This document shows positions 1 through 35,254 of a stretch of DNA of 35,254 bases, piece by piece. Source of the DNA: a virus; the IMG/VR virus record IMGVR_UViG_3300020205_001679, positions 1 through 35,254 of that record. One strand, written 5' to 3'. The notes beneath the pieces were generated by a model. That model was given only the letters and a program-made list of their open reading frames with translations. It was not told where the DNA came from and ran no database searches. Numbering within the stretch: position 1 is the first letter of the stretch; each line of letters opens with the position of its first letter. The translations under genes and the position numbers were made by a program.

Positions 1-2
1 TG

Positions 3-98
3 TATAAAAATAATACTATAGTTGGTAATGGCACATCATTCTTGGATAATGTTTATGAGGTTGCTGCAGTTTCAATTGCACAAACAGCAGTTCCTGGT
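3..98 (+). pseudogene. Inverted fragment of a giant tail/baseplate protein C-terminal region
   Basis: Read on the plus strand, bases 3-98 stay open and give a peptide ending FLDNVYEVAAVSIAQTAVPG. From memory, this resembles the C-terminal part of the long GxGY-repeat structural proteins of cyanomyoviruses, the family of the neighbouring minus-strand giant gene. After about base 98 the plus frame is only the antisense of that gene. The piece therefore looks like a missing C-terminal section in reverse orientation, joined at a short near-palindrome (CCTGG, 93-97). It could be a true inversion or an assembly fold-back. The family match is recall, not a search. Confidence 0.4.
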
Positions 99-3000
99 GA
101 CGAAACTGTAATTGATGAAACTGTTCCTCCAGAAATTGACGCTGTAACTAGTGCTCTTTGTGTTGTGCCAAGTCCAACAGGATTTGAAATAGTAACTGAT
201 GGAGAAGTGGTATATCCAACACCACCATCAGAAATTACAATTGAAGAGATGGTTCCTGCGCTGGAGACCACTGCTGTTGCCGATGCACCAACAATTAAAT
301 TTTGATTGATAATTTTAATTTTTGATTGAATGTTACTTGTGGCATTTTCTTTATTACTGTCAAAGAAAGTTTTTACACTTTCCACAAAAATTTCAGTTGA
401 TCCAATACCAACACTTTGGATAATATTTGTTGTTGGTTGTATTAAAGGTTCATATTGAACTCTATCTTTTGCAACATAACTTCCCTGAACAAATGTATCT
501 TCAGTTTGTCTGCACCATATGACTGGTCTTTCATAAGTTTCATTTAGAGATATACCAGGACCTGCATATGGATTTGTAAAGACGCTATCAGTGGAATTTA
601 CATTTGTAACTACTCTTGAATTTTCTTTGTAAATCAAGTTATCATCATTTAATCTAACAGTATCACCAATCTTTACAGTTTCTAAAATATCAACACTTGT
701 CGTATCTACATCACCAGTTCCCTTGTAGAAAAGAATATTGCACTTATCTCCTACTTTTGGTGGAGATGTAAAGTTTACATAACTTCCCCCAGTGAAAGTA
801 TATCCTTCTCCTGGAACCTGTAGAACATCATTTAAGAATACGAGAAGTGTTGCTTCAACATCAATAAGAGAACCAAGTTTTGCTCTTATTGAAGTTTGTT
901 GTCCGTTAATTTTGATTGGGAATGATCTTAATAAACCATCAAATAAATCTTCTGGACTATCAATTACCTGAAGATCGCCAATTGTCCATGCAGAGAATGT
1001 ATCACTTTGAATCCTATCAACAAAAATTTGGAATTCATCAAATGCTAATGATGTATTTGTTGGTATTCCTACAGTTCCACCTATAGACACTGTTAGAATT
1101 TCTCCTTGTCCATATCCATATCCAAGATTTTTAATTTCAAAGTCAATCACACTAGATCCTTGACCAACAACAATATCAACTGTTGCGTTTGATCCTGACC
1201 CCTGGACGGAAGAAGAACTATAAACTAAAGGAATATTTGCATATGATAATGGAGAATCAAAGTATACTAATGGAGCATTGGTATTTGTGTATCCTGCACC
1301 AGGATTTGTAATTGCAACTCCTGTTACACGCCCATTTACAACTGTAGCGATACCAATATATTCAATGTCAACTATTCCTAGTCCACCAGTATAAACGCCA
1401 ACATTTACTGTCTGTATTCCTGATCTATATCCAGATCCACTATTTCCAATACTAATAGAAGAGATAGTTCCTGCTACTGAGACAATCGCTGTACCACCAG
1501 CAGAAACTAATGGTTGATACCCAAATCCTTCGGTGGATCCAACAGAAACTATTATTCCACCAACAGGAACATTGGATGTATTAATATCACTACTTGTAGA
1601 TGTAGTAGATCCAGTAAACTGAATACTTGTAATACCAACACTTTCTCTAAGAGTGTAATCTCCTTCAATATCAATTAATCCACCTAATCTTTGTGGATGC
1701 TGGAATATTTCATTTATCAGAACAATAGCATTACTCGTTGATATTCCACCAATATTACTTCCAGAAGACTTCAACGTAAACTCAGTTGTTACTCCAGTAA
1801 AATCTGAAGAAATATCATCATATATGTAGTTCTTAGAGTATGGTTCTACTGAACTATTTTTTGTTGAAGATCTAATAAAAGATCTTCCACTAAATGTAGA
1901 ACTCGTGGTAATTCCAAGATAATCTCTTTGGTCTGGTGGATTTGTAGATGTTCCGAGAGGAATAGCACCATATGGAGCACTTATAAAATTAATGACATTA
2001 TCTACTATATTATAATCTCCATAAATTTTAGTAACTAAAGTTCCTGAAGAATGTGTTGTCAATCCTGTACCCATCCATCCTCTATCAACCAAGAGTACAT
2101 TTGTACTTCCAAATCCAACACTGTTAATTTTTACTATCTCATTGCCAATTTGAACTAGATCTCCACCAAAAATAGATGTAGTACCCGCAAATTTAATAAC
2201 ATCATCTACTGTGAAGACATCTTCGGCAACAGTTGTTGTTACTGATGTTGAAACTATAGGAGATTGAATTACATTATCAATTCCAATTATAACTCTGGAA
2301 TTTTGGTTTTTTGCTACAAGTGCATGAGTTGTGCTTATTCCAACAGATGTTAAATCATAAACAATAGGAGTTGTTTTCAAAGCATTTTCTGCTGAAGAAG
2401 CCAACTTAATTCTTAGATTATCTACTTTTACCGCATATACTGTAGATGGAAGTCTATCAGTTGTTCCAATACCTACAATTCCAGTATTTACGGTAGATAT
2501 TCCGATTGCCTGAGTTGTTCCAGCACCAGGATTTATATAAGTCAATTCTTCACCAGTTACATAAAAATGATTTGGAACTTTTATAGTATTTTCATTGATT
2601 TCGACTATGTTTCCATCACTTCCGTTAAAAAATCTCTCAAATATTTGATCGCCATTATGTAGCAAATTAAAAGATCTCTTAATATCAGTAAATGTTCCAG
2701 TATAAGTTCCGCCTCCACTATTAATAGATGCGTCTACTAGATCTATTTCATTTAATGGATTGGTATCATCTAAAACTCTCAATGCATTCTGGAAAACTCT
2801 AACTTGAGTATTAATGTTTGGATTTGGAGTAAAATAAAGTTCAGTTGTACTATTGGTAACTCCAACACCTATTGTTCCAAGCGTATTATCAGAAACTATT
2901 TCACCAAATTCTGTAATTGCAGAGATTGTTCCTGCAGTAGCAACAACAACTTCAGAAACTTGATATGCATTGTTTGTAGTATCTTCTACACAAACAAAAT

Positions 3001-6000
3001 AGTATGCAGAACTATGCGGATCACTGTATGATGCAATTGCATTTTCAACAGGAGATGATGTAGATCCTATTCCAGTATAAAATGAATTTAAAAGTGCCGT
3101 ATTTAAAGTAATAGTTCCAACCCCAGTTGATTGAGTTGATGCAACAGATATTCTCACAGAATCAATAATAATAGTTGAAGCTAGAGATACGTTAGGTGTA
3201 AATTTTAAAATTAAATTAGACCCAGAAATACTTGCACCAAAAGTTCCAATTCCATACCCAGCATCATTTGTTATTCTGCCATATTCTAGTAGTTCAACAT
3301 TAGATCCATCGTGAAGAACAGTAAATTCGTTGAATTCATAATATGAATCAGAATTATCACTAAGTTCTACAATAAGTTTAGAAGATCTATAGGTTGAGGC
3401 AATTCCAACAATTGTTGTTGCAGTTGATGTTCCTGGTGCAAGCGTCACATGTGATGTTTTGACCTGAATAGTATCTCCAAAATCCTGAGTTCCAATTCCA
3501 GAAATAGTATCTTTCATATTATAAGAAACATGACTAATATCAAAGTTGTTTACTGTATAATCTACAGGATAAAATTGAAGCAGACCTTCATCTCCAGAAA
3601 TTGCATAATCAAAAGATCCCATATCAGCAACAGTTTCAACTCGTCCATACTGACTAATATATGCGTTTGAATTATCGTTTATCAGTGTCAATAAAAGTAT
3701 TTGCTTTTCATCAGTGAATCTCCTATCACGAACATAGGTAATAATTTTTCTTGATCTTGCGCGATCCAGTCTAAAAATATCCACAACACTATATTGTGTG
3801 CTTCTAGGATTGCTATTAAATTCATTACTAATATCATCGATAATTAAGACTCTATTCCCTATGGATTCGACATAATCCTGAAGCACTCTAGTATTAAAAA
3901 TTATTTCTTTTGAAATAATTGGAGAGATATTTAAAGTTCTTTCTGTAGCGAGATCAAAATCATATACACAATTAGTATCGATTGTGGTTATGATATCTGC
4001 CAGACCAACAAAATTTCCATCATTTTGGTTAGTATTAATTCCAACATTTTGTTGATCCTGAGACTCTACAACTAAATCACTAAACTTTTTAAATCCTGCA
4101 GTATGATTTAATGAACTCACCGGATTATTCCAATCTTCATATTCTATCTTAGATTTAAGTGAATATGAGAAGTACTGGTAGTAATCATTATCATGTAATC
4201 TTTGGATACTGTTATTCAAAAATCCAGTTTCTAGTTCCCATCCTTTTCTAACAATAGATGAAGAATCGACATCGTATGATGAATTATATGATTCTACAAA
4301 ATCGATAATTCCTTCAGAGAAAGAAGATTGTCCGATAACTCTATCGTTTGCAAAGAAACTATCGGAAGATGATACTCTTAGTAATTCATTATTCGAATCC
4401 CAATTTTCGACTTGTCCCAATGACGTATTTGATTTAATATCCTCATCTTTAAAGAAAGTATTTTTTGTTAATTTTATGTTAAATATTGGGAAATATTTTT
4501 CAGGAACGACTATTCCAGAAGAGTTAACTGCATCAAATACTCCAGGATTTTCATTTGGTCCTAGATATTCATTCAGATTAAACGTAATTGTTCCATTAGA
4601 TCCTCCAATGTTTGGATCTATTGAAGTTAATGTGAATAATGAATAATTATATGCTGAAGAATTATATCCTTTAGAAGTAGTTCCAACACCAACGGAAACA
4701 TTTTCAATTAAAACTTTATCGCCAACTATAAATGGATAAGAAATTGTATCACTAAAACTTACAGCTAAACCAACAGTAACATCTTTAGTTATTGAATTGA
4801 ATGTTACTGAATTAATTCCTACTCCGTTTGAATTGTTTATTGGTAAAATGGTTGGTAAAGATTCATTTATGCCTTTGGTGTTTTTTAGTATTGTTACTTG
4901 GTTTGTGTTTAAATTATATCTTAAATCAACATCTTTGATTACATTACCAGTTAATCCATCAAGAACAATTAAATCTGGAGCAACTGAATAATTTTTTCCC
5001 GTAGAAGTAACACCAATACTTTCAAAAGTGTTAAGTGGGATAACTTTTAATATCTGTGGAATTTGCGCGAAAGGTCTTAAACTTCTATCTACAGGATAAT
5101 CAAATCCAATATCTAAAATTTCAACATTGCCAATTTTACCTATATTTTCGGAATTTACAGTTAATACTGCTTCTGACCCAAGACTTGAGTTAATAGAATT
5201 AATTGATGGTAAAGATTTATATCCTCTACCTCCAGCAGTTACCCTTACTTCAGAAATTCCACCAAACGCCGACAAAGAATTTGTTGCGTATGACAATGTT
5301 GATTCGGTAGAAAGATAATTTGATTTTTCAGGAATAGTAGAAACACTATATGAAAATGTTGTCGATCCCACACCAGAAATAATGTGTTTTCCACTATAAA
5401 CACTATCTTTTATAAAAATTGAATTGTTATTAATAACATCAGCGTCTGTTACTAAATTTAATTTTTCAACTGGAAGATCAGACTGATTGATTGGATTTAA
5501 ATTATAGAATAAAGTTTCTGGAACATTTTGATTAACCGTTAAAGTTAGTTTTGCTGTAGTATCGATTCCAATTCTCCCACTCTTAATTACATTGAATGTT
5601 CTTATATTATCAGTCGTGAAGAATGAATGCTTAAATTCGGGATCATAGTATAAATTGAAATCAAATGCAGAGTATCTGATCGAATTTTTAATGTATGACA
5701 ATGAATCATCCGATAAATCAAACACTAAGTTTTGATTTTTGATAACATTTATACTTGGATTTACTGAAGAAAGTGTTCCCAAAGATGCTGATGTTATGTC
5801 AACATATATTGGATTCAAAATAGTTGCATTATAATAAGATTCTGATAGTCTTATGCTATCTAAATCAACAACTATAATATAATAAATTTTACTATCTAAC
5901 AGACCCCCAGAAGGTGATGTTGAAGTATGTAATACGGCATCTCCAGTTCGATAGTTGTGATTTTGAATCGAAATAGTATTTGAGTTTATATTTACATTTG

Positions 6001-9000
6001 CGCCGACAAAATTCTTAGGATTTAATGTTAAAATTCGATTATTGTCATTATATGAAATTTTATATGTTGTAGTGACCCCAGAAATACACGTAACATTAAC
6101 AGAATCATTAAAACGAAGACCATGAGTTGTAGCTGTTGAAACTGTAACTAAATTTTTAGATATTCTTCCAGTAACTGCATTTTGGTAATTTGTAGTAAAA
6201 CTATGGTGATCCCCTGCTCCTACATTAGTCAAATACAGTGTATTAGTAGTAACTGAACTATTAATTCCAACAAACGTGCCAGTTGACCCTAATCCAACTC
6301 TAGATGTTGCTATTTGTATTAGATCATTTGTTATCTTTGCGACATAAAGAGATTGATTCTCCGTAAGAGATGTAGTTGTTACTCTATCAGTAGAAACCCC
6401 TATAGAAGTTCCTCCATTTGAAGAATAAAGAATTTCTGTTCCTGTTTGTAAATTATGATCTTTTAAATAAATTGATTTTGTAGGAACAAATATTGCAGTT
6501 ATTCCAACACCAGGATTTGAAAAATATATTGTAGATCCTATCCCAACGCCAGATACTGTTCCTATACCTAGAGATTCTTTTGGATCAAAATAAATTTCTT
6601 TATTAAGAATATAATTGGATGAAGAAATTCCACTGTTAATAGTGAACTTTCTACTCTTGGAGTAAAGAACTGTTGATGCTGTATGTGAAGTTCCTACAGT
6701 AGAGTCAAACTCTCTGAGAACTCTAATTCTAGAAGAATTTAAATCAATATTCAGAACTTTTACTTTTTCAGAGTCAAGTTCAAATATATCATTTTCTCTC
6801 ACATAAGGATAATTGAGTGATCCATATACTGAAAAATATGTAACGATTCCAGTTGAAGAAGTTGATCCAACTGAAGACTGTAAAACTAATGTATCAGTTC
6901 TAACACCTACAACAAAGTTTCCACTTAATCCTGTATTAGTTGTACTTAGACCACTTATATTAATAATATCAGAGTTTACAAGAGAGTGTGGTAAAGTAGC
7001 AAAACCAACAAATACATTGTTTGATGAGAGTGGTACAAATTCTACATTAAAAATATTTGTACTTTGAACACTTATTTGATTTATTTCTTTTCCTTTAATA
7101 GAAGATACCTTTGCAAATGCACTAGTGCCATATGTGCCTTCATTATTGAAAGATATAGTATCTCCAACTTTATAGTTAATTCCGCTGGTTTTTATGCCAA
7201 TAGAATTTATAGATCCCTTTTCACTGTATCTAACAATAGAATTACTTTGTTTAATGTCATTTGGGTTTAAAATATATTCATAATAACTATTTTTGTTAGA
7301 CAATCCATATGGTTTTGTATTTCTAAACCATCTTTTCTCATTAATATCAATATCTCTTTGATTCCATTTAGGATCAAAGTTTTCTGTTATTTTTTCAGAC
7401 TTAAATGAATTTCCTACAAAGTATGGGAAACTTGGTTTTTTATATCCACGGAAAGGTAGGGAAGATTCCGTACCTTGATCAAGCGATGCAAAATATGCAT
7501 AAGTTCCATTTGGAAATTCTGGAGTTACGCAAAATCTTCCATTGTGTGAGTCTAGATCTCCAGACGATCTGAAGGAATAATCTTCTACAAAAAATCCTAG
7601 TGGGTATGTTGAAGTCGCAGGTCTACCTATTCTATTAACTAACTCATATCCACTCTTTAATTGTTTTATAGGTCCACCAGTAGTGAAAGAATAACCATAA
7701 GGACCATAAATTGGATTCCCATCATAAGCCCATCCAATTATTGGGGAGTGATATGATGAATTAACTTCAACATTGTTTATTATTGAAAGATCTGGAAAAT
7801 ATTTTTTAACTCCACCTATTAGTCTAGAAGAATATACTGATTGTCTTAATTTTCTTGGAGCATACAAATGACAATATTCCAATTCATTATCACTGTTTAT
7901 GCCTTTTGTAATAAATCCATCATCTGCAGTGATTTGGTTGGTTTGCAAATATCTTTCTACAAGATTAATCGTCCACTTTTTGGCAAACGATTGAAAATTG
8001 GATCCAGATCCAGAAGATACCACTCTTATTTTTACAGATCCTCTAACATATCCAAATCCACCTGTGATTACTTTAACCTCGATTATGAGTCCGTCCTGGA
8101 TGATTGGAGTAAGTAGTGCTCCTTGTCCTGATCCTTCAATAATTAGATCTGGAGGAGAATTGTAACCAGAACCAGAACTTACCACCAATACTTCCACAAT
8201 CTTTCCATCTGAAATAACTGGAATTACCTCTGCACCTGTACCACTATTTGCGGAAATAGTTGGTTGTCTATTATAGTTTAGTATCTCCTGAGATCCATAA
8301 TTAGAACCTCCATTAGAAACAAAAACTGATTTTATTTCTCCTCTGAAAACTGGTTGAACTTTTGCATTGAAATCCTGCCCAGATCTTGTAGAAACTCCGA
8401 TTACTCCATCAATTGTAACAGTAATTGGTGTATAGTTAAATGTATGAGTACCAATTCCTGTTGATTGAAGTTTAACAAACTGATTCGTATTGTAGTAAAA
8501 ATCTATATTTGTGGATCCAAGTCCAACAGGAGATAATTTGAATTGGTCTTCAGATATCTTAGTCACATAATAGTCAGAGTTACTAACCAAACCAGATGGC
8601 GCAATATTAGAAGATGAATACCTAATAATTTCTCCACTATCATAACCATGATTTACTATGTCTATAGAATTATTGTAAGTATTAATACCAGATACAGATG
8701 TATTGATTTTTTTATTTTTATATCCACTTCCTGGATTAATGACATCTATTTTCAGAATTTTCTTCTTTAAATTATCTGCAACAAAAGAATGATTACCCGA
8801 TCCATATGAAGTCAAGCTTATAGTATTTACACCTATGATGGCATCATTATAGGTTTTATGTAATTTAACATTAAGAGAATCTTCGACATAAACATAATAA
8901 GATGAATTGGTACTTAATCCACCAACGGATACGCCTTTATTCGTAAGATATGTTACTTTTTCACCATCTCTAAATTTATGGAAACTAGAAAATCCAATAG

Positions 9001-11422
9001 TATTATTTGTTAAATTGACTAGAAGTGCAGTTGCCTCTGGATTAAAATTAACTGAGTGTCTAAATTCTGCAAGTTTTGCCTTTGCAATTGCTCCAGTTCC
9101 CGATCCTCCAGTAATGTTTACAATTGGATCTGTTACATAATCAAAACCAGAATCAATTACGTCAATTCTTTCTAATCCACCTTCAACACTACAAAAACCT
9201 TGTGCTGAAGACCCCTGACTATCCAATATTGATAAGATTGGAGGAGTTATAATATCATATCCAACTCCAGAACTGATAACATCAATTTTTTCAATAGCAC
9301 CATAAAATACAGAATCTTTAGATTTATAATTTAAAATTTCTACACCATTAACTAAAATACCTATTGGACCAAAATCAGTTGTCGTATCAATATCAGTTTC
9401 AATTGGATTTGATATTTTTCTAATTAAATGTTGTGATTTGAGTGTTTTATTATAAAAATCTAAATGAGAAAGTTTGTTATCTACAATTGTGCCATTACTG
9501 TCAACTGTAACAAAACTTTCATTGTAAATATTTGCTCTACTTTTTGATAGTTTTACTGAAGTATTGTTTTCTCTCTTAATATAATAAATTCCATTTGGAA
9601 TACCTAAAGAATTTGTACTGGAAATTGATTCATAGTAAACAGCATCGCCAGTATAAAAATCATGATTACCAATAACTAATGTTTCGCCAGAAAAAGATCC
9701 CGAAAACGTTATTGATCTGTCTTTAATTTCTAAAGGCTGCCCAGAATATGAAGGTAGAGAGGGAGATGCTACATAAAGATCTTCATTTTCCTCATAGTAA
9801 ACATTTTGAACATTTGTAGAGTATATACTTGCTTCAGGATAATTTATAGAATTTGTTTTAGATATCTCTTTTCTAACTTGATATTTGGAATTAAGGTTTA
9901 ATTGCCCCTGTCCCGATATAACAAATGCATTTAAGTTTTCTATTGTAGAAATTTGTCCTATAACGATATTGCCATTTGATTCTATAATTATAGAATCACC
10001 AAGAACAAAATTATTTTCATCATAAGTTTCAATCAAATATGAATTATTTGAAAGGTCAATTAAAGAAATATTTCTTACATCGTATTTTGTGGATATGTTA
10101 TAGAACCAATTGTTAAATTTTATATTATCAACTTCTTTTCCAAGAGATTTGATTTTAATAATGTCTCCATCACCACAATATTTTGTTTGATCATCAATTT
10201 GAAGATTGGATAAAACACCAGTTACTCTTACCTTTGCGATTGTACTAGTATCAAATCCAACATATCCATAAGCATAGGCATCTATTCTGATATTTGTTGT
10301 ATCTGGAATATTCTGTGTTATACCAGAACATCCAAAAAATTGCGTAAGAGATTTTGCTTGATATGAAATACTTAATTCAGTTTCATTCTGTAATCTTACA
10401 ATAAGACTACCGAATTCCGGAAATCCTACAGTTGAATCAACATCAATCGTATCTGACCCAGAAACAACTTCAGATACAATTTTTGTTTGTGGATGAATTG
10501 AAAATTTGCCAAAAACAGATCCGCTTACATCAATATCTTTATCATAGTCATAATCAAGACTTAGTATATAATATTCTTTTCTGTCTCTTGTAATTTTTTC
10601 TACGTTAGTTACTGATCCAAATGCTTTGGGAAAATCTGTTGTTTGGTCCTGAAAAAGAGTTCTATTTACAAGTAGTTCAGGATCACCATCTAATGCTTCA
10701 ACAACTAAATCACGAACTAATCTGTACTGTGCATCTGAAGGCTTAAACAAATAATCTCTAGGTTTGATGACTTCAACAGGTTCTCCGTAGAGAGCTCCAA
10801 ATAAAATAGCAAAAGAACCATCAGTTCCTTTTGAAGAATAAAAATCTTTTGCTCTTTGAATAAAAACTCTCTGATTTAAATTTGAATCTAAAATTCTATT
10901 CTCAAATCCAGGTACTATTTGTCTTTTTAATTTATCAAAAAATTCTTTTAAGAATAAAGAACTTAAATTTTGTACTGCAGTTCCAGAAGTATGCTCAGAT
11001 ATTTCTGAATCATTGAATACTAGATGATCTGAATAATTCTTATCATGGAAAGATGTAATTCCACTGAATCCTCTTACACAACCAGTGAAAGAAGTTTCTG
11101 TTTTTCCCGTATATGTAATGATTTCAGAATCAATTTGAATTAATCCATAAGTATCTGGGAATCCACTAGTTGATTCCACTAAAATATCAGTTTCAAAAAA
11201 ACTAATATCAGAAGAAAGAGTTGTTGAGTCTGTAAGTCCAGTTAGAGACTCTAATTTTATATGATGATCTAAATTCTGCAGGATGTCTGCAGAAGCCCCT
11301 GGATATTCTGTTGAGGTATAGTATTGTGATAAAAATTCTGCTACTAGAGGAAAATCTTCCTTTATAAAATTAGGAAGTTGATTCTCAACAATTGAACTAA
11401 TTTTAACTCTCTTTTCTGACAT
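53..11422 (-). CDS. Giant gp7-like baseplate wedge / YHYH-domain structural protein (3789 aa)
   Basis: Very long virion protein immediately downstream of gp6 (4-nt gap), the position of T4 gene 7. Residues ~185-230 (DFYSSKGTDGSFAILFGALY, then GEPVEVI) resemble the segment of T4 gp7 with DFYSTKG...FKVLYNEEVEIE, so the N-terminus probably attaches to the baseplate wedge. Residues ~1160-1320 hold a YHYH-type domain (YHSPIIGWAYDGNPIYGPYG; later PNGTYAYF). The rest is beta-rich repeats: at least eleven GxGY modules (SGSGYNSPP, PGAGYTNTN, GGVGYTTSP) and several NHxYxTGDxVxY modules. Late gene, co-transcribed with gp25 and gp6. The C-terminus is suspect: the last GxGY module breaks after SSPGT and the final dozen residues are unrelated, so the true protein is probably longer. 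A plain tail-fibre role is the alternative. Confidence 0.8.
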   Translation of the reverse strand: MSEKRVKISSIVENQLPNFIKEDFPLVAEFLSQYYTSTEYPGASADILQNLDHHIKLESLTGLTDSTTLSSDISFFETDILVESTSGFPDTYGLIQIDSEIITYTGKTETSFTGCVRGFSGITSFHDKNYSDHLVFNDSEISEHTSGTAVQNLSSLFLKEFFDKLKRQIVPGFENRILDSNLNQRVFIQRAKDFYSSKGTDGSFAILFGALYGEPVEVIKPRDYLFKPSDAQYRLVRDLVVEALDGDPELLVNRTLFQDQTTDFPKAFGSVTNVEKITRDRKEYYILSLDYDYDKDIDVSGSVFGKFSIHPQTKIVSEVVSGSDTIDVDSTVGFPEFGSLIVRLQNETELSISYQAKSLTQFFGCSGITQNIPDTTNIRIDAYAYGYVGFDTSTIAKVRVTGVLSNLQIDDQTKYCGDGDIIKIKSLGKEVDNIKFNNWFYNISTKYDVRNISLIDLSNNSYLIETYDENNFVLGDSIIIESNGNIVIGQISTIENLNAFVISGQGQLNLNSKYQVRKEISKTNSINYPEASIYSTNVQNVYYEENEDLYVASPSLPSYSGQPLEIKDRSITFSGSFSGETLVIGNHDFYTGDAVYYESISSTNSLGIPNGIYYIKRENNTSVKLSKSRANIYNESFVTVDSNGTIVDNKLSHLDFYNKTLKSQHLIRKISNPIETDIDTTTDFGPIGILVNGVEILNYKSKDSVFYGAIEKIDVISSGVGYDIITPPILSILDSQGSSAQGFCSVEGGLERIDVIDSGFDYVTDPIVNITGGSGTGAIAKAKLAEFRHSVNFNPEATALLVNLTNNTIGFSSFHKFRDGEKVTYLTNKGVSVGGLSTNSSYYVYVEDSLNVKLHKTYNDAIIGVNTISLTSYGSGNHSFVADNLKKKILKIDVINPGSGYKNKKINTSVSGINTYNNSIDIVNHGYDSGEIIRYSSSNIAPSGLVSNSDYYVTKISEDQFKLSPVGLGSTNIDFYYNTNQFVKLQSTGIGTHTFNYTPITVTIDGVIGVSTRSGQDFNAKVQPVFRGEIKSVFVSNGGSNYGSQEILNYNRQPTISANSGTGAEVIPVISDGKIVEVLVVSSGSGYNSPPDLIIEGSGQGALLTPIIQDGLIIEVKVITGGFGYVRGSVKIRVVSSGSGSNFQSFAKKWTINLVERYLQTNQITADDGFITKGINSDNELEYCHLYAPRKLRQSVYSSRLIGGVKKYFPDLSIINNVEVNSSYHSPIIGWAYDGNPIYGPYGYSFTTGGPIKQLKSGYELVNRIGRPATSTYPLGFFVEDYSFRSSGDLDSHNGRFCVTPEFPNGTYAYFASLDQGTESSLPFRGYKKPSFPYFVGNSFKSEKITENFDPKWNQRDIDINEKRWFRNTKPYGLSNKNSYYEYILNPNDIKQSNSIVRYSEKGSINSIGIKTSGINYKVGDTISFNNEGTYGTSAFAKVSSIKGKEINQISVQSTNIFNVEFVPLSSNNVFVGFATLPHSLVNSDIINISGLSTTNTGLSGNFVVGVRTDTLVLQSSVGSTSSTGIVTYFSVYGSLNYPYVRENDIFELDSEKVKVLNIDLNSSRIRVLREFDSTVGTSHTASTVLYSKSRKFTINSGISSSNYILNKEIYFDPKESLGIGTVSGVGIGSTIYFSNPGVGITAIFVPTKSIYLKDHNLQTGTEILYSSNGGTSIGVSTDRVTTTSLTENQSLYVAKITNDLIQIATSRVGLGSTGTFVGINSSVTTNTLYLTNVGAGDHHSFTTNYQNAVTGRISKNLVTVSTATTHGLRFNDSVNVTCISGVTTTYKISYNDNNRILTLNPKNFVGANVNINSNTISIQNHNYRTGDAVLHTSTSPSGGLLDSKIYYIIVVDLDSIRLSESYYNATILNPIYVDITSASLGTLSSVNPSINVIKNQNLVFDLSDDSLSYIKNSIRYSAFDFNLYYDPEFKHSFFTTDNIRTFNVIKSGRIGIDTTAKLTLTVNQNVPETLFYNLNPINQSDLPVEKLNLVTDADVINNNSIFIKDSVYSGKHIISGVGSTTFSYSVSTIPEKSNYLSTESTLSYATNSLSAFGGISEVRVTAGGRGYKSLPSINSINSSLGSEAVLTVNSENIGKIGNVEILDIGFDYPVDRSLRPFAQIPQILKVIPLNTFESIGVTSTGKNYSVAPDLIVLDGLTGNVIKDVDLRYNLNTNQVTILKNTKGINESLPTILPINNSNGVGINSVTFNSITKDVTVGLAVSFSDTISYPFIVGDKVLIENVSVGVGTTSKGYNSSAYNYSLFTLTSIDPNIGGSNGTITFNLNEYLGPNENPGVFDAVNSSGIVVPEKYFPIFNIKLTKNTFFKDEDIKSNTSLGQVENWDSNNELLRVSSSDSFFANDRVIGQSSFSEGIIDFVESYNSSYDVDSSSIVRKGWELETGFLNNSIQRLHDNDYYQYFSYSLKSKIEYEDWNNPVSSLNHTAGFKKFSDLVVESQDQQNVGINTNQNDGNFVGLADIITTIDTNCVYDFDLATERTLNISPIISKEIIFNTRVLQDYVESIGNRVLIIDDISNEFNSNPRSTQYSVVDIFRLDRARSRKIITYVRDRRFTDEKQILLLTLINDNSNAYISQYGRVETVADMGSFDYAISGDEGLLQFYPVDYTVNNFDISHVSYNMKDTISGIGTQDFGDTIQVKTSHVTLAPGTSTATTIVGIASTYRSSKLIVELSDNSDSYYEFNEFTVLHDGSNVELLEYGRITNDAGYGIGTFGASISGSNLILKFTPNVSLASTIIIDSVRISVASTQSTGVGTITLNTALLNSFYTGIGSTSSPVENAIASYSDPHSSAYYFVCVEDTTNNAYQVSEVVVATAGTISAITEFGEIVSDNTLGTIGVGVTNSTTELYFTPNPNINTQVRVFQNALRVLDDTNPLNEIDLVDASINSGGGTYTGTFTDIKRSFNLLHNGDQIFERFFNGSDGNIVEINENTIKVPNHFYVTGEELTYINPGAGTTQAIGISTVNTGIVGIGTTDRLPSTVYAVKVDNLRIKLASSAENALKTTPIVYDLTSVGISTTHALVAKNQNSRVIIGIDNVIQSPIVSTSVTTTVAEDVFTVDDVIKFAGTTSIFGGDLVQIGNEIVKINSVGFGSTNVLLVDRGWMGTGLTTHSSGTLVTKIYGDYNIVDNVINFISAPYGAIPLGTSTNPPDQRDYLGITTSSTFSGRSFIRSSTKNSSVEPYSKNYIYDDISSDFTGVTTEFTLKSSGSNIGGISTSNAIVLINEIFQHPQRLGGLIDIEGDYTLRESVGITSIQFTGSTTSTSSDINTSNVPVGGIIVSVGSTEGFGYQPLVSAGGTAIVSVAGTISSISIGNSGSGYRSGIQTVNVGVYTGGLGIVDIEYIGIATVVNGRVTGVAITNPGAGYTNTNAPLVYFDSPLSYANIPLVYSSSSVQGSGSNATVDIVVGQGSSVIDFEIKNLGYGYGQGEILTVSIGGTVGIPTNTSLAFDEFQIFVDRIQSDTFSAWTIGDLQVIDSPEDLFDGLLRSFPIKINGQQTSIRAKLGSLIDVEATLLVFLNDVLQVPGEGYTFTGGSYVNFTSPPKVGDKCNILFYKGTGDVDTTSVDILETVKIGDTVRLNDDNLIYKENSRVVTNVNSTDSVFTNPYAGPGISLNETYERPVIWCRQTEDTFVQGSYVAKDRVQYEPLIQPTTNIIQSVGIGSTEIFVESVKTFFDSNKENATSNIQSKIKIINQNLIVGASATAVVSSAGTISSIVISDGGVGYTTSPSVTISNPVGLGTTQRALVTASISGGTVSSITVSSPGTAVCAIETAATS

Positions 11423-11426
11423 ATCT

Positions 11427-13343
11427 TTATGATCTTACTAGGGTCCCATTAAGGTAACTTGATGTAGTCTGGTAGGTTGAACCTGATGGATCAGCACCAG
11501 AAGAAATTTCATCCGATAACATATTTAACACACTTTTAGTGGTGTCTAATTGAAGATATAGATCTTGCAATCCTATAACATCATTAGACTTTGGAGAAGC
11601 AGAAATTTCAATAATCGGATCTCCACCAATAGATTTGGTAGTAGAAGTGAAATTAACAGGGTTTAATAATATCTCACCTTTTACATAATCTATGGTTCCT
11701 GCAGACTGTTTTACAATCAATCCGTCTGTCTCAGATGATAGTTGGAAGAAAAATATTGTTCCAGTAGTCTGGTCATTATTTGGCATGTCCGACATATACA
11801 ACGTATTTGGATTTCCACTAATAGTAAATCCTGATGATTTAATATTATAACCATTTACGTTTTTAATGTGGAATGCATTTCCAAAACAAATTTCATATTG
11901 TGCAAGTTGATTTATTTTTGCAGATAAGTCTCGTCTAATTGCAATTTTTGTAATATTTGAAGTGATCGATTCGTGACTATCATCAATTATTTTTTGAAAC
12001 TTGCTATATTTAAATCTTGCGCCATATTGATTTAGTTCAGTGGAATCAGAATAATTTTCAATATTTTGCGAAACAACTGTCTTTACAAAATCAGGACTTG
12101 GTGCAAGATTTGTATTGTAATAAACGGTTGAATTAGTTTCAATATATAAGTACTTCAAATCCATAATTTCTAGAACAATTCCAGCAACACTGTACTTTCT
12201 CAATTCTTTCTTTAAATTATCTTTTATACTGTTGGGAACAAATGAACCATAAAATGGTTTAATGCTGATAAAAACTTTTCCATATTGTGGGGGGTTTAAC
12301 TCCTCTCCACCAAAAACAGAAACAGAATCTGTCTCAGGATAAATTTTTGGAATCAAAGCTTCATAGTCATTTGAAGTTACTGCTCGGTTTTGTGATGCAT
12401 AAATTCTTGGCGCATAACTTTTAATTGATTGCACCGATTCAATTTCTTTTCCGCCTTCAGATACAATATTTGTAGTAACGAGAGATACTCCACTTGTTAC
12501 TACAACTCCATTGTTATCGAGAATTCTTCCATTAAAAGTAAAAGATGCAACCCCATTTCCATTTTCGCCATTTGTAACAATGTAAGATGATTCTATGTAA
12601 TTTAAGTTTTCTAATTTTTCTCCAAAAATTCCATCTCCAAAAATGAGTTCGTATCTTTGATCTTCTATTTCTTGAATGAAGAAAACTCTAGATGTCGAAG
12701 TAACTTCAAAAATACTATCAGATACTAAAAATTTTCTAGAAATAGTGCTGTTCTGACTATTTCTAACTGACACTTGAATTGATGAAGTATCAATATTTGC
12801 ATTATCAAGAATGTATCTTTGTGGGGGAGATGGATTTAGACTATTGACAGTAAAGTTTGACGTTAAAAAGGTTCCTTCATAAACATTAATACTGTCAAAA
12901 AATGCAATTCCATTTACAACGGGAACTGTAATATCGTTTGGAATCGAAAAAGTATAACTAGCATTTCCAAAAGACGTTGATGAAGTACAAACAGTTCCCT
13001 TTTTCAGAGTTAAAGCTAAAGGATTTGTAGAAAATTCAGTCGTGTCTACAAAGAAAGATATATTTGCTCTCGAAGATTTTCTTGATCTTGGTATGTAACC
13101 AATAGTCTTGGCTAACGAAACTACATTCTCTCGAAGAGTAGCGCCATCAATAAAAACCTCATTGCTAATCATATTAGCATTGTATGAGGATATGTATGTA
13201 TTATATGCTAATACATCGATTAATACTGATAAGTTAGACCCCTCAAAATTATAGTCAGTAAAATTTGAATTCGATCTTAGATAATCTTTAATCGAAGTCT
13301 TTATTTGATCGAAGTCTAAATTAGTAAAATTTACGAGTGCCAT
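11427..13343 (-). CDS. 6: Baseplate wedge subunit gp6-like
   Basis: 638 aa, close to T4 gp6 (660 aa). The N-terminus (FTNLDFDQIKTSIKDYLRSN, then FTDYNFEGSNLSVLIDVLAYNT) is typical of the gp6/baseplate J-like family, which forms the dimeric ring linking the six wedges of the myovirus baseplate. A central segment (AVTSNDYEALIPKIYP) is the usual J-family motif. Its start codon directly abuts the gp25 stop, and the giant gp7-like gene follows after 4 nt, so the three wedge genes form one translationally coupled late operon. No frameshift or missing region is visible. Confidence 0.9.
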   Translation of the reverse strand: MALVNFTNLDFDQIKTSIKDYLRSNSNFTDYNFEGSNLSVLIDVLAYNTYISSYNANMISNEVFIDGATLRENVVSLAKTIGYIPRSRKSSRANISFFVDTTEFSTNPLALTLKKGTVCTSSTSFGNASYTFSIPNDITVPVVNGIAFFDSINVYEGTFLTSNFTVNSLNPSPPQRYILDNANIDTSSIQVSVRNSQNSTISRKFLVSDSIFEVTSTSRVFFIQEIEDQRYELIFGDGIFGEKLENLNYIESSYIVTNGENGNGVASFTFNGRILDNNGVVVTSGVSLVTTNIVSEGGKEIESVQSIKSYAPRIYASQNRAVTSNDYEALIPKIYPETDSVSVFGGEELNPPQYGKVFISIKPFYGSFVPNSIKDNLKKELRKYSVAGIVLEIMDLKYLYIETNSTVYYNTNLAPSPDFVKTVVSQNIENYSDSTELNQYGARFKYSKFQKIIDDSHESITSNITKIAIRRDLSAKINQLAQYEICFGNAFHIKNVNGYNIKSSGFTISGNPNTLYMSDMPNNDQTTGTIFFFQLSSETDGLIVKQSAGTIDYVKGEILLNPVNFTSTTKSIGGDPIIEISASPKSNDVIGLQDLYLQLDTTKSVLNMLSDEISSGADPSGSTYQTTSSYLNGTLVRS

Positions 13344-13745
13344 TTATCGAGTTGGCTGTAGTGCGAATGATAATTGTTGAGGTAAAACATCGATACCAAT
13401 AATTTCATATTGAACTGTCACATTAAATTCTCCCTGATCATAATTGGGAGCAACTGCAACATTAATTAATCTTACTCTTGGCTCATAATTGTTGATTGTG
13501 TTTTCAATTTCTTCTTTAATTACTGATGCAGAAATCTCATCAATGTTTTCAAAAAGACTTGCACTCACATTTGAACCAAGAGATTGATTAAAAAATCTTT
13601 CTCCAGGAAGAGTAAGAACCAAATTGCGAATAGAGCGAGCTATTGCACTCTCATTTTTGAGAGCAATAAGATCAGAATTAAGTGGATTGATCTGAAATGA
13701 CATACTCAGATCTTTAAAGCCTTGACTAATTCGCTCTAAGGGCAT
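13344..13745 (-). CDS. 25: Baseplate wedge subunit gp25-like
   Basis: 133 aa, matching T4 gp25 (132 aa) and the GPW/gp25 family. Diagnostic segments are ESAIARSIRNLVLTLPGERF near residue 30, LGSNVSASLFE, and the conserved EPR motif (NNYEPRVRLINV) near residue 88. In T4 it is the sheath-initiator-like wedge protein at the inner baseplate. First gene of the wedge operon 25 > 6 > gp7-like. A one-mismatch late promoter lies 21 bp upstream of the ATG. Confidence 0.92.
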   Translation of the reverse strand: MPLERISQGFKDLSMSFQINPLNSDLIALKNESAIARSIRNLVLTLPGERFFNQSLGSNVSASLFENIDEISASVIKEEIENTINNYEPRVRLINVAVAPNYDQGEFNVTVQYEIIGIDVLPQQLSFALQPTR

Positions 13746-13766
13746 CTAGATGCTATAAATCTATCT

Positions 13767-13774
13767 TATTTATT
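13767..13774 (-). promoter_or_regulatory. Candidate T4-type late promoter for the gp25-gp6-gp7-like operon
   Basis: The minus strand reads AATAAATA, one mismatch from the T4 late consensus TATAAATA, 21 nt before the gp25 ATG. The exact late boxes in this window lie 18-31 nt before their genes. It overlaps the stop codon of the 85-aa gene. Position and spacing support it; the single mismatch keeps it tentative. Confidence 0.4.
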
Positions 13775-14027
13775 CAGGTTTTTTTGACTCATAAAGAGGT
13801 TCTGTGCCATATTCCCAATCATCATAGTCATCATCATTACGAATTTTTTCGTGAATCTCATTTTGTAAGAAAAAATCATGCTTTTTTGGTGTTATATCAT
13901 CATTTGCAATTTCACGAAGCATCTTTTGCTTCTGAATTTTATCTTCCCAACCATACTCTGATGCTAAAAATTCAGTTCCCCACTCATTTTTCATAAAATT
14001 TTGGTCTTTATCAACTTTTTTGGTCAT
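13770..14027 (-). CDS. Hypothetical protein, 85 aa
   Basis: Charged, aromatic-rich small protein (MTKKVDKDQNFMKNEWGTEF...) with a C-terminal acidic run (NDDDYDDWEYGTEP). Its ATG overlaps the stop of the preceding 226-aa gene by 4 bp (ATGA), so it is probably translationally coupled. No domain recognised. It lies just before the baseplate operon, but that alone does not show a structural role. Confidence 0.75.
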   Translation of the reverse strand: MTKKVDKDQNFMKNEWGTEFLASEYGWEDKIQKQKMLREIANDDITPKKHDFFLQNEIHEKIRNDDDYDDWEYGTEPLYESKKPE

Positions 14028-14704
14028 TGTTTTGCTCCTGATTCGTTAAAATCAGAACTTTTTACGGGGTTGCTATCCCGAATATTTGTGATTTCATACA
14101 TGAAATCGTCAGATGTCTCAATTTTACGACGATTTTCAACTGAATATTCGGTCATATCAATTTCATAACCTGGATTTTTAGTAATTCTATTTTTTGTCCA
14201 CGCATCATCATACCATAAGATTTTATTGTTCGGATATGCATAGAAATTTCCATTATCCATCTTGAAAAAATGAGCGCACTTGTGCTCTGGAGTCTCACTA
14301 AAATTAGTATTCAGAGTAGATTTTGACTCCCATGACCAATCAAGAGTGAATAGATAGGTTCCTTCGTTCTTTTCTCCACGATAATTAATCAGTTCCGCAC
14401 GTAAGTTAGCAAGTCTTGAACGAACTTGAACATCAATATAAGGAGAAAAGCAATCCCACCACATACACTCTTCTAATTCTGGAACTGGTGCATCAGGTTT
14501 CCAGCAAAATGCATGAATCGGTCTACGAGTCCAGTTCACACCATTCTCTAAAAACGCTTCAAAGAGTGGTACGTGCTTCTCTAAGGACGCTACGGAATGT
14601 ACGTCGCATAAAGTTACCTCCCCATAACCTTTTTTATGATTATAAAGAAATTCATTACGAATGTAACAAGTAATTGTCGGAAGATTGTGATTAAGATATG
14701 CCAT
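14024..14704 (-). CDS. Conserved hypothetical protein, 226 aa
   Basis: Soluble protein rich in Trp, Tyr and Cys. Notable stretches are NWTRRPIHAFCWKPDAPVPE, CMWWDCFSPYIDV, YLFTLDWSWESKS and KILWYDDAWTKN. No family recognised and no membrane segment or signal. It starts just after a strong terminator, with a short AT-rich leader, and is followed by the 85-aa gene with an ATGA overlap. Confidence 0.75.
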   Translation of the reverse strand: MAYLNHNLPTITCYIRNEFLYNHKKGYGEVTLCDVHSVASLEKHVPLFEAFLENGVNWTRRPIHAFCWKPDAPVPELEECMWWDCFSPYIDVQVRSRLANLRAELINYRGEKNEGTYLFTLDWSWESKSTLNTNFSETPEHKCAHFFKMDNGNFYAYPNNKILWYDDAWTKNRITKNPGYEIDMTEYSVENRRKIETSDDFMYEITNIRDSNPVKSSDFNESGAKQ

Positions 14705-14715
14705 AAATTGATAAT

Positions 14716-14740
14716 AAAAAAGCAGGAATTTCTTCCTGCT
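14716..14740 (-). terminator. Rho-independent terminator
   Basis: On the minus strand a perfect 8-bp stem AGCAGGAA / TTCCTGCT with a GAAA loop is followed directly by TTTTTT. It lies 13 nt after the stop of the 44-aa gene and ends the glycosyltransferase operon. One of the clearest intrinsic terminators in the window. Confidence 0.85.
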
Positions 14741-14752
14741 CTATCTATACTA

Positions 14753-14887
14753 TCATCCTTTACCTTGTCCTCTGTACTTCTTTTTGCGACCATTACGAGA
14801 AGTTGCTGAAAGTAGTGTACGAGCGGAACGACCTTGACGTGTTTTTTTAGGTGCTCCTGCTTGAAATAAATTATCTTTGAGTGCCAT
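14753..14887 (-). CDS. Small basic protein, 44 aa
   Basis: Sequence MALKDNLFQAGAPKKTRQGR followed by SARTLLSATS, then a basic tail (RNGRKKKYRGQGKG). Thirteen Lys/Arg among 44 residues suggest nucleic-acid or ribosome binding, which is inference. The start overlaps the preceding stop as TAATG, the same coupling used one gene upstream. The strong terminator follows. No family recognised. Confidence 0.75.
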   Translation of the reverse strand: MALKDNLFQAGAPKKTRQGRSARTLLSATSRNGRKKKYRGQGKG

Positions 14888-15036
14888 TAAATTTTCTCCA
14901 GTTCAATGAATGTAATATCAAACTCTTCATCCGAGTAAAAACGCTCAGAGAGTTCTTGAAGAACCTCAGTACATTCTTCTGCACTGAGGTCTTTATAAAT
15001 TTTACGCCCTTTATAAAGTACGTTATATTTTGTCAT
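14887..15036 (-). CDS. Small hypothetical protein, 49 aa
   Basis: Starts MTKYNVLYKGRKIYKDLSAE and ends with an acidic/hydrophobic tail (SDEEFDITFIELEKI). Both ends are coupled: its ATG overlaps the stop of the glycosyltransferase-like gene (TAATG), and its own stop overlaps the next ATG in the same way. The coupling and intact frame make it a confident gene of unknown function. Confidence 0.78.
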   Translation of the reverse strand: MTKYNVLYKGRKIYKDLSAEECTEVLQELSERFYSDEEFDITFIELEKI

Positions 15037-15803
15037 TAGATAATGCGAGTTTTTTCATGTCCTACACGAATACGAGGATCGCACCAGATTTCATAACCTT
15101 TATCGATTGCATCAAGACAGAATGAAACATCTTCTCCACACATATCTTGTACTGCACCAGATTCAAAGACTTGCATCTTCGGAGCAAACCAAGGATATTC
15201 AAGATTTTCAAAGACACCCTTCTTAATGAGCACCCATCCAAAACCTGTGTAGTCTACAGTGAATGGCTTACGACGCTTCTGAATTGATTCCACAGTTTCG
15301 TGGTTCATAACTCCACCATTCTTGCGGAAATCATCTTCTTCTAACCAGTGTGCTACTGAGGTTGTGTGTCCGTCTTCTGTTGCATACCATCCAGCACTGA
15401 TAGGACGTTCCTCACCTTCTGCAGGAAATGCAACGTCACACAGTTGCCAGAACTTTTCTGTGGTGAATACAATATCACTATCAATCCATAGTTGATAATC
15501 ATACTGAAGTTTTCCATCCCAAGGTACTTGCTTTGGTCCACGAAGTACATTTGCTCCTAAAACTTTACAACGTGCAAAGTTAACCATCGATGAGTAATCT
15601 TGACTAATTTGAATACTCATACCATTCTGTACCATATCAAAGCACAGTTGTACGAAGTTTTTCAAAAAGATAAAAGAACATCCACGACCAGGAAGACAGA
15701 ATACAATACTCTTTCCTTTCATCCGTTCTTTAATTGCATCATAATCCCACTCTGCATCAGTCTTTTTTACAGGAGCAGCTTTTACAGTAAATCCTTTTGC
15801 CAT
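15036..15803 (-). CDS. Glycosyltransferase-like protein, 255 aa (GT-A type)
   Basis: Residues ~30-60 (SIVFCLPGRGCSFIFLKNFV) are followed by a DxD-type metal/sugar-nucleotide site, LWIDSDIVFT, at ~107-115. Near the C-terminus, GEDVSFCLDAIDKGYEIWCD and then RVGHEKT resemble the acceptor/catalytic half of GT-A transferases. Length fits a single catalytic domain. The substrate is unknown; cyanomyophages carry such genes for modifying DNA, virion protein or host glycans. First gene of an operon with the 49- and 44-aa genes, behind a near-consensus sigma-70 promoter, so probably early. Confidence 0.65.
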   Translation of the reverse strand: MAKGFTVKAAPVKKTDAEWDYDAIKERMKGKSIVFCLPGRGCSFIFLKNFVQLCFDMVQNGMSIQISQDYSSMVNFARCKVLGANVLRGPKQVPWDGKLQYDYQLWIDSDIVFTTEKFWQLCDVAFPAEGEERPISAGWYATEDGHTTSVAHWLEEDDFRKNGGVMNHETVESIQKRRKPFTVDYTGFGWVLIKKGVFENLEYPWFAPKMQVFESGAVQDMCGEDVSFCLDAIDKGYEIWCDPRIRVGHEKTRII

Positions 15804-15826
15804 AAAAATAATTAACCTTCAGATCA

Positions 15827-15855
15827 ATTTTAACATGGTATATATGATTTGTCAA
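15827..15855 (-). promoter_or_regulatory. Sigma-70 promoter of the glycosyltransferase operon
   Basis: On the minus strand: TTGACA (15855-15850), a 17-nt spacer, TAAAAT (15832-15827). Transcription should start near 15820, ahead of the ATG at 15803. The -35 overlaps the last codons of the upstream 63-aa gene. Unlike the early cassettes further right, it has a perfect -35 and no upstream dyad. Confidence 0.8.
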
Positions 15856-16043
15856 TGAGAAGAATTTAGAATTGCTTCTTTGTTTATTGTCAATTCTTCA
15901 TATGTCAAATCATCAACACTATAGTCAGTCTTCATTAGACCTACCATATTATTGAGTGTGTTCCATGTTGTTATGAACTCTTCTTCTTTAACTGAATGAA
16001 ATAAACATCTATCTTTTGCGTAGATGTGATAAATCTTTTCCAT
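15852..16043 (-). CDS. Hypothetical protein, 63 aa
   Basis: I start it at 16043 (MEKIYHIYAKDRCLFHSVKE) because a GGAG ribosome-binding site lies ~11 nt upstream; the frame is open for 11 codons further but those residues look like leader. It ends ...TINKEAILNSSH. Mixed-charge soluble protein, no domain recognised. It follows the 46-aa membrane gene by 36 bp. Confidence 0.7.
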   Translation of the reverse strand: MEKIYHIYAKDRCLFHSVKEEEFITTWNTLNNMVGLMKTDYSVDDLTYEELTINKEAILNSSH

Positions 16044-16079
16044 ATGAAAAAATATCTCCGGAATTTTTTGTAGCAAATC

Positions 16080-16220
16080 TTAATTCACTAACGCATTATA
16101 TATCAGTGCTATCAAAATTCCAAATGGTATTAATACTACTTTACTCATTGTCTTTGGATATCTGATGATCCACCCTGCAAGTATGACTCTCCAAAAATTC
16201 CAATAGGGGCGTTTTTGCAT
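16080..16220 (-). CDS. Small membrane protein, 46 aa
   Basis: Begins MQKRPYWNFWRVILAGWIIR and has two hydrophobic stretches (about residues 9-20 and 28-45) separated by RYPKTMSK, with a positive N-terminus. Likely two-pass or hairpin inner-membrane peptide; function unknown. No clear ribosome-binding site. The leader contains TTTATAGA just before the ATG. Confidence 0.6.
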   Translation of the reverse strand: MQKRPYWNFWRVILAGWIIRYPKTMSKVVLIPFGILIALIYNALVN

Positions 16221-16406
16221 TCTATAAAAAAGTAATGTGTGTGAATTTTTTCAGAAATTTTTTTTTTTATGAAAGAGAAAGAGAGCTCGAAAAAGACATA
16301 CAGTGTAGGTTAGGGACTTATCGATTTTTATAAACGGGGGCGCATCGCAAAATATAAACAATAACAAATAAAAACAAATAACTGCTATAAACGAATAACA
16401 ACTGAC

Positions 16407-16430
16407 GACGAATAAGTATCATTATTCGTC
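16407..16430. repeat. Inverted repeat GACGAATAA / TTATTCGTC
   Basis: Perfect 9-bp arms with a 6-nt loop (GTATCA). Each arm contains one copy of the locally over-represented hexamer ACGAAT (or its complement). Confidence 0.8.
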
Positions 16431-16475
16431 TATTTTATACTAACTACCCCCAAATCACTGTGTAATACTATAAAA

Positions 16476-16514
16476 TAGCACAGTTCTTTACACTAACTCC
16501 GAACGATTGTGCTA
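16476..16514. repeat. Inverted repeat TAGCACA / TGTGCTA
   Basis: Perfect 7-bp arms separated by 25 bp, upstream of the larger nested inverted repeat. A weak signal on its own, but part of a run of dyads. Confidence 0.5.
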
Positions 16515-16535
16515 CTTATCTAATAAGAATTGACT

Positions 16536-16660
16536 ATTCTTTATACGAACTGCTGCCTATTTACGACGAATAGTAATAAGTAATAAGAATTAAGTTGCCA
16601 CGAATGATACAAACAATCAGACAACTTAATTCTTATTAGATAACTCTGCGTATAAAGAAT
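16536..16660. repeat. Nested long inverted repeat (12-bp outer arms, 17-bp inner arms)
   Basis: Outer arms ATTCTTTATACG (16536-16547) and CGTATAAAGAAT (16649-16660) are perfect complements. Inner arms TAATAAGAATTAAGTTG (16581-16597) and its perfect complement (16622-16638) enclose a 24-nt loop containing ACGAAT. A direct partial copy, TAATAAGAATT, occurs at 16521. The structure could fold as a long RNA hairpin on either strand or as a cruciform. Confidence 0.85.
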
Positions 16661-16702
16661 CAACGAAACATCTATCAGACGATATATCTTACTGATGTTG
16701 AG

Positions 16703-16737
16703 TATAATACACTTAAGAAAACTGTGATTGTATTATA
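16703..16737 (-). terminator. Hairpin after the 55-aa gene
   Basis: TATAATACA / TGTATTATA, 9-bp perfect arms with a 17-nt loop, starting 2 nt after the stop codon of the 55-aa gene. There is no T-run, so intrinsic termination is uncertain. It may instead cap the 3' end or belong to the adjacent dyad series. Confidence 0.4.
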
Positions 16738-16738
16738 A

Positions 16739-16906
16739 TCAGAAACGCACTGATAGATCTTCTACATAACTCTTCACTCTTTCATTACGCTCAAGATCAA
16801 AGAGTTTATTCCAATCAATCTGATGAGGATTAAAGTCTTCGTTCACGTTGAGTTCTAACGTGATACGATACTTATTCTTTTGTGCTGCCAGAGAAGAAGT
16901 TGCCAT
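16739..16906 (-). CDS. Small hypothetical protein, 55 aa
   Basis: Lone gene inside the otherwise non-coding region. Starts MATSSLAAQKNKYRITLELN, then NEDFNPHQIDWNKLF and a charged C-terminal helix (ERNERVKSYVEDLSVRF). Sequence character (regular amphipathic pattern, no rare runs) and a dedicated consensus promoter 42 bp upstream make it credible despite its length. Function unknown; its isolation between repeats suggests a role tied to that region. Confidence 0.72.
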   Translation of the reverse strand: MATSSLAAQKNKYRITLELNVNEDFNPHQIDWNKLFDLERNERVKSYVEDLSVRF

Positions 16907-16947
16907 AAGACTGAAGAAACGTAAGAACGAATAAACTCTACTGTTAA

Positions 16948-16976
16948 ATTCTATCAGACCCTACACTGCCTGTCAA
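16948..16976 (-). promoter_or_regulatory. Sigma-70 promoter of the 55-aa gene
   Basis: Minus strand TTGACA (16976-16971), 17-nt spacer, TAGAAT (16953-16948). Only one mismatch from full consensus. The start should be near 16941, leaving a ~35-nt leader. Confidence 0.8.
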
Positions 16977-16989
16977 GTTATTCCCTACA

Positions 16990-17230
16990 ACGAATCTTAA
17001 TTATAAACGAATCTTTTTTATTTGTAAAGGCGCAGAAGACTTATGTTATCAAGTCTTCAATACGAATCATATCTAATCACGAACAAACCTTGAGTTGTTA
17101 TCTCATTGTTTGTTTGATATTATAAAAAGCCATACGAATCTTATCTAAACACGAATGATTTTTGAAAACCTTGTGCTTATCAATGATTGTAAGTAATTCA
17201 ATGGCACGTAAAGTACCTAATCACGAAAGA
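16990..17230. repeat. Direct repeats TACGAATCwTATCTAAwCACGAA
   Basis: Related ~25-bp units begin at about 17061 and 17133, with a partial unit near 17213; pieces are TACGAATC, TATCTAA and CACGAA. ACGAAT alone occurs at 16990, 17007, 17062, 17134 and 17151, besides copies at 16391, 16408, 16566, 16600 and 16927. In this base composition the clustering is far beyond chance. Confidence 0.7.
17035..17058. repeat. Inverted repeat GAAGACTT / AAGTCTTC
   Basis: Perfect 8-bp arms with an 8-nt loop (ATGTTATC), between two of the ACGAAT copies. Confidence 0.6.
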
Positions 17231-17403
17231 GTTTGATATTCTTCATCGGGCATTCGGCACATCGGGAACATTTGCGTTAAACCCTGTTCGCCTTTGATAT
17301 AAACCATCAGTGGTTATATTTCTATTCTCTTTCTGTCAGTTTGTTACCTTTTGATCCCGTAGGAAAGTTCAAGAGCTGCTCTAATGAATTTGAATAGGTG
17401 GAT

Positions 17404-17411
17404 TATTTATA
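17404..17411 (-). promoter_or_regulatory. Late-promoter match without a nearby gene
   Basis: The minus strand reads TATAAATA, an exact T4 late consensus, but the nearest downstream gene (55 aa, 16906) is ~500 bp away. It could give a long non-coding late leader, or be chance in AT-rich DNA. Confidence 0.3.
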
Positions 17412-17430
17412 AGTCTTATAGTTGACTTTT

Positions 17431-17474
17431 GCATCTTATGTCAGGTCTTTATGACATAACATTCAAATAGATGC
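17431..17474. repeat. Stacked inverted repeats GCATC / GATGC and TTATGTCA / TGACATAA
   Basis: The inner pair is a perfect 8-bp dyad with an 8-nt loop (17436-17459). The outer GCATC (17431) and GATGC (17470) close a larger stem. Could fold as an RNA hairpin on either strand. Confidence 0.55.
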
Positions 17475-17599
17475 TATAAGGTACTCTGACACCTGAAAAT
17501 GTTTATAAGTGCCTTGTGGGGGCATATAGAGGTGTCTGAGAGTGTTTATAAGTATTACCCGATGTGTGGGGGTTTCTTATGATCTTACCTAATCTTAGT

Positions 17600-17627
17600 A
17601 TAAAACAATAACGTTATACTGTTTTAT
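17600..17627. repeat. Inverted repeat ATAAAACA / TGTTTTAT
   Basis: Perfect 8-bp arms flank the palindrome ATAACGTTAT. It lies ~45 bp upstream of the -35 of the plus-strand promoter, so it could be a terminator or operator next to it. Confidence 0.5.
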
Positions 17628-17643
17628 TGTATTTTTGTGAGGT

Positions 17644-17665
17644 GTGCCAGTAATTTATGTGGCGG
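17644..17665 (+). promoter_or_regulatory. Degenerate GTGCCA dyad upstream of the plus-strand promoter
   Basis: GTGCCA (17644-17649) and TGGCGG (17660-17665) form an imperfect version of the GTGCCAC dyad seen before the early operons. Its centre is ~53 bp upstream of the predicted start of the plus-strand promoter, the same distance as in the minus-strand copies. Confidence 0.4.
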
Positions 17666-17672
17666 CGGGGGG

Positions 17673-17701
17673 TTGACAAAATCGCGGAGTGCTGATATAA
17701 T
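17673..17701 (+). promoter_or_regulatory. Perfect consensus sigma-70 promoter on the plus strand
   Basis: TTGACA (17673-17678), 17-nt spacer ending in the extended -10 dinucleotide TG (TGA before the box), TATAAT (17696-17701). This is full consensus at both hexamers. It points right, opposite to every gene in the window, and no plus-strand protein gene follows. Predicted start is about 17708. Confidence 0.85.
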
Positions 17702-17830
17702 GCAGGCCAAGATCACTATAAAATCTCACATTTATAAGGCATTTATAAGGCATTTATAAGGCATTTATAAGCAATTAAAGGCATTTTGAACAGTATCAAT
17801 CAACACATATAACAAAATCATTATATCAGC
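17691..17830. repeat. 12-bp inverted repeat GCTGATATAATG flanking the iteron array
   Basis: GCTGATATAATG (17691-17702) and its exact complement CATTATATCAGC (17819-17830) lie 116 bp apart. Each arm carries TGATATAAT, an extended -10, so the two boxes face each other across the iterons. Only the left arm has a good -35. Confidence 0.65.
17729..17781. repeat. Iteron array CATTTATAAGG, four units plus a degenerate fifth
   Basis: Units begin at 17729, 17740, 17751 and 17762; the fourth lacks its last G. CAATTAAAGG at 17772 is a worn fifth. The 11-bp period keeps all copies on one face of the helix, as for protein-binding iterons. On the minus strand each unit contains TATAAATG, one mismatch from the late promoter. 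Confidence 0.85.
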
Positions 17831-17872
17831 AAAAAAACACAATTATATGTTTTTAAATACATTTTTTAATTG
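17831..17872 (-). terminator. AT-rich terminator of the 19193-17896 operon
   Basis: On the minus strand CAATTA / TAATTG with inner ATGT / ACAT form a stem-loop followed by TGTTTTTTT. The stem is weak (AT only) but the T-run and position 24 bp after the last gene fit an intrinsic terminator. Confidence 0.45.
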
Positions 17873-17895
17873 ATTTTACCCTTTTTTGCTATTTT

Positions 17896-18030
17896 TCACA
17901 TAAATTCGGCAATATAATAATCAACAGTAATCTCCAACTCTGCTGCTTTCCTTTCTAATTCCATTGCATATTCATCAGCAAATGCTTCATCTTCATGCTG
18001 ACAGAAAAGATCAAGTGTTGAATCGTTCAT
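17896..18030 (-). CDS. Small acidic protein, 44 aa
   Basis: MNDSTLDLFCQHEDEAFADE then an amphipathic helix (MELERKAAELEIT) and VDYYIAEFM. Last gene of an eight-gene early operon. Its ATG overlaps the previous stop as ATGA. Unknown function; strongly acidic like several neighbours. Confidence 0.72.
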   Translation of the reverse strand: MNDSTLDLFCQHEDEAFADEYAMELERKAAELEITVDYYIAEFM

Positions 18031-18230
18031 TTGTTAGAATTAGTAAGAGTAATCAGTTCTTGTTGAATTTGGTGAATTTGTATTTCATCATCTACATCTA
18101 CAATATCAACAGGTGCAAACTCTTCTAGATGAATAATGTTTCCTTCCATGATAGGAGCATAATAAACCTCATGAGTATTCTCATCAAGAGTGTAGATACA
18201 ACCATGATCTGGTTTAGAAAGAAGAATCAT
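18027..18230 (-). CDS. Small acidic protein, 67 aa
   Basis: Begins MILLSKPDHGCIYTLDENTH and has an acidic middle (EEFAPVDIVDVDDEIQIH). No family recognised. Both ends overlap neighbours by ATGA, so it is translated as part of the chain 18453-17896. Confidence 0.75.
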   Translation of the reverse strand: MILLSKPDHGCIYTLDENTHEVYYAPIMEGNIIHLEEFAPVDIVDVDDEIQIHQIQQELITLTNSNK

Positions 18231-18310
18231 TTCAGTGAATTAAGAATAATCAGAAGTTCGTTTCCTGTTTGTGCTTTGGACAGGAGATTGATCTTTTCTT
18301 TGCGTTTCAT
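18227..18310 (-). CDS. Micro-ORF, 27 aa
   Basis: MKRKEKINLLSKAQTGNELL then IILNSLK. Very short, but its start overlaps the preceding stop (TAATG) and its stop overlaps the following start (ATGA), exactly filling the chain. It may be a genuine small peptide or a coupling device that carries ribosomes to the 67-aa gene. Confidence 0.55.
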   Translation of the reverse strand: MKRKEKINLLSKAQTGNELLIILNSLK

Positions 18311-18453
18311 TAGTTGGACATTACCTTGTCAAAGAGAGAATCATAAGCATCTTCACTTAACCAATCGGGAATCTCACAACCTTGATGAAACTCAATCAGT
18401 GCTTGAAGAACTTCAACTTCTTCAGGAGTGAATCGGAAAATAAGTTCAGTCAT
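18310..18453 (-). CDS. Small hypothetical protein, 47 aa
   Basis: MTELIFRFTPEEVEVLQALI, then EFHQGCEIPDWLSEDAYDSL. Predicted helical, acidic. Starts 1 nt after the 52-aa stop within the sequence TGAAATGACTGAA, a junction repeated almost exactly one gene upstream. Function unknown. Confidence 0.72.
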   Translation of the reverse strand: MTELIFRFTPEEVEVLQALIEFHQGCEIPDWLSEDAYDSLFDKVMSN

Positions 18454-18454
18454 T

Positions 18455-18613
18455 TCAGTTACTTACTTTACGTTGTTTAAGTTTAGCAGGAGATCCACAA
18501 GATTTGTAGAACTCTAGCATTCTCTCTGCTTCATCTTTAGTATTAAAGTATTGACTTCTCCACTCACAATCGTTGTAAGGAATCTGATAAGAAACTTCGT
18601 ACATTTCAGTCAT
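18455..18613 (-). CDS. Small hypothetical protein, 52 aa
   Basis: I start at 18613 (MTEMYEVSYQIPYNDCEWRS) because it sits 1 nt after the preceding stop; the frame is open 21 codons further, inside the upstream gene. The C-terminus is Lys-rich (SPAKLKQRKVSN). A YFNTKDEAERMLEFYKS segment looks like a small alpha/beta fold. No family assigned. Confidence 0.7.
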   Translation of the reverse strand: MTEMYEVSYQIPYNDCEWRSQYFNTKDEAERMLEFYKSCGSPAKLKQRKVSN

Positions 18614-18614
18614 T

Positions 18615-18776
18615 TCAGGCATTGATGAGTTGTTGAACTTGATCGAAGTTTTTACATTGTGCTGCTTTAATTGCATTTGTGATGCTATAAGTCACAAAAC
18701 CACAACGGTGTTCTGCATTACACACAGCATAACCAATTTGTTTGGTCTGAATGTCAAAAACAGTTTTAATCAGCAT
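18615..18776 (-). CDS. Small hypothetical protein, 53 aa
   Basis: MLIKTVFDIQTKQIGYAVCN, then AEHRCGFVTYS. Three Cys within ~20 residues (CN..HRC..C) might bind metal, but the spacing is not a standard finger. Followed 1 nt later by the 52-aa gene. Confidence 0.68.
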   Translation of the reverse strand: MLIKTVFDIQTKQIGYAVCNAEHRCGFVTYSITNAIKAAQCKNFDQVQQLINA

Positions 18777-18815
18777 TTCGGTTGTTTGTTTATGTGGGAC
18801 AGATAGAATTAAGAA

Positions 18816-18980
18816 TCAGTCTGCGTATTGTGCATAAACAATCGCAATCTCGGCATTTTCTTCATCATTGAAAGAAATGCCACACATATCAAGCATCCAA
18901 TCATAAACCATTTCCCAATCTGCTTCCATCTCAGAAATGAAAGAAGGCAGAGATTGAATTGCTTCGGAAAAAGTCATCAT
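18816..18980 (-). CDS. Small acidic protein, 54 aa
   Basis: MMTFSEAIQSLPSFISEMEA with the run DWEMVYDWMLDMCG and an acidic patch (FNDEENAE). Very Met-rich; two in-frame ATGs (18980 and 18977) at the start. Acidic helical protein of unknown role, second in its operon. Confidence 0.7.
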   Translation of the reverse strand: MMTFSEAIQSLPSFISEMEADWEMVYDWMLDMCGISFNDEENAEIAIVYAQYAD

Positions 18981-19018
18981 TGATTGTTTTGTTTGTTTGT
19001 TGAAAAGAGAATTAAGAT

Positions 19019-19193
19019 TCAGATGCGGGCAAGAGCATCTTTCTTTTGCTTCGGATTGGAAACTTGCTTACACCAAGAAGACTTGCGATAAGAACCAACT
19101 TGAGAAGGAAGTTTTTGCTTACCCTGAACTTCATTCACAAGAGTAATGAAGTTCATGAAGAATTGCTTTTCCATCCGTTGAGCAGCAGTCATC
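19019..19193 (-). pseudogene. Frameshifted small gene (about 57-58 aa if joined)
   Basis: From the ATG at 19193 the frame gives MTAAQRMEKQFFMNFITLCE and stops after 20 codons. Skipping one T at CTT-T (19131-19134 region) restores an open frame that continues NEVQGKQKLPSQVGSYRKSS and ends ...KDALARI at 19019. The second half has no good start of its own. It could be a decayed gene, a single-base sequencing error, or +1 frameshifting at CTT T. First gene of its operon, 60 nt after the -10. Confidence 0.5.
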
Positions 19194-19218
19194 TTAATTC
19201 AAATAAAGAATGGGACTC

Positions 19219-19250
19219 GGGTGGGACAGGCACCCCTGCTCCCTCCACCC
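19219..19250 (-). other. Leader hairpin GGGTGG / CCACCC (cassette A)
   Basis: In the 5' leader of the 19193 operon, GGGTGG pairs with CCACCC across a 20-nt loop, followed by GAGTCCCATTCTTTATTTGA before the ATG. Nearly identical to the leader at 20826-20848. Confidence 0.6.
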
Positions 19251-19254
19251 TCTT

Positions 19255-19260
19255 AATATA
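19255..19260 (-). promoter_or_regulatory. Extended -10 promoter, cassette A
   Basis: Minus strand TGCTATATT with no -35 box; predicted start near 19248. The dyad 19288-19313 is centred ~52 bp upstream. Drives the 19193-17896 operon. Confidence 0.6.
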
Positions 19261-19287
19261 GCACCTTTTGAGGTCTGTGCCCGTTTA

Positions 19288-19313
19288 CTGTGCCAGTGCT
19301 ACAGGTGGCACAG
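19288..19313 (-). terminator. Hairpin CTGTGCCA / TGGCACAG, cassette A
   Basis: Perfect 8-bp stem, 10-nt loop, 24 nt after the 51-aa gene. No T-run follows, so it may be a regulatory dyad as much as a terminator. Confidence 0.55.
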
Positions 19314-19336
19314 GGTGTCTGCGACTCACCTTGAGA

Positions 19337-19492
19337 TTACATCTCATTTACCATAAAATCAATTTGATTCTGATAGTAATTGATGTCTTCAGTAATGGAT
19401 TCAATCACTTGAACTTGATGTTTAGGTACATTATCTCTCTCTTTCTGAAGTTCTTGAATCCGTTGCATCAACAGTTTAACTTGGTCTTCCAT
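19337..19492 (-). CDS. Small coiled-coil protein, 51 aa
   Basis: Start set at 19492 (MEDQVKLLMQRIQELQKERD), 5 nt after the previous stop; upstream in-frame residues belong to the neighbouring gene. Heptad-like Leu/Ile spacing over residues 5-50 predicts a coiled coil. Last gene of the DUF2786 operon. Function unknown. Confidence 0.7.
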   Translation of the reverse strand: MEDQVKLLMQRIQELQKERDNVPKHQVQVIESITEDINYYQNQIDFMVNEM

Positions 19493-19497
19493 TGTTA

Positions 19498-19746
19498 TTA
19501 CAGTTGCACAAGAACTCTCATCATTGCAGAAACTTCCTCTTTTGTATTCCATCCAATCACATCTTCAGTCATATTACCATTCGGTCGGAAGATTGCAACT
19601 TCATAAGTATTGTCAGTCACATTACCATACAATCCACTTCCAGGAAGTCCAGCAACAACAGAAATACTCCAATCATTGCTGAACTTATACCTTCCCTGAA
19701 TTGCACCAGGAATAGAATGTGCTTCAAACTCAAGTTGCTCAAACAT
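19498..19746 (-). CDS. Hypothetical protein, 82 aa
   Basis: Start chosen at 19746 (MFEQLEFEAHSIPGAIQGRY), 4 nt after the preceding stop; an ATG at 19776 would overlap the upstream gene. The pattern SNDWSISVVAG...LYGNVTDNTYEVAIF suggests a compact beta-sheet domain. I recall this as a recurrent cyanophage hypothetical, without known role. Confidence 0.75.
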   Translation of the reverse strand: MFEQLEFEAHSIPGAIQGRYKFSNDWSISVVAGLPGSGLYGNVTDNTYEVAIFRPNGNMTEDVIGWNTKEEVSAMMRVLVQL

Positions 19747-19750
19747 TGTA

Positions 19751-20086
19751 TCAAACAAATTGTTGGGACAGTGCATACTTAACAATCTCAGTGCGATTGT
19801 CTTTGTACTCTAGAAGAAGGTCAATGATGGGTTTAGTGTCCTCTGGATTTTGAAGTTCAGGGTCACACTCATCATTGGCAAGTGCAGTAAAAATACTTGC
19901 AATCTCAAAGTCTGATTCAAACAGAAGTTCCCGATGCTCGTCAATTTGTAGATAATCATCTACAGCATTACCAGTCAATTTCAATGGAACATCAGGACCA
20001 ATCAAACCCAAAGTGGCAAGTCGTTCCAATGCACCAACAACCCACATAATTTTGCACTCACCAATCGACAGTTCTGTGTTCATCAT
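19751..20086 (-). CDS. Hypothetical protein, 111 aa
   Basis: Acidic helical protein (MMNTELSIGECKIMWVVGAL ... FESDFEIASIFTALANDECD). A double Met at the start; the first is used here. Downstream of the DUF2786 gene by 39 bp and upstream of the 82-aa gene by 4 bp. No domain recognised. Confidence 0.75.
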   Translation of the reverse strand: MMNTELSIGECKIMWVVGALERLATLGLIGPDVPLKLTGNAVDDYLQIDEHRELLFESDFEIASIFTALANDECDPELQNPEDTKPIIDLLLEYKDNRTEIVKYALSQQFV

Positions 20087-20125
20087 ATCAAGAATAAAGG
20101 GAAGAAAGGGAAAGGGTGATCGAAC

Positions 20126-20803
20126 TCACACCCCACAGAGTTGTTTGGATACAGAACCAGATGCTTGACGATTCAGAGAAACACCAGCACCAACGTTAGA
20201 ACCAGCATAAGCACCAGCACCGTTAGCACCATTCATCTTCTTGGCACGTCCAAATCGCATCGTGGAGAGTTTATTTTTCACTGCATCTGCATCATCATGC
20301 ACTCGGTTCTCTGCTACTTTCATTTCACGCAGACGTTCTGCAACCTTATCAGCAAATGCTTTACGGAAGTTCAACTTGAAACTGCGAGAAACAGTTTTAC
20401 CAGTAATGTCTGCCATAACTTTCTCTGCTTTATGTGCAACATCTGCCTCTTTCTCCATCACCTGCACCAGGTAATCATAATAGAGACGCACTTGAATCTG
20501 TTGTGCTTCACTACCAATCACTTGAAGAGACTTACCATCATTCTCATTCTTCAGGTATGCCATTGCATCATAGAACTTTGCAATCGCATTAGCAATCGTA
20601 GTCAGAGCAACATTAGTTTTCTTGAAAGAGATAAAAGACTCATCAAGAACTTGAGTTTCAGTTGCCTCACTGATGGTTACACCATACTGCTTGCACAGTT
20701 TGTCAATCATCTTAGCAGCAGCATCTGCCTCACCCTCAAAAGAAGTTCCATTCTGAAGTTTCAGGATGGACTGGATTTTTGCGATGACTTGCTGACGATC
20801 CAT
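20126..20803 (-). CDS. DUF2786-domain protein, 225 aa
   Basis: Residues ~4-42 (QVIAKIQSILKLQNGTSFEG, then EADAAAKMIDKLCKQYGVT) match the DUF2786 pattern: a short helical repeat with EA...A..L...YG. The middle is helical and the C-terminus is a low-complexity basic/Gly-Ala-Asn tail (GRAKKMNGANGAGAYAGSNV). DUF2786 proteins are common in phages and plasmids; biochemical role unknown. Start at 20803 (MDRQQV). First gene behind promoter cassette B. Confidence 0.75.
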   Translation of the reverse strand: MDRQQVIAKIQSILKLQNGTSFEGEADAAAKMIDKLCKQYGVTISEATETQVLDESFISFKKTNVALTTIANAIAKFYDAMAYLKNENDGKSLQVIGSEAQQIQVRLYYDYLVQVMEKEADVAHKAEKVMADITGKTVSRSFKLNFRKAFADKVAERLREMKVAENRVHDDADAVKNKLSTMRFGRAKKMNGANGAGAYAGSNVGAGVSLNRQASGSVSKQLCGV

Positions 20804-20825
20804 AATCAAATAAAGAATGGGACTC

Positions 20826-20848
20826 GGGTGGGACTGCTCCCTCCACCC
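20826..20848 (-). other. Leader hairpin GGGTGG / CCACCC (cassette B)
   Basis: Same stem as cassette A with a shorter loop, followed by the same GAGTCCCATTCTTTATTTGA before the ATG. The two leaders are near-identical over ~45 nt although the genes differ. Confidence 0.6.
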
Positions 20849-20852
20849 TCTT

Positions 20853-20858
20853 AATCTA
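20853..20858 (-). promoter_or_regulatory. Extended -10 promoter, cassette B
   Basis: Minus strand TGGTAGATT, weaker than the other copies. No -35. The dyad 20887-20910 is centred ~52 bp upstream of the predicted start. Confidence 0.5.
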
Positions 20859-20886
20859 CCAGAAAAAAGTTCCAGTGCCCGTTTAG

Positions 20887-20910
20887 TGTGCCACTAGTAC
20901 AAGTGGTACA
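20887..20910 (-). terminator. Hairpin TGTGCCAC / GTGGTACA, cassette B
   Basis: 8-bp dyad with one imperfect pair and an 8-nt loop, 14 nt after the 50-aa gene. It is followed by CACTAAACGGGCAC rather than a T-run. Confidence 0.5.
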
Positions 20911-20924
20911 TCTCAACACTGGAC

Positions 20925-21077
20925 TCACCGATTTGTGCTGATAATGTCAGCAACAGTGTAAAGTGTGTTTGCAGTCAGATTCCTCACACTTGGAGACAAT
21001 ATAAACGATACAATAAAAATGAGAGCAATAACTTTTACTGGGTCTGGAGATTTGAATGTAAGAGTTTTAGTTCTCAT
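20925..21077 (-). CDS. Small membrane protein, 50 aa
   Basis: MRTKTLTFKSPDPVKVIALI, then FIVSFILSPSV: one transmembrane helix at about residues 14-30, with a basic N-terminus. The start overlaps the previous stop (TGATG). Function unknown; a single-pass inner-membrane peptide. Confidence 0.7.
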   Translation of the reverse strand: MRTKTLTFKSPDPVKVIALIFIVSFILSPSVRNLTANTLYTVADIISTNR

Positions 21078-21265
21078 CAGGCGCAAATAGAATAGCGTTT
21101 GCGAAAATCATAAGAACCTTCATCTTCTTCGATTGCCTCATAAACAATCACATCTTCACCAGAGAGTTCTACACTCCAATCAAGTGCCTCTTCTTTTGCT
21201 TCATATACATTATCAAACCATTCTGCATCAATCAAATCAAAAGACTTAGGACAGATAACAAACAT
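21077..21265 (-). CDS. Small acidic protein, 62 aa
   Basis: MFVICPKSFDLIDAEWFDNV, then YEAKEEALDWSVELSGEDVIVYEA. Compact alpha/beta-looking acidic protein. Coupled to the 50-aa membrane gene by TGATG and 58 bp downstream of the 65-aa gene. No family recognised. Confidence 0.75.
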   Translation of the reverse strand: MFVICPKSFDLIDAEWFDNVYEAKEEALDWSVELSGEDVIVYEAIEEDEGSYDFRKRYSICA

Positions 21266-21323
21266 TGGAGTTGAAAGTAAAGTTTACCACAGAGGGGAGA
21301 ATAATCTCCCCCCAAAATTAAAC

Positions 21324-21521
21324 TCAGACTGCTGCCATGTAGCGAGCAATCTCATCATCATTCTCAGGACAATCAGCAATACCCAGTTGATCGCAAACAT
21401 ACTCACGGGTGAGTTCAGTTTGATCGGGCACCAGGATATTCAGAATATCCAGAAGTTGAGTACCAGTAGCACCCTTGCGGAGCATACCGAGCATCACATC
21501 CTTGGAGAAATCAACAGTCAT
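21324..21521 (-). CDS. Hypothetical protein, 65 aa
   Basis: Start at 21521 (MTVDFSKDVMLGMLRKGATG, then TQLLDILNILV); the open frame upstream is leader. Helical, acidic C-terminus (DCPENDDEIARYMAAV). The LRKGATGTQLL segment recurs, to my recollection, in small cyanophage proteins of unknown role. First gene behind cassette C. Confidence 0.75.
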   Translation of the reverse strand: MTVDFSKDVMLGMLRKGATGTQLLDILNILVPDQTELTREYVCDQLGIADCPENDDEIARYMAAV

Positions 21522-21547
21522 TGTAATTAAGTTAGTTGGATGTTTGT

Positions 21548-21571
21548 GGGTGGGTCTGACCCCTTCCACCC
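21548..21571 (-). other. Leader hairpin GGGTGG / CCACCC (cassette C)
   Basis: Third copy of the leader stem; the loop differs (AAGGGGTCAGA), and the downstream ATTCTTTATT element is absent. Confidence 0.5.
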
Positions 21572-21575
21572 TCTT

Positions 21576-21581
21576 AATATA
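21576..21581 (-). promoter_or_regulatory. Extended -10 promoter, cassette C
   Basis: Minus strand AAAAGGTGCTATATTAAG, identical around the box to cassette A. No -35. Drives the 21521-20925 operon. Confidence 0.6.
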
Positions 21582-21609
21582 GCACCTTTTGGGGTCTGTG
21601 CTCTTTTAG

Positions 21610-21633
21610 TGTGCCACAAGAACAAGTGGCACA
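21610..21633 (-). terminator. Hairpin TGTGCCAC / GTGGCACA, cassette C
   Basis: Perfect 8-bp stem with an 8-nt loop (TTGTTCTT on the minus strand), 8 nt after the 58-aa gene. Almost identical to cassette E, including the following CACTAAAAGAGCAC. Confidence 0.6.
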
Positions 21634-21641
21634 TCGCAGTA

Positions 21642-21818
21642 TCAAACTACCAGGTATGGGTAATCTTTATCAATTACCGTTGGGACTTCATATGCAGTAA
21701 TTCGCAAAGAAGTTACATCTTTGAGTAAATCAGTCTCTGGATCATAAATTGCAACCTCACGTTTGAGTTGCTGATGATCTAGAGTCTGAAGAAGCAAAAA
21801 CAATTCCTGATAGGTCAT
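21642..21818 (-). CDS. Small hypothetical protein, 58 aa
   Basis: MTYQELFLLLQTLDHQQLKR, then EVAIYDPETDLLKDVTSLRI: a helical N-terminus and a beta-rich C-terminus. Start overlaps the 77-aa stop (ATGA). Last gene of the ArdA operon, directly before hairpin C. I recall similar cyanophage proteins; no function known. Confidence 0.75.
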   Translation of the reverse strand: MTYQELFLLLQTLDHQQLKREVAIYDPETDLLKDVTSLRITAYEVPTVIDKDYPYLVV

Positions 21819-22048
21819 TTCAGAATGTGAATAAAATCAAGAGAGAAAACACACCATCCAGCATAATCTGTAACTTCTTCAACTAAACAATCTGCGATTA
21901 CTTCATCATCATCATCGTCATCATCAACTTCAACTTCAAAGACATTACCAACAACAGAATCAATAACTGACTGTTGTTCTTCAAGGGTGAAATCTAGATC
22001 ATCAAAGTCAAATGAAACTTCAGTAACTTGAAGTGTAAGAGTTCTCAT
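21815..22048 (-). CDS. Very acidic protein, 77 aa
   Basis: Contains seven Asp in a row (VDDDDDDDEV) within a beta-rich sequence (MRTLTLQVTEVSFDFDDLDF). Such acidity in an operon with an ArdA-like DNA mimic is suggestive, but a DNA-mimic role is inference only. ATGA overlaps at both ends. Confidence 0.72.
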   Translation of the reverse strand: MRTLTLQVTEVSFDFDDLDFTLEEQQSVIDSVVGNVFEVEVDDDDDDDEVIADCLVEEVTDYAGWCVFSLDFIHILK

Positions 22049-22179
22049 TTACAGTAATTGGGGTTTGCTTGACAGAACAATTCTGCTTTTTGTTCTTGAT
22101 ACTCATTAGTTGTTGCATGTGCGATCAAACCAACGCGAAGACCAAGAGCAAGAGTAGCAATCAGAAATGCAATTCTCAT
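22045..22179 (-). CDS. Small secreted or membrane-anchored peptide, 44 aa
   Basis: MRIAFLIATLALGLRVGLIA is a hydrophobic N-terminus with an Arg, followed by HATTNEYQEQ and two Cys near the end (CQANPNYCK). Could be a signal-anchored periplasmic peptide with one disulfide. Its stop overlaps the next ATG. Confidence 0.68.
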   Translation of the reverse strand: MRIAFLIATLALGLRVGLIAHATTNEYQEQKAELFCQANPNYCK

Positions 22180-22187
22180 TAGATTAC

Positions 22188-22430
22188 TCAAACCTCAGCG
22201 AAAGGATTAGCAAGTTGTGGGATTGTATTAAAACCTACAACTTCATATTGATGATTGACATAACCATCAATTTCAAGGTTCATCTCAATTCGATTGAGAA
22301 ACTTTTTGGATTGAGTTTCTCCTTGAAAGGACAATACTTTCAGAAACCACTCATCAGATACATTACCCATCGGAGTTTTGATGGGATAGAAATCTACAAC
22401 CATCGAACCGTGCTTAGATTGAAGTTTCAT
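22188..22430 (-). CDS. Hypothetical protein, 80 aa
   Basis: MKLQSKHGSMVVDFYPIKTP, with VSDEWFLKVLSFQGETQSKK and a C-terminal QYEVVGFNTIPQ. Looks like a small beta-sheet domain. Between the ArdA-like gene (39 bp upstream) and the 44-aa peptide (8 bp downstream). No family recognised. Confidence 0.72.
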   Translation of the reverse strand: MKLQSKHGSMVVDFYPIKTPMGNVSDEWFLKVLSFQGETQSKKFLNRIEMNLEIDGYVNHQYEVVGFNTIPQLANPFAEV

Positions 22431-22469
22431 TAGGTAATTGAATTGAAGTGAAATTGAAAAGATAATGTA

Positions 22470-22868
22470 TCAGAACTGTGTGTCGAACACAAATCCATCT
22501 TCGGTGAAGACACAATCCATATTGTCGAAAGTTGCTTCCCAATCAACTTCCACAAAACCAGGAAGATCAGTGGTATAACAGTCAGTTACATACTGTTCTG
22601 CATAGTCTGCTTTTGAAGAATACTCACCGCGATAAGCATCTTCAAAACCAGCAATGCTTTGAATACCAAACTCAGCAACAAAAGCATCTACGGCATCATA
22701 AGAATGTGATTCGCCAAACTCACAATACTCTTCATAGTAGTTTACAAGATTATCTTCACCTTGCTCTTCGATGAAGTCATAAATGTCTTCTTCAGAATAA
22801 GAGTTCTCAACAAGTTCAGCAATGAAATCTTGAGTTTCAGACTTGAGTTCCACTTGAGTTGCAGTCAT
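22470..22868 (-). CDS. ArdA-like antirestriction protein, 132 aa
   Basis: Strongly acidic. The central segment (GFEDAYRGEYSSKADYAEQY) and the C-terminal part (VDWEATFDNM, then VFTEDGFVF) match the ArdA pattern: F-DAY-GE-S---FAE ... ID-E-YA-DL ... -DG-VF. ArdA proteins are DNA mimics that block type I restriction enzymes. Shorter than plasmid ArdA (about 165 aa), lacking the first domain. Start at 22868 (MTATQVELKS); in-frame residues upstream cross the promoter. First gene behind cassette D. Identification is by remembered motif, not a search. Confidence 0.65.
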   Translation of the reverse strand: MTATQVELKSETQDFIAELVENSYSEEDIYDFIEEQGEDNLVNYYEEYCEFGESHSYDAVDAFVAEFGIQSIAGFEDAYRGEYSSKADYAEQYVTDCYTTDLPGFVEVDWEATFDNMDCVFTEDGFVFDTQF

Positions 22869-22883
22869 TTGGTGTTTAACCTT

Positions 22884-22901
22884 GATTACTTCGTAATTAT
22901 A
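22884..22901 (-). promoter_or_regulatory. Promoter D: extended -10 overlapped by an ATTACnnnGTAAT dyad
   Basis: Minus strand TGCTATAAT (box 22901-22896), a full extended -10, running into ATTACGAAGTAAT. The dyad covers the end of the -10 and the predicted start (~22889), an operator position. Shared with promoter H. Confidence 0.65.
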
Positions 22902-22930
22902 GCACCCACAGCGGGGGTTTGGGGGGTGTA

Positions 22931-22956
22931 ATGTGCCACAAGGATTAGTGGCACAT
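22931..22956 (-). terminator. Hairpin ATGTGCCAC / GTGGCACAT, cassette D
   Basis: Perfect 9-bp stem, 8-nt loop, 4 nt after the 61-aa gene's stop. No T-run. Confidence 0.6.
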
Positions 22957-22960
22957 CGCA

Positions 22961-23146
22961 TCATCCTTCCAGCAGTTCTGGGTAGTATTCTTCCACCTCA
23001 GAAATCAATTCTTGATCACTGTAAGAACTGATGTTTTCTTCAAGTTGATCTCCAACAATACGGATGAGATCTTTGGTACTCATATTATCAAGCACACGGT
23101 CAATGTATGCTTCAACAAGTTCTTGACGGTTAAAAGTGTTAGTCAT
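22961..23146 (-). CDS. Small hypothetical protein, 61 aa
   Basis: Start at 23146 (MTNTFNRQELVEAYIDRVLD), 2 nt after the previous stop. Acidic and helical, with STKDLIRIVGDQLEE and YYPELLEG. I recall close relatives in other cyanomyophages as conserved hypotheticals. Coupled behind the membrane protein gene. Confidence 0.75.
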   Translation of the reverse strand: MTNTFNRQELVEAYIDRVLDNMSTKDLIRIVGDQLEENISSYSDQELISEVEEYYPELLEG

Positions 23147-23148
23147 AA

Positions 23149-23478
23149 TCAAGCGAAAGTGTATTGGAAGAACAGAGAATCAACCAGGCGATTGCTATTC
23201 AGTTTCACCCAACGATAAACTTTGGGAGTAGCAATCACAATCGCAGCAATGAAATCAATTACATTCACAACAAAGCGAATGAGATTAACTTGCGTTGCTT
23301 CACCATTCTCATCCCACCACAGTTGAAATGCAGTCCAAAGATAAGAACTTACAGCAACTGCAATAGCATAAGCAGTAATAGAATACTTAACTACATTATC
23401 TCCAAACTTTACATAATCAAACTCTTGGAGTTTTTTTACCATCCCATCCACAGGAGGGAAAGAATTAGTCAGTTCCAT
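23149..23478 (-). CDS. Two-pass membrane protein, 109 aa
   Basis: Two hydrophobic helices at about residues 33-51 (ITAYAIAVAVSSYLWTAF) and 67-86 (FVVNVIDFIAAIVIA), with a Trp-rich loop (QLWWDENGE) and a basic segment after the second helix (RWVKLNSNR). Inner-membrane protein of unknown function; could be holin-like in topology, but holins sit elsewhere in T4-like phages. First gene behind cassette E. Confidence 0.75.
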   Translation of the reverse strand: MELTNSFPPVDGMVKKLQEFDYVKFGDNVVKYSITAYAIAVAVSSYLWTAFQLWWDENGEATQVNLIRFVVNVIDFIAAIVIATPKVYRWVKLNSNRLVDSLFFQYTFA

Positions 23479-23499
23479 TGTTGTAGAGAATAAAGAACA

Positions 23500-23526
23500 G
23501 GTGGTTCAGGTCCATCCCTCACCACC
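23500..23526 (-). other. Leader hairpin GGTGGT / ACCACC (cassette E)
   Basis: Fourth leader stem, in the same place as in A-C but with a changed sequence that still pairs. The following TTCTTTATT is kept. The compensatory change supports pairing in the RNA. Confidence 0.55.
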
Positions 23527-23531
23527 CCTTA

Positions 23532-23537
23532 AGAATA
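23532..23537 (-). promoter_or_regulatory. Extended -10 promoter, cassette E
   Basis: Minus strand TGGTATTCT; no -35. The dyad 23566-23589 is centred ~52 bp upstream of the predicted start. Drives the 23478-22961 pair. Confidence 0.5.
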
Positions 23538-23565
23538 CCACATTTTGGACCCCGTGCTCTTTTAG

Positions 23566-23589
23566 TGTGCCACAAGAACAAGTGGCACA
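23566..23589 (-). terminator. Hairpin TGTGCCAC / GTGGCACA, cassette E
   Basis: Perfect 8-bp stem and the same 8-nt loop as cassette C, 20 nt after the 68-aa gene. The flanking CACTAAAAGAGCAC is also shared. Confidence 0.6.
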
Positions 23590-23609
23590 TCTCAACCTTG
23601 GTCTCACCC

Positions 23610-23816
23610 TCAGTTAGCAGTAAGAACAAGATTAGCAACTTTATTTTCAGGCACAAAATCTTGCAACTTATCATAAACTCGTTGGAATTGATTTCCAAGG
23701 TTCATATAGTATGCAGCAAGATGTTTATCATCTGCATCATAAAGAGCATTTTCTTTCTCTTCAAGCGCAGAGATAATGTCTAGCAACTCACCAGAAGTAA
23801 ATGAAATTGAAGTCAT
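23610..23816 (-). CDS. Hypothetical protein, 68 aa
   Basis: MTSISFTSGELLDIISALEE, then KENALYDADDKHLAAYYMNL: helical, acidic, possibly a two-helix hairpin. ATGA overlap with the preceding gene. Last gene of its operon. No family recognised. Confidence 0.75.
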   Translation of the reverse strand: MTSISFTSGELLDIISALEEKENALYDADDKHLAAYYMNLGNQFQRVYDKLQDFVPENKVANLVLTAN

Positions 23817-24043
23817 TGTGCAGAATTAGGAAGGCAGTTGTCATCAACAATAACAGTGGTTTCAATGAGAACATCGAAATCTTCTGTCATCTTAACATAA
23901 TTCCACTCCTTATCAGTCTCATCCTCCACATTTTCCTGATAACAGTGAATGAAACCTTCCGAGTCTTGTTTTACATAACAACCATCATAGTCCTCATTAT
24001 CAAAGACATAACCAGATGCAATTAGTGCTTCAATGAAAGTCAT
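23813..24043 (-). CDS. Acidic hypothetical protein, 76 aa
   Basis: MTFIEALIASGYVFDNEDYD, GCYVKQDSEGFIHCYQENVE, ending VIVDDNCLPNSAQ. Three Cys and many acidic residues in a likely beta fold. Overlaps both neighbours by ATGA. Function unknown. Confidence 0.75.
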   Translation of the reverse strand: MTFIEALIASGYVFDNEDYDGCYVKQDSEGFIHCYQENVEDETDKEWNYVKMTEDFDVLIETTVIVDDNCLPNSAQ

Positions 24044-24240
24044 TTGATGTCGAAGATGTCGAATAGTTCTCGTTGAGTTTTGGTAAACAGAGTATCCTCA
24101 GGGGGATAATCATAGAGTTCCAACTCAAACTCTTTGTAGAAATACATGATGTCCCGAAGAGCAGTAAGTTGCTTCTCGGTCAAGATTTCTTCAATAGTCA
24201 GCACAGTGTCAAGCATAGTTTCAGTAGTCAGTTCCATCAT
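24040..24240 (-). CDS. Hypothetical protein, 66 aa
   Basis: Start at 24240 (MMELTTETMLDTVLTIEEIL), overlapping the preceding gene by 20 bp; further upstream in-frame residues lie inside that gene. Acidic helical protein ending RELFDIFDIK. No family recognised. Confidence 0.7.
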   Translation of the reverse strand: MMELTTETMLDTVLTIEEILTEKQLTALRDIMYFYKEFELELYDYPPEDTLFTKTQRELFDIFDIK

Positions 24241-24388
24241 TTTCACACTTTTGAATCCAGTAAGCATAAGCAGGAAAGTTCATTGGATGATCTTGTCCTC
24301 TCTTATACCAATCAAATGCATTATTCACTCGATTCTCAGGCACCAACAGATAGGGAATGTTGTGTGGAATGTGTGGAACGTAAGTCAT
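24221..24388 (-). CDS. Small hypothetical protein, 55 aa
   Basis: Start at 24388 (MTYVPHIPHNIPYLLVPENR) because GAGGAAG lies a good distance upstream; an ATG at 24406 would coincide with the predicted transcription start. Pro/Tyr-rich, with NNAFDWYKRGQDHPM. First of four genes behind cassette F. Confidence 0.7.
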   Translation of the reverse strand: MTYVPHIPHNIPYLLVPENRVNNAFDWYKRGQDHPMNFPAYAYWIQKCENDGTDY

Positions 24389-24412
24389 CGGGTCTTCCTC
24401 AACCATAGAACT

Positions 24413-24418
24413 ACTATA
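24413..24418 (-). promoter_or_regulatory. Extended -10 promoter, cassette F
   Basis: Minus strand TGGTATAGT; predicted start ~24406, leaving a leader of under 20 nt. No room for the leader hairpin found in A, B, C and E. Confidence 0.55.
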
Positions 24419-24447
24419 CCACAATCAGGGCACTGTGCTCTTTTAGT

Positions 24448-24469
24448 GTGCCACTAGCACAAGTGGCAC
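24448..24469 (-). terminator. Hairpin GTGCCACT / AGTGGCAC, cassette F
   Basis: Perfect 8-bp stem, 6-nt loop, beginning at the last base of the helicase stop codon. Followed by CACTAAAAGAGCAC, as in C and E. Confidence 0.6.
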
Positions 24470-25704
24470 TAGGCAGCAAGAACTTCACCTTTCACAAAGA
24501 TAGTGTCGATCACATTTTGAAGTTGACGTGCAATCTTATCACCATAGTTGTTATTCACAGGAATAGTGATCGTACCAAAGGGTTTCTTATAGAAAGCAAA
24601 CTCACCTGGTTTCATTTTACCAGATGCGATTGCTTGCCTGTCATCTTTATGGACGCGAATAATACGTCCAACAGTCTGTGCCATTTCAATCAGAGGAAGA
24701 TTGCGAAGCATAATGCAATGCGTCAGACCGTGAATACTAATACCCTCACTCATAATTGAATAGTGAAACACAATGAACTTTTTGTCTGGATCAGAACCAA
24801 ACTCATTCATCGTATCAAAGAATACCTCACGCGATACTTTCTTCTTATCAATGTATGCACCGTGCTTAGATGTGATATGCATGATAGTATAACCCATCTC
24901 ATTGAGTTGTTGCAGCAAATCACTTTCAGTGAACATAGACCAAATTACTTTGGTACTCGGTGCAGCAACAAGAACTTTAGGTGCATCACAATCAGAAATA
25001 CCAGATAGGATACCTACAATGTTCTCTGCATCCACAAAAGGTGCATTTTCCTTTGTGCGAATAGTTTGTGCTTCATAAGGCACAACCCGAGGAGGAATAA
25101 TACTACCTGCCTCAATGAGTTCTGTTGCAGGAATACTGATGATATTGCTACCATACACAGAAGTATTATTCATCGACTCTTCGCTGTTATTGAACTTCGG
25201 AGTTGCAGTGAAGAAATAAGCATTATCTGCAACTTCAGAAGTATGTGCGATACCTACAAAGTTAGAAGGTTTCACACAATGATGCGCTTCATCAAAGAAT
25301 ACAACATCAATGTTAATATCTGCATCATTCACCCGATGAATTGAGTTGTATGTGGTGAAGATAATGTGATGCTTTCCACTTCCGATTGCTGTGTCATTGT
25401 ATTCTGCAATGACAGATGGACGTGTAGAGGATTGATGATGAGTTTCTCCACTATGACAATGCATATAAGCAACATTCTGGTCTTTGAGATATTCTTCAAA
25501 CTCCGAACAGAGTTGATTTGCAAGCAGAATACGAGGTGCAACAACAACAAACGTCATCGGTTCTAGTGCATTAAGAATCCTCTGACGTGTATCTTCCATC
25601 ATTACAATAGTTTTACCTGCACCAGTAGGAAGATAACAAGTTCCCTTGATTGCTTTCTTCAGAGCATCAAGAGTACGTTGCTGGTAAGGGTAAAGTTGCA
25701 TCAT
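24469..25704 (-). CDS. SF2 DNA/RNA helicase (UvsW/SSL2-like), 411 aa
   Basis: Superfamily 2 motifs in order: Q-like LYPYQQRTLDAL (~4-15), Walker A LPTGAGKT (~26-33), motif Ia VVAPRILL, motif II DEAHH (~136), motif III FTATP, and motif VI MAQTVGRIIRVHK with VGR...R near 350. The order and size fit UvsW-type repair/fork-remodelling helicases and the helicase part of type III restriction subunits. No nuclease motif is seen, so phage recombination/replication is likelier. Alone between cassettes P and F. Confidence 0.82.
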   Translation of the reverse strand: MMQLYPYQQRTLDALKKAIKGTCYLPTGAGKTIVMMEDTRQRILNALEPMTFVVVAPRILLANQLCSEFEEYLKDQNVAYMHCHSGETHHQSSTRPSVIAEYNDTAIGSGKHHIIFTTYNSIHRVNDADINIDVVFFDEAHHCVKPSNFVGIAHTSEVADNAYFFTATPKFNNSEESMNNTSVYGSNIISIPATELIEAGSIIPPRVVPYEAQTIRTKENAPFVDAENIVGILSGISDCDAPKVLVAAPSTKVIWSMFTESDLLQQLNEMGYTIMHITSKHGAYIDKKKVSREVFFDTMNEFGSDPDKKFIVFHYSIMSEGISIHGLTHCIMLRNLPLIEMAQTVGRIIRVHKDDRQAIASGKMKPGEFAFYKKPFGTITIPVNNNYGDKIARQLQNVIDTIFVKGEVLAA

Positions 25705-25724
25705 CAATCAATTTGTATTCATAC

Positions 25725-25730
25725 AGTATA
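25725..25730 (-). promoter_or_regulatory. Extended -10 promoter of the helicase, cassette P
   Basis: Minus strand TGCTATACT. The TG abuts or lies inside the 3' arm of a 12-bp hairpin (25730-25761), so RNA polymerase binding and the hairpin DNA share bases. No -35. Confidence 0.6.
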
Positions 25731-25761
25731 GCATCTCTCCCTTGGGTTTGGGAGAGATGCT
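25730..25761 (-). terminator. Hairpin AGCATCTCTCCC / GGGAGAGATGCT
   Basis: Perfect 12-bp stem with an 8-nt loop; the longest GC-containing hairpin in the early region. It starts 21 nt after the 101-aa gene and overlaps the -10 region of the helicase promoter. No T-run follows. Confidence 0.65.
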
Positions 25762-25783
25762 GGACGGTTCTACAAGTGGCACT
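25761..25783 (-). other. Chimeric dyad element (cassette P)
   Basis: Plus strand TGGACGGTT (left) then ACAAGTGGCACT (right). The left arm matches the hairpin at 31423-31444 and the right arm matches the GTGCCAC hairpins, so the arms no longer pair. It differs at one base of 23 from the element at 26321. Confidence 0.6.
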
Positions 25784-26088
25784 CAGAATACGATAGGGTC
25801 TAGAGTAGGTTCTTTGAATACCTTAGAAGTCTCTACACTATTCCTATCAACCTCGACAAAGGTATTATACTTACTTTCTTCTACCTTGTCAACTACCTCA
25901 TCAAAGATAATCAGGTTAATACAAGCATCCTTTGCTTCTTTAAGAGTTTTTGTAACGTGTTGAGGAGTATCTACAACATCAGCAACAATCCATTTGGTAG
26001 CATTTGCTTTACGGATGAATCCAACGGTGTTAGAATCCTTCTGAATCTCGTAGATACCAGCAGACAGACGGGAGAAGTTGATAGTCAT
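25783..26088 (-). CDS. Hypothetical protein, 101 aa
   Basis: Start at 26088 (MTINFSRLSAGIYEIQKDSN). Beta-rich N-terminus (TVGFIRKANATKWIVADVVD), then a helix (TLKEAKDACINLIIFDEV): resembles a small single-strand-style fold but no family recognised. It follows the 53-aa gene by 2 nt. Confidence 0.75.
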   Translation of the reverse strand: MTINFSRLSAGIYEIQKDSNTVGFIRKANATKWIVADVVDTPQHVTKTLKEAKDACINLIIFDEVVDKVEESKYNTFVEVDRNSVETSKVFKEPTLDPIVF

Positions 26089-26090
26089 AA

Positions 26091-26252
26091 TCAATAAACA
26101 GGTTTGGATGTAATTTCTTTCCACTCACGGGGAAAGATTTCATTAGCAATCTTATCGTTTAGTTTGACACAGTTGAGAGGTTTGATGTTGCTTTTGCGTT
26201 GAAAGTTCTCAACAGTTCCATCCTTAAACTCAATATGAATGTCGTAGAGCAT
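26091..26252 (-). CDS. Small hypothetical protein, 53 aa
   Basis: MLYDIHIEFKDGTVENFQRK, then basic residues and FPREWKEITSKPVY. Likely a short beta-hairpin/helix protein. First gene behind promoter H, whose start lies ~25 nt upstream. Unknown function. Confidence 0.7.
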   Translation of the reverse strand: MLYDIHIEFKDGTVENFQRKSNIKPLNCVKLNDKIANEIFPREWKEITSKPVY

Positions 26253-26272
26253 AATCAAACAGCATCTTTTTT

Positions 26273-26290
26273 GATTACTCCGTAATCATA
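26273..26290 (-). promoter_or_regulatory. Promoter H: extended -10 overlapped by a GATTACnnnGTAATC dyad
   Basis: Minus strand TGCTATGAT (box 26290-26285) running into ATTACGGAGTAATC. The dyad 26273-26287 has perfect 6-bp arms around 3 nt. The same arrangement occurs at promoter D. The -10 also contains the stop codon of the GIY-YIG gene. Confidence 0.65.
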
Positions 26291-26993
26291 GCACGGCAGG
26301 GGTTGGTTTGGGGGATGTTATGGACGGTCCTACAAGTGGCACTTGGGGCACATTTTCTTTCTTGATTGCTATAATATCTTTATATTTTTTAGTTTCACCT
26401 TTCAATAATCTTTTTATGCTTGAATAGTTATATTTTCCATTATTTCTACACCATTTTCTTATTCCAAAAATAGTAATTTGATTACCATCAGCAAAAGTTA
26501 TTATAAATGAAATTTTCATTGCTGTTATTTGCGAATTACTCATTTTTGTTCTCGTTTCTTCATTCACAATACATCTATTTTTTGCTGCTGCACTCATTTT
26601 CTCTCGTGATTCTTCACTCATAACTTTTCCTCTATGAGCATCTCCTATTTTTTTCTTTGTTTCCTCTTTATGAATTCTACCTTTACCTACCTCACTTAAT
26701 TTTTTTCTAGTATTTTTATTAGTAATATATCCACCTTTTCCTTCTCCACCATCAGTTTTATTTCTTAAAATACCAGTTCCTAAATCTTTTCTACCAAACA
26801 CAGCAATCATATAGATTTCGTGCTTAAATGCTTCTTCTTCGGTTATATTTTGTTTTAAGAGAATAATCCTTGATTTGACTTTTGGTGGATTAACTTCCCC
26901 TTTATATTTTCTGTATGCCCTATCACCTTTACCTTTTCCGATGTAATAAGGTGTTCCATCTTCACGCAAATATGCGTAAGTGTAGTATTCCAT
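26286..26993 (-). CDS. GIY-YIG homing endonuclease with NUMOD-type repeats, 235 aa
   Basis: Start at 26993 (MEYYTYAYLREDGTPYYIGK). GIY-YIG core: YTYAY...YYIGKGKGDR...R (residues ~3-25), with the catalytic Glu region KHEIYMIAVFGRKD. Residues ~95-165 hold three DNA-binding repeats (RKKLSEVGKGR, KKKIGDAHRGK, REKMSAAAKNR), typical of Seg/F-TflI-type free-standing homing nucleases. Own late promoter. The C-terminus (VPQVPLVGPSITSPKPTP) is read from the intergenic dyad/promoter cassette and ends in the next -10 box, so the native 3' end seems lost. Confidence 0.85.
   Translation of the reverse strand: MEYYTYAYLREDGTPYYIGKGKGDRAYRKYKGEVNPPKVKSRIILLKQNITEEEAFKHEIYMIAVFGRKDLGTGILRNKTDGGEGKGGYITNKNTRKKLSEVGKGRIHKEETKKKIGDAHRGKVMSEESREKMSAAAKNRCIVNEETRTKMSNSQITAMKISFIITFADGNQITIFGIRKWCRNNGKYNYSSIKRLLKGETKKYKDIIAIKKENVPQVPLVGPSITSPKPTPAVL
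26321..26343 (-). other. Chimeric dyad element (cassette H)
   Basis: Plus strand TGGACGGTCC then TACAAGTGGCACT: the left arm is of the GGACG type and the right arm of the GTGGCAC type. Centred ~54 bp upstream of promoter H's start, as in the intact dyads. Lies inside the GIY-YIG reading frame. Confidence 0.6.
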
Positions 26994-27016
26994 CTGCTTT
27001 TTGTTTGTGGTAATAC

Positions 27017-27024
27017 TATTTATA
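27017..27024 (-). promoter_or_regulatory. T4-type late promoter of the GIY-YIG gene
   Basis: Exact TATAAATA on the minus strand, 24 bp before the ATG at 26993. Confidence 0.7.
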
Positions 27025-27048
27025 CAAGAAAAGGAGCATTTCTGCTCC
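27024..27048 (-). terminator. Rho-independent terminator
   Basis: Minus strand GGAGCA / TGCTCC with a GAAA loop, then TTTTCTTG. It separates the 77-aa gene from the GIY-YIG gene. Confidence 0.65.
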
Positions 27049-27087
27049 CACTCTTTGCTCTTGAATAACCACAAACAAAAGCACTAT

Positions 27088-27095
27088 TATTTATA
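27088..27095 (-). promoter_or_regulatory. Second late-promoter match
   Basis: Exact TATAAATA on the minus strand, just after the 77-aa gene, but followed by the terminator 27024-27048 rather than a gene. May be a remnant of a lost small gene. Confidence 0.4.
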
Positions 27096-27097
27096 AA

Positions 27098-27331
27098 TTA
27101 TGGCAAAATACAAAAAGACCCACAAAACTTTTTAACCCATTGAAGAGTATCAAAGTATCCTCTAGGATTTGACATTACCATACTTGCATCCTTGCGAGGA
27201 TTGTAAGCAACAGCAACATACTTATAGCAATCAGGAGATTCCTCAATCTCTTCAATCCACATCTGATTTACATTACAATCGTGCCAATCCCAACGAGAGG
27301 TAGTGTAATGGAACACCTCAGAAACAATCAT
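27098..27331 (-). CDS. Hypothetical protein, 77 aa
   Basis: Start at 27331 (MIVSEVFHYTTSRWDWHDCN), with AAAGGAGA 6 nt upstream, one of the best ribosome-binding sites here; upstream in-frame codons cross the promoter and hairpin. Aromatic-rich, with CYKYVAVAYNPRKDASMVMS and FCGSFCILP. Single gene behind cassette I. No family recognised. Confidence 0.75.
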   Translation of the reverse strand: MIVSEVFHYTTSRWDWHDCNVNQMWIEEIEESPDCYKYVAVAYNPRKDASMVMSNPRGYFDTLQWVKKFCGSFCILP

Positions 27332-27357
27332 CAGGTCTCCTTTGCTTGTGTCCCTGT

Positions 27358-27363
27358 ATTGTA
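27358..27363 (-). promoter_or_regulatory. -10 promoter, cassette I
   Basis: Minus strand CTGATGCCCTACAAT, sharing CTGATGCCCTA with cassette J. No -35; dyad centred ~53 bp upstream. Confidence 0.55.
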
Positions 27364-27390
27364 GGGCATCAGAGGGCGCTGTGGGGGTCT

Positions 27391-27418
27391 GTAGGGACAC
27401 TTGGGAAAGTGTCCCTAC
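27391..27418 (-). terminator. Hairpin GTAGGGACACTT / AAGTGTCCCTAC, cassette I
   Basis: Perfect 12-bp stem with a 4-nt loop, 1 nt after the methyltransferase stop. The strongest stem of the set; no T-run. Confidence 0.7.
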
Positions 27419-27419
27419 C

Positions 27420-28379
27420 CTATCCAATAAAAGAGAGAATATCTGTTGTTTCTTGCGTTGCCTCAGTTACTAATTGAATTGCTTGTGGGTTTATATCACA
27501 GGTAATACAGTTTCTTCCTAGAAGTTGTGATGCGATTGCTGTTGTACCAGAACCAGCAAATGGATCTAATACCCATCCATTCTCAGGGCAAGAAGACTTA
27601 ATAATCCTCTCTAGTAGTTTGAGTGGTTTTTGTGTAGGGTATTTACGCTTGTTTGATTCACTGCGAGAGATGAAATAAACATCATCCCATAGATTTTGAA
27701 CGGGAACACCTTTATTATCTTCCAAATAGATTTTCTTATAAATTGTATTCTTTCCAAAGTGTAGAAGATTATTATTATCCATTTCTACAAGCATATCTTC
27801 ACTCACTCTCCAACCATACTCTGGGTTATAACCCTTGAATTCATACTTTCTTCCAGGGCGACTCTTTTCTCCTGTAGTTTTAGCAAGAGCATAGAATCCT
27901 TTTTCATCTTTATTTTTGAAACTATTCTTCTCATACTTTGAATCAAGGTTTGTATATTCAACTTCAAAGTATGGATTTCCTTTTCTAAGCACCATAATTG
28001 AATCTACTATATTACCCCATCCATTCTTAATGTTATTTTTTGGACCGCTTCGTTTCCAAGAGATATTGGTATAAAAAGAATTACGAACTTCCTCTTTTAC
28101 TTTAGATAAGACAAGTGCATTGCCGATAAAGTTATTGTGAAGATATATCCATCCATTCTTATTGAGAATAGACCATCCTTTATTAATAATATCTGCATAC
28201 CAATCAATATAATCATCAAAGGATTCCCAATTATCTGAAAATCCTTTTTCTTCACCATCTTGCTCTAGCATCTTAAAATCCCTCTGCAATCCAAATGGAG
28301 GGTCCATATAAATGAGATCAAATGTTTGATCAATTTTGGTCATCTTCTCTGCAGACTGCTGTAAAATTTGAATAGTCAT
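27420..28379 (-). CDS. Beta-class N6-adenine DNA methyltransferase, 319 aa
   Basis: Motif IV DPPF at ~26-29 (FDLIYMDPPFGL) precedes motif I DPFAGSGTT (~275-283) and motif II-like CDINP, the beta-class order. SENGW/TQKPLKLLERII (motif X region) and the variable middle (~120-240) would be the target-recognition part. It transfers a methyl group from SAM to adenine, less likely N4-cytosine. The gene overlaps the putative nuclease gene by 50 bp, the layout of a type II restriction-modification pair. A solitary protective methyltransferase is the alternative. Confidence 0.85.
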   Translation of the reverse strand: MTIQILQQSAEKMTKIDQTFDLIYMDPPFGLQRDFKMLEQDGEEKGFSDNWESFDDYIDWYADIINKGWSILNKNGWIYLHNNFIGNALVLSKVKEEVRNSFYTNISWKRSGPKNNIKNGWGNIVDSIMVLRKGNPYFEVEYTNLDSKYEKNSFKNKDEKGFYALAKTTGEKSRPGRKYEFKGYNPEYGWRVSEDMLVEMDNNNLLHFGKNTIYKKIYLEDNKGVPVQNLWDDVYFISRSESNKRKYPTQKPLKLLERIIKSSCPENGWVLDPFAGSGTTAIASQLLGRNCITCDINPQAIQLVTEATQETTDILSFIG

Positions 28380-29115
28380 AGTTCTTTGCTTTGGTTGATG
28401 TAAGTAGTTGTTTAACTTTATCTTGCTGAAGTTTGATTACGACCTGAGAGTTCTTGTTTGCTTTACTTAGACCAAGAAAGGCGTTGATACCATTGTTACT
28501 CGTAACACGAATACGCAGACCACAATCATAAAGATTTATGCCATCAGAAAATAGTACTTTACGGGATGATTTCCCTTTTCCTCGAAGAATCACAGTAAAT
28601 CCTTGATTGATGTAATCAACAGCAGGATGCTGTTCTACGCCAAACACATACAGGGTATTAGTTTTAGTGTCGGTAATTACGACATCAAAATCACTATTTG
28701 CCTCAATCAAACCACGACGTAGAATGGTGATAATTTGATCACTACTCAGAATATCCAAAGACAATTCACATAGTTGATTGAAATTATCCCTTACTTTTAG
28801 AATAAACTCATCATCTTTAATGAGGTCTTTGGATATAGAACGCATTTCTTTCATAGTAGAAAGAAATTTATCAAAAGTGTTACCTAATACATCATTATAC
28901 TTGCTGGTGTTAAACCAGTCAAATGACCCGTTTGTGATACCCTCTTTGCGCTTGATACTAATTTTCTTATCACCAGCAACAGCATCTGCCTTTTGAGTGG
29001 TTCCGCCACGCTTTTTAACAGTGGAAGAATAGATTTTCAACTCATTAAGAATAGAAATAGTCTGGTTCTCATTTTTGACTCCACCATGATGAACCGAACC
29101 GTCTGTCTTAAACAT
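28330..29115 (-). CDS. Putative restriction endonuclease-like protein, 261 aa
   Basis: N-terminus HHGGVKNENQTISILNELK, then TTQKADAVAGDKKISIKRKE (~38-57). This fits a PD-(D/E)XK core: a helix with Glu, an Asp, 8-9 residues, then S-I-K in place of E-x-K, a variant known in several type II enzymes. The middle is helical and the C-terminal half beta-rich (VITDTKTNTLYVFGVEQ; SRKVLFSDGINLYDCGLRIR), possibly DNA-recognising. Overlaps the methyltransferase by 50 bp and sits just upstream of it. The nuclease call rests on motif and context only; a target-specificity or accessory protein is possible. Confidence 0.55.
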   Translation of the reverse strand: MFKTDGSVHHGGVKNENQTISILNELKIYSSTVKKRGGTTQKADAVAGDKKISIKRKEGITNGSFDWFNTSKYNDVLGNTFDKFLSTMKEMRSISKDLIKDDEFILKVRDNFNQLCELSLDILSSDQIITILRRGLIEANSDFDVVITDTKTNTLYVFGVEQHPAVDYINQGFTVILRGKGKSSRKVLFSDGINLYDCGLRIRVTSNNGINAFLGLSKANKNSQVVIKLQQDKVKQLLTSTKAKNYDYSNFTAVCREDDQN

Positions 29116-29152
29116 TGAATTTGTTTTGTGCTTGTTTATTGTAAAAAGTTAA

Positions 29153-29184
29153 AAAGAGGGAAACTAGAAGAAGCGTCCCTCTTT
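29153..29184 (-). terminator. Rho-independent terminator overlapping the 77-aa stop
   Basis: Minus strand AAAGAGGGA / TCCCTCTTT, 9-bp perfect stem, 13-nt loop, then TTAACTTTTT. The stop codon of the 77-aa gene lies inside the loop. Separates the restriction-modification pair from the upstream genes, so the pair probably has its own promoter (a TACAAT box at 29143-29138 is the only candidate). Confidence 0.65.
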
Positions 29185-29397
29185 ATTATTGGTAGTTTTT
29201 AGATAGATACTATCCATAATGCAAAGCGAGAGTTCATAAAGAAGATCCCCCTCCACTTCTCCCATGTGATTTTTGATGCTTGTTGGAATAACCTCTTGCA
29301 GAAGTTCAATTACTCGCGGATCTGAAAGAACATCCTCTACCACTTCAGATGTAAGAGTATCTGCAAGTTTGCGGACAGTTGAAACGGAAAGAGTCAT
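29164..29397 (-). CDS. Hypothetical protein, 77 aa
   Basis: MTLSVSTVRKLADTLTSEVV, then EDVLSDPRVIELLQEVIPTS: all-helical, acidic, ending with a basic tail (KTTNNKEGRFF). ATGA overlap with the 41-aa gene. No family recognised. Confidence 0.75.
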   Translation of the reverse strand: MTLSVSTVRKLADTLTSEVVEDVLSDPRVIELLQEVIPTSIKNHMGEVEGDLLYELSLCIMDSIYLKTTNNKEGRFF

Positions 29398-29519
29398 TTT
29401 ACGTTCAATTTAAGTTTGAGTGCTTGCAATGCTTGTTTCCTTGCTTTGAGTTTCCCCTTGCAAGTTCCTTTTGTAGTCTTATCCTTTCCTGAATTGTGTT
29501 GCCAATTTGGAGTAGTCAT
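29394..29519 (-). CDS. Small basic protein, 41 aa
   Basis: MTTPNWQHNSGKDKTTKGTC then a Lys-rich helix (KGKLKARKQALQALKLKLNV). Highly basic, so probably nucleic-acid or membrane associated (inference). First gene behind cassette J; stop overlaps the next ATG. Confidence 0.7.
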   Translation of the reverse strand: MTTPNWQHNSGKDKTTKGTCKGKLKARKQALQALKLKLNVK

Positions 29520-29541
29520 TGCCTTGATGTCTCATAGGACT

Positions 29542-29547
29542 ATGATA
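29542..29547 (-). promoter_or_regulatory. -10 promoter, cassette J
   Basis: Minus strand CTGATGCCCTATCAT; no -35. The TGA just upstream is also the stop codon of the 47-aa gene. Dyad centred ~53 bp upstream of the predicted start. Confidence 0.55.
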
Positions 29548-29552
29548 GGGCA

Positions 29553-29696
29553 TCAGAGGGGTCTGTGGGCGTCTATAGGGACACTAGAAGAAGTGTCCCT
29601 TGCATCATCCTCTTGCTGCTGTTTTAGTAGTGCTTCATTTGCTGCTTCTCTTTCAGCAGCAATCTCACGCATCTCATCTAATGTTAAGTCTTTCAT
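29553..29696 (-). CDS. Small protein whose C-terminus reads through hairpin J, 47 aa
   Basis: MKDLTLDEMREIAAEREAAN, EALLKQQQEDD form a helix; the last ~15 residues (ARDTSSSVPIDAHRPL) are encoded by the hairpin/promoter cassette and end in CTGATGCCC. The native stop appears to have been replaced by the cassette, or the cassette evolved inside the gene. Confidence 0.62.
   Translation of the reverse strand: MKDLTLDEMREIAAEREAANEALLKQQQEDDARDTSSSVPIDAHRPL
29577..29600 (-). terminator. Hairpin AGGGACACT / AGTGTCCCT, cassette J
   Basis: Perfect 9-bp stem, 6-nt loop, same family as cassette I (GGGACACT). It lies within the 3' end of the 47-aa gene. No T-run. Confidence 0.55.
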
Positions 29697-29704
29697 TGAT
29701 TTGA

Positions 29705-29956
29705 TTAGTAGACACTAGTATCTATTAAAATCCAATCCAAATCAAGTCTGTCAAGGTATTGAATCAATTCATACTCATTATCAGGGAGCATTTCTTCTTC
29801 ATCTAACTCAAATGATGCTTCACATAAACCAGGTCCAAACTCTGGTGGATCATAAAGAGTTTGATCGTGTGCCAAGATAGAATCTTCAACAATCGCAGTT
29901 ACAGTAACTATTCCAAACTCATCACAATCAACTTTTTCGATTTGTTGGATAGTCAT
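29705..29956 (-). CDS. Acidic hypothetical protein, 83 aa
   Basis: MTIQQIEKVDCDEFGIVTVT, then AIVEDSILAHD and ASFELDEEEMLPDNEYELIQ. Beta-sheet then helix; strongly acidic. Followed 8 bp later by the 47-aa gene. No family; an early host-takeover role would be guesswork. Confidence 0.75.
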   Translation of the reverse strand: MTIQQIEKVDCDEFGIVTVTAIVEDSILAHDQTLYDPPEFGPGLCEASFELDEEEMLPDNEYELIQYLDRLDLDWILIDTSVY

Positions 29957-29987
29957 TTTAGAAATTATTAAATGGACTATGGAGAAT

Positions 29988-30009
29988 AGCGGTTCTGCCC
30001 CGCTTTTTT
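29988..30009 (+). terminator. Plus-strand terminator-like hairpin
   Basis: AGCGG / CCGCT, 7-nt loop, then TTTTTT on the plus strand. No plus-strand gene is nearby, so it may stop antisense transcription or be fortuitous. Confidence 0.35.
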
Positions 30010-30055
30010 ATCTGTGCAAGAGATAGATTTTACTAATTAAACTAATTCCCCAGAA

Positions 30056-30081
30056 TAGAGACCAAACTATGTTGGTCTCTA
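30056..30081 (-). terminator. Hairpin TAGAGACCAA / TTGGTCTCTA
   Basis: Perfect 10-bp stem with a 6-nt loop, 4 nt after the 47-aa gene. Only TTCT follows, so termination is plausible but not canonical. Confidence 0.55.
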
Positions 30082-30085
30082 AGTA

Positions 30086-30229
30086 TCAAACACTCAAAGA
30101 GTAATCAAGTTCCTCATTTTTGACTTCATAATCGCCAATGAGTTCAACGTAATCTTCAAGATCAATGCCAAGATAATTCATTGCGAAATCTTCATAGTCA
30201 TTGATTGGATTTTGATTGCTAATAAACAT
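30086..30229 (-). CDS. Acidic small protein, 47 aa
   Basis: MFISNQNPINDYEDFAMNYL, then GIDLEDYVELIGDYEVKNEE. It has the best ribosome-binding site in the window (AAGGAGG, 6 nt before ATG), implying high expression. Single-gene operon between cassette L and hairpin 30056-30081. Function unknown. Confidence 0.75.
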   Translation of the reverse strand: MFISNQNPINDYEDFAMNYLGIDLEDYVELIGDYEVKNEELDYSLSV

Positions 30230-30255
30230 TGAAACCTCCTTGACTTGATGAATGA

Positions 30256-30274
30256 ATCATAACACGATTATCGT
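30256..30274 (-). promoter_or_regulatory. Promoter L with an upstream ACGATnATCGT dyad
   Basis: Minus strand TGTTATGAT (box 30261-30256). The palindrome ACGATAATCGT (30274-30264) lies just upstream of the -10, an operator-like position specific to this copy. Confidence 0.55.
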
Positions 30275-30290
30275 ACCCCGTAAAGGTTAT

Positions 30291-30314
30291 TGTGCCACTA
30301 AAAGAAGTGGCACA
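30291..30314 (-). terminator. Hairpin TGTGCCACT / AGTGGCACA, cassette L
   Basis: Perfect 9-bp stem with a 6-nt loop, ~38 nt after the 59-aa gene. Centred ~53 bp upstream of the predicted start. Confidence 0.6.
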
Positions 30315-30324
30315 GTAGTATTAG

Positions 30325-30347
30325 TTATACACTCAACGTGTGTATAA
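30325..30347 (-). terminator. Second hairpin TTATACAC / GTGTATAA
   Basis: Perfect 8-bp AT-rich stem, 7-nt loop, 4 nt after the 59-aa gene and just before hairpin L. It may be the true 3' end of the operon. Confidence 0.45.
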
Positions 30348-30351
30348 TTGA

Positions 30352-30531
30352 CTACTTATCAAACTTCTCTAGAAATTCATCAATTTTCCTAATCTTTTCA
30401 GTGTAGTCTGCAACCAGATCTGCGTGAGGATAATTGTAATACTCTGGACGTTTCAAGCAATTAAGTAGATGCTGCTTCACTGCTCTTTGAATATCACATT
30501 CAGCAAGTATTCCAGTTCGTATTTCACTCAT
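30352..30531 (-). CDS. Hypothetical protein, 59 aa
   Basis: Start at 30531 (MSEIRTGILAECDIQRAVKQ) overlapping the preceding stop as TGATG, with AGGAG 7 nt upstream; an ATG 6 nt earlier lacks spacing. Helical, ending YTEKIRKIDEFLEKFDK. No family recognised. Confidence 0.72.
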   Translation of the reverse strand: MSEIRTGILAECDIQRAVKQHLLNCLKRPEYYNYPHADLVADYTEKIRKIDEFLEKFDK

Positions 30532-30806
30532 CACCATTCTCCTCTTTGAACGTGGATTTTGCGGATTTCAGTGTAAATAAACTTCTTCAGTTTAGGATCT
30601 TCAGTAGCATCAAATGCTTTGTAAAGACGATTAAGATAATCATCTTGCTTGGTGCATTTGACTACTTTAACATTAGTTACACCAAGTTCTTTAAGAGAAG
30701 AACCTGATTTTACCTTCGCACGTCCAAAATTTCCAGATACAACACCTTGAGTACGAAGTTTGGGACGAATCTTAGAAAGATTTGAATTAGCGAAATTAGT
30801 AGTCAT
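30531..30806 (-). CDS. Basic hypothetical protein, 91 aa
   Basis: Start at 30806 (MTTNFANSNLSKIRPKLRTQ, then GVVSGNFGRAKVKSGSSLKE). Very basic N-terminal half, then a helical half (DDYLNRLYKAFDATEDPKLK). Nucleic-acid binding is plausible but unproven. It lies between the 47-aa gene (5 bp) and the coupled 59-aa gene. Confidence 0.75.
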   Translation of the reverse strand: MTTNFANSNLSKIRPKLRTQGVVSGNFGRAKVKSGSSLKELGVTNVKVVKCTKQDDYLNRLYKAFDATEDPKLKKFIYTEIRKIHVQRGEW

Positions 30807-30811
30807 TGAAC

Positions 30812-30955
30812 TCACTTGAAGGAAACATTAACACCAACTACTTTTGCTTTGGGATTTCTCGCAAGTGCAGTTTGACGTGCATCTTGTGGATTGGTTGCTT
30901 GCACTTCTTCCTTAAAGACTTTACCACCAACGTAGAGATCAACAACGTACTTCAT
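30812..30955 (-). CDS. Small hypothetical protein, 47 aa
   Basis: MKYVVDLYVGGKVFKEEVQA, then TNPQDARQTALARNPKAKVV, ending VGVNVSFK. The beta-helix-beta pattern with 'ATNPQDARQTA...NP' resembles small cyanophage/host proteins of the DpnD/PcfM-like type, which I cannot confirm. First gene behind cassette M. Confidence 0.72.
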   Translation of the reverse strand: MKYVVDLYVGGKVFKEEVQATNPQDARQTALARNPKAKVVGVNVSFK

Positions 30956-30981
30956 AGAGTGGGTTTGTTTTGTATGAGTGT

Positions 30982-30987
30982 ATTGTA
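30982..30987 (-). promoter_or_regulatory. Extended -10 promoter, cassette M
   Basis: Minus strand CCCTGCTACAATAC; no -35. The chimeric dyad 31018-31039 lies at the usual distance. Confidence 0.55.
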
Positions 30988-31017
30988 GCAGGGAAACCCC
31001 CGTAGGTCCAGCGGTCT

Positions 31018-31039
31018 TGTGCCAGTTCAGGGAGTGTCC
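31018..31039 (-). other. Chimeric dyad element (cassette M)
   Basis: Plus strand TGTGCCAGTTC (as in the left arm of cassette O) followed by AGTGTCC (as in the right arm of I/J). The arms do not pair. It covers the last codons of the 63-aa gene. Confidence 0.55.
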
Positions 31040-31218
31040 GCTTTGGCGCGACCTTTGGAGACTAATCCATTGTCATAGAAGTATTTTACCCTCTCTCGCC
31101 GCGCTTGAAGAAGCATATCATACTCTTCTTGTTGTTGTTTATTCAAACTAAAATCTTGCCGCCTCCAAATTTGTTGAAGTTCTTGAAGATGCGGGAGAAC
31201 ATTTACAGTATCAGTCAT
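31027..31218 (-). CDS. Hypothetical protein, 63 aa
   Basis: Start at 31218 (MTDTVNVLPHLQELQQIWRR). Helical, Gln/Arg-rich, with SLNKQQQEEYDMLLQARRER and a basic end (SKGRAKADTP); the last residues are encoded by the chimeric dyad. It follows the 45-aa gene by 5 bp. Function unknown. Confidence 0.72.
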   Translation of the reverse strand: MTDTVNVLPHLQELQQIWRRQDFSLNKQQQEEYDMLLQARRERVKYFYDNGLVSKGRAKADTP

Positions 31219-31223
31219 TAATT

Positions 31224-31361
31224 TCAATAATCGTAATTGGACTTCAGAAAAGAATTGAATGTTTGATCTTCATCTTCTTCATCAAGGAAACCATCAAAAG
31301 ATGCTTCTGCAAAATCAAAACCAGAAGTCTCTTCTACTTGGAAATCATCAAAATCGTCCAT
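31224..31361 (-). CDS. Very acidic peptide, 45 aa
   Basis: MDDFDDFQVEETSGFDFAEA, then SFDGFLDEEDEDQTF: Asp/Glu/Phe-rich with no basic residue until the last dozen positions. Good ribosome-binding site (GAGAGG). It looks like a flexible acidic motif peptide that could bind a basic partner such as RNA polymerase or a nucleic-acid-binding protein; inference. First gene behind cassette N. Confidence 0.7.
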   Translation of the reverse strand: MDDFDDFQVEETSGFDFAEASFDGFLDEEDEDQTFNSFLKSNYDY

Positions 31362-31386
31362 TGACCTCTCTCATCTGAACTTAAGT

Positions 31387-31392
31387 ATCATA
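31387..31392 (-). promoter_or_regulatory. -10 promoter, cassette N
   Basis: Minus strand GGGGTATGATAC; no TG extension, no -35. Dyad centred ~53 bp upstream. Confidence 0.5.
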
Positions 31393-31422
31393 CCCCAAAA
31401 TGGGAGGTTTGGGAAGGGGTGA

Positions 31423-31444
31423 TGGACGGTTTCCCAATCGTCCA
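31423..31444 (-). terminator. Hairpin TGGACGGTT / AATCGTCCA, cassette N
   Basis: Nine-position stem with one imperfect pair and a 4-nt loop, 1 nt after the 121-aa gene. Representative of the third arm type (GGACG), also seen in the chimeras at 25761 and 26321. Confidence 0.55.
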
Positions 31445-31445
31445 C

Positions 31446-31811
31446 TCAACGATTTACAATATCCTTTAATCTTTGTTTTTTTGCAGATAGTTGTGCGTAT
31501 GCTTCACGCTCCATTTCATCATGAGATTGTCTAATTTGCTGTCCTTTCCAACGAGCAGATTGTCTTGCAACTTGCTTATTGTATTCACTAGGCTCCATAT
31601 GTGGAGTTTGCTCTGTTTGTAATTCTCTTTTAATTTCTTGCTTGAGTTGTTCTTTTTCTTGTCTTTTTTTCTCTTGATTTTGAGATCTTTCTCTATATGC
31701 TGATACTCTATCTTTATATGCCTGCATTTGATCCAATTGCCTTTGACGCAGTTGTTGTCTTCTCTGTGTGAGTCTATTTACATCCTCATTAAATTGCGTA
31801 AAGGTTTTCAT
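31446..31811 (-). CDS. Coiled-coil basic protein, 121 aa, probable late gene
   Basis: MKTFTQFNEDVNRLTQRRQQ followed by an almost continuous charged helix rich in Gln, Arg, Lys and Glu (SQNQEKKRQEKEQLKQEIKR). The MKTFxQFNED start is common, in my memory, to late cyanomyophage proteins near head genes. A TATAAATA promoter lies 18 bp upstream, which supports a structural or assembly role. Function unknown. Confidence 0.75.
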   Translation of the reverse strand: MKTFTQFNEDVNRLTQRRQQLRQRQLDQMQAYKDRVSAYRERSQNQEKKRQEKEQLKQEIKRELQTEQTPHMEPSEYNKQVARQSARWKGQQIRQSHDEMEREAYAQLSAKKQRLKDIVNR

Positions 31812-31829
31812 TATCCTAATCTTTTTAGA

Positions 31830-31837
31830 TATTTATA
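31830..31837 (-). promoter_or_regulatory. T4-type late promoter of the 121-aa gene
   Basis: Exact TATAAATA on the minus strand, fused to the T-run of the upstream terminator. Confidence 0.7.
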
Positions 31838-31862
31838 AAAAAAGAGGGCACTTAGACCCTCT
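31837..31862 (-). terminator. Rho-independent terminator after the 307-aa gene
   Basis: Minus strand AGAGGG / CCCTCT, 8-nt loop, followed by TTTTTTTAT. It directly abuts the next late promoter, so one late unit ends where the next begins. Confidence 0.75.
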
Positions 31863-31868
31863 CATACT

Positions 31869-32792
31869 TTATTTTGACTGCTTTGATCCAGTCATACGAT
31901 CATATATTTTTTGCGCTCTAGGATCTTTTAGAGTTTGACCTTTATTCCACTTCTTTTTCTCATTCTCATTCTCATTCTTTTCTTCAATGATACTATCAAT
32001 CCACTCTTCACTCATATATTCTATAATTGCTTCTGCTGCTGGTTCAGAATCAGCATATCCTTCATCGAGGAGATGAGAAAAAATAGTATCATAAAGATCT
32101 ATTTCTTCTTTACGGAGACCTTTGAGTGTGAGTGCAAGTCTTGCTCTTTTTCCTAATTTACCACCTTTTTTGGCAGCAGATCTTAATGTCTTTGTTGGAA
32201 TATTTTCCTCTTCAGGAACACCAAGTTGCTTACTTAATGAACCTGGTTTTTTGATTGCCTTTTGAATCCACTTTTCTTCTTCATTCAATTCCTCAAGGCA
32301 AATCTCATACATATCATCCCAAGTGTATGACGAAAGATCATATCCCTCATCAATGAGAGCATCTACAATCCATTCAATATCTTCTCTCTGAAGTGCTGCT
32401 GCTCTTTTTGCTGCTTTATTACCTCTACCGTGTTTCAGATCAGCACCATATTTACTATAACCCGCTTTCAAATAACGATCGTGTGCATCTGCAGATTGCT
32501 GAGCGACTTTTTTAGTATATACAGAACCACCATATTTCTCTTGGTCTCTTTCTGCTCTTGCACGAGACCTATTGAGAATTTGTCTCTTTGCAGAAGTATC
32601 AGATCTTTCTGGACCAACATTATATCTTCTGCGGAGAAATTCACCTCTACTTTCGGGTTTGGGTGCTTCTACCTCTTGTTTCTTACCACCAAGAAGTTTT
32701 TTTACAGCAGAGCGAAGACCTTCCTCAATTTGTTGAGATTGATAAACATTCATATAAGATTCTTGTAAAGCACGAATATCTTTTGAATTCAT
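31869..32792 (-). CDS. Late basic/acidic modular protein, 307 aa
   Basis: Two alternating kinds of segment. Basic parts: GEFLRRRYNVGPERSD...SRARAER and SLSKQLGVPEEENIPTKTLR with SAAKKGGKLGKRARLALTLK. Acidic helical repeats: DIEWIVDALIDEGYDLSSYT and LYDTIFSHLLDEGYADSEPA, then EAIIEYMSEEWIDSIIE. The 'LLDEGYADS...A..I...MSEEW' repeat and the LGV..E.IP..L..AAK segment recur in marine phage virion-associated proteins, as I remember them. Own late promoter and strong terminator. Exact role unknown. Confidence 0.75.
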   Translation of the reverse strand: MNSKDIRALQESYMNVYQSQQIEEGLRSAVKKLLGGKKQEVEAPKPESRGEFLRRRYNVGPERSDTSAKRQILNRSRARAERDQEKYGGSVYTKKVAQQSADAHDRYLKAGYSKYGADLKHGRGNKAAKRAAALQREDIEWIVDALIDEGYDLSSYTWDDMYEICLEELNEEEKWIQKAIKKPGSLSKQLGVPEEENIPTKTLRSAAKKGGKLGKRARLALTLKGLRKEEIDLYDTIFSHLLDEGYADSEPAAEAIIEYMSEEWIDSIIEEKNENENEKKKWNKGQTLKDPRAQKIYDRMTGSKQSK

Positions 32793-32816
32793 TTGTATTT
32801 TGGAGCACTATGGTAA

Positions 32817-32824
32817 TATTTATA
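32817..32824 (-). promoter_or_regulatory. T4-type late promoter of the 307-aa gene
   Basis: Exact TATAAATA on the minus strand, 24 bp before the ATG at 32792. Confidence 0.7.
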
Positions 32825-32825
32825 T

Positions 32826-33101
32826 TTACTCAAATTCAAATGGTCTATTAGTTTTTCTTGGTTCTGGTGTTTGATACACTGGAAGAACAGAAGATTCGAT
32901 AATACATTTAACAGGTTTTGGTTCTGCTTGAATTATATGAGTTCTTACTGCGTTAAAGACAATAAAACAGTTTGTGATAAAAATAGACAGAAACATGATA
33001 AGTCGAATTATTGCAACTTTATCTGCCTCTTTATCACATTCACTCGCTTTTTCCCCAAGTGCTTTAGAAATGAGACGAAACAGAGTTTTCCTCTTCATCA
33101 T
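32826..33101 (-). CDS. Single-pass membrane protein, 91 aa
   Basis: MMKRKTLFRLISKALGEKAS then a transmembrane helix at about 29-52 (AIIRLIMFLSIFITNCFIVF), followed by a Pro-rich outer segment (AEPKPVKC...PVYQTPEPRKTNR). Basic N-terminus suggests it faces the cytoplasm. Overlaps the 87-aa gene by 38 bp. Function unknown. Confidence 0.7.
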   Translation of the reverse strand: MMKRKTLFRLISKALGEKASECDKEADKVAIIRLIMFLSIFITNCFIVFNAVRTHIIQAEPKPVKCIIESSVLPVYQTPEPRKTNRPFEFE

Positions 33102-33327
33102 AGATTGAATTGCGTGACTTAATATATTTTAGATTTTCCCAATCACTTTTATAACAAACAACAAGAAGTCTATTATTTGCATGAAATGGAGCATCCAAAA
33201 GATTTATATCATCTTTTGGATGAACTCTAGTTTCAATAGTCAGATACTCATCATCTTTGTAGTAAATCCATCCTTTGATGTGAGGTTTCCACTCAACATA
33301 GTCATTTACTTTAGGGTCATACTTCAT
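33064..33327 (-). CDS. Hypothetical protein, 87 aa
   Basis: MKYDPKVNDYVEWKPHIKGW, then IYYKDDEYLTIETRVHPKDD and HANNRLLVVCYKSDWENLKY. SH3-like beta-barrel appearance (DYVEW...KGWIYY...TIE). No family named. Overlaps the 55-aa gene by 11 bp. Confidence 0.78.
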   Translation of the reverse strand: MKYDPKVNDYVEWKPHIKGWIYYKDDEYLTIETRVHPKDDINLLDAPFHANNRLLVVCYKSDWENLKYIKSRNSIYDEEENSVSSHF

Positions 33328-33484
33328 ATTCCTTCTCGACGCACAGAAGAGAAATTAAAGTTTTGAGTTTAGCAATCTCTTCTTCTTGTTCGTTGATTTT
33401 ATTCTGAAGACGACTAATTTGTGTTTGATATTGAGTCTTCAGATCAAACAACATTTTATTGGTGTGCATAACGTGATTTGTCAT
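33317..33484 (-). CDS. Small coiled-coil protein, 55 aa
   Basis: MTNHVMHTNKMLFDLKTQYQ, TQISRLQNKINEQEEEIAKL: regular heptads over nearly the whole length, so a probable dimeric coiled coil. 3 nt after the 77-aa gene's stop; its end overlaps the 87-aa gene. Function unknown. Confidence 0.72.
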   Translation of the reverse strand: MTNHVMHTNKMLFDLKTQYQTQISRLQNKINEQEEEIAKLKTLISLLCVEKEYEV

Positions 33485-33487
33485 TGA

Positions 33488-33721
33488 TTATACAATGAAA
33501 GTTTCTACTACTCGTGATTGCTCTTCGTTTTCAAGAGAAAATCGTTGTGCTTTAATTACGTTTTCCCTCAACTTACCATATTGCTCCGTCCATTCTTCAT
33601 TGTCCCAATCAACAATCAAGTCAAAACATTCATCATCATTTTCGGCAATTACATTTAGCAATCCACCATCACTATGAGAAGAGGGTGCATAATAATCGAC
33701 GATATACAGAAACTTTGTCAT
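33488..33721 (-). CDS. Acidic hypothetical protein, 77 aa
   Basis: MTKFLYIVDYYAPSSHSDGG, LLNVIAENDDECFDLIVDWD, then NEEWTEQYGKLRENVIKAQR. Alpha/beta, ending in a beta strand (RVVETFIV). No family recognised. Middle of the O operon. Confidence 0.78.
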   Translation of the reverse strand: MTKFLYIVDYYAPSSHSDGGLLNVIAENDDECFDLIVDWDNEEWTEQYGKLRENVIKAQRFSLENEEQSRVVETFIV

Positions 33722-33741
33722 TTGTATTTGTAAATTACCTC

Positions 33742-33855
33742 TTAATTGTAATAGTTTTCGTCGCCTTCGTCAAGGTTATTTTGGTCGGCAGCAAATATAA
33801 ATGCTGCACCAATTGTAAGTAGAGAACCTAGTCCCACTCCAAGTAGAAAAGTCAT
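33742..33855 (-). CDS. Mini membrane protein, 37 aa
   Basis: MTFLLGVGLGSLLTIGAAFI then FAADQNNLDEGDENYYN: one Gly-rich transmembrane helix and a short acidic tail. Starts 1 nt after the preceding stop. Unknown role; Gly-rich helix could oligomerise. Confidence 0.7.
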   Translation of the reverse strand: MTFLLGVGLGSLLTIGAAFIFAADQNNLDEGDENYYN

Positions 33856-33856
33856 T

Positions 33857-34033
33857 TCAGTTTTGATTGTTGGAATAAAGAATGTCTAGCATTTGTTGGT
33901 AGTAGTTATCTGCTTCTACCTCACATTGATGAGATTCATTTGCATCTTCAATCTCATATTGTTTCATATTAAGAGAGTGAATCACGTTGTCTAGAAGATT
34001 AGTCAGTGCTTCAATCTTTTGGGTATCAGTCAT
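33857..34033 (-). CDS. Helical protein, 58 aa
   Basis: MTDTQKIEALTNLLDNVIHS, LNMKQYEIEDANESHQCEVE: entirely helical, acidic. ATGA overlap with the 47-aa gene. No family recognised. Confidence 0.72.
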   Translation of the reverse strand: MTDTQKIEALTNLLDNVIHSLNMKQYEIEDANESHQCEVEADNYYQQMLDILYSNNQN

Positions 34034-34173
34034 TTGAGTGCGTTTTGTCCGATTGTGTGCTGAATCATTCTCACTGCCATACGAAAGTTTCCAAAGTCCA
34101 TAGTTTTATCTTCTTCACAGAAGTCCTCAAAAATCTTTTTGATTTGTTCGTCAGTGATTTGTGGGTCAATCAT
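34030..34173 (-). CDS. Hypothetical protein, 47 aa
   Basis: MIDPQITDEQIKKIFEDFCE, EDKTMDFGNFRMAVRMIQHT. Helical; EF-hand-like spacing (FEDFCEEDKTMDFGNF) but without a full calcium loop. First gene of the seven-gene O operon. Confidence 0.72.
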   Translation of the reverse strand: MIDPQITDEQIKKIFEDFCEEDKTMDFGNFRMAVRMIQHTIGQNALK

Positions 34174-34195
34174 TGGGGTTGTTTTGTATGAAGTC

Positions 34196-34201
34196 ATTAT
34201 A
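34196..34201 (-). promoter_or_regulatory. -10 promoter, cassette O
   Basis: Minus strand CTGATGCTCTATAAT, full TATAAT with the same CTGATGC upstream as cassettes I and J. No -35. Confidence 0.6.
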
Positions 34202-34232
34202 GAGCATCAGGAGGGTCTTGTGGGAGTATAGT

Positions 34233-34254
34233 GTGCCAGTTCTTAAAGTGGCAC
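34233..34254 (-). terminator. Hairpin GTGCCA / TGGCAC, cassette O
   Basis: Perfect 6-bp stem, 10-nt loop. The stop codon (TAA) of the GIY-YIG gene lies in the loop. No T-run. Confidence 0.55.
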
Positions 34255-34818
34255 CTTACTCACCATTCTAAAACCTTTGTGCTGTTTGTATCTTCCCGTG
34301 AAAGTTCTTGTAAGATTTACTCTTTTCAAGTCATATCTTTTACAAAAATCTCTTAAACTTTTTGTCTTATGTGTAATGTTGTTCTCAAGTTCTATTATAT
34401 GATATTCATACTCTGCGTTTGATTCCCTTATTCTTTCCTTCAAATCATTATCAAGTTTTATCCCATATCTTGGATTATTTTGTTTTCTTGTTTTCTTTTG
34501 TATTTTACTTTTGGTCTCTTCCGAAAGTAACCTACCATTCATTCCACCAGTATCACTATTATATCCATTTTTAAATGTATCATATATTCTTATCCAATAC
34601 ATTTCTCTTTCATTTATCAAATCAAAATCACATTCTTCAATCACACCATAAATGAAGTTATTTTTACCATATTTCTTTATGGCACGGTGAAATTTATATT
34701 GTGAGTTAGAAGACCTACAAAAGTGGTCATTTATTCTATATTGTAGTTTTTGTATTGTTTGCCCTATGTATTTCTTTCCTGTTGAAATACAATAGACACA
34801 ATAGATAGTGCCTTTCAT
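34243..34818 (-). CDS. GIY-YIG homing endonuclease, 191 aa
   Basis: N-terminal GIY-YIG domain: GTIYCVYCISTGKKYIGQTI, then R-x-x-x-H (LQYRINDHF), KYGKNNFIYGVIEECD and the Glu region NEREMYWIRIYDTF. A NUMOD-like helix (LSEETKSKIQKKTRKQN) and a C-terminal HTH-like segment (SLRDFCKRYDLKRVNLTRTF) follow. Free-standing homing nuclease unrelated in sequence to the one at 26286. Late promoter upstream. The final residues (SKVPL) and stop come from hairpin O. Confidence 0.85.
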   Translation of the reverse strand: MKGTIYCVYCISTGKKYIGQTIQKLQYRINDHFCRSSNSQYKFHRAIKKYGKNNFIYGVIEECDFDLINEREMYWIRIYDTFKNGYNSDTGGMNGRLLSEETKSKIQKKTRKQNNPRYGIKLDNDLKERIRESNAEYEYHIIELENNITHKTKSLRDFCKRYDLKRVNLTRTFTGRYKQHKGFRMVSKVPL

Positions 34819-34842
34819 TCTACTCTAATTTGACCGCATATG

Positions 34843-34850
34843 TATTTATA
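34843..34850 (-). promoter_or_regulatory. T4-type late promoter of the second GIY-YIG gene
   Basis: Exact TATAAATA on the minus strand, 24 bp before the ATG at 34818, adjacent to the T-run of the upstream terminator. Confidence 0.7.
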
Positions 34851-34852
34851 TT

Positions 34853-34877
34853 AAAAAGGAGGAGATTTCTCTCCTCC
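34853..34877 (-). terminator. Rho-independent terminator of the prohibitin-like gene
   Basis: Minus strand GGAGGAGA / TCTCCTCC, GAAA loop, followed by TTTTTAAT. Perfect 8-bp GC-rich stem. Confidence 0.85.
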
Positions 34878-34913
34878 ATCCTGATAGATTGCGGTCAAAT
34901 CAGGTATTATTAT

Positions 34914-35254
34914 TTATTTCCTATCGTATGAGAGAGTTGGCACAGGAAGACCATTCTCCGTAGGAACGTAGATCGTCACATTACCTTTGTTTGCACCTTC
35001 TTCCAGTCCAGTAATGTACAGATACTGCAGATACTCACGATTGTCCTTCAGACTATTACCAATGATCTGGTTTGCTTTGGCAACACCTTGAGCACGGATC
35101 ACCTCAGCATCAGCAAGTTGTTGTGCCGAATCTTTTTTTGCTTGTGCTTCCAGCACTGCTACCTGTCGGGTATATTCCGCTTTCTGCAGTTCTGCCTTAC
35201 CAGCAAGAGATTGTGCCCATACATTATACACTGGGCCAACAATAGAACTGATAA
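34914..35254 (-). CDS. Prohibitin/SPFH (band 7) protein, C-terminal part, 5' end outside window
   Basis: The frame is open to the window edge (...ISSIVGPVYNVWAQSLAGKA), so this is the last ~112 residues of a longer gene. The alanine-rich coiled coil (LQKAEYTRQVAVLEAQAKKD, QQLADAEVIRAQGVAKANQI) followed by REYLQYLYITGLEEG and a short beta tail is typical of the C-terminal half of prohibitins/stomatins. T4-like cyanophages carry such genes; the host membrane is the expected location. A GTG at 35231 is in frame but is not the start. Confidence 0.8.
   Translation of the reverse strand, partial: ISSIVGPVYNVWAQSLAGKAELQKAEYTRQVAVLEAQAKKDSAQQLADAEVIRAQGVAKANQIIGNSLKDNREYLQYLYITGLEEGANKGNVTIYVPTENGLPVPTLSYDRK

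Follow-up and report, generated by a model that had tools for sequence, protein, structure and literature searches.

Three inverted repeats in a 35-kb virus record raise the question of whether dyads built from unlike arms mark places where gene modules have been exchanged. The window, by which we mean the whole analysed stretch of 35,254 nucleotides (IMGVR_UViG_3300020205_001679), has relatives in IMG/VR and carries a 412-aa helicase as well as a gp6-like baseplate gene. Nearly all of its genes lie on the minus strand, and the dyads are therefore read on that strand. When phage records were searched with the region at the nucleotide level, S-SRM01 was the sole match, over 110 bp. Elsewhere in the window, positions 22470-22964 weakly resemble the ArdA antirestriction family, scoring under the curated cut-off, and one uninterrupted minus-strand reading frame (positions 53-11422) spans 3789 aa.

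Strong hairpins number 16 in the window compared with 0-5 in Markov-shuffled copies, and they are not due to chance. The original prediction was that three dyads join arms from different hairpin families, and both the claimed positions and the claimed arms were found in the sequence, as were the intact reference dyads at 24448, 27394, 29578, 31423, and 34233. On the minus strand, in the coding direction, the mixed elements read GTGCCA-CTTGTAGAAC-CGTCCA (25761-25782), GTGCCA-CTTGTAGGAC-CGTCCA (26321-26342), and CGGACA-CTCCCTGAAC-TGGCAC (31019-31040). These hybrids are three of 14 minus-strand copies of one cassette of rigid geometry in the window, which are listed here together with three of the ORFs.

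19255..19311, minus strand, cassette with matched dyad 19290-19311; -10 TATATT
20853..20909, minus strand, cassette with dyad 20888-20909 (GTACCA/TGGCAC); -10 TAGATT
21576..21632, minus strand, cassette with matched dyad 21611-21632; -10 TATATT
22896..22954, minus strand, cassette with matched dyad 22933-22954; -10 TATAAT
23532..23588, minus strand, cassette with matched dyad 23567-23588; -10 TATTCT
24413..24469, minus strand, cassette with matched dyad 24448-24469 (GTGCCA/TGGCAC), directly past the helicase stop codon
24469..25707, minus strand, DEAD/ResIII helicase, UvsW-like, 412 aa, equal in length to Syn9 gp75
25725..25782, minus strand, cassette with mixed dyad 25761-25782 (GTGCCA/CGTCCA); -10 TATACT at 25725-25730; upstream of the UvsW-like helicase
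26285..26342, minus strand, cassette with mixed dyad 26321-26342 (GTGCCA/CGTCCA); -10 TATGAT at 26285-26290; at the 3' end of the NUMOD3 ORF
26286..27074, minus strand, ORF with NUMOD3 motif (homing-endonuclease type), ending in the 26321 cassette
27358..27415, minus strand, cassette with matched dyad 27394-27415 (GGGACA/TGTCCC); -10 TACAAT
29542..29599, minus strand, cassette with matched dyad 29578-29599 (GGGACA/TGTCCC); -10 TATCAT
30256..30313, minus strand, cassette with matched dyad 30292-30313; -10 TATGAT
30982..31040, minus strand, cassette with mixed dyad 31019-31040 (CGGACA/TGGCAC); -10 TACAAT at 30982-30987
31027..31227, minus strand, 66-aa ORF with its stop codon in the 31019 dyad loop; accompanies the dyad in relatives
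31387..31444, minus strand, cassette with dyad 31423-31444 (TGGACG/CGTCCA); -10 TATGAT
34196..34254, minus strand, cassette with matched dyad 34233-34254; -10 TATAAT; the end of a GIY-YIG ORF lies inside

Each cassette consists of a 6-nt half-site, 10 nt, a second 6-nt half-site, 29-31 nt, and a -10 hexamer; the dyads run from 19290 to 34254, and a -10-like hexamer lies 29-31 nt downstream in all 14. Across the window and 119 related loci, arms of the family stood at a 10-nt gap in 445 unique contexts, compared with 0-8 for any other gap from 4 to 17. A position matrix recovered 757 oriented copies scoring at least 18, where chance would give about 25 at a looser cut-off of 13, and the cassette was present in every one of the five cyanomyophage isolates that were scanned, as well as in ~100 related contigs. 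The isolates, scanned as complete or nearly complete genomes, held 29 matrix copies in S-CRM01, 30 in S-SRM01, 24 in S-PM2, 18 in P-SSM2, and 10 in Syn9, against 0-0.7 expected by chance. Within each isolate the spacing from dyad to -10 peaks at 30 or 31 nt, despite the variable sequence of the interval. The half-sites share the core GNCA...TGNC, with GTGNCAgTT-N4-AAcTGNCAC as the best form, and intermediate arms such as GTGACA and TGTCAC are common, so that discrete arm families are absent.

An RNA stem under constraint predicts that arms match above randomly dealt arms. In the isolates, all six arm positions paired in 20.0% of copies compared with 19.7% after the arms were shuffled, while thinned IMG/VR contigs showed a small excess of matched arms (28.5% full pairing compared with 21.9%). 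When the arms were sorted into classes (L1R1 131, L1R2 57, L2R1 84, L2R2 70) the odds ratio was 1.9, and by this table ~40% of copies would count as ‘chimeric’. A run of at least four T in the 8 nt past the right arm occurred in just 8% of copies. The 30-nt interval, in contrast to shuffled sequence (10-17%), held a stem of at least 6 bp in 33% of contig copies and 46% of isolate copies, roughly a threefold enrichment; the 25761 cassette has its own inverted repeat there (25730-25761), and some of the dyad-to--10 intervals of S-CRM01 carry terminator annotations in its record. It therefore looks as if the true stem-loop, where present, sits between the dyad and the -10. Given isolates without pairing constraint, few T-runs, and a stem-rich interval, the dyad itself resembles a pair of half-sites recognised by a DNA-binding protein.

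The reading that the dyads are transcription terminators kept for their RNA stem, with incidental -10 boxes, was weighed against the same data. The dyads mostly sit shortly after a stop codon, 11 of the 14 minus-strand dyads in the window pair at five or six of six positions or over shifted TGGACG/CGTCCA arms, and the annotation of S-CRM01 marks one dyad as a terminator (125862-125891), all of which a terminator would explain. It would not, however, need an exact 10-nt loop or a ~30-nt distance to a -10, and it would be expected to carry the missing U-tract and to show the pairing excess that the isolates lack. On the absent pairing constraint and absent U-tract we rejected a hairpin or terminator identity for the dyad, and we consider this account improbable. 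A known RNA family was also dropped as a candidate, as Rfam gave no match in the window, G-rich leaders included. Such leaders, which are foldable (GGGTGG...CCACCC), directly follow the -10 at 19255, 20853, 21576, and 23532, and 36 of 529 cassettes have one.

We consider it likely that the dyads are instead the upstream element of a recombining promoter cassette common to T4-like cyanophages (Kyanoviridae), with arms that are tolerant half-sites. The inverted half-sites would lie at a fixed 30 nt upstream of the -10 box, centred near -53. A -35-like hexamer (at least five of six positions) was found in 7% of intervals compared with 0.8% after shuffling. Taken with the fixed distance and the degenerate half-sites, the poor -35 points to a promoter that depends on an activator positioned around -53, where a dimeric protein would bind the half-sites and recruit host RNA polymerase to promoters that mostly have no -35. 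The interval stem-loop could at the same time end the upstream transcript. The late promoters of P2 and P4 (Ogr/Delta sites) offer a precedent, having a short half-site dyad near -55, a -10, little or no -35, and a phage-encoded activator. The cyanophage dyad may resemble these, as its centre would fall near -53 provided that the -10 is genuine, and a weak -35-like match occurs in a minority of copies; it differs in half-site sequence and spacing.

A host regulon was rejected as the context of these sites. The exact dyad plus -10 pattern occurred once in 61 host-family genomes, and the dyad alone, allowing one mismatch, occurred 0-2 times per host genome (2-3.5 Mb) compared with 1-11 times per phage (~0.2 Mb). 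This rarity favours a phage factor as the putative binder, towards which we lean over a host factor with few sites of its own.

If each half-site tolerates several sequences, then ‘mixed’ dyads are ordinary. The original prediction was that perfect hairpins of single families came first and that mixed dyads are scars of crossovers in the loop joining two families. The arms, however, assort nearly at random, the intermediate arms noted above leave no discrete families to be joined, and all three hybrids recur, already hybrid, in relatives. The helicase-promoter hybrid, GTGCCA...[CT]GTCC (25761), occurs in ~20 contigs in which the upstream neighbour is the ORF of the window, another ORF, or a tRNA, which implies that the hybrid predates those swaps; in Syn9 one cassette copy stands directly upstream of the gp75 helicase, a position matching that of the 25761 element. 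The 26321 hybrid recurs beside the same endonuclease ORF in one contig (L019:193), and the 31019 hybrid, CGGACA...TGGCAC, follows the same 66-aa ORF in L001, L002, L003, L004, and L018. Mixed arms are thus common and conserved, and alone are no mark of a swap.

Arms can differ even where no genes have been exchanged. At the helicase promoter, L002 and L018 retain the neighbours seen in the window but carry GGGACA on the left, and the inner arms of L018, GGACA/TGTCC, pair. Unchanged neighbours around dyads that differ by point mutation, which the original prediction had named as evidence against itself, are therefore found in part, at this site and in these two relatives.

The wider claim, that the dyads are sites of gene-module exchange, held up. 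Of the ends of homologous blocks (at least 95% identity), 13.7% lay no more than 15 nt from the centre of a dyad; randomly chosen positions did so at 1.9% and randomly chosen gene ends at 4.5%. In many pairs of relatives one flanking gene is up to 100% identical and the other side has nothing detectable in common, with the change at the cassette; the 24448 cassette is itself missing at that site in most relatives. With simple gene calling, neighbour pairs were broken at a frequency of 0.76 at dyads compared with 0.57-0.66 at other junctions, a difference of 0.16 (bootstrap 0.13-0.19). Gene order is labile across the whole region, so that the dyads are preferred rather than exclusive junctions. 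As judged from these sequence comparisons, the cassettes are places of gene swap or loss.

The position of the switch was placed by a simple likelihood on non-overlapping pairs, small in number (30 and 16 pairs at 90% identity). When the downstream gene was shared, about half of the switches fell just upstream of the dyad, the commonest point; when the upstream gene was shared, switches spread over the loop, the interval, and the leader, with about one quarter of the posterior in the loop. In some close pairs the switch does lie in the loop (for example L024:7035 with L017:3410), as crossover scars would require, yet the commonest point with a shared downstream gene lies outside it. That the breakpoints all fall in the loop had been deduced from arm types rather than observed, and the switch points that we infer range between the sequence immediately upstream of the dyad and the 5' leader, apparently covering the whole cassette, the loop included but not exclusively. 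A strict inheritance of halves, the left arm with the upstream gene and the right arm with the downstream gene, was also discarded, as it is not clean and the downstream gene is often the one that keeps the left arm.

The scatter of these switches also bears on the proposal that gene cassettes are moved by a mobile element or site-specific recombinase for which the dyads are the targets (attC-like sites or transposon ends). Modules are indeed flanked by a dyad at either end, and individual genes appear and disappear, but the crossover base is not fixed, switches being scattered over cassette, interval, and flank, and the conserved -10 and spacing suit a promoter. We regard this proposal as very unlikely. 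Under the promoter-cassette reading, the many similar cassettes between genes of one genome would themselves allow homologous recombination between cassettes, within or between phages, by which whole gene modules would be inserted, deleted, or replaced, and each product would be a hybrid cassette of unchanged geometry.

One such junction could be followed at the base level, and the 31019 element proved to be a real one, as relatives carry one additional gene there. After the 66-aa ORF, L001 and L004 have a cassette E1 (CGGACACTCCCTGAACTGGCACAAGAGG...), a small gene, a second cassette E2, and a gene matching window positions 30812-30955; E2 in L004 reads GTGACAGTCTTTGAACCGGCACAGGACC...TTTCCTGCTACAAT. 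The single cassette of the window is identical to E1 up to AAGA and E2-like beyond, placing the crossover in the shared stretch TGAAC[T/C]GGCACA[A/G]GA, which covers the dyad's right half together with its edge. The 31019 cassette thus resembles the product of joining the two cassettes on either side of the extra gene of L001 and L004, although a loss in the window and a gain in the relatives cannot be told apart. This resemblance to a real fusion is what loop crossovers would predict; against that, the dyad is already hybrid in the parent-like E1, so the junction did not create the hybrid arms. With the assortment and recurrence of the arms, this leaves the scar interpretation unlikely.

Homing-endonuclease-type genes may share these boundaries. 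A GIY-YIG ORF (34243-34818) terminates inside the 34233-34254 dyad, and the NUMOD3 ORF likewise within its promoter cassette, so that genes of this type may be carried along at the boundaries of the modules.

Doron and colleagues reportedly described, in 2016, a new early-gene regulatory element in Syn9 and P-TIM40 that is said to be conserved in T4-like cyanophages, a distribution that the dyad matches; that element is not known to have been linked there to gene exchange. We take the dyad to be, probably, this early-gene element, by its reported description and distribution. How early genes are driven in T4-like cyanophages, which are without Alt, ModA, MotA, and AsiA, was called unclear in 2010 (PMC2984593); the question becomes testable with a cassette whose element is defined, whose spacing is fixed, and whose natural variants number in the hundreds.

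The promoter-early stem-loops (PeSLs) of the T4-type phages RB49/phi1, PST, and nt-1 (Arbiol et al. 2010; Comeau et al. 2014), as summarised in PMC4503421, are small intergenic promoter cassettes, often with a stem-loop, present in many copies in variable regions, where recombination between copies shuffles genes. Like these, the cyanophage cassettes carry recombination junctions between relatives. The best-conserved part here, however, is the upstream 22-bp dyad with its degenerate half-sites at a fixed distance from the -10, and no sequence homology was found, RB49 giving zero cassettes by the same matrix in the 120 kb scanned and zero pattern matches in the whole record. As exchange sites the cyanophage cassettes behave in the manner of the PeSLs of T4-type coliphages, without a common sequence. 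PeSLs had been judged too sparse in S-PM2 to account for its gene gains (PMC4503421), in contrast to the 24 cassettes of the present type found in that genome. The cassettes offer a concrete route by which the variable regions of abundant cyanophages could turn over their genes so rapidly, a route that the S-PM2 study had set aside.

A broader and more tentative possibility, to which we give somewhat less than even weight, is that the main interchangeable part of cyanomyophages is one class of promoter with a two-half-site element near -53, read throughout by a putative phage-encoded or virion-borne activator. If true, a gene landing behind a cassette by recombination would be expressed at once and, with one activator reading all cassettes, the promoter itself would be the unit of gene shuffling. 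In S-CRM01 (NC_015569), several cassettes (127442, 128836, 134498, and 149102) lie just upstream of tRNA genes, and these cassettes have the start-proximal sequence AGCTAAGT in common.
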